A stretch of DNA of 64,000 nt, taken from Cymbomonas tetramitiformis (Eukaryota > Chlorophyta > Pyramimonadophyceae > Pyramimonadales > Pyramimonadaceae). The notes under the pieces are model-generated. The model was not told the origin of the DNA. It searched no databases and saw only the letters and a program-made list of their open reading frames with translations. The stretch's first letter is position 1. Each line of letters opens with the position of its first letter. The DNA is taken from NCBI GenBank assembly GCA_001247695.2, contig LGRX02034649.1, forward strand, positions 1 to 64,000, written 5' to 3'. The translations under genes were made by a program, and so were the position numbers. This document shows, one piece after another, positions 1 through 64,000 of the stretch.

Positions 1-125
1 GGCATGCGGATGAGCACTATCCCAACCGAGCAATAACACATCAACGGCCACAGTGTCAAAGGCATGCGGATGAGCTAGCACTCTCCCAGCGGAGCCATAA
101 CACATCAACGGCCACAGTGTCAAAG
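1..125. repeat. Tandem duplication, ~60-bp unit
   Basis: The window opens inside a tandem repeat. The block from 1 to 60 recurs from 61 to about 125 with small changes and a 5-bp insertion. Both copies begin GGCATGCGGATGAGC and end CACAGTGTCAAA. The array is cut by the window start, so copy number is unknown. Confidence 0.8.
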
Positions 126-270
126 GCATGCCGCGCACTTGTACTTGGACTTGGAACTCGGTGGAAAATATTTTTTCATGTCCTCAGCTGCAATGCCAAA
201 CCCATCACGAAAAATTCAGTTCAGTGACACGTTGTTGGGTGTACAGTGGGCACGATAACCTACATCCGTT

Positions 271-366
271 CCCGGTCATCCACCTCCTGCGGGCCCCGGT
301 CATCCACCTCCTGCGGGCCCCGGGCATCCACCTCCTGCGGGCCCCGGTCATCCACCTCCTGCGGGC
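271..366. repeat. 24-bp minisatellite, 4 copies
   Basis: Four nearly identical 24-bp units built around CATCCACCTCCTGCGGGCCC. One unit differs by a single base. Because 24 is a multiple of 3 the array stays open in several frames, which explains the repetitive short reading frames here. I see no gene in 400-1000. Confidence 0.85.
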
Positions 367-1022
367 GTGCTATACTCTGTCCATGTCACAGGCAGCGGCG
401 CATCCGCGTAGTAGTTTGGCAGGAGCGCCTTCTGATCACATCCTGATGACAGCTGCGTCAAGTGTTAATCATCATCCAGATGGCATCCGCGCCAACCGCC
501 GATTAGCTGCTACAGCACACCAGCTTGCTGCTCAACAACCGATGGCCCGATGAACAGCTGATGGCACGGCACGGCGACCAATCGGAGGCAGCCTAATGGC
601 ACACAGTGTCCCGAAATGTGTTGTGGCTCCACAACCTGCAGAAACCTCTGAGAGCTTCAAGGCCGGTGGGTGAGGCTACATACGTTCTGCCATGAAAACG
701 TAGAGCTCGTCTGAGGAGTGACGGCTTCCCTGCTCCCAATCCGTCCTTCCGAGGCCCTGCACCACCTCAGCGCCACCTCAGCACAAACTGGGAGCTTTGA
801 TATGCTCGCGGCAACCGTGACTGTGCTCGGAGTTGAAAGTAGGGGGGAGGGTGGGGTGGGCGGGGAGCTTGGCAAGCAGGGCAGTTTCGTGACGTACGAT
901 GAAGTGAATCAAGCGAGTTCGAAATCAGATCCGATTGAGGCATTCTTACGATGAAGCTTGGCGCATCCTGGGCTCAGTCCAGCTAGGATTTCCACCGCAC
1001 TTCAGGAAGCGCGCGTGCGCAC

Positions 1023-1199
1023 CTTGTCGCGGATCTTCTCACACAGGGTACGAGCTGCGTCATGCCCTTCCAGCGTGCCGTTGAACTTTTGCAGCGCGAT
1101 GCCTCGGTTCCTCTCGCTTTTTCGACAGCCCTGGGGTCCATATATTATCTTGGCTGAGCCGTGCAGCTCCCGGACCCCGCTGAGGGCCTCCTGTATGTC
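1023..1199 (-). CDS. Orphan internal exon, unknown protein
   Basis: A 177-nt, 59-codon segment on the minus strand bounded by a good acceptor (CTCCTGCAG at 1206-1200) and a GTGCGC donor at 1022, the donor type seen repeatedly in the large gene at 36-60 kb. The exon is phase 0 at both ends. The peptide is hydrophilic and charged (it contains GSAKIIYGP and ALQKFNGTLEGHDAARTL) and has no stop. I do not recognise a family. Further exons would lie at higher coordinates (5') and beyond the window start (3'), but I could not identify them. It could be a fragment of a gene carried by rearrangement. Confidence 0.4.
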
Positions 1200-1596
1200 C
1201 TGCAGGAGCTTGCCTGAAGTCAGCGGCATGAGAGCTATCACGGAATATGCCGAAACCGGAATGAGTTGTTCCATCGCCCCAAAGCTGCTCCCATGATGCG
1301 TCCAATCGTTTGGGCCGCCACAGGGTGTGGATCCTGTATAAAGGTGAAGAGGTTCACAAGTGCGTGTTGGCAAGCAATGGTACTATAGCGAGTGACTACG
1401 TGGTGTGTGTACGTGTGCGTGAATGCTTAGCTTTGTGCGGATTTCCAAGTGGTCAACATCCTAGTCCACAAATCACTTGGGAAATGCTATTGGGCTGCTT
1501 TGGGCTGCTATTGGACGGCTTTGGGGTGCGTGCGTGTTGGTGATATCTCCGCTGCAGCTCGCCGGTGTCGCATTGCGAGCTCATACTCAGAATGGC

Positions 1597-1895
1597 ATGA
1601 GATCCGGCGACAAAAGCCAGCCCACCATCATCCCAGTGGATGTAAGAAGCACTCGAGAAGAGGGCGCTGTGCCAAGATACCACCGACACACTGAGCGGCA
1701 TGAGGCCGAGTGACAAAAGCCAGCCCACCAATATCCCAGTAGATGTAAGAAGCATTCAAGAACAGGGCGGGGCTGTGCCAAGATACCACCGACACACTGA
1801 ACGGCATGAGATCGGCAAGCAAAAGCCAGCCCACCATCATCCCAGTGGATGTGAGAAGCAAATCAAGAGCAGGGCGGGGCCGTGACAAGATACCA
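1597..1895. repeat. Tandem repeat, three ~100-bp units
   Basis: Three diverged copies starting near 1597, 1699 and 1805, each containing AAAAGCCAGCCCACCA and AAGATACCAC. They differ by substitutions and short indels, so they are older than the other duplications here. Confidence 0.8.
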
Positions 1896-2102
1896 CAAAC
1901 ACATACATATTCCCAACCCAAATGCAAAGCAGCATGGAAAGATGATACGATGTGACCGATCGTCGCCGACACACACACACACCTCTAAACCAACGCAAAG
2001 CAGCATAGATGAATGCATGTATTTACCAATCATTGCCAAACACGTGAGGCTGGGCAACTTCACACAACTCAATGCGCGTTGAATCCGTGCTGAATGCGAG
2101 TT

Positions 2103-2130
2103 CACACACACACACACACACACACACACA
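2103..2130. repeat. (CA)14 microsatellite
   Basis: A pure CA run of 28 bp. Shorter CA runs lie nearby at about 1970-1983 and 2181-2190. The stretch 1900-3000 otherwise shows no gene I can support. Confidence 0.95.
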
Positions 2131-3003
2131 AAGTCTCCTGTGGCTACGGGGTGCCAAAGGATTCGCAAGGATAAGCATACACACACACAAAGGTGTGTGC
2201 CAGAATCGAGGGGCCTGGTCCGCACCGGGTTGCCTAGACCGGCTTTGGGCACGAGATCACCGTTGCTCCCTCGTTCGATGGGAATATTGTGCACGACCAC
2301 GATGGGCGGCCAAACGAGTGTTGGCGAGTCGCGAGTGTTGGCTAATACGGGTGGGAGCCTTCGTTCCGATTCTGTCTGTTGGGAACAACAACGCGTTGTA
2401 GCGTGAATTAGAAAACGGAGAAAACTGAGAGAACACAACTTTGTTTTGAAGACGTTTGCAGTGGGAAAAGTGGACGGGTGAAGAGCTGCGCGTCGGAGCA
2501 GCTCGGAGCACTGAGGCTCAACTCAGCTCCGCGGGTGTGCTGCGCGCCGACTTCCCGACGGAGCCGCGTCTGCTGAGAGCGCCTGCACTTGGGAGGCGAT
2601 CTCTAGGGTCACGCGCGACGAACGGGTCTCAGAAGGAGAACCGCTGAGAGCACTGCTTCGTGCGACCTCGCTAGACGACAGACCTGCACAGTCTGCATGT
2701 GCCGGATCTCGCGACAAGTAGTTGCCCTTTTCTGTAGTGTGAGCAAGATGGTGCGCGACGAGGACAGGCGGCTGCCTGGGTTCGACGCATGAAGACTCGG
2801 AGCCTCGCTTCTATCCGCGACGATAGGCTTTGCGTTCGAAAGAAACAGTCCGATATTGCCACAGCACGATTGTAATGAAATGCTCCTTGTGCCGTGAGGA
2901 CCGTGTGCTTGATAACTCGCAACGGGTGAAGCTGCTGATTGTAATAAACGCATAACACAGGAGGAAAAATCCCCGAAGGCGATGGGCACCAACCGTCGCT
3001 ACT

Positions 3004-3538
3004 GTCGTCACAGGTTGGTTCAAAGCGCGCCAGGCTTCCCCACAACTTTTTTTAGTATCCTCACATTTGAAAACGTTCACCGCGATGTATTTCGCGAGAG
3101 CCTTTGAAAGAAAGTACCGTCAGCAACGAGCACAAATTTAGGAAGCGTCAGCTCGTTCGGTAAAACTCTGCTGGAATTCGCAAGAACGCATGATATCTGA
3201 GGTTTCGCAAGTGTTATCATAGTCGACTGTGCCAAAAATGACACTTGTTCAGTTCTAAGCTTCTACTTTACCCGCTCTACTCACCACTCGACCACTTACA
3301 CCGCCGAGGTTACGACGAAGGAGCTTGAAGGAGCGAAGTTGGTAGCCTCACTCACCTTGTGTTTTCTTGTGCTGCTTCGTGAGTCTTTCGCGTGGCAGTA
3401 CAACGCGTGAACATCCGCCCAAGCATCTTTTCTGCAAAACTGACAAAGGACACGACCATCGTTGCCACACCGGTGTATTCGTAAACTTGCCTCATCAACG
3501 TCCGAGGAGTCGCTATCATCCTTATCGTTTGAATACAT
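3004..3538 (-). CDS. Two-exon fragment with zf-XS-like zinc finger
   Basis: Exon 1 (3538-3356, 61 codons) starts at the first good ATG and ends in AAG followed by GTGAGT. Exon 2 begins at 3101 after the acceptor CTTTCTTTCAAAG. Both junctions are phase 0. The joined peptide has an acidic start (KDDSDSSDVDE), then CQFC, a helix with HALYCHA and KDSRSSTRKHK, then ALAKYI across the intron. This C-x2-C...HA...ALAKYL pattern resembles the zf-XS finger of SGS3/FDM-type plant RNA-silencing proteins. That match is from memory of the family and needs a profile search. A GTAGCG donor at about 3004 would end exon 2. I could not trace an XS domain downstream, so this is a partial or broken gene. Confidence 0.45.
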
Positions 3539-4194
3539 AATTTCCCTTCTCAACTTGTGAGTTAAGATCGGTTGATATCAAATACTTGGTTCCCGTTGGT
3601 CCACTGGAGTAAGTCACTTTCTGTTTCCATCGGTTAACTAACTTCTTGTAAAAAGCTAACGCTGCACAGTTGAACAGTAGTTTCATAATTCTCCTAGTCT
3701 CAAATCTCTAGTCTGCTGCCAAGCTGGTCTCAGCCTCTCACCTAACACACGCCAGTAAGGAGTTTTAAAACAGTTATGCGTTATCGAATCCCCCTAAATA
3801 TCACACTCGACTGTCTATGTCTCGTCATCTAGATCTACACGTGTCACACTGTTGAGTCAATATGAATATCGATGAGAATCAGAATGTAGAATTAAGAATT
3901 AGAATATTTCAAAACTGTTGGCACTGTTGAACTGTAATTTCGGTTTACCGTTTGCGGTTGAAGGTTATCCGCTGGGAAGCACTTCACAGCCCCCCCCCTC
4001 CCACAGGCACACCGTCAGCCGACTCGACGCATGGCCGACATGAAAGCATCATGCACAACATTAACATATCACGCAGATCATCTATGCTTATCAAACATGT
4101 GTCGAGTATTTGACACTGCGTTTAGCTCTAGCGGAACGAACGCGGATGTCAACGGCGTCCACGTTTCCGCTAGGGATTCTTGGCTACTATCCCA

Positions 4195-4244
4195 TGGTCC
4201 TTGTGGGAGGACCATAATCGATTATGGTCCTCCCACAAGGACCA
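4195..4244. repeat. Perfect 50-bp palindrome
   Basis: The left half, TGGTCCTTGTGGGAGGACCA followed by TAATC, is the exact reverse complement of the right half, with its axis in ATCGAT. Each half is itself a small hairpin with 7-8 bp arms (ATGGTCCT / AGGACCAT). Two more single copies of the hairpin lie at 5019-5040 and 5205-5225. Confidence 0.9.
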
Positions 4245-5018
4245 ATGTTGCAAGAATTTAATTGGGCATTGGTTCGGATCTAGAAGGCGCGCCCAATGAT
4301 TTTTAGTATCAATGGGACATATATTAATTACTTCGATGCTTGGTCCGGCCTGGATCCACCCAATATATCCATGGCGTTCGCATTTGCGACAAGCACCCTC
4401 AACTTTTTCAGATTGCATTTTTTTGAAAATTCAAAAAGGCACAAAAAGATACGATATCTTCAATAATTTTTTGGGAATAGTATGTGCAGGCTACACCTGC
4501 GTCCATGCGATCATATCGATCTTATACACATGTCCCCATCATATTTGGGTCATACGTCATGTTCGAGTGCATATATTGGCCATCTCTAATGCTTATTAAC
4601 AACCGTACATCTTTTTAGTCGTTTTTTTAGCCGGAATGGGATAATCGGTGCAAACATGACCCATTATCCACGATGCCCGCTAGAGTGCATTCACAATGTG
4701 GTAGGAGCGTATGGTGCTTAAACTTTTGAAGTATATCCATAAAATGATTTTTTGAAAGCTTAACATAAGCCATATGGGCAAGTATGTGAGCGATGTGCAC
4801 TCGTTAGCTTGACGCGAAGTGAAAATTAGAAGTGCAAAAATCACAAAATCCTTATTTCACCCGGGAGTGATCACCCGCCACGGTAAACGAGAGCTCAGAT
4901 GGCGACTAGAGTGTGGCGACTATCCAACTAAGTTTTCATATTTGGTCATAAACTCAAGGTGTGCGACCATGAGCGGCCAACACCGCGCGCCATGCAACCG
5001 CTAGGACGCTTAAAGACT

Positions 5019-5040
5019 ATGGTCCTTGTGGGAGGACCAT
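5019..5040. repeat. Hairpin repeat copy (22 bp)
   Basis: Single copy of the hairpin family whose palindromic dimer is at 4195-4244. Arms ATGGTCCT and AGGACCAT flank a 6-nt loop TGTGGG. The flanking DNA is unrelated to the other copies. Confidence 0.85.
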
Positions 5041-5204
5041 CTTTTTTTCGACGATTTCGATAAAAAACAAATCAAAAGCGCACCCTTTAGCACACGCGTG
5101 GACGATCTTGTAGGGGAAATTATTCAATTGACTCATAAATATGATGCCAAAAGCACATATACGCCTCAAAGATCCATGTGGCACTCATAATAGTCATCGC
5201 GCGT

Positions 5205-5225
5205 TGGTCCTTGTGGGAGGACCAT
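5205..5225. repeat. Hairpin repeat copy (21 bp)
   Basis: Third site of the same hairpin sequence, in the same orientation as the copy at 5019-5040. Confidence 0.85.
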
Positions 5226-6959
5226 GAATTTGGATAGTAGCCATTCTTCCTCGGATGAGGGAAGCGTTTGCAAAAATTGCACCGCATACGTTGTGTTACG
5301 TTTCCCAAAATAATTTGGACCGATGCTTCAAACTCTGGGCTTGCGCGTTAAAGTGGGTGTAGCGAGCCAAATTTTGGAATTTTGAAACTTCCAAAAGTAG
5401 CGATAGGGGTTATCATTCTTTGCCGCTACGGGTACCCACCGACTCAATAGCAACAAGTGATATTCTCATATACCTAAAGTAAGTAGATTATTCAAGAGTT
5501 TGACGATTATTCAAGTCTACGGTGTATGGTAAGAGTTTTATCAAATCTACGGTGATGCGGGTACCATATCAAATCTATCGCGTCGCGACCGCAAATTCTT
5601 TTCAGCAAATCTCCCATTTAATTACTAGTGATGACTGTATCAAAACCCGCTCTACGACGCGCTTCATATGTGTGTGTCAACGTTGAAAGTATTGGAATTG
5701 GTAAAATTCAAGTTGTATCGAAAATGCCTAGATGACGATGCATTGCATATAAATTATTGTCAATATCGACTATATCATCATTGCTTTCGGTGCGCCTCTT
5801 CAGCTGTACAATACACGTTTACAATTTATTTCATATCACAACTTTCGATCCCCTAGCCGATGCATGCATGGAGCATGTATCGATAGCTGATATTATAAGG
5901 CACGCGCTCATAACTTGTTTCCATATCGCAACTGCCGCATTTGCATGTCGCTGTCGCGATGCCTCCAGTGCGGGATGTCTGCGCATTTCCATTTGCTTGT
6001 ATATTTGCTTGATGATCACAATTAAAATTTTATTTGAAATTGTATACACCCATGCATCGTCTCCCATCCGCATGGCAGAAATCCCGTTGGATGCATCCCA
6101 ACCGACATGCAAGCTCGACAGTTGCGATACAGGAAGCGAGTTGTGAGCAGATGTATTTCACAATTGCACCATGCGTGTTTGACATGCAGGCGATGTAGAA
6201 GGGAGCCCGCTAGATCGCATCGCGACATGCGAGCACGACGTCTGCAAATATAAATGTATTAAAAGGAAGCACACTGTGCCACTTGCGTATCTTTATAATT
6301 GTAGCATGTATGCGCGTCCACACAATGCATATATACTCAGAAATGTCTGCACGAATTGCCACTGCGTTTATGCAGTTTAGCGACGACGGCTGTAAATACA
6401 TGTGCGCCATGCGCAGCGGATGCAATATCAGATGGAGCGCTGGTGCTGCGACACCGTCGGATAACGGATATATCTATACGAAGTATATAAACTTCGTATA
6501 TATATACCCGCATGGTAGATGCTCAATATTGTAACGCTCATGCAATATTTTTGGATGCGGCACATGATATATAATCGATATCCAATATATGCATACTTTA
6601 TGTAATCGAGTATGCATATATGCACATGTTCGATATCGATTATACATCATGCATGCACGGCATGGTAGATTATCGATATATGTACGCATGAAAATTTTCA
6701 TTCTTCGCGAATGCTCGACTCCTGCGATTACATTGCAGGCCCCGTGGATGCATGGCCAACATGCATACATCATGCAAACATGCAAGCTGATGCACGAATG
6801 GCACTATCGATGATGGAACATGACGACAACGGCATGTGCATTGCTCGTGATATTTCGTAAGGTCAATAAATGCGTATTTAATTTCTAATTATACATAACG
6901 ATGCCCGTGACACAATCAAAAGTCAACGATCGTCACAGCTGCTTGAATTTCTGATCGAA

Positions 6960-7560
6960 ATGACGATATGTTCTCATCTTCACCATTATTCAAGAGTTTC
7001 ACAATTAATCAAGTTATGCAATAATATGTAATATACATAATATTATATATATATTATATATGTTACCATAACATATATAATAACCATTACATGTATAATA
7101 ACTATTACATATATAATAACTATTACATAATATAACACACACATATATATGTTCTCATCTTCACCATTATTCAAGAGTTTCACAATTAACCAAGTTATGA
7201 TATAATATATAATATATGTAATATAATATATATATTATATATATTATCATAACGTATATAACAACTATTACATATATAACAACTATTACATAATATAACA
7301 TATATATAGTATATGTTATCATCTTCACCATGATTCAAGAGTTTCACAATTAATCAAGTTATGATATAATATAATATATATATTATATACGTTATCATAA
7401 CATATATAATAACTATTACATATATAACAACTATTACATATACTTGTATAATAACTATTACATAATATAACATATATATAATATATGTTATCATCTTCAC
7501 CATTATTCAAGAGTTTGACGATTATTCAAATCTACTATTATACTATATCATATAGTATCG
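6960..7560. repeat. AT-rich tandem repeat, ~170-180 bp unit
   Basis: Four starts at about 6969, 7150, 7317 and 7493 share TCATCTTCACCATTATTCAA, then AGAGTTTCACAATTAA, then AAGTTATGATATAAT and TA-rich filler with ACTATTACATATATAA motifs. Spacing is 167-181 bp. A related core (ATTCAAGAGTTTGACGATTA) stands alone near 5492. The array looks like a small satellite. No protein is encoded. Confidence 0.75.
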
Positions 7561-7646
7561 TATATATAATACGTACTATATACACTATATATGATATACT
7601 AATAACATGTTACTTCAGCATATACACGATCTTAGCGACATTTACA

Positions 7647-7664
7647 CCCTAAAACCCTAAACCC
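7647..7664. repeat. Short interstitial telomere-like tract
   Basis: CCCTAAAACCCTAAACCC reads as one CCCTAAAA unit, one CCCTAAA unit and a partial third. These are the Chlamydomonas-type and plant-type telomere repeats on the C-rich strand. It is only 18 bp, so chance is possible in AT-rich DNA. Confidence 0.4.
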
Positions 7665-8194
7665 AAAAAAATGTGACTGGATAGAGGCACACTGCGGAGG
7701 AGAACGCGTTCCATGTTAAGTTGAAATTAGCAAATTAGAAATTACACGATTTAACAAATTCCATTTTGACATTGTAAATATATGTAAACCATGACAATGC
7801 GGCGAGGGGTGCGAGAGGCGAATCTGCGAAAACCGAAAGCAAATATTTTGTGACATTTCATACCGTACACAATCGTTATACGCTAAAACGCCACTAAGCC
7901 ATGTTATTGTACGCATGTTCGACGATACAAAAATTATGAATTATCATGTTTTTTTCCAAAACAATATGTTCGTTCATGCACGATTCGCTTTATTATTTAA
8001 TTTAATTTAGAAACACGCTCATGTACGACTCGTGTATGTCACAGGTTGGGTTCGCAGTAACTTGTGGAAAGATGTACGCGCACGGCTGCAATTGAAGGTA
8101 TCTTCACCTTCTCTTTTTCTCCTGGAGCCAGTTCCTGTACTCTTACGCGCACGAGCTCATGCTAGATAAAGATTAGCTATCGGCGAGCAACTCG

Positions 8195-8257
8195 TGGTTA
8201 TTTCGAACCGCTGAACTCCCGTTTGTAAGGCTACCGCTGATCCACTAGACCATGCAA
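8195..8257 (-). repeat. tRNA-like sequence, possible SINE head
   Basis: On the minus strand TGGTCTAGTGG (8252-8242) fits the Pol III A-box consensus. GGTTCGAAA (8209-8201), about 33 bp further on, resembles a B box. The anticodon and T arms do not pair well enough for a working tRNA. The best reading is a decayed tRNA or the tRNA-derived head of a SINE. No second copy is visible in the window. Confidence 0.4.
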
Positions 8258-8956
8258 GCAAGGGTATGAGACTGTGGCGTAAGATAATCAAATACAAAAA
8301 AATGATAACACGGTATAGACGCTTTGCGGTCGCGACATCGGCCGCTTCGCGGCCATTAATATTTTTAAATGTATGGTCGCTTCGCGACCATGCGGCAAGT
8401 TTTTTACAAAAACAATATGTTCAATGCCGGAACGATTTAAATGGATAAAATTTACAATCGGCCTGAACTTCACTTGACTAACCTACAACATGCCAATAAT
8501 AATAATAATAATAAAACATTTACGTCGATGAGTAAGGCAACGCCTTCGGAACGATCTACTGTACTCGAGTCTGTTCCCATGCCATATTCAAGTGGTGAAT
8601 TTTATCGCGCCACATCGGATAGTGTTGGACATCCAATCTTACCTGCACCTCCAATAACCACGAAAGAAAAAATATCCACTGAACGGAAGTTTATTGTGAC
8701 GAGTTTCATACTTACCATACGACATTCTCATAAGCAAAGCTGATTGACACTCATGTTTCAATCTAACTGTCTGCTTTGCATTTCGGCACCGCGAATGTAA
8801 TCACGATGGACAAGTGTATCTCGTGACCGAATGCCGATTGTTCTCCGATGATCGCTTTTCCAGAAATTCCGGAGAGTTTCCGAATTATGGTCATGCCACC
8901 TTCCTGTGATATTGAGCAAAATGAACCCTAACAGCAATTCGCAAAATCCAACACTA

Positions 8957-9380
8957 ACAGTAGAATGCCTCAACATGTAACAACTAAAGAAAAGGCGCAA
9001 GGACTGGCTATCGATGCTTCAAGTAAAATCAGTTTGAAGATGAGATGAGGCTATCACACTCCCGGTTCAGATCAACCCGATTGTGATATCTCATGGTGAT
9101 GACAGTTCACATGCCACTCCGATACATACCGGTGTGAAAGATCTATAGTCGTCCATGCATTCAAACACAGTAGAATGCCTCAACATGTAACAACTAAAGA
9201 AAAGGCGCAAGGACTGGCTATCGATGCTTCAAGTAAAATCAGTTTGAAGATGAGATGAGGCTATCACACTCCCGGTTCAGATCAACCCGATTGTGATATC
9301 TCATGGTGATGACAGTTCACATGCCACTCCGATACATACCGGTGTGAAAGATCTATAGTCGTCCATGCATTCAAACACAG
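8957..9380. repeat. Perfect 210-bp tandem duplication
   Basis: The block beginning ACAGTAGAATGCCTCAACAT at 8957 repeats at 9167 with no difference seen over 210 bp. The identity means a very recent duplication or an assembly artefact. No gene is visible in either copy. Confidence 0.9.
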
Positions 9381-10073
9381 GTTGTGATACATACATACAC
9401 ACGATGAAGGCATTAACGCATACCGCAGAATGGCAAAATTCCGTGTCACAAGCTCAAAGCGCATCATATCTAGCTTTTACTTCCCTCGAGGAGTTCTTGT
9501 GTACACTTTATTAGATACCCCGATTCAATGTCATCTGCGTTGCCGGTTGCTCTCCAACGAACTTTGCCAAACTCGTCAAGCAGAAATATGTACCTGGGAA
9601 CAAAATAATTCAACTGATGAGTAAGAATGAAACAGAGAAACATGAACGTGAAGGTCCAGTGAGCACAAACGGGTGGTACGTACGCTGTTAAGCGATTGCT
9701 CATTTTCAAACTAGCCCGTATCTCGTCTGTGGGCCCAAAAGCAAAATGTACCTGGTACAATCATCCCAGTCATCATCCATCCGGACACCCAGCTTCTCTC
9801 CTCTGCTTACCCGGACCCTTCACAAAACGAATACCATCTCGGTGGTAACCTTGCATAGCACTCTCACAATGGCCTCGCCTTCGGTCCCGAACCTCACCAA
9901 TAGACAAAAGCCAATTTGAGAAGAATGCATGACAACATGTTTGACTGATGCACAGCCACATGGAGTCTATGTGCCACGGCGTGGCATTACCTTGGTGGGT
10001 AGCCGCATGGAAGTCTCATCTTCCTCGGCCTGCACAGCTCCTTCCGCTGGGCTTTGCAGGTCGCTCCGATTTA

Positions 10074-10235
10074 CATCGGCTTCGGGCATTCCTCCGCTGA
10101 GTCACCAGGCGCATCAACCGACAAATTTATAAGTATATGACTGCCTCAAGCCATCATCGGCTTCGGGCATTCCTCCACTGAGTCACCAGGCGCATCAACC
10201 GACAAGTTTATAAGTATATGACTGCCTCGAGCCAT
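10074..10235. repeat. 81-bp tandem duplication
   Basis: CATCGGCTTCGGGCATTCCT at 10074 recurs at 10155, and the two 81-bp copies differ at a few positions. Non-coding as far as I can see. Confidence 0.85.
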
Positions 10236-10309
10236 CATCGGTCACGCAAAGTCACCTGGTGAAAAGTGGGCATTGCTTCATTTCTTAGAGATATGAGGAG
10301 CGCAGCCAT

Positions 10310-11205
10310 CCCTGGAGACCCGTGCAGCGCGGCCGTTCTTGAACACACTCGTGCAGCGCGGCCGTCCATGGAGACCCGTGCAGCGTGGCCGTCCATGGAG
10401 ACCCGTGCAGCGCGGCCGTTCTTGAACACACCCGTGCGGCGCGGCCGTCTCTGGAGACCCGTGCAGTGCGGCCGTCCTGGAGCTTGAGACCCGTGCAGTG
10501 CCGCCATCTCTGGAGACACTTTGCTTGCGACCGTCCCTGGAGACACGTGCAGCGCGGCCGTCCGTGGAGACCTGTAGCGCGGCCGTCCCTGAAGACACGT
10601 GCAGCACGGCTGTCCCTGGAGCTGGAGACACGCGCAGCGCAGCCGTCCGTGGAGACCTGTAGCGCGACGTCCTGGAACATGTGCAGTGCAGCTGTCCCTG
10701 GAGCTGGAGACACATGCAGCGCAGCCATCTGTGGAGACCCGTGCAGCGCGGCCGTCCCTAGACACACATGTGCAGCGTGGCCGTCCCTGGAGGATGTGCA
10801 CGCGGCCGTCCTTGGAGAGACATGTGCAGCGTGGCCGTCCCTGGAGAGATGTGCAGCGCAGCCATCCATGAAGACACGTGCAGCGCGGCTGTCCTTGGAG
10901 ACATGAGCAGCACCGCCGTCCCTGGAGACACCCATGCAGCGCGGCCCTCTCTGGACATACACGTGCAGCGCCGCCGTCTCTGGACACACACGTGCAGCGC
11001 GGCCGTGCCTGGACACACACGTGCAGCGCGGCCGTGCCTGGAGACACACGTGCAGCGCGGCCGTGCCTGGAGACACACGTGCAGCGCGGCCGTGCCTGGA
11101 GACACACGTTCAGCGCGGCCGTCCTTGGACACGTGTGCGGCGTTGCCGTCCCGAACGACAGGGAGCACGGACGTCCCTGGAGACACATGCAGCGCGGCCC
11201 CTGTA
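10310..11205. repeat. Large GC-rich minisatellite (~25-29-bp unit)
   Basis: About 900 bp of units built on GTGCAGCGCGGCCGTCCCTG followed by GAGACAC. The right half is most regular at 29 bp. Many units carry small indels. All the long reading frames here, on both strands, are products of this repeat (runs of RAARV, TAALH, CSAAVPG) and are not genes. Confidence 0.9.
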
Positions 11206-13325
11206 GACGAATTGGCACTGGACTTTTCCTGCTGAAAGGACCAAGGACAGAGCGCTCACTTGAAGACTTCGAAGAGCACAGGCTGGTTCAGAGAGGATCA
11301 CTCCAAGAGTCAAGTCACCTCTGTGCAGCGCTCTGTGCTGTACGCCCGCCATTCAGCAGTACTCCACGAAGGCCAGGCAGTGACATCAGCCATGATTCCA
11401 CCAACGATAGCTGAACACCGATTAGACAAACTGCGCCGTGAGCATCAACTGTCATTCGGTAACAGCCACTTTCGAGGAGAGCACTCAAGGGCATACATAC
11501 GAGGGAACGCTCTCTTGCGAAAACAAGCTTGTCACGGTGAACCTTCCTTGACAGACGTGAGAGATGTAGGTTTCGGTGGCACTGATTCATCAGGTGTTTG
11601 CGGCGGGGTCTCCGCTTCTGTCGCAGGCAGGCAGGCGGGAACGCTCTAGCTATGCAAGTGCCTCGAACCTTCGGTTTAGAACGACGGTGGCAGGTATATG
11701 CGTCATTTGGCCTGTCAGAGAGGTCTACCTGGTAAACATTGATGTCGGTTCGATCACCAAAGGCCTTTGAAAATGGGGTTACCCAAGTCGTAATCATTTC
11801 CTGGAGGGCCGACCGGAAACAGCGGCTGGCATGAGAAAGCGTCTTTTGCAGGTGAGATACTACTTCCAACGGGTACGGCCTCCGATATGCTGGAGATCGT
11901 CAACAAGCGGAGCGATCCTTTTCTTTATGAGATATATGGTTTCGCAACTTAGAATGGATATTACCTGCCCGCTTGCCCGGAAAAGGCAGCAAACCAGCGA
12001 CGCCCGAAGGTTATCGGCTCTGGGAGGAAGGATGCACGACTCTCCGTCCACGTCCGTTGTATCCAGAGTTGGAAACACTTGCGCTGCATACGATGTTACC
12101 AACTTGGAAGGAGTCTCGTGCAACTGTGCCAGATCCAAAAACGAGGTTCAATAGTACTTCATTACACTACGACTGCAAGCTCAAGCACTCGATTGCGGCC
12201 AGAGTTGAAGCTGCAAATCCTTGCAGCAAGCTCTCCGATCGTAGACAAGATACCTTCCAGGTAGGGCAAGCCAAAGGCAGAAAATGTACAGGATCATTAT
12301 AAGAACCGTGAGAGCCGGCTCCTTGGCGCTAAGGATCGGATGTCTAACGGATTCCTTTTTACAAGCTTAGAGCCTGAAGCTATTCACGTGTAGGCAAACC
12401 GCGCAACAAGTGTACAGCACCCACCTTGCCGCTATTCTCTTTCATTTCTCTAAATTCATCAAAGTAAGATCGACGTAAATCATTGTTCCTGCGAGGACCA
12501 ATACCACAGCTCCCGACGATCGAGCTTAGAATATTTGCATACGTGCATCCAAAAACGATCCGTCAAGTAGTTCAAGGTCGAACATTTCCTCTCTATAATA
12601 TCACGCAGGGGATTATTCATCGTTTCCCAGCCGTCAACAACTACGCCACAAGGAACTAAGACGGCGGGTCGTACAATTCCTTTCTCCGAGCTGCAACCGC
12701 TTCTTTGCTAAAAACCTGCAGTCCGAGACGACAATTATGGATCAGTCCATAGATACTTCAAACGATCAGACAAGAGTAACAGGTGCCATGCAGCCATACT
12801 GACGCCACGTGCCCTTACGTTTCCTCGAGCAAGCCATGCTTGGTATTTTTGATAGAGAAGCTTGCACCTCCTCCGAGAAATCAATCAAGTGCACATTTGG
12901 CTACAATTATGCTCACCTGCCAGAAGTTTATGTCCCGGACGAATATTTTTGGTTCCTTAAGGGGAATAGTCCTTTGTGCTCTACAAAAGCTCGCCAGGGC
13001 TAGTCTTGCAGCCATTCAATATAGAGTCGTGTGAAGCCGACTGGAGAGCCCAAAATCTCAAGCAACAACGTTTGTTTCCCGTTACAACGTTAACACAGCG
13101 AATCTGTCAGCGTATACCAAAGTGGCAGCATGCCGTTAATGCATCAAGGGTGCAATATACCAATATATGGCACTCCGCTGTTCTCTAGATTCTTGCTAAC
13201 TGTAAAAACCTACCTACGCTACTGTAGTCAATTTCTCGATTTCAGGTGACCCGTCCGTCACTTCACAAGCGAGTGCAGATCGAGATCCGACGCGCGTCGG
13301 TCTCGCTCGGAAGTCTCGAGTCTAT
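11206..13325. other. No gene recognised
   Basis: About 2.1 kb between the minisatellite and the left end of the retrotransposon. Several reading frames of 80-185 codons exist on both strands, but none shows a domain, biased codon use or splice context I could support. Confidence 0.5.
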
Positions 13326-13570
13326 ACTGTTGATCGCCGACTTTCCTTCCGTCATCAGTGATGACCGTCATTCAGGAGACGGATCGTCCGATCTCACTCC
13401 TCGGATCGCGGAAATGAAGAATCGCGAAGTGGCGGTTCACCTCCAGCTTCGTAGTCCAAGTGTCGCAGAGTGTCGCTCTTAAGTCGGAAATTGGTGAAAA
13501 TACTTCACTTTTCCTACCTGCTGACGATTGCTGCGTCTTTCTTCTCCGTTTCCTAACGCAAGTTTTCTTC
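13326..13570 (+). repeat. Left split direct repeat A1 (element 1)
   Basis: 245 bp matching A2 at 21857-22101 with about two substitutions. It starts with ACTGTTGATCGCCGAC and contains the perfect near-terminal palindrome GTCATCAGTGATGAC (13351-13365). It ends just before the first ATG of the element and probably carries the promoter or leader. Confidence 0.9.
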
Positions 13571-13578
13571 TTACAATC

Positions 13579-15513
13579 ATGGTTTCCGCAGCAATCGCTA
13601 CTAGTTCTGATTTGCGGAGGGCGACCCGCGCCTCCCGCAGCGCACGGCCCCGTCTGCTTGATGAGAATTCCGTGCCCAACGTTATGTCGTCCGCGTTTAA
13701 TGCAGCGACCGCGGCTCTGCGGGTCTCCCCTCCGCGGGAGGAGCCCGCAATCTTTCGCTCGTTGGGTCTTAATGAATCTGAAGACGGTGACGAGGTGGTC
13801 GACGCGGGGGAAAGGTGGTCCCGAGAGAATGTTGAAACGCCGGAGTCGCCGTCCGGACCGTCCTTGTTGCAGGAATTGTCGTTTGGCGACCAAGCTGCCC
13901 CTGGACGCGCTGACTCTCCTCCTCCGGCAAGAAATGTGCTGCAGAGAACGTCCTTGGCGGAGGATGTTGCGGGGGGGGCCAGCCTCCCTCTCCGTCCGCA
14001 GGCGTCCCGCGATGAAGTCCACCACGCGACGGAGGAAAGGCTGACTATTCCCGACCTGACGGTGAACGCCTTTACTGGACTTAACTTCTTCGTGCTGCCT
14101 AGCAAGGAATTACTTCTGAACCCCTCAATCTTTAAGACCGAGCACCTTCGGAAGATCTGTGCCAAGGTCCCTGGTCTGGAGGTGTCGAACAACCAGTCCA
14201 GAGCAACTATGGTTCGGAATTTGGAGAGCTTCCGCGAGGTGCTGGAGAGGTCACGTACGCCCCCGACGGGGGATATGGCTACACCTGTGACTTTGACCCC
14301 GCGTACTGATCTGAACGCGGGGGGGCCGGTCCCCCCGCCAATGGGGGACGTCCCGACTGACTTGGTGTCCCGGGAATCGGGACACCAAACGCCTCCAGTT
14401 GTCCCGGTCACCGAGGGCACGGGCCCCCGACGGCCCCCGTCCCCGTTGTACGTCCGGCCGGGAGCCGCGCAGAACCCGACGTACCCGCCGGGGTTCGGCC
14501 CGCACACGGACCCGAATGCGGAGCAAGGTCTTTTCTCTGGCCTCGACCCCCCCGCAAGCCAAGCACAAGAACCTCTGCAACCAGCCCAGGTAGCTAGCCC
14601 GAGCGCTCCTGCTTGCCCTCTCCTTTTCCTTTAGAAATTTGAATTCGTTTCGGTTTAATTTGCTAGGGCCTTCTCCTTCCCTGTAGTTTGATACAAACTT
14701 AATCAGCCTGTTCAACCCGTTTCACTAGTTAGGAATTTCTTCCCCTCTTTTAGAATAGTCCGGTCCCCGTCCTCGTGTCACAAAGAGTAATTAGTTAGGG
14801 CCCTTGCAGTAATCTAGGAGCGCAGTGCCTGGGCTTGTGGGCGCTTCCTAGGTGGTGAAATTTGGTTCTTGTAAACTTTTATGCTGCTGTTTGTAGCCTG
14901 CCAATTTAAAAAGTTTTGACTTGCTTTAAAAAGTTTGAATTTAAAATGCTGCTTGTGTCCCGTGGGGACAACAAGAACTTGGTTATCCTCACACTGAGTG
15001 AGGCTCTTCTTGGAAGAGTATGTACCCCGTGGGGGTTTTTTGTTGTTTGAAATCCTCAATCTGTGAGGTGTCTCCTCTTGGAGGGACATTGTACCCCGTG
15101 GGGGTTGTTTATGTGGACAATTGGTTCCAAAATATCTGGTCGGATGTAAGCTCCTGGTTATGGGCCTTCTTGACAAAAATTGGTTGATATTGCAGGCTCG
15201 GGAGGCTGATGATGAAGTGGTGCTCACAAGAACTCTGACTGCCCCAACGGTGGGAGATGATTGTGCCATTTGCCTAGCCAGCCTGCTAGGAGAGATGCCG
15301 TGTGTGTCAACTGCATGCAATCACCACTATCATGTAGCCTGTTTCGATGGCCTGAATGAAATGTACCATTTGACCAGCTTGGTCCAGCCAGCAGCAATAC
15401 ATGCTGTTTTCACCATGACCTATAGAAAAGTAGTCAGATGTCCATTGTGTAGATCTGTGCTGATTGTGGATGAACTCCCATATGGGGAGGACAGATTCAC
15501 ATATCTGTGGTAG
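13579..15513 (+). CDS. ORF1: Gag-like protein with spliced RING-H2 finger
   Basis: Exon 1 (13579-14589, 337 codons) starts at the first ATG after the A1 repeat. Exon 2 (15196-15513, 105 codons plus TAG) follows an acceptor TTGATATTGCAG. The donor is CAG followed by GTAGCT, and both sides are phase 0, giving 442 residues. The first exon is Ser/Pro/Arg-rich, with a folded-looking centre (about residues 155-235, including KTEHLRKICAKVPG) and a proline-rich tail. Exon 2 carries CAIC, CNHHYHVAC and CPLC, the C-x2-C...C-x-H-x2-H-x2-C...C-x2-C order of a RING-H2 finger, normally an E3 ubiquitin-ligase module. Exon 1 alone would stop at 14634. The role in the element is unknown. The splice is inferred. 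Confidence 0.65.
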
Positions 15514-16121
15514 ATATAGTTGTATTATTTTTCTGAGGGCAGTCTTGCATGAGAGTTGTAATTTCCTGATTGTTGCATTGTTTCAAAAATTTGGCATTAA
15601 TTGTTGTGATTAGGATCAAAATTGTTTGCTGTTGTTATGATGATAAATAATTGCTGCAATTGAGATGAATGCTATTTGAAAATATGAATTTGTTTATATT
15701 GAAAATATGAATTTGTTATGTTACAACTTGAATTGCTGTGAGGATTGCTGAAAATAGGATTGAAATTATTGCTGTTATCATGATGATGAAGTTGCTCTAA
15801 TTATGACGAAATAGTTCCTGTAATGTTGGACAATAAGTACTGCATTTATGATGACTATGATTGCTTTGTTCGATGTGAGGATAGGTATGAAAATTTCTTT
15901 GATCCGATCGATGAAAAAATTGCATGCTCGTGACAAGCTGATGCTGGAATTAATGATTAGGGAGGGTGATGTGATTGCCTCAGATTATGACCCCTTATGA
16001 TTATTGCATTACGTGCATTGTCAGAGTGGGGGCGAGAAGATGTTACTGTTGTAACACATTATTATGCATGTTTGTATCGAGGCAAAGGACGATATGTGAG
16101 TGTTTCCTCAACCTCAAGTAA

Positions 16122-16838
16122 ATGAAGATGGATGGTGGCATGAGGGAGCAGGCTCCTTTGGGATTGGCATCATCGATGACGCCGGGATTCGACATTCAGG
16201 CGTACGTGGACTCGGTGCTCCAAAGATCCATGCAAGAGGAGACCAAGGGGGTCTCCAACTGGTTGAAAGCACACCGATTGAGAAGCGAGCTGTTGGACTG
16301 GTGCCTGACCCCGGGGAAATCGGTGCCGGAGATACCGAAGCTGATGCGAAAGGTGGCAGCTGCTTTTGGTTTGCCGGGAGCTAGTTCGAGGGAGCCGGAG
16401 ACTCCTCAGTCCTTGTATTCCCTTGCCACTCTCATCGAGAGGGAGTTGGCAGGAGGTACTAGGGATGCGTCCTTGCCGGACAATCACATTGCCCTGTTTG
16501 CACATCAACAAATAAGGGCTACAGTTCCAGAGTGTGAGAAGGATGATACGCACGAGTCAGAATTGCAGATGTTCATTAAAACCCAATCCAAGAAGGCCTC
16601 GTTATCAGGAGCCACTAAGCATGTTACTGCAAAACCGGGAGCCCCTGCAGATGGTAATGCCAAATGTCCAAAATGCCAGGGGTCACATATGCTGCGGGAC
16701 TGCAAGTCCCCTTATGCGTTGAACAAGGATGGATCCATCAATGTGACTTGGGTGGACAAACGAAATAAGAATGACAATAGGAATAACCAAAACCAGTTGC
16801 CTCAGTTGCCACCACCTCCTCAGAGGGAGCCTGTTTAG
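16122..16838 (+). CDS. gag: ORF2: Gag with CCHC zinc knuckle
   Basis: A 238-residue protein from the ATG at 16122 to TAG at 16836-16838. It is mostly helical, with a predicted capsid-like region (residues about 15-150). A zinc knuckle of the form C-x2-C-x3-H-x4-C (CPKCQGSHMLRDC) lies near residue 190, then a basic, Asn/Gln/Pro-rich tail. This is the standard RNA-binding end of a retroelement Gag, which packages element RNA in cytoplasmic particles. It is read separately from ORF1 and the RT frame. The next gene begins about 850 bp downstream, past a repetitive stretch. Confidence 0.75.
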   Translation: MKMDGGMREQAPLGLASSMTPGFDIQAYVDSVLQRSMQEETKGVSNWLKAHRLRSELLDWCLTPGKSVPEIPKLMRKVAAAFGLPGASSREPETPQSLYSLATLIERELAGGTRDASLPDNHIALFAHQQIRATVPECEKDDTHESELQMFIKTQSKKASLSGATKHVTAKPGAPADGNAKCPKCQGSHMLRDCKSPYALNKDGSINVTWVDKRNKNDNRNNQNQLPQLPPPPQREPV

Positions 16839-16984
16839 AAATCGTCAAAAGTTGCCAGAATGCTGGTCTGTATAATATGTATATAGTGTATCAATATTTG
16901 GGAGCGGGCCAGGATGCCTGTCTTACCTTGTAACATCAGATTCCAGGTTTAAATACCAAATTGAAATGCATTGTTGTATGTGAT

Positions 16985-17395
16985 ATGGATTTGCTTGATA
17001 AGTTAATTTTGCATTTTTGTGAATTTGCTCTACGTTAGATTTTCGAAATGTCGATTTGGCTGATTTTGCTCTACGTTAGATTTTCAGATTTCAAATTCGG
17101 GATGCTGGATTTTTCGAATTTTGGATTTGGTATTTTTGCTCTACGTTGGATTTCGAAATTTCGATTTGGCTGATTTTGCTCTACGTTAGATTTTCAGTCT
17201 TCAGTCTTCGGGATGCTGGATTTTCGAATTTTGGATTTGTTTTTTTGCTCTACGTTAGATTTTCGAAATTTCGATTTCGCTGATTTTGCTCTACGTTAAA
17301 TTTTCAGATTTCAGCCTTCGGGATCCTGGATTTCGATAATTGGATTTGCTTTTTTTGCTCTACGTTAGATTTCGGGATCAGCTTCGGAACACTGG
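16985..17395 (+). repeat. Internal tandem repeats with TTTGCTCTACGTTAGATTTT core
   Basis: About seven copies of a core (TTTGCTCTACGTTAGATTTT, small variants) at spacings near 55 bp, in a higher-order unit of about 110 bp with GGGATGCTGGATTTT. They sit inside element 1 between Gag and the RT frame, which is otherwise non-coding from 16839 to about 17640. Function unknown; a spacer, enhancer or RNA structure are all possible. Confidence 0.75.
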
Positions 17396-17638
17396 GTTTC
17401 GGACTTTGGGATGCATATCTCAAGTTGGAGTGCTTCGCGGATACAGGCAATTAATGCCAATTACCTTGCCTGCACGGACCACCTGGTCCCGTCCGTCATA
17501 GAAGCCTCCCTTTAACATGGGGATGCTGGACGGTTAGAGTACTGACCACAACGGGTGGGTTACTCTCACGAGTAGCACACCGGAAGTGGCCAGGCTCGAA
17601 AATCGTCCATCCCTTTCCACAAGATTGGGGCCCGGTAG

Positions 17639-20335
17639 AGACCGGGGTGCGATTTTCGAGGAGCATTTCTCCTGAAAGGAAGAGTGCTCTGGTGTGGTTG
17701 TTGTCTCGAACAGGGACACGAGCCAAACTCAGCCCCACGGAAGGGATTGCTTTTCTTCGATGGTGCATGCCGCTTTAACGCATCGCCGGATTTGAGGCAA
17801 GCCTCGTTCGGGGTGGCACTCTGCTCAGAACAAGGTCAACAGTGGACCCGGGACTACGGACGCCTTGGATCCAAGACGAATAATTATGCAGAATTCGTGG
17901 GGGCCGTGATTGCAATCCAAAGAGCAATAGAATGGAACTTGACCACAGCAACAATTGTTGGGGACTCGGAGCTGGTGGTGTCAGCATTCTCGGGCTCCCG
18001 TAACGTTATCGCAAAAGACTTGGAGAGACTACTTATCGTTGGGAAAGCTCACATGGCCTTGCGCCCGGATTGTGTTTTCAATTTCAAGCATGTGGCACGG
18101 GACCACAATAAACTGGCTGACAGCCTGGCCAACTTCGCACTGGATTCTGGCATGCCGGCTACGACAAGTGTGAGGGACCCGCTTGCATTTATTACCATGG
18201 CAGTAAAAGGATTCGACAGTGCCCGGGAAGTGATGGACGGGCAACAGTCCTTAGGGCCATGTGAAGCCCAAGGGCGGGACACCTTGGCCCCTTCAGTAAT
18301 TGATGCCCTCAGTGGTAATTTGGTCCCGGACCCCCTTTCCGCACCAGCTAGGGATCCGGGGGAGTTCCGGGTGGGAACTATCCATGAGTGTACCCAGTTC
18401 TGGGACACGGTGGTAACATCATCAGAGATGGGATTGCTGGTCAAAGAATGGGCAAAGAATGGAGTCTCCATCTTGGATTTCTTCCAACACTTTTCAGGCA
18501 CTTACGAAGGGGCTCGTTTCGACTCAAGAACACCCCCGAGGATGCAGTTCAAGAATCATGCGATCCCAGATCATTTGATCCCCTGGATCTCTGGGAAGAT
18601 ACAGGACGAGCTCAGGTGGGGAGCGATAAGAGTCTGGGGCAAAGAAGGGGAATGCTCTCCCCCGCATCTTGTTATGCCGGTAGGAGTGGAGCCAGCCAAA
18701 CCAAGAAAGATCAACGATGCAAGATTCCTTAACCTTTGGTGTAAGGATATTCCGTTTACCTACGAGTCGGTGACAATGCTTCCACAAATCCTAGAGGTGG
18801 GGGATCCGGCATTTATTATGGACCAAGCGAACGGATTCTTCCATGTGATGCTTACAGAGGAGTCGCAACAGTACATGGGTTTCCTGTGGGATGGCGTTTA
18901 TTACGTCTATACAGTTCTCAATTTTGGATGGAAGCTAGCGCCGGTCATTTATAGCGCCTTCGCGGGAGAATTCGCGGGATTCATCCGGCGGCTGGGGATA
19001 CCATATTTATACTACATTGATGATAATGCCGGGGGGCCGGCCCCAGTGGGAGCTTCAACTCTTACGAAACATGAAAGAGCCAAAATCTCGGCGTTCGTTG
19101 TCTCGTCATGCATGACGGCGGCAGGATATTTTATTCATCTGGAGAAGACGGAGTTCATTCCGTCCTTGACCATCACCTGGCTAGGCATTGGTATTGACCT
19201 TGCGAAGCAGGAATTCTTCATCCCGCAGAAAAAATGGGATAAGTTCTTGAGCCTGGCAACGGACCTGCGAGCTTCGTCAAGTATTTCGGCCAGGGACCTG
19301 GAAAGAGTGGCAGGAAAGTTGGTTTCAATGTCAATCGCAGCCCCGGGCATCCTTATTGCATGCAGGAGGCTGTATGCCTTCCTGGCAAAGAGGCACGAAT
19401 TCTGCAGAAAAAGTTTTTTCCTGAACAGTAAGCAGATGAGGCATTTCAAACTCTACTTGGGTCAACTCTTCCAGCCGTCGCTGATTAAGGTGTCCGCATT
19501 CAGGAAGCAGGCCCACTGCTCGATACTCGTGGATACAAACGTCGATGGTACAAAAGTCACGGCATCAATCAGAGCAGGGGAATTCCAAGATGAAATTTCG
19601 TGCTATCGAGATTTGAGAACCTGCTCGTCGGTGGATCAGTCAATGTTGATTTCTGAAGCCTTGTTCAAAATCCCAGTAGAACGGGTCCCGCAGCGCTGGG
19701 ACATAATCTTGGACAAAAATATCTGGGATTCATCGAGAATCCTCTCGTCTAACCTGGGCGCGAAAGCATGCAAGGACTTGGCAGAAAAGCTCTATAGATT
19801 TGTCGCGGATAACAACTTGGAGCTGAAGGTGGTTTCCTTTTCAAGGGGACCTGATGGAACTATTGTAGTCCCGGATGAAGAGTCTCATTATTCATTAATG
19901 CCACGGTTCTCTCCTCTGTTGAACATGATGTTTGGACGGCACAACATCGACTGCTTCGCAACAACGGCTAATGTTCGGGGATGTCCCAAAATGCGATTTT
20001 GCTCAAGGCTGCCAGAGAAAGAAGCTTGTGGCACCAATGTCTTTGCCTATCCACTAGCTGGACTGAACTGTTATGCTAATCCGCCTTTTGCATTAATGGG
20101 ACCGTTCCTGATGTATCTTAGAGAACAGAAAGCGTCAGCCTCTGTGGTTGCTCCACAGTGGGATGGTTTCTCTCCAGATGGGTTCTGGTGGACTACGTAC
20201 AATAAGCTGTGCAAACAAAAGTTCAGAATCGCTGAAGTAGGAGAGGTCTGTTTCCAACAACTTAGAAATGGAAGATGGTCAGAAGCAGGCCCACTCCCGT
20301 GGGCAGTCTGGATTTTTAGATTCGATTTTTCTTAG
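17639..20335 (+). CDS. pol: RNase H / reverse transcriptase / RNase H-Dam-like polyprotein
   Basis: Frame open from 17639 to 20335. Residues here are numbered from GTG 17684 (883 codons). There is no ATG near the start, so it needs a splice (candidate acceptor GTCTCGAACAG near 17711), frameshifting or a non-AUG start. The N-terminus is a canonical RNase HI: D26 (FFDGAC), E70 (NNYAEF), D94 (VGDSE), D146 (KLADSL). The reverse transcriptase spans about 290-560, with motif A D380, motif B NFGWKLAP and motif C YIDD (444-447). A second, diverged RNase H-like segment follows (D617, E658, D677, D731 as possible acidic residues). The end (about 755-870) has CFAT, YANPPFAL and VVAPQW, the Dam-methylase-like tail typical of DIRS polyproteins. 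RNase H in front of RT is unusual. Confidence 0.85.
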   Translation, partial: RPGCDFRGAFLLKGRVLWCGCCLEQGHEPNSAPRKGLLFFDGACRFNASPDLRQASFGVALCSEQGQQWTRDYGRLGSKTNNYAEFVGAVIAIQRAIEWNLTTATIVGDSELVVSAFSGSRNVIAKDLERLLIVGKAHMALRPDCVFNFKHVARDHNKLADSLANFALDSGMPATTSVRDPLAFITMAVKGFDSAREVMDGQQSLGPCEAQGRDTLAPSVIDALSGNLVPDPLSAPARDPGEFRVGTIHECTQFWDTVVTSSEMGLLVKEWAKNGVSILDFFQHFSGTYEGARFDSRTPPRMQFKNHAIPDHLIPWISGKIQDELRWGAIRVWGKEGECSPPHLVMPVGVEPAKPRKINDARFLNLWCKDIPFTYESVTMLPQILEVGDPAFIMDQANGFFHVMLTEESQQYMGFLWDGVYYVYTVLNFGWKLAPVIYSAFAGEFAGFIRRLGIPYLYYIDDNAGGPAPVGASTLTKHERAKISAFVVSSCMTAAGYFIHLEKTEFIPSLTITWLGIGIDLAKQEFFIPQKKWDKFLSLATDLRASSSISARDLERVAGKLVSMSIAAPGILIACRRLYAFLAKRHEFCRKSFFLNSKQMRHFKLYLGQLFQPSLIKVSAFRKQAHCSILVDTNVDGTKVTASIRAGEFQDEISCYRDLRTCSSVDQSMLISEALFKIPVERVPQRWDIILDKNIWDSSRILSSNLGAKACKDLAEKLYRFVADNNLELKVVSFSRGPDGTIVVPDEESHYSLMPRFSPLLNMMFGRHNIDCFATTANVRGCPKMRFCSRLPEKEACGTNVFAYPLAGLNCYANPPFALMGPFLMYLREQKASASVVAPQWDGFSPDGFWWTTYNKLCKQKFRIAEVGEVCFQQLRNGRWSEAGPLPWAVWIFRFDFS

Positions 20336-20488
20336 AAACACTTCGTATTCCAAAAACACAAAATTCATGTGATATATTAATAAGCCTCCCATAGTAATCC
20401 GTTTACCCTGGAAAATAAATTGTTGAACGCCTGTAACTTTTGGGGAAGGGGAAAATTTTGAGGTTAACAGGGTGGTGGCAAGAGCCTG

Positions 20489-21628
20489 TTGAGAAAATCC
20501 CCTGACTGGGCCGCCATACATCTAAGAACGAAGGAGCTTCAGGAAGCAAGGGCCAGGGATGTGTACCAATCGGCCAAACTCCGAAATTTGCGGGCCCTCG
20601 GGGAATTCCTGGCTTGCATGACCCCACCAGAATCATTGGATTCGTGTACAGCGCAACACATCTTATGGTATCTTATTTACTTGGAACAGTTCGGTAAGAC
20701 TAACGTTCATTCGGCCACGTGCCCTCAACTGGGAAGATGTAGTTGCCCAGTCAGGCAAGCCGCAAGTTCGGTGAATTCCCTTATCGGCAGACTCTCTAGT
20801 GCCTTCCAGGATTTCGGAAGGGGCGGGTCGGACAACCCGTGCACAGGTAGGGTGGTTAAGGTCTATGAAACGATGACCAGGAATGAACAGTTGCAAGCAA
20901 GAATCACCCCAAATCAGGCAACACCACTTTTCAGTTGTACGATCGACAAGCTAGTGATTCACATGAACGCAGAGGCAGCTGGTTTTGCCTCGACACAAGA
21001 TTGGATACTTTTGTTCATCACTCTTAGATGTAAGGCAATGATCCTGATGGACTTATACGCTCTGAAGAGACCGGCGGAGCTGGGCGCCACAAGGGTGGAA
21101 GGGATCATAAGATTTCCCGATAACTCCGGTTTTCTCTTCAACTACCAGTGGGGGAAGACACTCCGTTCGGGCGATGAACACGTTTTCGGAATCAAAAGAC
21201 TCCCCGATAAATCTAAATGCCCCATCTCAGCGTTGGAGGACTACCTCCAAGTGATGAAAATTTTGGGTCTGAACCTTGCACAAGGATTCTTGTTCAAACC
21301 AATCAGGTCTGGCAAAGTGGAAAATAGTCCAATTTCCAGGAAACAGATGAATTCAGACCTCAAATGCTGGTTGCAAAAAGCAGGGCTGTTCAATGGGGAA
21401 ACATTCTTCAGCATTCGGACGGCAGGAGCAATTGAACTTTTCCTTGAAGGAGCCGACCTGCAGCAGGTTATGGGACAGGCGTATTGGAAAACAGAGAGGA
21501 TTGCTAGACATTATATGAAAGTGTGGCAAGTCTTGGGAATGTCATCCTCAAGGCAGGTAGAGAAAGTCTCGACGAAAGAATACATGGAGCTGAATGCGGC
21601 ACAATCATTCGTGCGGGTATTTGTATGA
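20489..21628 (+). CDS. Tyrosine recombinase of element 1
   Basis: Up to 379 residues; the track start is a non-ATG codon or the first Met, and the true start may be slightly downstream. The N-terminal core-binding region includes a Cys cluster (CPQLGRCSCPVR, 78-89) and NSLIGRLSSAF. The catalytic domain has R194 (KRPAELG), R310 within FSIR where the usual H-x-x-R histidine is replaced by F, W333 and the nucleophile Y342 (ARHYMKV). It should cut and join the element at its ACTGT core as a cDNA circle. It follows the RT frame by about 150 bp and precedes B1 by about 90 bp. The family is secure; activity is inferred. Confidence 0.85.
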   Translation: MRKSPDWAAIHLRTKELQEARARDVYQSAKLRNLRALGEFLACMTPPESLDSCTAQHILWYLIYLEQFGKTNVHSATCPQLGRCSCPVRQAASSVNSLIGRLSSAFQDFGRGGSDNPCTGRVVKVYETMTRNEQLQARITPNQATPLFSCTIDKLVIHMNAEAAGFASTQDWILLFITLRCKAMILMDLYALKRPAELGATRVEGIIRFPDNSGFLFNYQWGKTLRSGDEHVFGIKRLPDKSKCPISALEDYLQVMKILGLNLAQGFLFKPIRSGKVENSPISRKQMNSDLKCWLQKAGLFNGETFFSIRTAGAIELFLEGADLQQVMGQAYWKTERIARHYMKVWQVLGMSSSRQVEKVSTKEYMELNAAQSFVRVFV

Positions 21629-21720
21629 GTAATTTGATTATTAATTTCTGTTGGCTCGAGTTTGAGAGTTGGGGTGAAAAGGCGTCAAGAGGCGGGGGTT
21701 GTGAGTGTTGGCGGAGAGGC

Positions 21721-21861
21721 GACGCTGGAGTGGTGCCTTGTTGCTTCGCCTTACTTTCCGCTCTTTTTCTCGCCATTCCTACCCAACGGGAGCGGATCGG
21801 ACAAGGTGACTGGGCGGTCATCCGATTTACGGGGAATCCGCAGGATCAACAGTATCACTGT
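21721..21861 (+). repeat. Split repeat B1 (element 1)
   Basis: 141 bp matching B2 with two substitutions. It begins GACGCTGGAG and ends CAGTATCACTGT, running straight into A2 through the shared ACTGT at 21857-21861. This B1/A2 junction has the structure expected of a closed circle. Confidence 0.9.
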
Positions 21862-22101
21862 TGATCGCCGACTTTCCTTCCGTCATCAGTGATGACCGTC
21901 ATTCAGGAGACGGATCGTCCGATCTCACTCCTCGGATCGCGGAAATGAAGAATCGCGAAGTGGCGGTTCACCTCCAGCTTCGTAGTCCAAGTGTCGCAGA
22001 GTGTCGCTCTTAAGTCGGAAATTGGTGAAAATACTTCACTTTTCCTACCTGCTGACGATTGCTGCGTCTTTCTTCTTCGTTTCCTAACGCAATTTTTCTT
22101 C
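21857..22101 (+). repeat. Split repeat A2 (element 1)
   Basis: Second copy of A1 with about two differences (CTCC/CTTC and AAGTT/AATTT near the end). About 49 unique bp (22102-22150) separate it from B2. Confidence 0.9.
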
Positions 22102-22150
22102 CCTGCCCGCCCACCCTTAAAAATGGGTTCTCCAACTCAGGCTCCGATCT

Positions 22151-22291
22151 GACGCTGGAGTGCTGCCTTGCTGCTTCGCCTTACTTTCCGCTCTTTTTCT
22201 CGCCATTCCTACCCAACGGGAGCGGATCGGACAAGGTGACTGGGCGGTCATCCGATTTACGGGGAATCCGCAGGATCAACAGTATCACTGT
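22151..22291 (+). repeat. Right terminal repeat B2 (element 1)
   Basis: Second copy of B1, ending in ACTGT at 22287-22291. The host sequence resumes with AGTCTATAGTC. The left host flank reads GAGTCTAT before its ACTGT. Confidence 0.9.
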
Positions 22292-22658
22292 AGTCTATAG
22301 TCTGAACGTGCAACGTCTGAACTGGCGCTGGCGTGTCACTACTCGTGGACACTGTATCGGTATGGCGCTGGCGATGGCGTGGGTCTGGCGAGGGGAAAAC
22401 CTTTTTTCTGCAGGTTTATGGTTTTTGAAATCATTTTTTTTTTCTTCACAAAAAGGATGGTCTTTCCTTAATGCCTTAAATCTAACCTCATATGAGTCAC
22501 GTCAACAGGATATTGGGGACGCTCTTGATCGAGTTTCCTGATATTTTTTCGCACCGCTAGTCAAGTGCTTCGATGTAGCACAGTCAGCAGGACTCTGGAG
22601 ACACGCATAAATAGCGTTTCATACATAACGGCGTTACGGTCGTACGCGACTCATCTTA

Positions 22659-22795
22659 ATGTCGACGTCCGAGGACCAGGACTCCGAAGGAGCTCTGGGT
22701 TTCTTGTTCGACGAGCCTGCAGAGGAATGGCGTAATACTCCTGGTTACGAGGACGAACTCAAGCGTGCTTGTGTGAACGAGGCAGCGCCACTTAG
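22659..22795 (+). CDS. Candidate first exon of an unknown gene
   Basis: ATG at 22659 opens a 45-codon acidic peptide (begins MSTSEDQDSEGALGFLF) ending two bases into a codon at a strong GTAAGG donor. Possible continuations: exon 22902-22953 (acceptor TATTTTCCAG, donor GTGAGT), exon from 23009 (GDGEHVSKELWNC, donor GTAAGA), and a segment ending in a GTAGAT donor near 23190. A competing minus-strand model uses 23042-22889 (acceptor CTTCTTACAG, donor GTAAGG, peptide with EFLGDVLPITFQPV). Both cannot be right over 22.9-23.05 kb. I do not recognise either product. Confidence 0.4.
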
Positions 22796-23412
22796 GTAAG
22801 GGGGACGTCAGTGTCACCCGATAGCTTCGGCTGCGCTCCGAAACGCCTGCCCGTGTGTTGCTCGCGTCGACGGCTTTCTCACCTTACCAATATTTTCCAG
22901 GCCGACATCGTTTCCTTTGTGCGCCCATAGAATCAGACCACGAAACTTTCTGACAGTGAGTTTGTTGTGCGTATCCTGCACGATCCCTGAACTGACTGGT
23001 TGAAAGGTGATGGGGAGCACGTCTCCAAGGAACTCTGGAACTGTAAGAAGCACCCGGGACTCCCGTGATGTCTCCACCCAAGGACTCCAGGTCCTCCTCG
23101 GGGGGAAGGTGCCTACTGGAAATGCCAGGGCAGTATTGCTCGCAGCAGCCCGTCATCTTGACGAGCTCGGCGGAGGGCAGTCGTTCACAGGTAGATTCTG
23201 CGATGTTCCCCTCAAATATCGCGAGTAGGTTGTTAGGTACTTGACGATCGGAGTTCTCAGCGCCTTACTCGGGCTTTGCCAGGACCAACGTGAGTTGCTT
23301 GACTTGTTAGAAGATGCATAAATGCGAAGTGCGCTTTTTGAAAAAGTTTGGTATTTGTAACCTGTGATCCATCCTTTTTCTATGCCACGCCCCCTCCACT
23401 GAGGCCACAGGC

Positions 23413-23520
23413 GCCACGAGGTTCGTTCCCTACAGATGGAAATCAGCCTCCGTCTGGCGCACATCCTCAAGAAGACCTCAAATCTACTGCGCCACGTCTG
23501 CAGCACGCTCCGCAACCCTC
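23413..23520 (+). CDS. Possible exon, unknown product
   Basis: A segment after a pyrimidine-rich tract (CCCTACAG at 23438-23445 or an upstream acceptor) and before a GTGAGA donor at 23521. The most open frame reads DGNQPPSGAHPQEDLKSTAP. It may belong with the exon at 22659, but the join cannot be tested by eye. Confidence 0.25.
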
Positions 23521-23626
23521 GGTGAGACAACTTAGTTGGGTGATCTTACCTATCCACTCGCGTTGCTTCTCGCGCTTCCTGGCGTCCCTCGCTCTTCATG
23601 GCATCCCTCTCAAAATTTGGGGGCTT

Positions 23627-23985
23627 CGGGTCACTGTTGGTTTTTGCAGGCGCCACGGGCATCACTCTCAGCGGTGGGGGGCTTCGGGTCACTGTTGGTT
23701 TCTGCAGGCGCCGCGGGCATCACTCTCAGCGGTGGGGTGCGGGCTTCGGGTCACTGTTGGTTTTTGCAGGCGCCACGGGCATCACTCTCAGCGGTGGGGT
23801 GCGGGCTTCGGGTCACTGTTGGTTTTTGCAGGCGCCACGGATCACCTCAGCGGTGGGGGGCTTCGGGTCACTGTTGGTTTTTGCAGGCGCCACGGGCATC
23901 ACTTTCAGGGGCGGGGGGCTTCGGGTCACTGTTGGTTTTTGCAGGCGCCACGGGCATCACTTTCAGGGGCGGGGGCTTCGGGTGC
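23627..23985 (+). repeat. ~58-bp minisatellite carrying acceptor-like sites
   Basis: Six to seven units of GGCTTCGGGTCACTGTTGGT, then TTTTGCAGGCGCCACGGGCA, then TCACTCTCAGCGGTGGGG. Each unit contains a polypyrimidine-plus-AG sequence (GGTTTTTGCAG) that would serve as a 3' splice site. It follows a GTGAGA donor at 23521, so it probably grew inside an intron. Confidence 0.85.
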
Positions 23986-24375
23986 GCACTTAACCCGGTC
24001 CTTTCCTATTTCTGTAAACCCTCGTAGTTCACAAAAGCTTGCAACGTGACGCCGACGCGGATTGTGGCTACTCTCCTTTTTTTGTTTTCTTTTTGTCGGT
24101 TCTGTTTGGCGAGACCGCTGCTGCGCACCAGGTTGCACGATCGTGTCTTTAGCACGATCCGGGGATGGAGGATCAGGAGGTGGAGGGCAGAAGAAGAGTC
24201 TCGGGGCCGCCCCGGGGGCGCTACTTCAAGCTGTGCTTCCCGGCAAGCAGCGCACGGAGCTCCTCACCATCCCGTACAAGTATGCCACACTCCCTTTGTC
24301 ACTGCAAGCGCCAACCTAATTTGACTGTATCAAATCACGCACATCTGTAGCTCCACCCACGTTTTAGTATGCGGT

Positions 24376-24545
24376 CGCCCTACAAAGAACGCCGCCACCT
24401 CTTCTGCCACCGCTTGCCAATTAAGAAATGCCGCCACCTCTTCTGCCACCGCTCGCCATCTATGGAACGCCACCACCTCTTGCGCCACCGTCGCCATCTA
24501 TGGAACGCCGCCACCTCTTGTGCCACCGCTCGCCATCTAAGGTCC
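24376..24545 (+). repeat. ~38-bp minisatellite, 4-5 copies
   Basis: Units of CGCCGCCACCTCTTCTGCCA plus CCGCTCGCCATCTATGGAA with substitutions. No coding signal. Confidence 0.8.
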
Positions 24546-24604
24546 CTTTTTGTTTGGCCGGTTGTAGGTGTTAGTGCTTTTTCTCGTGTAAAGTGCGGGT
24601 GACG

Positions 24605-24780
24605 GCAGGTAACTTCGGAACGGGTGGATTGCGGGCTACGAGTACAAGGGGTGGGTGATGGCACGTAAACTTGGGAAGGGGTGGAGTGCGGGCTACGAAG
24701 CACAGGGGGCGGGTGATGGCAATTCAATTTCTGAAGGGGTGGAATGCGGGCTACGGTTACAAGGGGTGGGGGACAAAACT
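24605..24780 (+). repeat. ~55-bp minisatellite, 3-4 copies
   Basis: Units around GGGGTGGAATGCGGGCTACG and ACAAGGGGTGGGTGATGGCA, degraded toward the right. Probably intronic relative to the exon at 24866. Confidence 0.75.
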
Positions 24781-24865
24781 TGAGAGATTCGGGCAAGAGG
24801 AAGGCGGAGGGCATGGGGCGGCCGCGCACAGGCCGGGAATGCGGGTTCCATGCAATCTGCGGCAG

Positions 24866-25207
24866 CGGTACTTGCAGCGGCTCGCGGAGAGGGCCTTGCT
24901 GGCTGCAGTTGGGGCCCCTGCAGGCGCTCCGCTGACCGCGCAGCTGGATGCGGTGCTGATGCTCGGAGCGGATCGGGTAAACGAAGTGCTAGCGGCAGCC
25001 GTGGCGGAGGAGAGGCAGATGTATGCGGCATGCAAAACTCGCGGGGTGTACAGCAATATGGCTGCCCAGAAGCTCAGCGCACGCCCTGACCCTCCCCTCA
25101 AGCGCAGCCCAGAAGCCGCAGCAGAAGATGAGCCGCCTCAGGTGTCAGACGACGCCACACCACCTACGAAGGACCTCCATACCGACCTCGACACCTCAGC
25201 ATCTCAG
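24866..25207 (+). CDS. Internal exon, unknown helical/acidic protein
   Basis: A 342-nt, 114-codon segment, phase 0 at both ends, between acceptor CTGCGGCAG and donor CAG followed by GTAAGG. The first 70 residues look helical and Ala/Leu-rich (YLQRLAERALLAAVG, RVNEVLAAAVAEERQMYAACK). The rest is acidic and Pro/Ser-rich. I recognise no family. A 40-bp duplication copies the donor: the second copy at 25247 reads CAG followed by GCAAGG. It may share a gene with the exon at 22659 and reading frames at 25.4-26.6 kb. Confidence 0.5.
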
Positions 25208-25275
25208 GTAAGGCCCCTCGAGCACCCATGCCACCTCAGCATCTCAGGCAAGGCCCCTCGAGCACCCATGCCACC
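25193..25275 (+). repeat. 40-bp tandem duplication spanning a splice donor
   Basis: ACCTCAGCATCTCAGGTAAG and the following 20 bp are repeated once with a single visible change, GGTAAGG to GGCAAGG. It therefore places a GT donor and a GC donor 40 bp apart. Confidence 0.85.
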
Positions 25276-25475
25276 TCTGCGCCGACTTACTGTCCTGCAT
25301 GTATAGTCCTGGACGTTGCAGGGGCTCTTTACGAGTGCATCTACCCACCGCGCTGTTCATGCGGGTTGCAGCATGCCATGGTCTTTTGAGTGCAGAGGCT
25401 TTTCTGTGAGGGCACTTTCCCGTTTCAGCCTCTCGGGATAATGGAACGGGCCACTGACAAGGAGGGAGCGTGATG

Positions 25476-26594
25476 ACTTGGCATGCCGCTATTTTGCAAA
25501 AGTTGCGAGCAAGGACGCGGTGCAGGGGCTTCAAGAGTGTGCTGCACCATCACCTGGGGTGCGCGGTGCGGCTTACCAGGTGGCAAAGTCCACAAGTCCT
25601 GGTGTGCAATCTCATGAGGGGCCTCCGGTCCGAGCAGATCCCTCGACCTCTCCTGCCGGCAGACCAAGTGCAGCCGCTGATGCTGTTGGAGATGGGGCCA
25701 ATCAGTTACAGCTGGCTCGTATCGTTCGGTGCCCCACTCAGGTGCCAACCCTCGTGCACGAACTGTTCCCTCGTGTACCGAAGCCGCCCCTGGTGACCTG
25801 CTGCTGGTTTCTCAGTTCGCCATCCATTTCGACTTGGTGCTTATTCCGAGTGCGTAACCGACGAATCACCAATTGGCCTACCCACTCAGCATCCGAGCTC
25901 GCCTAGCACTGTGGCCTCAGCTTCTCAAACAGAATACGGTGTTCCCAAACGACCCCCAAGCCTGGATCTCAGGATCAACGGCCCCCGAGCCTGAATCTCA
26001 GGATCAACGGCCCCCGAGCCTGGATCTCAGGATCAACGGCCCCCGAGCCAGCATCTCAGGATGTGGTTGGCTGGGTACCGTCTCTTTGCCAGGACGCATA
26101 CTGCCGCGCCGCCCTCGGTCTTCCTCCTCGTGGCCTCCCTGCATCTGGCACCAGCACAGTTGCAGCAAGTGCTACCGCAGAGGCGCAGCCTGTGGGGAAG
26201 CCGCTCAGCGCTGCGGACGGACTCACCGACGACGGTCCTGTCGATGTTGGGGACACCATCGCCAGCGATGCCTCGCTGAGAGAGTCCGTATCGTCAGAGA
26301 CACTCGCGTGCGCAGCTTCGTGGGAGCTTCGGACCCGCTTGCAGCCAGAGGAGTGCCCCACCGGTGGAGCAGTGCAACCCGCTCGCCGCTCGCCGCAGGA
26401 GACGCACTCGGCTGCTGATACTCCCGGTGCCCACGTGCGCTGCCTCTACCCGGCCCCGTGTCGCCTATACGTTTGGCCGTTCGCATGGTATTCACATTCT
26501 GCAATACAACGAAGAGCATGAGGACACCCTCCAGGGATACCCCCCCCGTCTGCGTCTGTTCGTGATAGGCTGCAGCTCGGCGGCTGTTGAGTGA
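25476..26594 (+). CDS. Possible further exons, unknown protein
   Basis: Open segments at about 25478-25735 (ACRYFAKVASKDAVQGLQE), 26063-26360 (acidic, Ala/Ser/Asp-rich) and 26480-26594 (SHGIHILQYNEEHEDTLQG, ending at TGA 26592-26594) look more protein-like than their surroundings. Between them lies a 29-bp minisatellite (about 25945-26055, GATCTCAGGATCAACGGCCC). Frames and joins are unresolved, so this is only a candidate 3' part of the gene with the exon at 24866. Confidence 0.25.
25945..26055 (+). repeat. 29-bp minisatellite, ~4 copies
   Basis: Units GGATCTCAGGATCAACGGCC plus CCCGAGCCT, nearly identical. Confidence 0.85.
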
Positions 26595-28473
26595 GAACAT
26601 TCCGTAGTCAGCTGGGACCTGCTTTGAATCCCGGTGCAAACTCGTAAAATCCGAAGTTGCGCATGCGAGGTTGTGCTCGGGTGAGGAGCCAGGCGGGTGC
26701 ATCCACACGACGAGCGGAGGCGAAGGGGGAGCAGGAGCAGCCCCGGGAAGGAGCGCCAGAGACGAGTGCGAGCTGTCTGACGGAGGATGCTTCGACGAGG
26801 TGCCCTCGCGGGAAAACCATATTCTGCGCAACGCCCGTGTGCTGCAGATGATGGCCTGCTCATAATCACGATTAGGAATTCTGAATTTAGGCCTGCTCAT
26901 GAATATGAATATGCCCTATAGAAGATAATTGTGTTAAGCCCGCACTTCCCAGTGATTGGAACGTGCTTGAAAGTGATATGTGCCAAATACGGATGCGAGA
27001 AGTATTGCTATGCTAGACCGATACGGCCTTCTGACTGCCCTGAGCGGGAAGTGCACCCAGCAGCTGGTCAGATCTTGAGTGTACTGGGGCGATGAGCATC
27101 CAAATTCGGGTTCGTGGCCGCTGCAGACGCCCGCGCGATGAGAAAGAGGCTCAACGCACGCGGTTGCTGTCGCAGGTATTGTGCCAATCTCATCTGTGTG
27201 TGATCTGAGGCGTTGGTGATCGGTGACCGAATCCAACGCGTGCGCGCCTACTCATACGTGACCGTGCATGATCCAAGGTGGTACCATACGGATTTCAATG
27301 GAAGACTTCAGCTTAAAAAATCGTTGGGGATTAATTCATGTCGCATTAGCATATGGGGCAGACGGCGCAGTGCTTACTGGGGCCACACGCCTTAACACCC
27401 TCTATGGAATGTGTTTCGAAGGTGGCTGGGTACGCGAGGTGTCCATGCCATCAACGTGGTCCAACCATTCATTCACCGTTTGCATCTCCGCTGACGGGTC
27501 AACTCGCGATGCTACCTTGGACCCCACTATGCGCGGAAGAGGACGCTGCAATGCGCAGATTGTGAGAGCTGTTGTATTCATCCATGGTCCAGGTTACGGC
27601 ATTCGTGCAGGACGTAGTTCAGCAGCCGTCCAAGAAGCTCAAGGTGATTCTTGCATGCGCTTTGTTTACCCCCAGAAAGGATAGCACCTCGGCTGAGTCA
27701 ATTGGTTGGATCGAGCACGTTTTCACCTCGCACATCATCCAGTAGAGTCACGATGGGACTCGTGTTTGCAGCACGATCCTCCGAGAGTTGGATTCGGGCG
27801 CTATCAAAGCCATTTAGCGTTTTCACTCCAAGTATGTTACGTTTCCAATCAGATGCTCCGAATCCATAGGGAGGTATAGGGTTTGATAAGAAGAGGTGGC
27901 TATCATATATCATTGGACTTTCACTTGGTGCTGCATTGCGGAGGTGTCCATGATTGAACGCAGTACCCAATCAGAACACCGGTGCCTCATTTCAGCAAAG
28001 ACACGGCTTTAGAGCTCGTCAGTCCAATCAGGGTGGTGTGGCAGGTGATGGTCGGGGAGCAAGAAGCGCGCCACATTGTGAAGCGCGTCACGCAGAAGGT
28101 GCGCGCGGAGCACTGCACAGATTCACTCAAACGTGTTCCAAGGGCGGCTCAACGGGTTTGACCGTGAGCATGCAAAAATCAAAACGAATGTTCGATGTTC
28201 GAACCAACTATTTGCAAGCAGGCTACCAATCGGTTTAGCGCACGGGTGTTCTATGTGTGAGGGAGTAGTTCTGTGCAGGGATTGGTATGGCGGTTCCTGG
28301 TGTTCATGTGCAGTGCACGCGAACACCGTCTGTGCACGCGGCTGATATCCAATCACGGCCAATCACAGCCCAGCCCTATCTGCGCACGCTGCTGCCATCC
28401 ACTGGGGTGCTGGTGCACTAGCTCCAGCTGGCGTGCCGCGCCCCGTTCGCTGTGCTTGGCACCTTGCCATCAG

Positions 28474-28571
28474 CGCTTGCCTCTACCGCCATTAAGGGGG
28501 TGGTGGGCTGGCTGCGGTTGGCTTGCCTCTACCGCCATTAAGGGGGTGGTGGGCTGGCTGCGGTTGGCTTG
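28474..28571. repeat. ~48-bp tandem duplication
   Basis: GCTTGCCTCTACCGCCATTA followed by AGGGGGTGGTGGGCTGGCTG appears twice in tandem, identical as far as I can see. Confidence 0.85.
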
Positions 28572-30558
28572 CTTCTAGCCATTCGGTATTTTTCTATTAA
28601 GAGAGGCAGTCGCCTAATGGAGATGGTTGGTTGAGTTTCACTGCTCCTATAGTAGCATATCGGCGGGCACTTCCTCGCGTGCCAACCTTGTTGCAACCTG
28701 CTTTGGTAGTTGGTCTTGCTTGACTTGCCTCATGCCATGCGGTGTGTTTCCTTGAGGTGTTGTTTCATTGCACGGCGAAACGCTTTGGACTGCGTGCAGT
28801 GATATCTCTACTCCCTTCAGGCATGCAAAGAGGTGGGCCTTTATGCCTGCAATCTGCGGCTTGCATACAAGGAGCTTTGCATTGGGAGTAGTCAGTAGGA
28901 CATACTTTTTTGTTTTTGTTTCCTGGACGGACCCGTGATGCAGCAGAAAGAGACATGGCATCCTGCCAAGATGACGAGGATATGACGCATCAAGATGGTG
29001 TGCTGTGCAGGTGATGGATTGGCACGCAGATGCCTTGAGCGATGGCTTCCTTATCACCCAAGGTGATAGTGTTCGAAGCCTTGTGCACAAGTATATGGAG
29101 CATAAAAAATGAGTTATGTGTGTAGAATAAGAGTCCTTGGCAGGTGAAATATCGACATAGGTGAGGAAATTCGCTCGCAGTTTCAGGGATTCTGTTCTCA
29201 TAAGGAACTAAGAATGGCGTTTAGTAGGCAGATCTAAGTGGTTTGTCTAGCTAAATTATGGGCATGCCATGGATGTTGGAAATGTAAAAGGTGCGTGTAA
29301 ATATGAACGTGGAAACAAAATAGCAATTGTTTACACAATGGATGTTCTAGGTCAAGAACCCGAAGAGAAAACATACCATTCAATTTATGGGTGAATAGCA
29401 GAGCCATACTTGATATGAAATAACTTTCCCGACTATTTCAGTGGCATCGGCAGAGCGGACACACACACTACTGAAGCGGTCACATAGCAAAGCGTTGGCT
29501 ACCCCATGAAAAAATAACATAGTGACCTCACATATCCAGGAGCTATTGCCCGGAACATGCCACCTCAGCGCACGCATGTTTTTATACATGTTTTTAGCAA
29601 TACCACTCAGTTTGCAAGTACCGTGTGACAATCATGGCGCCAGTTGAAAACTTTTATTAACCACCTCGATGGAAGTAATGTTTAGTTTAGGATTCAGTTA
29701 AGTTTGCGTCGTGCAGACCAAGACCCGGTATCGCATTAATTTCGAACTAATCGAGTAACCATGAATAAGTCATTCGAACTAATCGACTGATATGAGTAAA
29801 AATCTGGAACTTATCGATCAATATGAATAATGACAAAAAAAAAACGCGATTAATCACGACATGCATCGATAACAATTGATATCGGATTCGATATGTCCAA
29901 ACATTGTGTGGAAATTTTCAGCTATCAACGGGAAGTTCGTGGCGATGGGATCATAAGACACTTCCTTCTCCACCTAGGGCGGTTTCCCTCGCGGGGTACG
30001 TTCGGGCCCCCGCCCCTGCTAATAAAAAGCACTTGCCGAATAAACCGTGGGATCGCGAACAGTCATCAGATGTAGTTGATATGCCATTGTCGAATATGCC
30101 AAGTCGCGATCTATATAATCGGCTCTCGAGCGAGGACAAAGAATCGCGATTCGACAGATCCCGATTTCCGGGTCCGGGCTCCGGGGTGTGCGCTGCGCGG
30201 TTGCGTTGCGTTGGCAAACGATATTGGTCGATAGAGGTAGTTGCCCTCACTCTGTCTTGTCGAGGAATTTTCAAATATGAACATCAAGCCTCGCAGCAAA
30301 ACTTCTCGCAGCAGCAGCTGATTTTGGCGGCGCTATCAGTACTTTGCTGCGTCCATTACTTCCGGCAGTTCATTTTGGTTTGTTTGGCATTATTCTTGTT
30401 TTCTTGTTTTCATTTTTGCTCCGCCTTCTCGTCAACAATATATATGTACACATTTGTTCGCTCGGCGTTCTCATTCGCCGGCGTTCCCATTGGCAGGACA
30501 GCGGCATTTTTGCTACTGGCCGCATGCGGCTAAAGCCCCCCTTCACCTTTATCTCGTT

Positions 30559-30952
30559 GTTTGCGGTTTTGGCTGAGTAGTAGCGCGATCGAGAACCAAT
30601 CCTGGCGGAATATTTTGCCAGGTTTGCGTGTGTGCTGTAAGGTGCTGGAGGTGTGTGTTTCTTATGCAGTTTGAATGAAAGTTTATTTTCGAATGGTAGC
30701 AGCGCGACTGGGGACTGTCCCCGGCGGGATCTTTCCCCTGTTTTTGCAGACCATGAGCTGTTTGCGGTTTTGGCTGAGTAGTAGCGCGATCGAAGACGGA
30801 TCCTGGCGAAATCTTTTGCCGCCCAGGGTTACATGTGTGTTGTAAGGTACTGGATGTGCCCGTTTATTGTAGTTTGAATAAAAGTTCTTTCAAATGGTAG
30901 CAGCGCGACTGGGGACTATCCCCGGCGGGATCTTTCACCGGTCTTTGCAGAC
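30559..30952. repeat. Tandem duplication of ~200 bp
   Basis: Two diverged copies (about 30559-30752 and 30759-30952). Both carry TTTGCGGTTTTGGCTGAGTA, ATGGTAGCAGCGCGACTGGG, an inverted repeat GGGGAC/GTCCCC and a TTTGCAGACCATG end. They resemble gene 3' ends or a small retroelement terminal repeat, but no protein-coding part is recognised. Confidence 0.7.
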
Positions 30953-33359
30953 CATGCTATGGCATAGATTTTGCTGCGGACACTGTACGTTTTTTTTTGT
31001 GGATCCGTGCTCGTTAGAGTTTGCTTGTCGGTGTAAACTGCTACACGTGGAATTATCCATACTTAAGGATGTGCATTACACGTTGCGATGTAGCTTTATA
31101 AAACCATGATAATAGAAGGTTATATGATGCTTTCCAATTTGCCCAAAGATGGCACATGGAAAGAATGCACAACGCGATCCGGAAAAATACAGACCGCTGC
31201 TGAACAACATACAGAAAACATGACGCCGCAAGATGAAATAAGCTCCAATAACGATGGGTACAAATCAGGACATGATGTTATTTGCAATCGTGACTTGGCG
31301 ATCGTTACTTGACTCCCGTCTGATATATCTGAAATATCCCAACCCGCGCCCTTGGATTCCAGTGAATGACTGTCGTTCTGTCCGTCGATATCTGAGTTGA
31401 AGCGAGAGTTTTCTGTCGATTGGCGGATCTGCTAGTCGTGGTGAGGTGGTGACAACCGATAATCCGAAGGGTCAGTCTGTCCATCAACCGACCGATCGAT
31501 CGATCGCGATTGGTCGAAATGCAACACAGTTGCCGCTGGACCATACTTGACGAGACACCGACACATAATGTTGGGGCAGGATACGCGTATCATGGAAGTG
31601 GCATATATCAAAAGGCAAGTCAATCTCTTCAGCGAGGGGATCTTACGCGGTGGGGGAGTCATACGATCCCGAGCCGTCAACACACGTCAGTCGACACACA
31701 GCAAGTGTGCGTGGAGGGGGCCGGCAGCTGTAGGATTTGTTCTCGTGAAGAAAATAAAGGAAACGGTATCAAACTGCATATCAGGGGATCGGCCGCGTGG
31801 GTGCAGGGAATTCCTGCAGGATATTTACTGCGACACGGGAATATTCCTCCCTTTGAGTCAGAACGGGGGGGGGGACACGTAAAAAGTAGCGACGGGCACC
31901 CTTGTACAGTGCAAATCCCCCTTCCTATTTAAAATTGCACTGCTCCAGATGTTCGTTCGGGTGAAGAAATAAAACGGAATGAACAAAAATAACGTGGTAT
32001 AGTTCAGTGGCCAATTTCTCGTAACACATCAGTGTTTATGCTGAGAATGCCTCACATAGAATATCAAGGCTGCGATGCATATATTATTTCTACAATATTG
32101 TTTTTCGGTGTTTGGTCTATATAGTACGCCTCTGAATGTCGAGTACAAAGTAGAAAAGGTTGAGTATCTAACAAATCACGCAGGTCGTGCTATTTCCCGC
32201 CCGTATTTTGGCCCAACCCCCCCAAAAGTCATCAAACCGTCGAGAGTCTCACTGTGGAATAGCGCTGGATTTGCAGCAGCAAATTACCATGTGTGGATCA
32301 CCATATGTGCTATAAGCTTAATGTTTATGCGCTAATGTTGTGCAAGTATTGAAAAAGTTTGATGTTCCCGAGCTTCGCAGAAAGCTTTGATATGCAGTTT
32401 AAGTTTTCGTAGACGGAATCAAATTTCGCAGTTTTATGTACTACATAAAATACACACACGAGATGGATATATGTGATCTACAATATGGTTTACAAAAAGT
32501 GTAGTTAGAACTATTGAAAATGACTACCAAGAGTCACCTGCTTATTGACTATTTTGCATTTCCGGCGCAAGGAAGTAGCATTGGGTCAAAATTATTTTGC
32601 AAGACCCATTTTATCCTTAGAATCCGAGATTGATTCCATTACCGACTTCCACCCCAATAAACTCCAACAGACCCTCTCCAAGAATCTGCACAAAAGAAAG
32701 ATCGAGCAACTCAACTCTGAAAACAGTTTCCAATTTCTGGGGGCTCAGTTCAATTCATTCTTGCACATGCCTTTCAAGTCAAAAGCGGACGGATTTCGCA
32801 CTTTCCTATCCACGAGAGCGTAAAATTGTAACTCAAATTTTCATCACCTTTCACACAAGACCGCTGGGGAAAATTGCTTACTGCAAAGACCAAGATAAGT
32901 GAAGCTGGACTTACCGCCTCAACGATTACGAGCGCAAAGATGCCAAACATGGCAAACCTCCCGTTGATGATCTCCGAAGACTCGTAGAAGCCTATTCAAC
33001 AGTTGATCAACCCCGTGACTGTGAGTGGACGAAGAGAGTGGAGAAAGAAAGAGAGAGGGTGGCAGATTTGCACTGGCCCTGTATTGATCCAAGGGTAAAG
33101 GTTATATCTTGGAATAGCGTCGAGCACAGAGGCACTCCGTGCGCTGCTCCTTGCAACATGATTTTCCTCCCCCCGACATACTGCTTCTAGATACATAACG
33201 CATCTCCCCAACAAGGCGCTCTGCTCACATGTTTTGCGTCAGAAGCAAGGGCAACGGCTGACAGCCTATATGTGTGGGCAACTTTAAAACTAGAACAAAA
33301 CCAAGCTTCTGTCCATAAGCTGCAAACGCCGATGTTGTCCTTGTGCGGTCTCACCCAAT

Positions 33360-33414
33360 ACAAGGTGGGTTGTATTGGGAGGTGGGTTGTATTGGGTATA
33401 ACAACCCACCTTGT
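33360..33414. repeat. 14-bp inverted repeat (hairpin)
   Basis: Arms ACAAGGTGGGTTGT (33360-33373) and ACAACCCACCTTGT (33401-33414). The 27-nt loop contains a second copy of GGTGGGTTGT. No gene is adjacent, so a terminator role is not supported. Confidence 0.85.
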
Positions 33415-34369
33415 TATGCCCAACATAAAAGTTGAAAAGATGAAAGCTCAAGTAGCACGTATCAGCCGAGCAGATATAGACACGTGAGGCCGGGGTTTTA
33501 CCGAGATTCAACTGGTCTTCCACTAGGTTGGGCTTTCTTGAGGGAACGGGAAGCTGCACCGGGCAACCAGAAGTCACGTTAGAGTTTACTCGAACTTGTT
33601 TCCCGTGCTCAGAACCACGAACCCACAACTTATTACTTGCAACACTCATGAAACTGCGTCACCGGCACACAGATCTCGCAGCACAGCACGTTCTTCACGA
33701 CACCAAGACGAAGATTGTCAACGACACACAGATCTCGAAGCACCACCAAGTTATTTGCGACACCCAAAACGAGAAAGCCGCGATAACAGCACATAGTACT
33801 CGCGGCACAACTGGATGTTGCTGGGAAGACCCACTCAGAGTTAAGATGCCGGGTCACACGTTCATAACTCTTAAAGCACAACGCTGCGTTGGAGACACTC
33901 AGGAGAATAGAAACCCGTCAGCCGTACTATGTGCGCGGACGTCGCAAATAATTTTATCCGAACGTGTTATTGATACTGAAAGTAAACCTGAGACAACTAC
34001 TTGCTCACAAGATGTCCGGAGGATAAGTGCGTCAAGTGTTTTGGCAGCTATCCAACGTTGAGTAAGATGAAAACAGTGCGCCCGCCACGCATATGGCAAA
34101 TCCGCTTAGGCTGGTATCAGCCTTGGAATTTAGAAAACCACGGAGCACGGAGTTATGTGTGACTGGGGTATGGAGTGAGATATTCTTCCACGATACGCGC
34201 GAGGTGCATAATATCCAGGTTAGCAACAACACCAACGCGTACACAACTGTTCTTTAAATGTAGACAGAGGGCTCACTGAAAGCTGCTGGAGGTCTGGTGG
34301 AGGATCGCAAATTCACTTCGTTCTCATACATATCAAATCATAAGAATGCTATTAGGGCTGACCACGTAC

Positions 34370-34630
34370 CCCCATTGGTGTAGGGGGAATCTTTGGTTTT
34401 TCCGAACTTGAATCTTCACTCGCAAACATAGCACTGCATCGGCGTGTTGACTTGAAGGCTCTTTGACAGGTTTTCGCAGGCCGAAGCGCCGAAACTCTGT
34501 TGCAAGAGGTTACTCTCAGGAATATAAAAGGCTCTCGAGGAACTCTACCGACGTGACTGCGTCGTGAGGCTATACACGCCAAACAAAGTGCAGAAGTGGA
34601 CGAAGAGTTTGCTGGCTTCCGCAGGGCCAT
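34370..34630 (-). CDS. Candidate first exon with plastid transit peptide
   Basis: An 87-codon frame from ATG at 34630 to a strong GTACGT donor just after 34370, phase 0. The peptide is rich in Ser, Ala, Arg and Lys with almost no acids for about 65 residues (MALRKPANSSSTSALC..., ALRPAKTCQRAFKSTRRC). It then turns abruptly acidic and Pro-rich (SEDSSSEKPKIPPTPMG), as in a chloroplast transit peptide followed by the mature start. I could not find the next exon on the minus strand below 34370. A short run after a CCACCAG acceptor near 34298 stops after six codons. It could be the stump of a broken gene. Confidence 0.4.
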
Positions 34631-35863
34631 TAGCAAATGAAAAACTTGAAAGGGCAGCATACCCTCCTCGCAGTTGCGTTGTGCTAGACCTCACACGGGC
34701 AGGGCACACGATAGAGTTCAAGGCTGCTGCTTGCATTTTGCTAGATTTTAGAAAGTAAATCACTCAGAGATATTCAACCTGTTAGCAAGGTCCTTGATCA
34801 AATAACTTTTGGTATTAAACCTGCCAACAAGGGATATGCAAGAGCGAATCTGGGTATTCCTCTGAGGTCTGAATGAATGTCCAGGTGTCCATCGTTGTGT
34901 CTTTATTGACGTCCACGTCTACTTTTTGTATAAAATAGACCGTCAGATACATATTGTGTATGTCGTGGACCTACCATTTCTTCGGATCGAATTTAATGAT
35001 GCTGTTTCATGTCTGACGATGGTGTTTGCGATCGCGCTCTCGTTCGCTCCCTCCCGTTCTTCCTATCGTATGAAAATTCGGCTTGCCTATCGTATGAAAA
35101 TCGAAATCTGGTGTCACTGTATAAATCTGTATCTCGACTGTAATCTCGAAATCTGAAAGCAGAAAGCAAACTTGAAACTCAAACTACAAACTTCAAACTA
35201 GAGCTCTAGAGCAAACGAAAGGCTTTCCGAAAGGGAAACCTCTGCTCTTTATGTTTTAGGACCAGAGCAAATTACCTTACCTTACCTTACTTCAAACAAG
35301 CAAACCGCGAATAGCAGAGCGGGATGATGACACTGTGACGACACTGTGTCAGCGTCATCTGTCAGTCATGAACTCGTGATCGAACTGATTTTATATAATA
35401 TTAATTATATAGTATTTTATATAATGAAAATCGCGCGAGTAATCTTGTACCTACCTGCTTTTCGTTTTGATACCTGCTTTTGAAGGCAAAACTGTGAAAC
35501 TCGAATTCGAAACTGGTGACCTTAGACTGAATTTCCTCCCTCGAACAGACACGATACAGGTGGAGATCGGTATCAATGTCGGCCTTGTGTGTCTGTCGTA
35601 TGTGCACGTTCGACACCAACGCAAGCTGACATATTGGGGGTTTCGATTGTTGGGAGATGAGATTTCCTTCAGGTCTTCGAGATCTCTCTCTTCAATATGA
35701 CGACGCTGAATGTATCGACGTCTTCTTAATAAATTGAAGTGCAAGCACGGGGTAGAAATAGTTGGCAGCAATCCAAACTCATCGACAGCTCCAAGTTGCA
35801 GAAAGCGCTGCGACAGCCTACATTTCACGCATGTAGATTCTAATATTTCTCACAGACAGCGCC

Positions 35864-36174
35864 ATGCGCCTTCAGACCCGATGGAATGCCTTCGCCTTCC
35901 TAATGTTACTTTCTGGCTCGAAAATCTGTCGTCCTGAAAACGTTTCAGCACCTTCCCTCCCTTACTTTTTCCCGGAGCTGCCCTTGAGGCCCTCTCTGAA
36001 GACTGCTTGTAAATGCACCGGGAACAACTCCGCAATATCCTTGTCTGACAAAGAGCTCATTCTGCCGGTGGCCTGGGAATTTTACGGCACGTACTGCGCT
36101 TCGTGGAACTCGCTGTCACCCGTCTGCTTGCCGGGCGGCGACTACCAAGGAACCAATATTTGCACCTCTTCCTG
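35864..36174 (+). CDS. Exon 1: signal peptide and Cys-rich module
   Basis: ATG at 35864 begins a signal peptide (basic start, then AFAFLMLLSGS), followed by ACKCTGNNS, WEFYGTYCASW, PVCLPGGDY and ICTSSW. The donor GTGCGC at 36175 splits a Trp codon. It joins 37113 to give W-CYVPEEC, completing a C-x-C...YG-x2-C-x2-W...WCYV-type module. This precise completion is strong evidence for the 938-bp intron. Confidence 0.75.
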
Positions 36175-39100
36175 GTGCGCGGCTGCGTTCGAATATCCCG
36201 AACCGCTACTTTCTCTTCCGCGACTTACCTCAGATACGTGTACTGGTTTCTGCTCGCTCGGTCGTCTGGGTTGTAACCTGCAGTGGCAGGCTGCCTTATC
36301 AGAGCGCAAGTACTCTTGCGGTCCAATCCGAACCGGAAGATGTAGAATATGCAAAATTCACACACGAGTTTATACTGTCACCTGAACTACTGCAGCTACT
36401 TCTAGCCAGTCAGCCGTGATCTCAGCCAGTTATCGCTCGTGGGCTGAACGTTTATTGCATCCCCCTCTCCCTGTTGTCCCACCTGCGCAAGCCTCCACCG
36501 AGTTACAATCCTGTTTCCTTTAGTAGGGGCTGCTTCTTTAACCGCATGTGTCATCGCCCGGATAAGAAGACGGATCGAATTGCAAGGGCTCTGCGCAACC
36601 CTGTTTCTCCAAGGTTGGCTACAATTACGAGTGATAAATTCAGGGAAAAGCTTTTGATTTCTCCGTGAAGGCACGCAGGAAAATGAAAGAACGCGCTGTG
36701 ATAGGTTCACTGATGTGGCGGCTTGTGCAACTGATGTTGTGGCGACCTACACACGGTTGTATGCGAGCACCTTGCTGTGTAGAGCACACGAGGGTTGTGC
36801 TCAGCAACATCCCTGCTTGATGAGGTCGAGGTCTCACGCTTCTAAAGCGAAGACATCCTCCAAGGCTTGCTACCGGAGCTCGTGGAAAGTCCAACGTGTC
36901 CTCCTCGAGAAGGGCGCCGGCAAGGAAGCGCCGGCGGTTGGCTGGTGGCCAACCAGGGTGGGGTGAAAACTTAGGCACTCCTCATAACCATCGGGGAATA
37001 GTATATAGGCGATGTATCGAGGGTCTTCTCGACAGGCGTGACAACGAACATGCGACGTAAAGCTTACCCGATTGTGTATTTTGCTAACTGGGCGGTGACG
37101 AAGGGCTGGCAGGTGCTACGTGCCCGAGGAGTGCCCGACAGCGACCAAGTCCAAACTCTGGGAAAACTTGTGGTGGGACCACATAACGGCTTGTGCGGTG
37201 GAGTACGAGCATCTCTGCGGAGAGGAGATTCTCGACTTGGACACTACTTGCTCCACCAGTCACCGGCTGTGGGGCGGCCCTGTAACCACACTCGGGGAGC
37301 AAGATGAGATCAACGACTCCCCGGCACTATGCTGCCAGTATTGCAAGCGATTTCCAAATGCCACACACACCGATTATTGGTCCCGTCTGCACGAAGGCTG
37401 GTGCAACTGTGAGCATCCTCGTGTCCCACGGCCCGTGCCTGTTCCGCAACAACCTCCGAACCGACGGCCTGCCTCAGGTTCCTCGAGTGCAGCGCCGGTT
37501 CACTTTCCAGAGACACTACTACGTGTGACGGCCTTGGGCGCAACGCAGGAGCATGGACGCGGGGCGTTCTCGCAAGGGGCTGGGGTTGTGGGGTGTGGTG
37601 GTAAGGGGCTGGGGTTGTGGGGTGTGGTGGTAAGGGGCTGGGGTTGTGGGGTGTGGTGGTAAGGGGCTGGGGTTGTGGGGTGTGGTGGTAAGGGGCTGGG
37701 GTTGTGGGGTGTGGTGGTAAGGGGCTGGGGTTGTGGGGGTGTGGTGGTAAGGGGCTGGGGTTTTGGGGTATGGAGGCAAGGGGCTGGGGTTGTGGGATGT
37801 GGTGGTAAGGGGCTGGGGTTGTGGGGTGTGGTGGTAAGGGGCTGGGGTTGTGGGGTGTGGTGGTAAGGGGCTGGGGTTGTGGGGTATGGTGGCAAGGGGC
37901 TGGGGTTGTGGGGTGTGGTGGTAAGGGGCTGGGGTTGTGGGGTTGTGCTCGGAGCCGAAGCGTTGAGTGACTGCGCCCTGGAGCTGCCAAGTGGAGGGCC
38001 TCGCGCGCAGTTACTGACAGTGCCAGGAGGCATGGTGGGGCGCAGGCTACGACAGCTGCGAGATAAAACGCTGTGTGTCGGTCGACTGCTTCGGGAGCGA
38101 GGGCGGGAACACGTTCACGCAGGTCATGAGGGTTTTGGCACCGCCTAGTCCCCCGTCTCCAATCTCCCCGCTTGCGCCCCCTCTGCTCCCCTCGCAGCCC
38201 TCCTTCCCGCCACCCCTGCCGCCAGCGCCGCCCTTGGCAACCACGCCAGCTGGCGACGGCAGCGGAGGGCTTGCCTTGACCGTGGCTGAGGCCCTACCCG
38301 CCCACGCCCTGGAGAACCTACGCACGGCGCTTGGCGATCAAGCGGTGAACCAGATCTGGCTCCACGTGGATATCGTGTTGTCCGTCGCCACCGCCGCGCT
38401 CCCGGCTGTGAACCACACGCTAGCGATTACCGGGCGGTGCCAGGACAATGCACGCGACGGGCTGTGCGAGATCAGTGGCAGCCAGGAGGTGGAGCTCCTG
38501 GCGGTGACCTCCCGGGGGCACCTTGAGCTGCAGGGCATCGCACTGCGTCATGCGCACAGCTCTGGCCGCGGCCCTGCGCTGCACCTGGCAGCTGGCGGAA
38601 CGGCAGTGCTACGGGGGTGCGCTGTAGAGGGGAACAAGGCGGCGAGTCATGGAGGTGCATGCTACTGTGGATACGGCAGCTCCCTCACGGTGGATGACAG
38701 CCGCGTCGCAGAGAACTACGCCGGTGAGGTGCGCGCGGGAGGCCTGGCGCCCCCTTTCATCTCGGAGTCTGCGGCAACTGCCATCACCGGTGTCACACGG
38801 TCTAGAAGCTGCGATCACGCCTGTCGCCCTTTCCCCGCCGGACGCACGCTCAGTCTGCGTTGAAGCCTGCTGCTGGCGGTGCATCTCGACCCCTTTGGCG
38901 CCTGTGCGCGCACAGCTTGACGTCAGATGCCGCCTCTGAGTTGCGGCCCAGCGCGCATCTTTGACGTGTGACTGCATCTATTCGGCGGACAAGTGCCCCC
39001 CTTCCCTCCTCCTCCGCCTTCGAGGTCGTGAACCAGTCCCCGCTTTCCCCATGGTGCCCCGCCCGGAGCCCTTCGACGAAGTTCCCCTGTTCTCTACCCA

Positions 39101-42100
39101 GAGCCCACCAGCAGTTCCCCTCAGGCCCCCTCATCTCCCCGAGGCTCCCAGCGAGCGCCCCCTTGCCCCCCTCTCTCCTGGAGCCCTCTCTGCACCCCCC
39201 TCCTGGAGCCCTCTCCGCCCCTCTCTCCTGGAGCCCTCTCTGCACCCCTTCCTGGAGCCCTCTCCGCCCTCCCTCCTGGAGCCCTCTCCGCCCCTCCCGG
39301 AGCCCTCTCCGCCCCTCTCTCCTGGAGCCCTCTTGCTTGGGACTGAAGCTAGGAGCAACGAGGGGCATTCTTGCAGGATGGCGGCGCAATATACGGCAAC
39401 CAGTTCGTCAACCTGACGCTCCTCGGGAGCAGCACGCTCGAGATGAATAATTGTCTGTCACGTGGCGGCGCGGTGTTTGTCCACAAGCACGGCTCCATCA
39501 CCGTGGAGGGCAATGTAAGTTTCACACACAATTTTGCGATGGCGCACGGTGGCGCCATCTATGCATACTACAGGTGAGCGATCCCGACCCGGCCCGGAGC
39601 TTCTAATTACTGGTTCAGCCTGGATCACGAGGTGGCTGGCGTCGCCTGGTGACGCTGCGGCCCAGACCAGCCCCAGAGCGTGCAGGCATTGGACGCTTCG
39701 GCGCTGTGGGATCTCCACGTAACGCTTCGGGGCCACGGCGGTCCACGTGGCGCTTCGGGGCCACGGCGGTCCACTTGGCGCTTCGGGGCCACGGCGGTCC
39801 ACGTGGGTCGCCTCGCCACTCCGTTGTGCCATTGCAAGCCGCCAGGGATTTGTAAGCCAGTCCGAACAGAGCTCTTGGCGGCGGCGCTGCGGGGATCAGC
39901 CCTTGTGCGGCCGAGAGGGATTGGACGGCCTTCCCCGTGCACGTCTTGCAACTTCCGTGCTACAGAATCTGGGTTGCCTCGCAGCTTTCCATGCCTCCAA
40001 CTCCCTGATCAGGGGCGCACTCTGCGTTATGCTACCCGCTTGAGAACAGAGGCCCAGCTTCCCTTCTCCCAGCAACTCAATTCCCCGGCCTTCCGTCCAA
40101 GGAACCATTTGACCGTCCGATGTACGGCCGACACCAAAGGCCCTCAGCAGACACCAGACGCGCATGCACCCGGGTTTTCTGCAGCCGTGTGAGGCATAGC
40201 GCCCCCCCCCCCAGCGGTGCAGGGATGAAGTTCCTTCGCGTGCACCTGCATGTGGCCTCTCGGTCGCGCGCGAAGTGAATCATCCGCAGCCCTTCGTACT
40301 TTCCCCTGCAAAGTGTGTTGCGTCCACACCCGCCCGATCATGGCGCCGCTCTCAGCCATCCCCCTCTCTGTCCTCGGGAGACTTGAAGGGTGACCTTTGC
40401 GTCGGGAGGCGCTGCGGCGACTGGTGTGCAGCTCCACACTGCTTGTGCGCGACTCGGTCATGGCCAATAACACCGCGGAGATGCGCGGGGGCGCCGTGGC
40501 GTGTGACTCCCTCTGCACCATCTCCCTCGGAGGACGGAGCGCGCTGGAGGACAACAACAGCGGGGAGAGCGGTGGAGCGCTGTATTCACATGGGAAGAGC
40601 TCCGTCACCGTTGGGCCTGACACGGTGCTGCGGGGCAACCGGGTATGGGGGGATAGGCATGGGGGAGGCGTGTACCTCTACGAGAACTCCAAGCTGCAGG
40701 TGGACGGCATCATCTCGGGGAATTCAGTGGGTGGCGACGGGGGCGGCGTGTCCGTTGGAATTTTGTCGCAGGTTCGTGCCACATGGAGGGCACCCGATTG
40801 CGTGTCGGTGTGATTGAGCAAACCCTGGTGGGTCCATAGGCCGCCGAAGCCGGTGAGTGTTGCGCAGGCGGTTGGCGTGCAGTGCGATTAGCGCATGCAC
40901 TTCCCGCAGAGGCGGCGGGTGCTTCGGTGTTTCACCTGCCCCCGAGAGGCGCGGATATCCCCGCTCCCCAAATCCGAGCTCGATCCTCCGGTTGCTCGCC
41001 CAGTTCCCTGAGGCGCGTAGCCATTGGATGGATCTTGGAGGTTGACCTCGATCCTGTGGTTGCTTACTCAGATCCTCATTGGCAGCGGAAATTGTGCCTG
41101 TACCCCCACTCCCCCAAACGAGGCCTCTTTGCCCTCCTTCCTGGACCTCTGACCCCTCTACGTGAGGGACATGCCCGCTACAAGGAGAGCCTACGAGTCT
41201 CGCTCTTCGCGCTTGCCATCTCTTCTGCTGATTTCCTTCTGTGCCGCCGCGCGTCTCGATCTCCCCGGTGAACAACTCCCCGGCTTTCTAGCGGCGGCCG
41301 TGTCCCACGCAGTTCTCAGGGGTGCTCTTGGCTCAGACGGAGCGTGGCCTCAGACGCGGCGCCCCTCGGGCTGTCCCGTGCAGGTGGTAGTGTCGTCATC
41401 CGGGCGCGTGGAGCACAACCGGGCGCTGCAGAACGGAGGCGGGATCCATACCCGAGAGAGCTGCACGGTGGTGGTCATGCCAGGTGGCGCCGTGCGCTGG
41501 AACAGTGGAGCCAACGGGGGTGGGCTGTGCAGCCTCGGGACGGTGGGCTACACCAACGTGGTGCGGCTGGAAGGGTGCTCGGTCCTCGGCAACGCGGCGG
41601 CGGGGGCAGGCGGCGGTGTGTATGGGATGATGAGTCACGTCATGGTGATCGGAGGCCCAGTGGTGGAGGGGAACAAGTGCGCGCTCGACGGGGGCGGGGT
41701 CGCAGTCATCGGCGGCTCCATCACTGTCACTGACGCCGAGGTGCGCGGGAACGTTGCGGGGGTCGGGGGAGGGGGCCTCAGCGGAGGAGGCGGCACTCAG
41801 GTCACTGCGGCCAATCACAGCAAGGTGCATACGAATGTGGCGCTGGGGACGGGTGGCGGGTTCTTGGTCTCCGGGACCTCGTCCAATCTGACGATGAGGA
41901 ACAGCAGCTGCGATGCGAACCGTGCCGTGTATGGCGGCTGCGTGGCGCTGCTGCTGGCCGCTCGTGGTATCATCGCTGACGGCTCTCAAGTCATCGAGAA
42001 TGAAGCCGGCGCCGATGGTGGGGGGCTGCACCTTACTGATGGGGCGTGGTTGGGTACAGAGGGTGGGGCACGGATCTCCAATAACCGTGCTGGGGACTCC

Positions 42101-45100
42101 GGGGGAGGCGTGTCACTCGACTACTCGAATGGATCGTTCACGGAGAGCGTGCTGGAGATGAACGTGGGGAATCTGAGCGGAGGGGCAATCCACCTCAACA
42201 AGGGGGCCCAGGTGCGGCTGCAGTCCACCCGGGTCGTCAGCAACGAGGCCTCGGAGGGCGGCGGAGTGGCGGCGAGCAGCGGTTCGATCGTGGAGCTGCA
42301 CAATTCGACGGTGACCAAATGCCGGGCCTTGGGGTTTGGGGGGTGTACCTGTACACGTCCAAGCTGGAGATGCGGGCGGGGACCTTGGTGGCCGGGAACG
42401 ACGCGGCACGCAGTGGGGGGGGCATCGCTGGGGAGAAGGACTCATCTGTGATTCTGTCTGGCGGGACGATACACCAGAACGCTGCCAGCTCAGGAGGCGG
42501 TGAGTCCGCTCTTTGCACGCTTGCCCAAGCTCTGCCAATGGGGAGTGAGGCCGAGCTGAGGCCGAGCTGGTGCCTGCGTCGTTCTCGCTGGGCCACCTGC
42601 GGAACGCGATGCGTTTTCTCCTCAAACGCGGCTCAGGTTGTGCAACTTGGTCGCTGCCTGTGACTGGCAGGTGGCTGCGATTGTCTCTGTCGGCGGCTGG
42701 GTGTGACTGACAGGTGGCTGCGATTGTCTCTGTCGGCGGCTGGGTGACTGGCAGGTGGCTGCGAGTGTCTCTGCTGGGGTGACTGGCAGGTGGCTGCGAT
42801 TGTCTCTGTCGGCGGCTGGGTGACTGACAGGTGGCTGCGATTGTCTCTGTCGGCGGCTGTGTGTGACTGGCAGGTGGCTGCGATTGTCTCCTGTCAGGCT
42901 GTGTGTGTGACTGGCAGGTGGCTGCGTTGTCTCTGTCGGCGGCTGGGTGTGACTGGCAGGTGGCTGCGATTGTCTCTGTCGGCGGCTGGGTGACTGGCAG
43001 GTGTGCGATTGTCTCTGTCGGGCGGCTGGGTGTGATTGGCAGGTGGCTGCGATTGTCTCTGTCTGGGTGTGCGGCTGGGTGTGAGCGGCGGCTGTGCAGG
43101 TAACTGCGATTGTCTCTGCCGGCGGCTGGGTGTAACTGGCAGGTGGCCTATTTAGTTCCTGCCTCTTGATGCCTATGTAGTTCCTTCCTCCTGATGCATA
43201 TTTAGATCCGTCCTTTTGATGTCTATGTAGTTCCTTCCTCTTGCTGCCTATTTAGTTCCTTTTTCTTGATGCCTATTTAGTTCCGTCCTCTTGATGCCTA
43301 TTTAGTTCCTTCCTCTTGATGCCTATTTAGTTCCGTCCTCTTGATGCCTATTGCTTCCTTCCTCTTGATGCCTATTTAGTTCCTTCCTCTTGATGCCTAT
43401 TTAGTTCCTTTTTTCTTGATGCTTATTTAGTTCCGTCCCTTGATGCCTATTTAGTTCCGTTCTCTTGAATGCCTATTTAGTTCCTTTTTCTTGATGCCTA
43501 TTTAGTTCCGTCCTCTTGATGCCTATTTAGTTCCTTCCTCTTGAATGCCTATTTAGTTCCTTTTTCTTGATGTCTATTTAGTTCCGTCCTCTTGATGCCT
43601 ATTTAGTTCCGTCCTCTTGATGCCTATTTAGTTCCGTCCTCTTGATGCCTATTTAGTTCCTTCCTCTTGATGTCAATTTAGTTCCTTCCTCTTGATGCCT
43701 ATTTAGTTTCTTTTATTTGATGCCTATTTAGTTCCTTCCTCTTGATGTCAATTTAGTTCCGTCCTCTTGATGCCTATTTAGTTCCCTTCTCTTGATGCCA
43801 ATCGGTTTTCCTCTAATGCGCGCGCATCCTCTGCCCGCTCTGCCTGTGCAGTGTTGAATGTTGGGCTCGCATGGTGCCCCCTTCTCGTCGCTTCGAAGCG
43901 GACTTGAGATCTTGTTTCAATTTCTGCCCACTCCAAGGAGCTGAGGCAAGGGGGTGAGGGGGGGGTTGGGGTTGGAGGTGACCTGGGATGGTCAGGGATC
44001 TACCTGGTGAGCAGCAACCTGGGCATATCGGGAGGAGCCCTGCTATCTCTGAACGTTGCACAGCGTGACGGTGGACAGCTGATGTTGGTCACAAGCACCT
44101 TTGACGGCAGCGGCTGCAGCCTTATCCGCGCGGTGGCGAGGGGGCAAGGCGGCCAGGTCTACCTGATGAGAGGCAGCGAGGGGGCCCTCCGGGACTCCGA
44201 GGTGCCTGCCCCCCCCTCGAGGCCGATGCACCTTGCCCGTCTGATCTTGCCAGTGGTGGACGGCCAGCAGCAGACGCACTTCCAGGGCGCCCTAATTCCC
44301 CTTAGACGAAAGTCAGGAGGCATGCTTCCCTGCCTGGACTTGCTTCAGCGAAACCTGCGGGGAGCGGGGGTGGGCGGGGGGGTAGGGTAGACCCATGTCG
44401 CAGCTGTGACTGCGATCACAGCGCTGGCAATTTCTCACTCCCTTACGAGCCCTTCCCTTACGCGTGGAGTTTGGACGAGCTCCGTCCATCAACCTGGCTT
44501 CGGCCTTCCCCAGCTGCCAGCGTGGATGCGGCCAATCGGATCCATGCCGCAGCCAGGCCATGGGGGAGCAGAGCGGCGGGCTTAAACCGCGGGGCTTGGT
44601 GGAGGGGGGGGTGTCAGGTGCTACACGGCCAGGCGGGGCTTGGAGGCGGCGGGCTGGTCGTGGACGAGGGGAGCAAGCTGACCCTGACGCGGGTGCTCGT
44701 CTCGCGTAACTTCGCCACCGGCTCGAACGGGGGGGGGTTGCTGATGCAGGAGTCGGGGGTCCTGCACGCCACCAATTGCAGCTTCGTGGAGAACCACGCC
44801 TTGGAGGGCCACGGCGGGGCGATCATGCTGTCCTTGAACACCGCCGTCAGCATCAACGGCTCACGCTTCGACGGTAACGAGGCGGACCGCGGCGCGGCGG
44901 TTGCCACGGAGCCAACCATCGCACAGCTGGCGGTGAGCCTGACAGCCTTCACTGGCAACCGTGCGGTGTACGGAGCCGCGCTGTATATCGACCCGCCTGT
45001 GGCCAATGTCTCGCTCAACACCTCGCTGAACGCCTCTGCAGTGACCAACGAGGAGCCCGGTGCCGCGAGTCAGGCGAGCGACGAGCAGAGAAAGTTCTAT

Positions 45101-48100
45101 TTTTACCAGCTTGAGCTCTCCAACAACTCAGCCTCGGTCGGGTCTCACCTTTTCTGGGAGTACAAGACGAGCGCGTACGAGCCAGAGTGTGTTGATTGCT
45201 GGCACAAGCCGAACGACACTGCCCTACTGGCCACCTCTAGCGTGCAGTACGCCATCGTCCAAGGGGATGCGGTGGTGGATGGGGCCGTGCTACAGACGGT
45301 CTCTGGGATGACCTTATCGCCCACGCTGTCATACCGGGCCTTTGGCACGCGCCCCTCACCTCCCCTTGCACGCAACCCACGCCCTCCTCGCTCACTGGTT
45401 CCAATGATACATGCGCGAGGCCCCGCATGCTGACACGTGCGCGAGGCGCCAGATTGCTGACACGTGCGCGAGGCCCCGCATGCTGACACGTGCGCGAGGC
45501 CCCGCATGCTGACACGTGGGCGAGGCCCCGCATGCTGATACGTGCGCGAGGCCCCGCATGCTGACACGTGCGCGAGGCCCCGGATGCTGACACGTGCGCG
45601 AGGCCCCGCATGCTGACACGTGCGCGAGGCCCCGGATAATGACACGTGCGCGTTTTTCTGCCGATGCATGCTTGTATTCGAAATGCTTAAGACAGCAACT
45701 GCACGTGATATGAACGATTTCACTTGCAGTTGTACACAGATGTTTGGTGAAACCAAACCCAAAGATCTGGACAGGCGTGGTCCTATCCGTCCGCCTGTCC
45801 AGAGATCCCACCGGGGGGGCTGGGTCGGGAAGCTTAAAATGAATACCGAAATTGCAGTTCACTCAGATTGGAACAGTTCCAACTGATTGCAGGAATGTTC
45901 TCCGCCGATTGTTTTATCAGGAATGCTAGCTAGGATGAATGCAGCTATGTCACGGTCCCGGCATGAATGTCATAACACTGGCACCGATGTCATACTCAGT
46001 ATCATAGGCAAAACCAATCGGTCCGTCGATCTGAGAGATCAGATCGGACGGTGCTGAATATCGCCTGCTGTAATCCGCATAAAAACACTTGGAACCCATC
46101 GCCTCTGCCGCTGAATTCCATCGCTTATAGCTAAACTTTTTCTGCCGATGCATGCTTGTATTCGAAATGCTTAAGACAGCAACTGCACGTGATATGAACG
46201 ATTTCACTTGCAGTTGTACACAGATGTTTGGTGAAACCAAACCCAAAGATCTGGACAGGCGTGGTCCTATCCGTCCGCCTGTCCAGAGATCCCACCACTC
46301 TCTCCATAAAAGTATAGTAGGATACAAGTCCAGATAGAGAAGCAGTAATAAGATCCATTACCCACTGGGCACACCACTCATAACATCTCCAATAGAGCCA
46401 GAGAGCCCATAGGGGCGTACCACTCATAAATATCTCCAATAGAGCCAGAAAGCCCATAGGGGCATACCACTCATAACCACCAACTCAGTACACCGGCTCA
46501 AAAGAGCCTACCATTCACAATCACCACCACTGTCGTCCCCATCAATGTCCCGCCAGCCCTCAGAGGAACCTGACAGCACACCATCCGACTCCGCAGCGGC
46601 ATAGCCCGGCAAGCCCATCACCTGAGCCCGGTACATGTCGCACACATAGTGCGCCACCAGAGAGCCCTCCTCCGCAGCAATAACCTGCTCCATGCGGGCC
46701 AAGCACTGCAGGATAGCACCGCTCGTGGGAGGCTCATCTGAAATGCGACACCGTCACCCCCTCGGCCTCAGCCCCCATCTGCTGCAGCGCCCGCAGAATA
46801 GTAAACCTGTGTGTAGTGAAATAGAGGTCCATAGCGACTTTAGGCGTGTACCAACCACCCACATCCGAAATAACCCGGTGTGACCAACCATAAGTCCATA
46901 ACCACTGGCCGAGTGACTTTCTCGGGGAGCCACCACCGAAGTGACCCGCATCCCCCGAGTCGGGGAACGCCCTGGCATAGGCCTTCTGATATGCACGGCC
47001 GAAGCCTGAGTACGGGCCGGGATACCAGCCCGAAGCACCCTTAGGCGCACAGCACAAAAGCGAGCCAGACGGCAGCCCTTCACGGATCACATACTCCTCC
47101 AACAGTCGCACCGGAGCAACTCCCAATGCCGGGACGTTGTTGGGGATGTAGAACCGTAGGGGGGTTGCCGCCACCGAATGCACAACACCCGGCCCTCCCA
47201 GTAGAGGTCATAGTACACCCGCAAGCAGCGCACAGCCCCCGGCCGCAGGCAGCCGAAGGTCTGCAGCATCATGTTGAGCTGCTGGTGTCTGCCCGACCGT
47301 TGACCCAATGAAAAGCCAAAGTGAAATATGCGGTACCACTGAGCCGGAGTCCAAGCCCGCTTGGCCTTGGACGGCCGCTTGTAGTTCTTGTCCAACACCG
47401 TCAGAAGCGTCCGGACCGAAGGATGCTTAGTAGGCACCCGCAAATAAAGCGGGGTGCCGTCCTCCTCCAGAAGCGGGGCCTCAGCCAGAGTCTCACACAT
47501 CTCGAGATGCCATGCAGTCACATCACCGAGATAGCTCCGCACCGTGGACGAGTCGAGCCTAAACGGCCGGACCTCCACGGCATAGGCAATATACCCCAGC
47601 ACGTCCCGCACCGTCGCCGGCAAGTCATGCCCCGCAAACTGCACCAGGAAGTCACGGAAGTCCCGGACCCCCCGGCGCTGAATAGCCGACGTGCTCTCCC
47701 GGATACGCATGGCCATCATGCCGGAGACCAGACTGGTCAACGCACCCGCCGAGGGGCCCGACCAGCCAGCGGCAGCCGCCCAGCGCTCACCGCAGAGGAC
47801 CAGCGCCGTGAGCCCCGGCTTAACACCGGAGCACGCCCTGCACAGAAGTCGGGTGCATCGTAGACAGCAGCACACGATCTCGCCGGGCGTCACCAGACAA
47901 CACCGGCACTCCCCCCCAAGGGCCACGGTGACCAGGTACAGCAGCTCCCGCAGCACCTCGAGAGCTCCCCCTGGAAGGCAACAGCGACGGGAAGTGAATA
48001 ACCACCACCGGCCACCTGGTCGGCCCCCGGAAGGTCCTCTCAGCGCCAAACCCATAAGTGCCGTCCAAGCGCGCAAAGTGCTCCCAGGCCGGGGTAGTGA

Positions 48101-51100
48101 ACAACTCTGTGCGAGGGGGGTAGTAACGGAGAACACGGCCACCCTTCACCAAATGCCACCAATCATAAGTGTCCCACACCGGCAACACAAAGGTGCCCGC
48201 CGTATCGCCCGGCGAACCCCGCTGACACTGAAGGAAGTGAAGCAAGTAAGCTCTGATGAGGTCAAAGTCCGGATTAGCATACACGTGCTCCCCGGCCAAC
48301 TCCCGTGCGAAGAAGCTGTCCACCTCAGAACAATAACGAGGGAGATGCGCATTGGTACCCACGGGGTCGGCCCCACCGTCCAGGGTGAACGGCCGCGGCA
48401 ACACTGACTGAACTGAGAGGAACTCATCACGGCGATACTGCCAGTCCGAGTAGTCCCTCCGGCGGACATACCGGGAAAGCCCATCGGACAAACCATTCTC
48501 CACTCCCGGGATGTGCTCACAGGCCAGATCCAGATCATACAAGCGAGCGGCCGCGAAGATACGCTCACCGACCTCCCAAAGGGCCGGGGCCATGGTGCCT
48601 TGCTTGTTAACGAGCGACACCGTGGTGGAATTGTCACTGCGGAAAAGCAACCGCTCACCACGGTGATCTGGACCCAGAAGCTCAGCTGCCGAAGCCGCTG
48701 TACTCGCCTCACGGAAGTTGGAGCTCTTGTGCGGCGCACACTGGTCAGGCGGGAAAGACAGGATATGCCTCCAGTCACGGAGAGCAATCCCCCCCTGCCA
48801 ACCCGAAGCATCCATAGTAGGCGCCGAGATGCCCTCTGGAGTCTGCCAATGCTCCGTGAGGTACTCACGAGTCCCGGAATGCTGACCAAGCCAAAGACCA
48901 GATACCTCGGGCTTGCCCTCATAAAGGTAGTAGTGCCGTGACGGTTTACCATTCATGTGGTCCACAAAGCGAGCCAACTCACCACGAGCAACATCACTGA
49001 GATGCACCATGACAGTTTCAGCCCACTGCAGCTTGGCAGGTGTCAAAGCCACGAGAGGGTTCACAAAGGCATCCCGATCCGCATACACCGGGGCCAACAT
49101 ATTCTGGCCACCAACAATCAGGGGTGCCACGAACTGGAGTTTGCCCACCACGCTGGCCAGCTCGCGCCTCGGTACCTGGGAGCCCGGAGGATACTTCCGG
49201 AGCAACTCCCACACTGCGGCGCTGTACTTCTCAGCCCGGGATCTGGACAAGGTGACTGTCTGGCTGTCCGAATGGATCTCCCGACCCACATATTCCTTCA
49301 CCAACGCTGGCAAGAAGGTCTTGCGCTCCGAGGCCTGCACCCCGAGCAAGGCCATCTGATCGATCTCGGCAAAGGCACGTCGGTCGCTCTCGGCCTTACC
49401 CAAGTCACTGTCATAGATACTGTGACCGTCGTCCACAAAGATACCAGTGCAAGCAGACCGACCATCGGCGTGCACGGTACCATTCAGCACCCGCTTGAAG
49501 ACCTGGGCCATGTCGGCTTGGTGTTTCGGTGCATCGGAGAAACCGAACATGTCATAGCGAGCCCTATAGAAGGACTTGGACACAGGGAACTGGACTCCCA
49601 TATAGTCACAATGCGGCTGCCATCTGGGATTGTTCCAGAAGGCGTCACTCAAGTCCCAGCCACCCTGGAGACACCCAGGCCGCTGCAAGGAAAGAACTGG
49701 CTCCAGATAGTCATAAACTGCCGGAGCTGGGGCCATGGCCTCGTTCACCCGAGAGGTGCGGGCATTCCAGATGTTCCTGAACTTGTCCTTCACCGGACAA
49801 TACAGGGAGCCAATCTGGGTGGTACACCAGGGCTCATAATGAAGAGGGCCCTCAAGGACACCTCGCTCTGCGGACCGGACCAGATCAGCCTCCGACCTGT
49901 CGGAGTGCTCGTAACAGGTGGGGTGGTTGTCCCGCTTGAAACGAGCGGGCTTAGCCACAAAGTGCATACGGTGCCCCTCCCGACAAGCCTGCCGGAGGGG
50001 CTCCTCAGATGGCAAGAACCAGTCATATAAGGCCTCCGTGTACCGGACACCGGGGGCATAGAGGCCGTCACCGGTGTCATGATAAGTCATCTGCCTACTG
50101 GCATGCTGCTGCCGCGCCTTCGGAGAAGAGAACTTCCGAGGGGGGACCTTAAGTACCAGAAGGCGGTGATAACCATCCGCTGTGTAAACCACCAGATAAG
50201 TGTGGCGGGCACCGAAAGCCCGCAGGCGAGTCCACTGGAGGCGCTCCCGAAAGGCGTACTCATCTGGTGTAAGTGTACAACCAGAATATAGCCGGGGTCC
50301 AATGGCCAATAACTGCCTCTTGACCACTTGAGCACTGTCCGTGTACGGCTCAAAGGTCAGAGTACCAGTCGGAACTGGGCACCCCTGGGGGGTGCCATAC
50401 CAGTAGATAAGCTCCTTGAGGAGCAGAGTGTGAAGAGAACGAGCGGTGGAGAGCTCCACAAGTGCAGGGGCTTCAGAAGCATTCACAGGTTGCTGTGTTG
50501 AGCACAGAACTGCAGTTGGTGTAGTAGAGGTAGGGGGTGCAGGCTGTGTGTCCAAACAGACAGAATCTCGACCAGACACCGAACCATCAGATGGCTCAAT
50601 CAGAGGAGCTGGTACTTGAACAGACTGTTCAGGGAAGGCAACCATAATGATATCACCTGCACATTGCTTGCTAACATCTCAGTAGTCACCCGTGTACTCG
50701 CACGGAGACATAAGGGGACCAGAGAAAGCGTGTTTCTTCACACACTTCTTCTTCACACCGTCCACCTTCTTTACCCGGTTGCACGCCCGAGTAATCGGTC
50801 CAGTGTGGGTGTAATGACCGGCATAATAACTGTGCTCCGCACTGCCGCATAATGGGCAAGGGCGCGAAGCCTCAGGCGGAACATCAGGGATCACCGGAGA
50901 CTGCGGCAGCTGCTCACTGGGCTGCGGGGGGACCGGAAATAAACCCGCCCCCGGCGCAACCGAGTTACCCAGCAATCCCATACGCACCAACACCCGCTGA
51001 AAGGCCATCGTTGGGAAAGTTTCCATCACCAGACGCCGCAGGTTTTCACGGCGCGCCGAGACCGTAGTTAACGCCTCTGAGCCCATCCGAACCAGGTCTC

Positions 51101-54100
51101 GATCCTCCTTGAGGGCGCGAGAAAAAGGCTGCTTAGTCCATCTCGCCGTCACATAGTATGACGTGACCAAGACGTAAGTAGCGTCGAACGGCACGTTGGG
51201 CATCTCGCTGCGCACGTAATCAACGAGCTCCATCAGGAACTCATAGCGCGACACAATCAAGACGGCCGTGCGATAATGGGACTTGAACGGACTGTCGGGG
51301 TCGCTGCTGTAAGCGAACACCCCCAGACCGCTGCTGCGGATCCGCTCCCAGTCCTCGCAACGCCGACGGCACCAGTTGAGGAACCGGTCAGCCCGCGGGA
51401 ACTGGAGCTTGTCCTTCACGCGCAATGACGCGCCCTCCTGAACGAGGTCACCGCCACGCTCTTGAAGGGGCGTGTACTGCAAATCAGTACTCGCGCCCAA
51501 CGTGTCAGACTGCATCAAACGCTGCATCTGTCTTTTAGACGCAGCGTCCGTGCTGTTGCCTGAATAGTTCTCCAGCATCTCGCGTCCCGGATACGAAGGA
51601 CTGGCCGGATCACGCAGAGTCAAGCCGTCAATCGCGCCCGACACAAGATCCCCCAAGCCGTGTGCAGTGACGGTCGCGTGCATAAGCTCTTCAAAGGTGG
51701 GCGTGTTACCTCCAGGCGCAGAGGCCAAGGGCGCTGGTACGAGTGTCGCAGACGGTGTCGGAATAGCAGCTGCAGTCGTTACGGAGATAGGCTGAATAGA
51801 AGGAGCGGTTACGTGTCCAGGTTGCGCGTGGATACCAGAAGAACCGAAACGCCCCAGTGCTGACTCGCGTTCCGCTACGATTCGCATGTCACCAAGTTCC
51901 GGAGGGGGCTCAACGCGCGCGACGGGCACGACCGTCGATTCACCAAGACCAGGAGGGATAGAGGGCGAAGAAGTCAGCGGAAGGCTGATGCCAGATGTCC
52001 GAAAGGCAGGAGGCACATATTTTGCCGAAACGTCGCGGGGAAGTTCCGCAGAGACTGCCGGAGCCACGTGGACAGGGGCGGTTAACGCAAGTGGAACTGG
52101 AACGGAGGGAGGAACGGGGAGGCTACCCGACCGTGCTGCACTGAGTTGCGCCAAAAGTTCAGCTCTCACTGGGCTACCCTGCGGGAAAACAATTTCTGAA
52201 TCAGCTTCACTAGCACCCCGTGATCCACCAGATAAACCATCAGCACGAGAGCGAGTACGAGACAACGTCCCCAACAGTTGGGTGCGCATGTCAACCAGGT
52301 GTCGTTGTTCAGGAGCCAGAGTCATCGGAGTCGCAGAGTTTGTAGTAGAAATAAAATCACCGTCCGCCAGCTCATCGTAGTCGCCCATAAAAGCCAAAGC
52401 TGGACCGTCGAATTCAGAATAAGTTTCCAGCAATCGGCAATACGCCTGGTGTGTCGGCAGTGTGACATGGAAAGGTAGAACCACCAGGTATGCGACATCT
52501 TCTTGAAGCTTGCGCGCGGAAAGGTAAGTCATGAAAAGTTCCGGAAAAGGAAGGAAACAATCGGTGCAGATCAAGTGACTAGCATCACCACGGACGAAGG
52601 CGTAGTTACCCACGTCAAAGAACTCATCCAAGCAGCCTTTATGAATCACGGCTGCGCAAACGCGGCAACGGACAAAACTCGGAGCGGAATCTTCGCACGA
52701 AATCGCCTGACAGTACGGTAAATTACTGCGGAAAAAACAGCTGTTCTGTCGTAGTCGGTGTTGAGTACGGTGAACCATGTGAGTTGATACTTTATTGATA
52801 CGACAGACCTTCTGGCCACAGGTCCCATACGCACTGGAATCTGGTTTCGTCGTGTATTGCTCAAACGGCTCGGTAACACCACAAAATCCGTAAGCAACGC
52901 GACCCGGGCATCCAGCTAAGTTTCCCGTGCCACGAAGCTGAGATAACCGCTGACCGTAGGCAAAAGAAAGAATCTCCTCAATAATCGAAGGAATTAAAGG
53001 AGCCTCGACGTCGATCAAAGCACGGGACTCAGAACCAACGGAGACCTGCGACATCATCGTAGCAAAGGCCTGTACCAAAGAAGCTTCGCACGGTTCGCCC
53101 CGACGAGCATAGGCCACCACAGTGTCAACATGTGAAGCAAAGTGAAGGATACATCCCACCAGGTTAGGGTCTGCAGGAGCAGTCAACTCGTAACCAGAGA
53201 GTTTCTGTTCCAATCGTGATAAGTCCAGCTGTGACGCAGAATCAGTAAAAATTCCAGTAGAAGGTGGGGAGAGAGGCATGACGGCAAAGTCGGAATTAAT
53301 ACCAAAGCTTAAAATGAATACCGAAATTGCAGTTCACTCAGATTGGAACAGTTCCAACTGATTGCAGGAATGTTCTCCGCCGATTGTTTTATCAGGAATG
53401 CTAGCTAGGATGAATGCAGCTATGTCACGGTCCCGGCATGAATGTCATAACACTGGCACCGATGTCATACTCAGTATCATAGGCAAAACCAATCGGTCCG
53501 TCGATCTGAGAGATCAGATCGGACGGTGCTGAATATCGCCTGCTGTAATCCGCATAAAAACACTTGGAACCCATCGCCTCTGCCGCTGAATTCCATCGCT
53601 TATAGCTAAACAGGCCCCGCATGCTGACACATGCGCGAGGCCCCGCATGCTGACACGTGCGCGAGGCCCCGCATGCTGACACGTGTCAGGTGTGCGGGAC
53701 TGAACAGACTTCTACGGGAACATAGCAAACCTTCCAATGCCCGGCGGTGTCAGCATCTCCTCCGAGACTGCGGTCCTCACCGGGAATACATTTGCCTCCT
53801 ACGCCAGCAACCACGGCGCTGATTTTACCAACCTGGTGGTGTCCGGGGAGGCGGGCGCAGCCGTGACGCTGGTGTTCCGCCCGCAGGCCAATGAGTGGGA
53901 GGTCCTGAGCACGTCGGTGCAGCTGCAGCTCTGTCTTCCCGGCGACGTGTACTCCTCGGAACTGTACTGTCAGCCCTGCGAAGCTGGCACTATTAAGTTT
54001 ACGGTGATCCTTCACTGCCCCTCACCCCCTCCCTCCCACCACCGTCGGATCCACCTCCCAACCCCTTGTCTTTCCCCCTCCTTCGATTTGTGTCCACGGC

Positions 54101-57100
54101 GTACGTTGGGTTCAACATTTGCGGCGCCCCGCACACGTTGGGGAAATGCCAGTGTCCGGCGGCATTCCAGCGGAGGTCCCCCTCTGATCTACTTCACATT
54201 CCCCGGCCTGGGCTCGAGCACCGCCATGGTTTGTTTTACCTCGGGGGCCTGCACTGCACCCTTGGATGGATCCCCAACGGCCGCACCCGGTTCCTGCATG
54301 CTGATCTCATTCGCTGGGCTGTTGGCGGGCTAGCTTCATCGGTTGGCGCGCCTCGCACCTTTCGGTGGCTGTTTCGGCCCTTCCGAGACAAACATCGGGT
54401 CTTCCAGGAGCAGTGCCCGCCCACTGTGCTAAGCCATGTGCGGTTACAGCTGTTGAGTGGAGTGTGCATGCTCGCTCCCTTCAGAACGACTCTACGGCCT
54501 GCTCGCGGTGCGTGAACGGCCTCCATTGCCCCGGGGGCAGCACATACGAGGTGAAGAACGGGTACTGGCTGGCGCCTAACGCGCAGTACTGTGAGCCTTC
54601 GGACGTGGAGTGCCTGATGGTGCGCCGTGCACGGACCCTCTTACCACCCTATCATCAACCCGTGGCACTCCGCGCTGCACCCTGGTCTGAGGCTCAGCCT
54701 GAATAGGCTCGCAGCCACCTATGAGGCAAACAGCGCACGATTCCCTGGGCGCACTTGTACAGAATCGTCGGGCAATTTTGTACGGAATCGTAGTGCAAAT
54801 TCATACCGAATTGTATTGCAAATGTATACGGAATCGTAGAGCACATTTATACGGAACTGTAGGGCGCATTTATACGGAATCGCCTGAAGTACTGGCGGCG
54901 ATTTCCAGCGCTCGCTTCTCCCAACACGCGGCACCAACCTAGCGCCCGCCTGTCTCGACGACCACCTCTCCTCAGCAGTCACCTTCCCCAGCACCTGCCT
55001 CTCTACAGCTGCGACTTATCCATTCTACCTCTCCCCAACAGTTTGCCTGTTTCTCACACTCAACTCTCCCGGACACAGACCTCTTCTCACAGCACCCTCT
55101 CCGCAGCACTCACCGGCGCTGGCCCGGGCTGACCGTGGTTCTACTGCCGAGCGGTGCTGCAGGACCGAGTGTATAAGTGCGACATCGAGGAGGCCTGCTC
55201 TGGCAACGAGCCCGCAGGGACCAACCTGACGCGGCGGGGCGACTCGCCACAGGAGGCGGCAGTGCTGCAGCTGTGCAACACGGTGCACTTCACTGATGGA
55301 GTGCTGTGTGGGGGCAACATCCCTCCCGTCTGCGGGACCGGCTACCAACGCACCATCAATGATGATGGGTGCCAGAGCTGCCCGCCCAAGTGGCAGCTAT
55401 ACGCAGTGACTACGGTGCTGCTGGTGCTGCTCGTCGGGCTGGTCGTGGGCCTCGCCAAGCTGGCGCAGGTGTCAAAAGAGGCAGATGCCGACTTGAGTTT
55501 GCGCGACGCCACAAGCCTGAGCAAGGCTCGGACGTGCTTCTCCATCACCCTCGGCTACTTCCAGGTGCCGCCCTCCCGGCATGCCCCGGACGTGGCGCAC
55601 TGCACGGTGCCCTTGATGCGACCACCGCCAGCGAGGCCCTCCGCAGAGGACAGGGGCGGTTTGGGGGATGTTGGATTGATGGTTGTTGCTGAGGCTAGGG
55701 AGGGGCTCGGGTCACCTTGGCGCAGGTGTTGTCGCAGCTCGGGATTCTGTTCACCAAGGAGATCATCCCTGCTGGGCTGCTGCAGCTGAGCCAAATGTTC
55801 TCCTTCATCCAGCTGGATTTCGGCTCCATGTTCAGCATCTCCTGCCTGCCCAAGCTGGCGGGTTCCCACTTCAGCAGGCATCTCTTGCAAGCGCTCTCTT
55901 TGCCCTTCGTCATCGTCGGCGTCACGGTGTGCTTCCATGCCGTGCGGCGTGTACTCCGCAACCGCCGGCTCAGAGCGGGCGGCGATCTGTCATTGGATGA
56001 CCGGGTGAGGGCTTGCTGCCGCCCCTTGATTCGGCGTATTTGAGGCAGAATATACAGGGACAGCAGCCCGCCGCGGCAATGGACGCTTTCGATTGAGATT
56101 GAAGTGTTTTGCCGTTGGACAGACCCAATTCGCCAGATCGAACTCTCTGACCGTCACATATCAATGTGGGCTTGCTATCGGAACATGTAAACCCTGATGA
56201 CATGTTCATTGTGCCATTAACGTATTGTACGGTGGTGACCCGCGCCAGGTGACCAATCTGGCCTGGCAGTCACACGATCTCAAAGCGTGCGTCGGTGTTG
56301 CCTTCTTCTTCCTGAATCTAATCCACCCCTCCACTGCGACCACCCTCTTTCAGGTGCATAGCTCACCTGCCTGCTGCGCGTTGCCCCTCCCTGGCACTTG
56401 TCGGTGGAAGATCAATCTGATTCTTCCTTACGCCTCCCCCAGTACCCATGGCCCTCCCTCTAGTTGCTTTCCCCAACACCCCAACACCCCGTCTGCGGGA
56501 TCAAGTAACGCACACTCGGATATCCAGTTGCTCCTCGCGGGTGGCATGCCTCCTGCAGATACTTCACTGCAAAGGATACTTTTACAACTCCATGGGGAGT
56601 CGGCAGCAGCGTTGGATTTACCTGGATCTCAGCCTCGAGTGTGACACCGAGGACTGGCATGTCATGCTTGTCCCCACCTTCATCATGATTGTCTGCTTCG
56701 TCTTCGGATTCCCACTGTACATCTTTGTGCGAATGACCTATTTACGCACGTGGCACAAGGTACCGGCAACGTCACTGCCTCCTCCTGCGCCCTCCTGTAC
56801 CTTCCGCTACCCTCCTCCGCCCTCCTGCACCGCTCCGCCCTCCCTCCGCCCTCCTTCGCCCTCCTCGTCGCCCTGCCCTCCTGTACTCTCCGCTACCCTC
56901 TTCCGCCCTCTTTGCCCCTCGTGTACCCTCCCTGCGCCCTCCTCCACCCTTTTGTGCCCTCCTGCGCCCTCCTGCGCCCTCCTGCGCCCTCCTCGGCCAT
57001 CCGTGCCGCCTTCCGCCCTCCTGCGCCCTCCTGCGTCGCCTGCGCCCTCCTGTACCTTCCGCTACCCTCCTCCGCCCTCCTTCGCCCTCGTGTGCTCTCT

Positions 57101-59812
57101 GGGCCATCCCGTGCCGCCTTCCGCCCTCCTGTACCCTCGCCCCAACCTCCTGCGCCTCGTGTGCCTCCTGCGCCTCCTGCTTCCCCACCTCCTGTGCCCT
57201 CCTATACTTTCCTGTGCCCTCCTGTACCCTCCGCTACCCTCCTGTACCCTCCTGTACCCTCCTGTACCCTCCTCTGCCCTCCTCCGCCCTCCTCCGCCTC
57301 CTGTGCGCCCTGCGCCCTCCTGCGTCCTCCGCTACCACTCCTGTACCCTCCTCCGCCCTCCTCTTCTCTCTCCTGTGCCACCCCTGTGCCCTCCTGTACC
57401 CTCCTGCGCCTCCTGTACCCTCCTCCGCCCTCCTGTACCCTCCTGCACCCTCCTGCTGCCCTCCTGTACCCTCCCAGCTACCCTCCTCCGTTATCCTGCG
57501 TCCTCCTGTGCCCTCCCGCGTCCTCCGCTACCCTCCTCTGTCCTCCTGCGTCCTCCGCTTCCCTCCTCCGCGCTCCTGTACCCTCCTCCCGCCGTCCTGT
57601 TCCCTCCCGCGCCCTCCTGCGCCCTCCTGTATCCTCCGCTACCCTCCTCCGCCATCCTCGCCTCCTCCGCCTCCTGTACCCTCCTCCGCCCTCCTGCATC
57701 CTCCGCTACCCTCCTGTGCCCTCCTCGTCCTCCGCTACCCTCCTCTGCCCTCCTGCGTCCTCCACTACCCTCCTCCGCCCTTCGCCGCCCTCCTGTGTGC
57801 CCTCCTCTGCCGTCGGTTCCTCCCGCGCCCTCCTGTACCCTCCTGCGCCCTCCTGTGCCCTCCTCCGCCGCCCTGTACCCTCCGCTACCCTCCTGTGCCG
57901 TCCTGCACCCTGCCTTCTGGCACCCCAAGCTGCCCCCTGCTTTGCAGCGGGCAGCTCACAAGTGCCACTCACCGCGGTGTGGACGGGGGCATCCGGCAGG
58001 CTCGGATCCCAGCTGCGGATCATGCAAGGTACATGGAGCAGCAGAGCAAGTTGGGGGCGTGGCAGCGCATCCCGGAGGAGAATAGCAGCCCTCATGCCCG
58101 AAGCGCTTCCTTCCGCCGGCGCGTCCTCCCCGATTATGTCGACGTGTACATGGCGGCGGGAAGCTATGTCGAGGTGGCGGAGGACCTCATTCAGGCCAGC
58201 CGCAGCAACCCGCTCGCACCACTGTCCACCAGCACCAGCTCGTACATGGCCTCTCCGGAAGTGAAGGCAAAGCCGCTCTCCACCACCTCCTTCAAGCGAA
58301 GGCGCTACAGCATCACGCGGATGCTCGAGATAATGCACCTGAGCTCTCCGACAGACCAAATTCTCGAGCCAGCGCAGGGGGGGGGGTTGGGACCCAGTAG
58401 CCCGCGGGCAATGGCGATGGTGCCCGCGAATGAGGATGCGCAATCCGTGGAGTGCGCGCCCTGCGAATTGCCCAGTGGGGGCCGGTGGGCGAAGATCAAG
58501 CTACGCACCACGGAGGTGCTGTGGGTGACCCTGTATGAGAAGGACGACCCTGCTGACTACGGGGTGGTATACAAAGTTCCTCTAACATCCCTCGATGACA
58601 GCCAGCAGGCGCGCCACTCGTCCCTCATGCGCCCACGCTCTCCCCCCACCCACCCCTCCCTTTGCTCCCCTTCCACCTCAAGTTCCAAGCGCAAGCCCTC
58701 TTCCTCTGCCTGCAGCCGAAGCCCGCCCACCCTCTGGCTGGAATCATGTTCAAGCTGGCTCTTGCGCACGTGGCACATGGGTGGGACGGCCGTAACAGCA
58801 CCGTATGGTCAAGGAATGGCGAAGAGCACGCGCCCGAGGGCGGGTGTGATGAGGGAGAGGCATTAGGGGCGTGGTGGTGCGATCCCACCGAGTTCCTACG
58901 CAAGCTGTGTATATGGTGTCCCCTGGCAGGGGTTTTCTCTACTCTTGCATATGCCGTAGACTAGGGGCGCTTTCAGTCCCACCATAGTTCTGCTTGCATT
59001 GCTTCCCTGGGGGTGATGGCCGTGGTGACTTTGATTGGCGTAGAGTACAGTCGCTTTACTCGGTATAGAACGTAACAACTATGGTCTTGAGCAGTGTATG
59101 GGCAAGCTAGGGCTTACCGGGTATTGCATGAGCACCATTGGATTGAAGGGTTGATTTGGGGGACCCGGCACACAGATATTCATGCAGTTCTTTGAACCGT
59201 ACGAGCATAGCTTCTTTTTTTTCCATTGTTGGGAGATGCTTCGGCGGCTGTTGCAGACCTCCTTCATCGTGTTAGTAGAGCTTCTGCATGGCGAGGGTAT
59301 CGCTCTGCTCTTCGGGGTTGTTGTGGCCTTCATTGCCATTATGGTGGTGCGTTGCCCCGTCCTTTGATCCTTGATGCAGTATATACCGAATGGCAACCTC
59401 TGTGCTGCAGAGCTTTGTCACCTCAATTTCTCTCACAGCTGGGTTGGTGGCACTGGTGTGGCAGCACCTCCCCTTGTCGCCTTTCAAGAATGACGCGATG
59501 GACCGGCTGCAGCTGATCGTTTTGATAAATCAGTTCATCATCCAGCTCGTCATGTTGCACGGTCAAGATGGCACTTCTGGCTCCGACCTGGGACTCTCGA
59601 TTACCTTAGTGGTAATTCAGGTAGCTCTTATGAGCTATTCCATGACGCTCCTTGGAGCCGCTTTTCGACCTGCGCTGACAAGGATACGATCCCGTGCACA
59701 ATTTTTTGAAAAAAAGTGGAGTAATCGGTTCGGTCTTCGTAAAACATCAGAGGTTTTGCGCTTTGACGGACATCACTGCGAAACAGTTTGTGAAGGACCT
59801 TGCTCAGCATGA
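35864..59812 (+). CDS. Giant multi-exon surface protein: Pmp-like beta-helix plus multi-pass membrane domain
   Basis: One plus-strand gene assembled from at least 17 exons, most joined in phase. Order: signal peptide and Cys-rich modules (exons 1-2), Pro-rich linker and start of a right-handed beta-helix (exon 3), beta-helix of many GGA/GGGV-N turns (exons 4-8), a short beta domain (exon 9), GCC2/GCC3-like Cys-rich segment (exons 9-11), and about eight transmembrane helices (exons 11-17). The ectodomain repeats resemble chlamydial Pmp and other adhesin beta-helices. A large extracellular receptor or adhesin is inferred, ligand unknown. Donors are often GTGCGC or GTGCC. Introns hold minisatellites, and one holds an antisense retrotransposon. 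A one-base deletion in a G6 run at 42338-42343 breaks exon 6 as sequenced. The least certain parts are the end of exon 2 and the exon 15-16 join. Confidence 0.75.
37113..37522 (+). CDS. Exon 2: Cys-rich, PAN-like segment
   Basis: Starts after GGGCTGGCAG and reads CYVPEECPTATKS, a Trp/Cys-rich stretch, then ALCCQYCKRFPNATHTDYW...GWCNC, reminiscent of PAN/apple-type extracellular domains, then a Pro-rich tail. The donor is not resolved. The phase of exon 3 requires two leftover bases, which fits a GTGCAA donor at 37401 or one of the GTAAGG copies in the following array. The right limit given is where the coding pattern fades. Confidence 0.6.
37573..37957 (+). repeat. 29-bp intronic minisatellite carrying GTAAGG donors
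   Basis: About 13 units of GTAAGGGGCTGGGGTTGTGG followed by GGTGTGGTG. Each unit contains a consensus-like 5' splice site. The opposite strand is C-rich and open in several frames (PQPLTTTPHNPSPLPPH runs), which is an artefact of the repeat. Confidence 0.9.
38056..38728 (+). CDS. Exon 3: Cys motif, Pro-rich linker, start of beta-helix
   Basis: Follows acceptor GCTACGACAG. It reads CEIKRCVSVDCFGSEGGNTF, then about 45 residues dominated by Pro, Ser, Leu and Ala (PPSPPSPISPLAPP), the kind of linker found in green-algal wall proteins. The first beta-helix coils follow (GTAVLRGCAVEGNKAASHGG). It ends phase 0 with GAG before GTGCGC. The helix then continues without a break in exon 4 (AENYAGE, then DGGAIYGN). 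Confidence 0.75.
39170..39345 (+). repeat. ~23-bp intronic minisatellite
   Basis: CTCCTGGAGCCCTCTCTGCA plus CCCC, about seven imperfect units, in the intron between exons 3 and 4. The minus strand is purine-rich and open (runs of REGRRGLQEG), not a gene. Confidence 0.85.
39377..39573 (+). CDS. Exon 4: beta-helix coils
   Basis: Acceptor CATTCTTGCAG, donor GTGAGC, with two bases left over that complete AGC with exon 5. Coils include GGAIYGN, NNCLSRGGAVFV and HNFAMAHGGAIYAY, the GGAI/GGAV-plus-Asn rhythm of Pmp-type helices. Confidence 0.8.
39722..39806 (+). repeat. 29-bp intronic minisatellite, 3 copies
   Basis: GCGCTTCGGGGCCACGGCGG plus TCCACGTG, nearly perfect, in intron 4. Confidence 0.85.
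40432..40771 (+). CDS. Exon 5: beta-helix coils
   Basis: Acceptor GGTGTGCAG, donor GTTCGT, ends phase 0. Coils: MANNTAEMRGGAVA, EDNNSGESGGALYS, GDRHGGGVYLY, GNSVGGDGGGVSV. Confidence 0.8.
41384..42499 (+). CDS. Exon 6: long run of beta-helix coils, one frameshift
   Basis: The largest beta-helix exon (about 370 residues, some 15 coils). It runs from acceptor GTCCCGTGCAG to a GTGAGT donor, phase 0 to phase 1. Coils repeat as N-x-A...GGG-(V/L/I) (ENRALQNGGGIH, NSGANGGGLCS, NNRAGDSGGGVSL). At a six-G run (42338-42343) the frame changes: the coil before reads RALGFGG and the coil after reads VYLYTSKLEM. One missing G explains it. This is either an assembly homopolymer error or a real inactivating deletion. 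Confidence 0.75.
42660..43140 (+). repeat. ~41-bp intronic minisatellite
   Basis: About 11 units of GTGACTGGCAGGTGGCTGCG plus ATTGTCTCTGTCGGCGGCTG, with indels, in the intron between exons 6 and 7. Confidence 0.9.
43142..43800 (+). repeat. ~24-25-bp intronic minisatellite
   Basis: About 26 units of TTGATGCCTATTTAGTTCCT plus TCCTC, directly after the 41-bp array in the same intron. It is AT-richer than its surroundings, so it has a separate origin. Confidence 0.9.
43996..44201 (+). CDS. Exon 7: beta-helix coils
   Basis: Acceptor GGGATGGTCAG. The first two bases complete the Gly codon begun in exon 6. Donor GAG then GTGCCT, phase 0. Reads IYLVSSNLGISGGALLSL, then DGSGCSLIRAVARGQGGQVYLM. Confidence 0.75.
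44618..45344 (+). CDS. Exon 8: end of beta-helix
   Basis: Acceptor GGGTGTCAG (or GGCCAG, 15 bp later). Coils include GLGGGGLVV, GSNGGGLLMQ, EGHGGAIML and RGAAVA. Several N-glycosylation sequons follow, then a non-repetitive end with CVDCWHKPND. The only junction that joins smoothly to exon 9 uses a GC donor (TTTG then GCACGC at 45345), giving RAFDFYGN across the splice. That reading is inferred. Confidence 0.7.
45411..45652 (+). repeat. 26-bp intronic minisatellite, left part
   Basis: About nine units of GCGCGAGGCCCCGCATGCTG plus ACACGT with single-base variants. It is interrupted after ...ACACGTGCGCG by the retrotransposon and resumes in register at 53612. Confidence 0.9.
45653..45812 (-). 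repeat. Split repeat B2 (element 2)
   Basis: 160 bp identical by eye to B1 at 46137-46296. On the plus strand it begins TTTTTCTGCCGATGCATG. It forms the 3' terminus of the element. Confidence 0.9.
45830..46136 (-). repeat. Split repeat A2 (element 2)
   Basis: 307 bp identical by eye to A1 at 53305-53611. It abuts B1 without a gap, the joint expected in a circular intermediate. It contains the inverted repeat GATCTGA/TCAGATC. Confidence 0.9.
46137..46296 (-). repeat. Split repeat B1 (element 2)
   Basis: 160-bp partner of B2, about 440 bp downstream of the recombinase stop. Confidence 0.9.
46734..48142 (-). CDS. Tyrosine recombinase of element 2, one frameshift
   Basis: The upstream frame (48142-47087) holds a core-binding region (STSAIQRRGVRDFRDFLVQF) and the first catalytic Arg (FGCLRPGAVRCLRV). 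The downstream frame (to 46734) holds PLRFYIPNNVPALG, the second Arg (GGGSPRKSLGQWL), Trp (GGWYTPKVAMDLY) and the probable nucleophile Tyr in DLYF. The shift falls at a C6 run on the coding strand (plus 47159-47164). One extra C would make the frame continuous. Its beginning overlaps the end of the RT gene (47820-48142), so the true start is uncertain. It could be a sequencing error, a real lesion or programmed -1 shifting. Confidence 0.8.
47820..50645 (-). CDS. pol: Reverse transcriptase-RNase H of element 2
   Basis: 941 residues from ATG 50645. A linker of about 90 residues and an uncharacterised region come first. The RT has motif A (GGWDLSDAFW), motif B (MFGFSDAPKH) and motif C (GIFVDDGHS). 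DIRS-type RNase H follows, with TMDASGWQGG, the Glu in REASTAASAAELL, FRSDNSTT and NGLSDGLSR, so all four acidic positions look present. The C-terminal tail (VYANPDFDLIR, FVLPVW) matches the Dam-like tail of DIRS polyproteins, with NPDF in place of NPPF. It lies 33 nt after the Gag-like stop and overlaps the recombinase frame at its end. There is no N-terminal RNase H, unlike element 1. Confidence 0.85.
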   Translation of the reverse strand: MVAFPEQSVQVPAPLIEPSDGSVSGRDSVCLDTQPAPPTSTTPTAVLCSTQQPVNASEAPALVELSTARSLHTLLLKELIYWYGTPQGCPVPTGTLTFEPYTDSAQVVKRQLLAIGPRLYSGCTLTPDEYAFRERLQWTRLRAFGARHTYLVVYTADGYHRLLVLKVPPRKFSSPKARQQHASRQMTYHDTGDGLYAPGVRYTEALYDWFLPSEEPLRQACREGHRMHFVAKPARFKRDNHPTCYEHSDRSEADLVRSAERGVLEGPLHYEPWCTTQIGSLYCPVKDKFRNIWNARTSRVNEAMAPAPAVYDYLEPVLSLQRPGCLQGGWDLSDAFWNNPRWQPHCDYMGVQFPVSKSFYRARYDMFGFSDAPKHQADMAQVFKRVLNGTVHADGRSACTGIFVDDGHSIYDSDLGKAESDRRAFAEIDQMALLGVQASERKTFLPALVKEYVGREIHSDSQTVTLSRSRAEKYSAAVWELLRKYPPGSQVPRRELASVVGKLQFVAPLIVGGQNMLAPVYADRDAFVNPLVALTPAKLQWAETVMVHLSDVARGELARFVDHMNGKPSRHYYLYEGKPEVSGLWLGQHSGTREYLTEHWQTPEGISAPTMDASGWQGGIALRDWRHILSFPPDQCAPHKSSNFREASTAASAAELLGPDHRGERLLFRSDNSTTVSLVNKQGTMAPALWEVGERIFAAARLYDLDLACEHIPGVENGLSDGLSRYVRRRDYSDWQYRRDEFLSVQSVLPRPFTLDGGADPVGTNAHLPRYCSEVDSFFARELAGEHVYANPDFDLIRAYLLHFLQCQRGSPGDTAGTFVLPVWDTYDWWHLVKGGRVLRYYPPRTELFTTPAWEHFARLDGTYGFGAERTFRGPTRWPVVVIHFPSLLPSRGSSRGAAGAAVPGHRGPWGGVPVLSGDARRDRVLLSTMHPTSVQGVLRC
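50679..53279 (-). CDS. gag: Gag-like protein of element 2 with PHD-like finger
   Basis: 866 residues from ATG 53279 to TGA 50679. The N-terminal third contains Cys/His pairs (about residues 190-245: C-x4-C-x9-C-x2-C-x4-H-x2-C-x21-C-x2-C, including FVRCRVCAAVIHKGC and LICTDC) matching the spacing of a PHD finger. The middle is low-complexity Ser/Pro/Ala. The C-terminal third is helical (RFLNWCRRRCEDWERI), with a final Cys/His-rich end (CPLCGSAEHSYYAGHY). Position and the last motif suggest the element's Gag. The PHD-like module would bind protein or histone tails if functional, which is inference. It starts 26 nt inside A1. Confidence 0.75.
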   Translation of the reverse strand: MPLSPPSTGIFTDSASQLDLSRLEQKLSGYELTAPADPNLVGCILHFASHVDTVVAYARRGEPCEASLVQAFATMMSQVSVGSESRALIDVEAPLIPSIIEEILSFAYGQRLSQLRGTGNLAGCPGRVAYGFCGVTEPFEQYTTKPDSSAYGTCGQKVCRINKVSTHMVHRTQHRLRQNSCFFRSNLPYCQAISCEDSAPSFVRCRVCAAVIHKGCLDEFFDVGNYAFVRGDASHLICTDCFLPFPELFMTYLSARKLQEDVAYLVVLPFHVTLPTHQAYCRLLETYSEFDGPALAFMGDYDELADGDFISTTNSATPMTLAPEQRHLVDMRTQLLGTLSRTRSRADGLSGGSRGASEADSEIVFPQGSPVRAELLAQLSAARSGSLPVPPSVPVPLALTAPVHVAPAVSAELPRDVSAKYVPPAFRTSGISLPLTSSPSIPPGLGESTVVPVARVEPPPELGDMRIVAERESALGRFGSSGIHAQPGHVTAPSIQPISVTTAAAIPTPSATLVPAPLASAPGGNTPTFEELMHATVTAHGLGDLVSGAIDGLTLRDPASPSYPGREMLENYSGNSTDAASKRQMQRLMQSDTLGASTDLQYTPLQERGGDLVQEGASLRVKDKLQFPRADRFLNWCRRRCEDWERIRSSGLGVFAYSSDPDSPFKSHYRTAVLIVSRYEFLMELVDYVRSEMPNVPFDATYVLVTSYYVTARWTKQPFSRALKEDRDLVRMGSEALTTVSARRENLRRLVMETFPTMAFQRVLVRMGLLGNSVAPGAGLFPVPPQPSEQLPQSPVIPDVPPEASRPCPLCGSAEHSYYAGHYTHTGPITRACNRVKKVDGVKKKCVKKHAFSGPLMSPCEYTGDY
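53305..53611 (-). repeat. Split repeat A1 (element 2)
   Basis: 307 bp identical by eye to A2, forming the 5' terminus on the minus strand (begins GTTTAGCTATAAG). Confidence 0.9.
53612..53693 (+). repeat. 26-bp intronic minisatellite, right part
   Basis: About three units continuing the array from 45652 in register after the element. Confidence 0.9.
53718..54003 (+). CDS. Exon 9: beta domain and start of Cys-rich segment
   Basis: Acceptor GGGACTGAACAG; its first two bases complete the Asp codon from exon 8. Reads DFYGNIANLPMPGGVSI, HGADFTNLVVSGEAG and LYCQPCEAGTIKFT. Donor GTGATC, phase 0. Confidence 0.7.
54485..54619 (+). CDS. Exon 10: GCC2/GCC3-like Cys-rich segment
   Basis: Acceptor GCTCCCTTCAG, donor GTGCGC, 45 codons, phase 0 both ends. 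Reads NDSTACSRCVNGLHCPGG, NGYWLAP and CEPSDVEC, the pattern of ephrin-receptor-like GCC2/GCC3 repeats before the membrane domain. Confidence 0.85.
55163..55564 (+). CDS. Exon 11: Cys-rich end and first membrane helix
   Basis: Acceptor GGTGCTGCAG, donor GTGCCG, 134 codons, phase 0. Cys-rich: YKCDIEEACSG, LCGGNIPPVCGTGY, DDGCQSCPPKW. A membrane helix follows at once (LYAVTTVLLVLLVGLVVGLA), then an acidic cytoplasmic stretch. Confidence 0.85.
55726..56004 (+). CDS. Exon 12: membrane-domain loop and helix
   Basis: Acceptor TTGGCGCAG, donor GTGAGG, 93 codons, phase 0. Contains LGILFTKEIIPAGLLQL, SIQ/SFIQLDF-type juxtamembrane sequence and a helix ALSLPFVIVGVTVCFHAV followed by basic residues. Confidence 0.8.
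56249..56353 (+). CDS. Exon 13: membrane helix
   Basis: 35 codons between acceptor CGCGCCAG and donor GTGCAT, phase 0. Reads VTNLAWQSHDL, then the hydrophobic ACVGVAFFFLNLI. Confidence 0.7.
56559..56759 (+). CDS. Exon 14: membrane helix
   Basis: Acceptor CTCCTGCAG, donor GTACCG, 67 codons, phase 0. Reads LHCKGYFYNS, YLDLSLECDTEDWH, then the helix MLVPTFIMIVCFVFGFPLYI. Confidence 0.8.
56772..57930 (+). repeat. Pyrimidine-rich intronic minisatellite (~1.16 kb)
   Basis: Many short units such as CCCTCCTGTACCCTCCTGCG and TCCTCCGCTACCCTCCTCCG, almost free of A and poor in G on the plus strand. All plus-strand frames are open (Pro/Ser/Cys/Leu-rich), and minus frames give Gly/Arg/Glu runs. None is a gene. 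It occupies intron 14. Confidence 0.9.
58000..58615 (+). CDS. Exon 15: cytoplasmic loop
   Basis: Acceptor GCATCCGGCAG, phase 0 with exon 14. The frame reads ARIPAADHARYMEQQSK, then a charged, Ser-rich loop (YVDVYMAAGSYVEVAEDL, FKRRRYSITRMLEIM, AKIKLRTTEVLWVTLYEKDD). The donor and the join to exon 16 are unresolved. A further open segment at about 58723-58960 after CTGCCTGCAG could be another exon. Confidence 0.65.
59188..59343 (+). CDS. Exon 16: membrane helices
   Basis: Acceptor ATTCATGCAG, 52 codons, phase 0. Reads FFEPYEHSFFFFHCWEMLRRLL, then two hydrophobic stretches (QTSFIVLVELL and ALLFGVVVAFIAIM). The PY...E-MLRRLL pattern is typical of the C-terminal membrane domain of this kind of algal surface protein, as I remember the family. 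Confidence 0.8.
59411..59812 (+). CDS. Exon 17: last membrane helices and stop
   Basis: Acceptor GTGCTGCAG, phase 0, 133 codons to TGA at 59810-59812. Helices: SFVTSISLTAGLVALVW, LQLIVLINQFIIQLVML and LGLSITLVVIQVALMSY, then a basic tail. The frame before the acceptor (from ATG 59390) is also open. Confidence 0.8.
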   Translation, partial: SFVTSISLTAGLVALVWQHLPLSPFKNDAMDRLQLIVLINQFIIQLVMLHGQDGTSGSDLGLSITLVVIQVALMSYSMTLLGAAFRPALTRIRSRAQFFEKKWSNRFGLRKTSEVLRFDGHHCETVCEGPCSA

Positions 59813-61100
59813 ATGGAACATGCGCATGTGTTACCGTGATAGTGACATGGATAACCGCAGGAGGTATCCTCCATAATATATTGGTTAGATCCTGGATCGT
59901 CGCATAGTTTGGTAGTACCCCATCGAGCCGTGAAAAGCGCCGCATATGTATGTGACGTGTTAGTCATGTACATGTAAGTCGTGGTCCGTGTTTACTATCG
60001 GATGCCTCGTTCGTTGGTACATGCCAGTGCTTTGTAGTAAGACAGAGTGTATTTAAATCAGCACGACCTCAATCAGCATTGATATGCCATTGTACTGATG
60101 CATAGCTTTCTAATATACTTATAAAAATGAGAATTATAAATCAACCCTGGCTTAATATTCTAATAATATACTTATAAATGTAATAATAATATTTGGTTTC
60201 TTAGTTTCGCATGCGGCATCGATATGCAGCCCATCTCAGCCCATCCCCGTCATAATGAATAAAATGAATACAATCGGTTTGTGTGTGATAGGCATAGCTG
60301 GTCAGTTCGTTCGTAGTCATAAAGCGCACGTGTTGTGTAGCCTGTAATATGATGGTGATAAAGTACAATTGTATATTTTGTAGCCATAATGCGCCGATGC
60401 CGCGTAGCATATTATGACAGCGCGTTGAATATCGACATCTAAATGTTTTCGTCGTGTTATAGGAGCTATTCGATCGTGCATGGATAATGTACATTGGGCG
60501 ATTCGTAGCAACCAATGTTGTTCGTTAAGGTCGCCATGAGCTGATGCGGTGCAATGAGATGTGATGTAAGCATCAACGAGAAGCATTCATGCACGATCGA
60601 TGACGGCCATTCTCCAATCGGACAGTATAATTAGGTCATTCCTAATTATGACTGCAGGGTCGGAGATTGCTTGCGGTGACATATCGATCCGCGGATAAGC
60701 CTGTTGCCGATATGAAAGGAGCGAGACCGCTTAGCATTTGCTACTACACGGGTCATGAGCAAACTACAGTCCAAATGCATTTAAAACTCCACCAGAAAAT
60801 ACTTTGGATGTGCGGGTTGTTCCTTTTGCTTCGCAGCGTGGCTGCTATTCGTGAACGCGTGCTCAGCACAGCATTCTATCCTTGACCAGCATCCACTGTT
60901 ATAAATGCTATGTTCGCGCCCGCAGCCTTCACCCAATTTGTTTGTGATATTCATTGCGGATGCGACCTTCCCGTTATTGACTTTGGTCGTGTATGTTTAG
61001 AGTTTCGGTTCCGCGTTTGCATTGAATTTGTATAGCTGCGCAAAGCTCGGGCCTGCCCGTCACCAGTGGGTGGAGTATGCCCGGTATGTCCATCTTCAAT
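59813..61100. other. Gene-free stretch
   Basis: AT-rich DNA downstream of the large gene with TAATATACTTATAA repeats near 60.1 kb. I see no gene, RNA or mobile element here. Confidence 0.5.
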
Positions 61101-61647
61101 ATCAAACAGCAGATGTTGAAGATATGTGTGCGTGGAGACACTGAAGCCATGGCGTGTTAGGGCGGTATAGCCAACTGGTGTGCATGATGACAGCAGTGAG
61201 GCTCATTGTATATCTGTAGGAGTCTCCACTCTTGCTTTTCTCTTCTTTACGGTTTCGGACTTATTCTATCTACACTTATTAAACGACCGCACGAGGTATG
61301 ATTACGATTGGTCAACTATCGGACTTCGGTTTCGTAAATCCTTCTAGTTATGCTTTTGCTTTCAAGTGCATGCTTTCAATACACAATATACAGCAGTTAC
61401 GGCTCTTTACTTTTCATGTTACAATTCTCAGTTCAGTTCTCATCTCCGAAACTGGTTACACTTAGAGTTCTTATGCAAGGCTCATGAACTCTTTCCATAA
61501 CTCTACTGTACTGAGTACTCCGTACAACAGGCTAGGCACCTCACATCAACATCATTCTGATCGGTCCTACTGTACTCCGTACTGAGTACTCTTGCGTTTT
61601 ATACTTAGCCGTTTTTCTTGCTCTTGTGCTTGCCTCCTAGCACAACT

Positions 61648-61658
61648 CCCCCCCCCCC
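61648..61658 (-). other. Polypurine tract (plus-strand primer site)
   Basis: Eleven consecutive G on the minus strand, directly upstream of the probable 3' LTR start. This is the position and composition of a retroelement polypurine tract. Confidence 0.6.
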
Positions 61659-62029
61659 TTAGGGAAGGTCACGTCCACGCTGACCACGTCGGACCAGTAA
61701 AGTTTTTATACAGATCTTCTACTGTTGCTCAGAATGATTATACAGGTCTCAGCCGCCTGTTGTCTGGGATGACATTACACTTCCCAAGACACACCGCAAT
61801 AAGGAGATCAACCTCTTAAGCACAAGGGTCGGCCTCTCACCGGTCTGCCATCTGCACTACCAGGCTCCCCCAAGGCTCGAGGTCTCACATCCATTACCAC
61901 GCTCAAGGTTTTAAACCTTCCAACACAGTACACTTACAGGGGATGACAATAGGTTTGCCAATTACCTGACAGTTCTCGGGATGCCGGCCCGGAGGAAAGG
62001 TTTTAAACCTTCACCGCCTCCTCGGAGTG

Positions 62030-62350
62030 CGTAGAGCTTTTACCCAGATCTCCAACTGCTGCCCGGTCGTGCCAGGTCCGGAGCCAATGCTCTCGTGAAA
62101 TGGATTATACAGATTTCCACCTGTTGCCTGGTCGCACCGAGGCTAGAGCCACTGCTCGGTTGGATAGATTATCCAGGTTCTCACCTGCCGCCTGGTCATA
62201 CCGAGGCTTAGAGCCACTGCTCAAATGGATTATACAGATTTCCACCTGTTGCCTGGCTGTGCCGAGGCTAGAGCCACTGCTCTCTCGGATGGATTACCCA
62301 GGTTCTCACCTGCCGCCTGGTCTCGCCAAGGCTGGAGCCACCGCTCTTCC
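62030..62350 (-). repeat. ~62-bp tandem repeats between methyltransferase stop and LTR
   Basis: About five units containing, on the plus strand, GATTATACAGATTTCCACCT, GTTGCCTGGTC and GAGGCTAGAGCCACTGCTC. The units alternate between a TTTCCACCTGTTGCC type and a TTCTCACCTGCCGCC type. They lie in the 3' untranslated part of the element; function unknown. Confidence 0.85.
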
Positions 62351-62368
62351 CGACGCTCCCCAACGCTC

Positions 62369-64000
62369 TCAATCGCTAAGACCACTCGCGTCAGATTCCC
62401 ATCCGCCCTCAGGTATGATCGTCACTTCAGCTCGTACTCCCGCTAACGCTATCGGTTCCGGCTCAAACTCGGGCGGGTCACTCTCAACAACAGCTGACTG
62501 GACTAAAACGCTCATCTCGCTCAGATCCTTCCTGACAAGCAGTTCAGACAGGAACGCATGCACCTCTTCATGTAGGGTCAGGTTGTGGAAAAGCTGTTTT
62601 AACAGTGCCGACGGAATCCCATACAAATTCTCTCGCGCTCCCATGCCCTTCGCAAACACACCTCCGGCTCTCATCGCGCGCCCTCCCTGCGCTACCTTCT
62701 CGTGCCTACCGTTCTGCCGGAAGAACTCGCAAGGCGTGTCGGAATCGCACACTCGCAAGGGTGTGCGCAACGGAACGTTGGTCCAGATGTGCGTGGGCTT
62801 CCTGTATGCGGTCCCGTATTTACAGTACGTGACGAGGTGCGGAGCTGGTAGATTGCTCATGCATCGACGCGTGTGCAAACCGTGGGGCTCTCTTCCCTTC
62901 GGGTTCTCAATGAAGTATGCTTCGGGCCTCAAGTACCGGATGATCTCCAATGTCCTACGAACTCGCCTGTCCGCAGCGCGCAAATCTCGGATGCCTACCG
63001 TCTTCGCCTGGCTGTACTCTGTACAAGGTGGGCTAGCCCAGACTACGTCGAAGTGTCCTGGTCTGAACTGTCGGTAGTCCCATCGCATGATATCCTCGCA
63101 ATGTGTGGGGCCCCACTTGGGCTGAATGTCTACGGCAACTACTTCGCTGTTGGGAAATTGCTTAGTGAACTGCCTCTCGACTGACCCGGTCCCACAAAAC
63201 AATACGAGAATCTTAGACTGGCCGACTGGCTCCTTCTCAAGTGCTGCGGCTCCGTTGACTGGCGGCAGGGTGCTCTGAGCAGATACTCTCGCGAAAGTTC
63301 CTACTTCCTCATCAAACCTCTCCTCTGGCACCCATGGCATTGCTCCGTCTACCTTGAGCTCCTCCGAGAGCGTGGTCCATACCGCTCCTGCGGACTCGTC
63401 GCGCCTCTTACGGACCCTAAGCTTCTCTCGCTCCACTATCTTAGCCTCGATCCTCTCAAACTCCAACAACGCCCGGTTGGGAACGCCGGGCCTGCCGGCT
63501 CCGTCCCACTCCAGATCCTCTCGGGTCTTCCACTCGTTCTCACTGCGGGGCATTCCTGTCCACTTGACCAGGTGCTCCGTCCACCTCCTACCCTGACGCT
63601 GGCGCGTGCGCGAACGCTCCACCCTCTCGACGTGGGTTTCCTTGCGCCCGCTGACGTCCAACGGAGGAGGGGGAATCTCCTTAGCTCTCTCAACAAAGCG
63701 GCTGCTCGACTCTACCGGCGAAAGCCGGTCCACGGTAAACACATCGTGCACTTTCCACTGCTTAGGCGTCTGCAACCTATAGGCCGACGGTGCGCCTCTA
63801 TCGCTCGCGGGAAGGGCCATCTGCCTGTCGCTGTGAAAGACTTCCAGCACCCGAAGGGGCCCGAGGCGCTTCTTAAGCAATTTCTTGTGCAACCCGCGGT
63901 CGCCCGGCTGGGTGAGGTACGTGGCGTCCACCCAAACCTCATCGCCTACTGCGTAACTCCTGGACTTGTGACGCGCGTCGTACTGGGCGATCTGCTGCTG
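62369..64000 (-). CDS. Polyprotein end: integrase C-term, chromodomain, C5 cytosine methyltransferase
   Basis: Open from the window end (64000) to TGA at 62369; residues numbered from codon 63931. The integrase tail includes IAQYDARHKSRSYAVGDEVW (upstream of residue 1), KKRLGPLRVLEVF (20-32) and WKVHDVFTVDRLSPV. The chromodomain follows at about 98-160 (HLVKWTGMPRSENEWKTREDL). After a charged linker, a C5 DNA methyltransferase begins near 240: motif I LVLFCGTGS (242-250), motif II VVAVDIQPKW, motif IV catalytic Cys303 in ASPPCTEYS, motif VI ENP (342-344), then VTYCKYG...RKPTHIWTN in place of the usual Q-x-R-x-R region, as in short phage-type enzymes. The predicted product methylates cytosine in DNA, targeted by the chromodomain or integration complex; that role is inferred. 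No frameshift is visible. Confidence 0.85.
   Translation of the reverse strand, partial: QQQIAQYDARHKSRSYAVGDEVWVDATYLTQPGDRGLHKKLLKKRLGPLRVLEVFHSDRQMALPASDRGAPSAYRLQTPKQWKVHDVFTVDRLSPVESSSRFVERAKEIPPPPLDVSGRKETHVERVERSRTRQRQGRRWTEHLVKWTGMPRSENEWKTREDLEWDGAGRPGVPNRALLEFERIEAKIVEREKLRVRKRRDESAGAVWTTLSEELKVDGAMPWVPEERFDEEVGTFARVSAQSTLPPVNGAAALEKEPVGQSKILVLFCGTGSVERQFTKQFPNSEVVAVDIQPKWGPTHCEDIMRWDYRQFRPGHFDVVWASPPCTEYSQAKTVGIRDLRAADRRVRRTLEIIRYLRPEAYFIENPKGREPHGLHTRRCMSNLPAPHLVTYCKYGTAYRKPTHIWTNVPLRTPLRVCDSDTPCEFFRQNGRHEKVAQGGRAMRAGGVFAKGMGARENLYGIPSALLKQLFHNLTLHEEVHAFLSELLVRKDLSEMSVLVQSAVVESDPPEFEPEPIALAGVRAEVTIIPEGGWESDASGLSD

Follow-up and report, generated by a model that had tools for sequence, protein, structure and literature searches.

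According to the accessible portions of the relevant papers, Dnmt3-type enzymes are carried by gypsy elements of Klebsormidium and by DIRS elements of Symbiodinium (de Mendoza et al. 2018, PMC5890265). The same work reports that retrotransposon DNMTs methylate CG sites de novo, and it describes KnitGypsy-Dnmt3 of Klebsormidium nitens as being under purifying selection, with Ka/Ks <0.2. In DIRS retrotransposons, a Dam-type methyltransferase domain (PF05869) is located in the pol frame together with RT and RNase H (PMC3783388), and published text places DAM in DIRS elements and DCM in both Ty3/Gypsy and DIRS elements. A role of retrotransposon methylases as an anti-virus weapon was proposed in general terms by Morozov et al. 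2019 (PMC6338049). Chlamyvir chromoviruses and chromoviral pol genes of Cymbomonas were described by Gyaltshen et al. 2023 (PMC10675990). Three of the four Cymbomonas scaffolds covered more than 10,000-fold match chromodomain, RNase H and cytosine DNA methyltransferase, the modal scaffold coverage being 21-fold (Burns et al. 2015, PMC5741210).

The window analysed here is a stretch of 64,000 nucleotides of Cymbomonas tetramitiformis (contig LGRX02034649.1, positions 1 to 64,000). At its edge lies an open frame of 543 codons on the minus strand, whose 5' end is located beyond the window and whose stop codon occupies positions 62371-62369; in 2000 first-order Markov sequences matched to it in length and composition, the longest frame had 308 codons. 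The frame proceeds from the tail of an integrase with its SH3-like domain to a chromodomain and then to a compact C5 cytosine methyltransferase (Table 1). Of the integrase module the window includes just the end; its catalytic core, together with H2C2, RNase H and RT, is seen in relatives only. The Pfam match to SH3_Tf2-1 (1.1e-5, 25.9 bits) is under the cutoff of 30, and the extent of this domain was drawn from residues 449-648 of the related protein P0007, aligned with window residues 1-200. The chromodomain (2.9e-6, 27.5 bits against a cutoff of 25.1), which is C-terminal to the integrase in the window frame and in its relatives according to Pfam, and the DNA_methylase PF00145 (8.7e-5, 22.5 bits against a cutoff of 22) are both over their thresholds, and the PHROG DNA methyltransferase family phrog_757 is matched at 1.9e-16. 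Further downstream, the polypurine-like stretch is followed at 61644 by TGTG, where the 3' LTR may begin; when 60000-64000 was compared with the whole window, no second LTR copy turned up within the 64 kb. CpG depletion, as a sign of methylation, is absent from the window copy (CpG o/e 1.01). The frame is identified with high confidence, as to both identity and architecture, as the 3' end of a Cymbomonas LTR retrotransposon that is of Ty3/gypsy type and chromovirus-like. Elsewhere in the window, positions 56001-58000 display a GC skew of -0.41 and an AT skew of -0.40 with long overlapping Pro/Ser/Leu-rich plus-strand frames, and are perhaps a pyrimidine-rich repeat rather than genes.

Table 1. 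Position of the features discussed in the text, in window coordinates
Feature	Position	Strand	Basis or remark
Retrotransposon polyprotein, 3' part	62369..64000	-	543 aa, 5' end cut by window
Integrase C-terminal SH3-like domain (Tf2-1 type), residues ~19-96	63713..63946	-	Pfam on residues 70-96 only; extent from P0007
Chromodomain, residues 123-164; aromatic cage incomplete (T-W-M)	63509..63634	-	Pfam and cage alignment
Compact C5 cytosine methyltransferase, residues ~261-476	62573..63220	-	Pfam, PHROG, alignment A4, model, fold matches
Motif I, FCGTGS, from residue 268	63182..63199	-	Motif search
Motif IV, SPPC from residue 323, catalytic Cys 326	63023..63034	-	Motif search and alignment A4
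Motif VI, ENP from residue 365, Glu 365	62900..62908	-	Motif search and alignment A4
KPTHIWTN from residue 401, in the place of motif VIII	62777..62800	-	Assigned from position in domain
Tandem repeats, unit ~64 bp, 4 copies, directly after stop codon	62098..62347	-	Repeat analysis
Polypurine-tract-like AAGGGGGGGGGGGAG	61646..61660	-	Read from sequence
Split direct repeat, 307 bp, 100% identical	45830-46136 and 53305-53611	-	Self-comparison
Split direct repeat, 160 bp, 100% identical	45653-45812 and 46137-46296	-	Self-comparison

The window frame is matched at 95-99% by the Cymbomonas proteins P0001-P0003, named cytosine methyltransferases in UniRef, and integrase-chromodomain-C5 fusions are found, among the matches listed, in Cymbomonas, EukProt and metagenomes; P0005, P0009 and P0011 display the same domain order. 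A scan of bacterial and archaeal contigs retrieved 32 loci, of which L081 ranked first at 42% identity, followed by the next at 29%. L081 is an uninterrupted DNA frame of 1321 codons in which Pfam recognizes RNase H, Dam, H2C2, rve, SH3 and Chromo, with a C5 domain at its end (313 bits with the C5 profile A1). The contig of this locus (NHEN01000032.1) is filed under a Verrucomicrobiaceae MAG and is probably a binning contaminant, since L081 resembles a eukaryotic retroelement inside a bacterial MAG. A search with the Dam region of L081 found seven proteins among 161 candidates. Four of these (P0145, P0146, P0149 and P0150; 2239-2298 aa) extend from the protease through to C5 and include the order protease-RT-RNase H-DDE integrase, which lies outside the window for its copy; P0148 (1627 aa) runs from RT through to C5, and P0147 and P0151 end after Dam. 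Pfam reported no PF00145 in the Dam-bearing polyproteins at E 0.1, and their C5 part was recognized with the A1 profile at 308-319 bits. The original prediction of a gypsy integrase end, a chromodomain and a C5 enzyme in a single frame is borne out by the 543-codon frame, Pfam and PHROG; copies with the same fusion, which it led one to expect, are present in further Cymbomonas and metagenome proteins, and the gypsy pol expected upstream is found, beyond the window, in relatives having protease, RT, RNase H and integrase.

Particular attention was devoted to the C5 domain. The motif-IV Cys and the Glu of ENP are invariant across a 45-row alignment. A small region after the C5 core contains three Cys and one His (residues 393, 418, 424 and 433), three of which are invariant in the 45 rows with Cys 424 kept in at least 90%; these residues may bind a metal, in what would be a minimal part for target recognition. 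The predicted structure of the domain has a pLDDT of 90.8, and the 50 PDB matches listed for it are exclusively C5 enzymes. The best solved fold is that of Dnmt3, but at 14-17% identity, and the 30 profile matches obtained at E 0.1 include no DNMT3 chain. The nearest sequence relatives, among the matches listed, are compact stand-alone and element enzymes with 38-71% identity. The closest predicted viral structure is a putative cytosine DNA methyltransferase of the giant virus Tetraselmis virus 1 (A0A2P0VN45; E 1.3e-22, TM 0.84/0.87, 37% identity), which has the same compact fold and length as the element C5; the former is a stand-alone viral protein of 218 aa, whereas the latter is fused in a polyprotein. 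As judged from these models, the element C5 shares its type with an enzyme of an algal giant virus, and we consider it likely that it is virus-type. The alignment of the catalytic motifs with C5 enzymes agrees with what had been read from the window, and the capture, proposed to be independent, looks separate from the published Dnmt3 captures. The description of the enzyme as of compact phage type holds broadly, the domain being compact and matched by phrog_757, but among predicted viral structures a giant-virus protein comes nearest to it, and annotated phages reach just 28.6-34.1% identity over 65-81% of the domain.

Two other origins of the C5 domain were considered and set aside. A host Dnmt3 origin is disfavoured by sequence, the counter-evidence being DNMT3 as best solved fold; closest kinship to Dnmt3 was observed neither in the sequence matches listed, nor in the profile matches, nor in fold identity, and the trees described below contain no Dnmt3 rows. 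A tailed-phage origin was rejected as well: the best annotated phage matches are of 33.9% over 72% and of 34.1% over 66% (Inoviridae) of the domain, and IMG/VR contigs sit on their own branch in both trees. The IMG/VR scans with A1, A3 and A7 returned at least 80 loci each, and closer giant-virus contigs may lie beyond the matches listed; a scan with the window frame itself gave no pattern match. The A1 profile matched 4691 of the 7998 proteins scored, and the matches listed are the best 120 of these 4691. Compact C5 proteins were also observed in a set labelled Tetstr1 (P0143; 23 members, perhaps Tetraselmis) and in transcripts of Prorocentrum minimum (P0090 and P0104), and these are possible viral insertions or further elements.

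A second methyltransferase, of Dam/phage-N6A type, is located between RNase H and the integrase, in the same frame as C5, in L081, P0145, P0146 and P0148-P0150. Its place is outside the window, so the original prediction could not include it. The curated PF05869 cutoff of 28.1 bits is exceeded by P0016 (41.1) and P0147 (30.4), with L081 (27.4), P0151 (27.0), P0146, P0148, P0150 and P0036 falling under it; P0145 and P0149 are unlisted by Pfam for this domain, yet they align over the Dam region and keep NPPF. The motif W[CF]NPP[YF] is kept in all eight full Dam pieces, and P0036 has SPPY. A profile made from the eight pieces was searched against a further 144 proteins and 175 window frames (319 sequences in all) and matched P0016 (1.4e-29), P0036 (2.5e-17), P0021 (2.8e-6) and P0007 (4.5e-5). 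P0011 and P0019, which appeared by eye to hold Dam remnants, failed E 0.1 with this profile and were left uncounted. As deposited, P0036 and P0007 each contain part of the Dam-type domain only. Both closely resemble the window element (97.5% over 81 aa and 88.5% over 200 aa, respectively) and both have Dam matches, so the family of the window element very probably carries the Dam-type domain too. The domain is matched by phrog_111 and its nearest solved fold, at 11-12% identity, is that of PCIF1/CAPAM, the cap-adenosine methyltransferase, an animal RNA enzyme. A scan with the Dam alignment A6 returned 26 stretches, none of which was a relative. Another element of the window (45653-53611, minus strand) comprises frames of 866 and 941 codons inside split direct repeats, in a layout A-ORFs-B-A-B that is the arrangement of Ngaro/PAT-like elements. 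Its second frame includes a stretch resembling Dam (2.1e-11 with the profile of the eight pieces) that has NPDF in place of NPPY; its class is unproven, as no RT, recombinase or Dam was reported in it by Pfam.

Conservation was assessed as protein-level identity. Over six elements (15 pairs), the mean identity is 0.76 for RNase H, 0.64 for Dam, 0.66 for H2C2, 0.82 for the integrase core, 0.74 for SH3, 0.67 for the chromodomain and 0.70 for C5, and it is 0.77 for RT (10 pairs). The linkers show 0.53 (RNase H-Dam), 0.43 (Dam-integrase) and 0.37 (chromodomain-C5), and the C-tail 0.31; values obtained from six pairs only are 0.59 for the protease and 0.33 and 0.39 for the N-terminal parts. C5 and Dam are therefore conserved well above most linkers, Dam being just moderately above the RNase H-Dam linker. 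In the 19 of the 21 listed proteins having both SH3-chromodomain and C5, the distances of the two parts are correlated with r 0.925, a value as high being reached in none of 2000 permutations; as the divergence of C5 tracks that of SH3-chromodomain, the fusion looks old and co-inherited. For the first tree, 326 proteins or loci with a C5 match were reduced to 205 with a near-complete domain and to 105 rows upon removal of near-duplicates. All 28 C5 domains linked to an integrase/chromodomain part are placed there in one 60-row clade (SH-aLRT 90). The second tree, of 70 rows, included 27 linked domains, 38 stand-alone enzymes picked by length and start, and five IMG/VR sequences as root, P0019 being omitted as divergent and cut. 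The 27 linked domains are all grouped in one 34-row clade (bootstrap 98, SH-aLRT 81), which also holds seven stand-alone enzymes, the other 31 being outside. The linked rows form no exclusive group in either tree, stand-alone enzymes being mixed in. A single ancestral capture of a stand-alone virus-type C5, followed by co-inheritance with later escapes or hidden linkage, is probable; the direction of transfer, from stand-alone enzyme to element, is what we infer from these sequences.

The Cymbomonas element is a variant distinct from the known methyltransferase retrotransposons of Klebsormidium and Symbiodinium. KnitGypsy-Dnmt3 is likewise an LTR gypsy element with a C5 enzyme in the Pol frame, but that enzyme is Dnmt3-related whereas the present one is compact and virus-type; in the accessible part of PMC5890265, no Dam-type domain is named for it and a chromodomain is unmentioned. 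SymbioDIRS-Dnmt3 and SymbioLINE-Dnmt also encode a C5 within a retrotransposon, but they are dinoflagellate DIRS and LINE elements, the enzyme being of the Dnmt3 clade in the DIRS case (PMC5890265). The Dam-type domain after RNase H, present in the relatives of the Cymbomonas element, is reminiscent of DIRS, which are described in the available text of PMC3783388 with a tyrosine recombinase and without DDE integrase, aspartic protease or C5; the relatives possess aspartic protease, H2C2 and rve. The chromoviruses of Gyaltshen et al. share the Ty3/gypsy pol, the chromodomain and the alga, and the word methyltransferase has no occurrence in the accessible text (PMC10675990). The high-coverage scaffolds of Burns et al. 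are probably the same kind of element as that of the window, and coverage above 10,000-fold against a modal 21-fold would imply hundreds of copies; the accessible part of that paper lists them as repeat content and describes neither the fusion nor a second methyltransferase (PMC5741210). In the openly licensed literature searched, no account of a gypsy polyprotein with both methyltransferases was found.

Beyond the observed architecture, intact motifs, fold, protein-level conservation and co-inheritance, the catalytic activity, substrate, timing and benefit ascribed below to the predicted enzymes are conditional readings. The family has carried, probably since one ancestral acquisition, a giant-virus-type C5 behind the integrase chromodomain. 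Both methyltransferases would be packaged with RT and integrase in the virus-like particle, and element DNA would be their substrate. The Dam-type domain, situated near RT-RNase H, would modify newly made cDNA, and C5, through its link to integrase and chromodomain, would modify either the pre-integration complex or the newly inserted copy together with its flank. A copy so marked would be taken for self DNA or would acquire a chromatin state that is tolerated. Phages and giant viruses stamp their own genomes as self, and the findings suggest that elements carrying two methyltransferases may mark their own DNA. A kit of giant-virus-type C5 and Dam in a chromovirus-like element, methylating element DNA, is the best explanation overall and is held with moderate confidence. 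Self-marking of DNA as the main role is a tentative proposal, and a two-chemistry kit (amino-methyltransferase and C5), both of viral or phage type, stamping cDNA and insertions as self, is a more doubtful one. Plant chromomethylase and fungal DIM-2 with HP1 provide examples of a C5 enzyme working with a chromodomain. A chromatin-directed writer, in which the chromodomain recognizes a histone mark and C5, fused to it, methylates the target region, would be their mobile analogue, steering insertions to silent chromatin and keeping them there. The chromodomain adjoins C5 in one polypeptide, the three cage aromatics are kept in 11 of 21 aligned relatives and DIM-2/HP1 is present among the fold matches of the C5 domain. 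Such a writer is nevertheless unlikely, given that the cage is incomplete in the window and in the Cymbomonas rows P0005, P0011 and P0012 (R-W-L) and that the Dam-type domain is left unexplained. Chromomethylase and DIM-2 are host enzymes with other domains and another chromodomain placement: chromomethylase has a BAH domain and a chromodomain inserted within its catalytic domain, whereas in the window frame the chromodomain precedes C5 and no BAH domain is found among the Pfam matches at E 1.

The same enzymes might methylate element RNA, at a cap-adjacent adenosine or a tRNA-like cytosine, for translation, packaging or evasion of RNA sensing. The nearest solved fold of the Dam-type domain is that of an RNA enzyme, but fold likeness gives no substrate and both domains belong to DNA methyltransferase families (Pfam Dam and PF00145; phrog_111 and phrog_757), which makes it improbable. 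There is a slim chance that the methyltransferases have no catalytic use, being either inert passengers or a structural extension of the integrase; the chromodomain cage has decayed in Cymbomonas, but the catalytic motifs are retained and the identity of C5 and Dam is far above that of the chromodomain-C5 linker and the C-tail. Slimmer again is the chance of a counter-weapon by which the enzymes modify or silence giant-virus DNA to the benefit of the host: as far as the accessible texts go, the Cymbomonas genome contains many integrated viral elements (PMC10675990) and the hypothesis is already in print (PMC6338049), but the linkage with integrase indicates element DNA. Finally, an assembly or annotation artefact joining unrelated pieces is hardly credible; the Cymbomonas database proteins P0017, P0019, P0027 and P0036 do resemble gene models put together across decayed copies, but the window frame and L081 are uninterrupted DNA frames and the same order recurs in other sources.

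The retrotransposon C5 enzymes found described are Dnmt3-type and belong to gypsy and DIRS elements of two lineages. The present element has a giant-virus-type C5 fused to an integrase chromodomain, to which relatives add a second methyltransferase of different chemistry. With two enzymes of different chemistry in one polyprotein, the purpose of retrotransposon methyltransferases becomes testable: the two catalytic sites are separable by inactivation, and 5mC and 6mA can be read on young versus old copies. The finding also suggests that giant viruses and retroelements have exchanged genes in marine algae. If the more doubtful reading of a two-chemistry self-stamping kit is true, a retroelement would have borrowed the self-protection strategy of DNA viruses.
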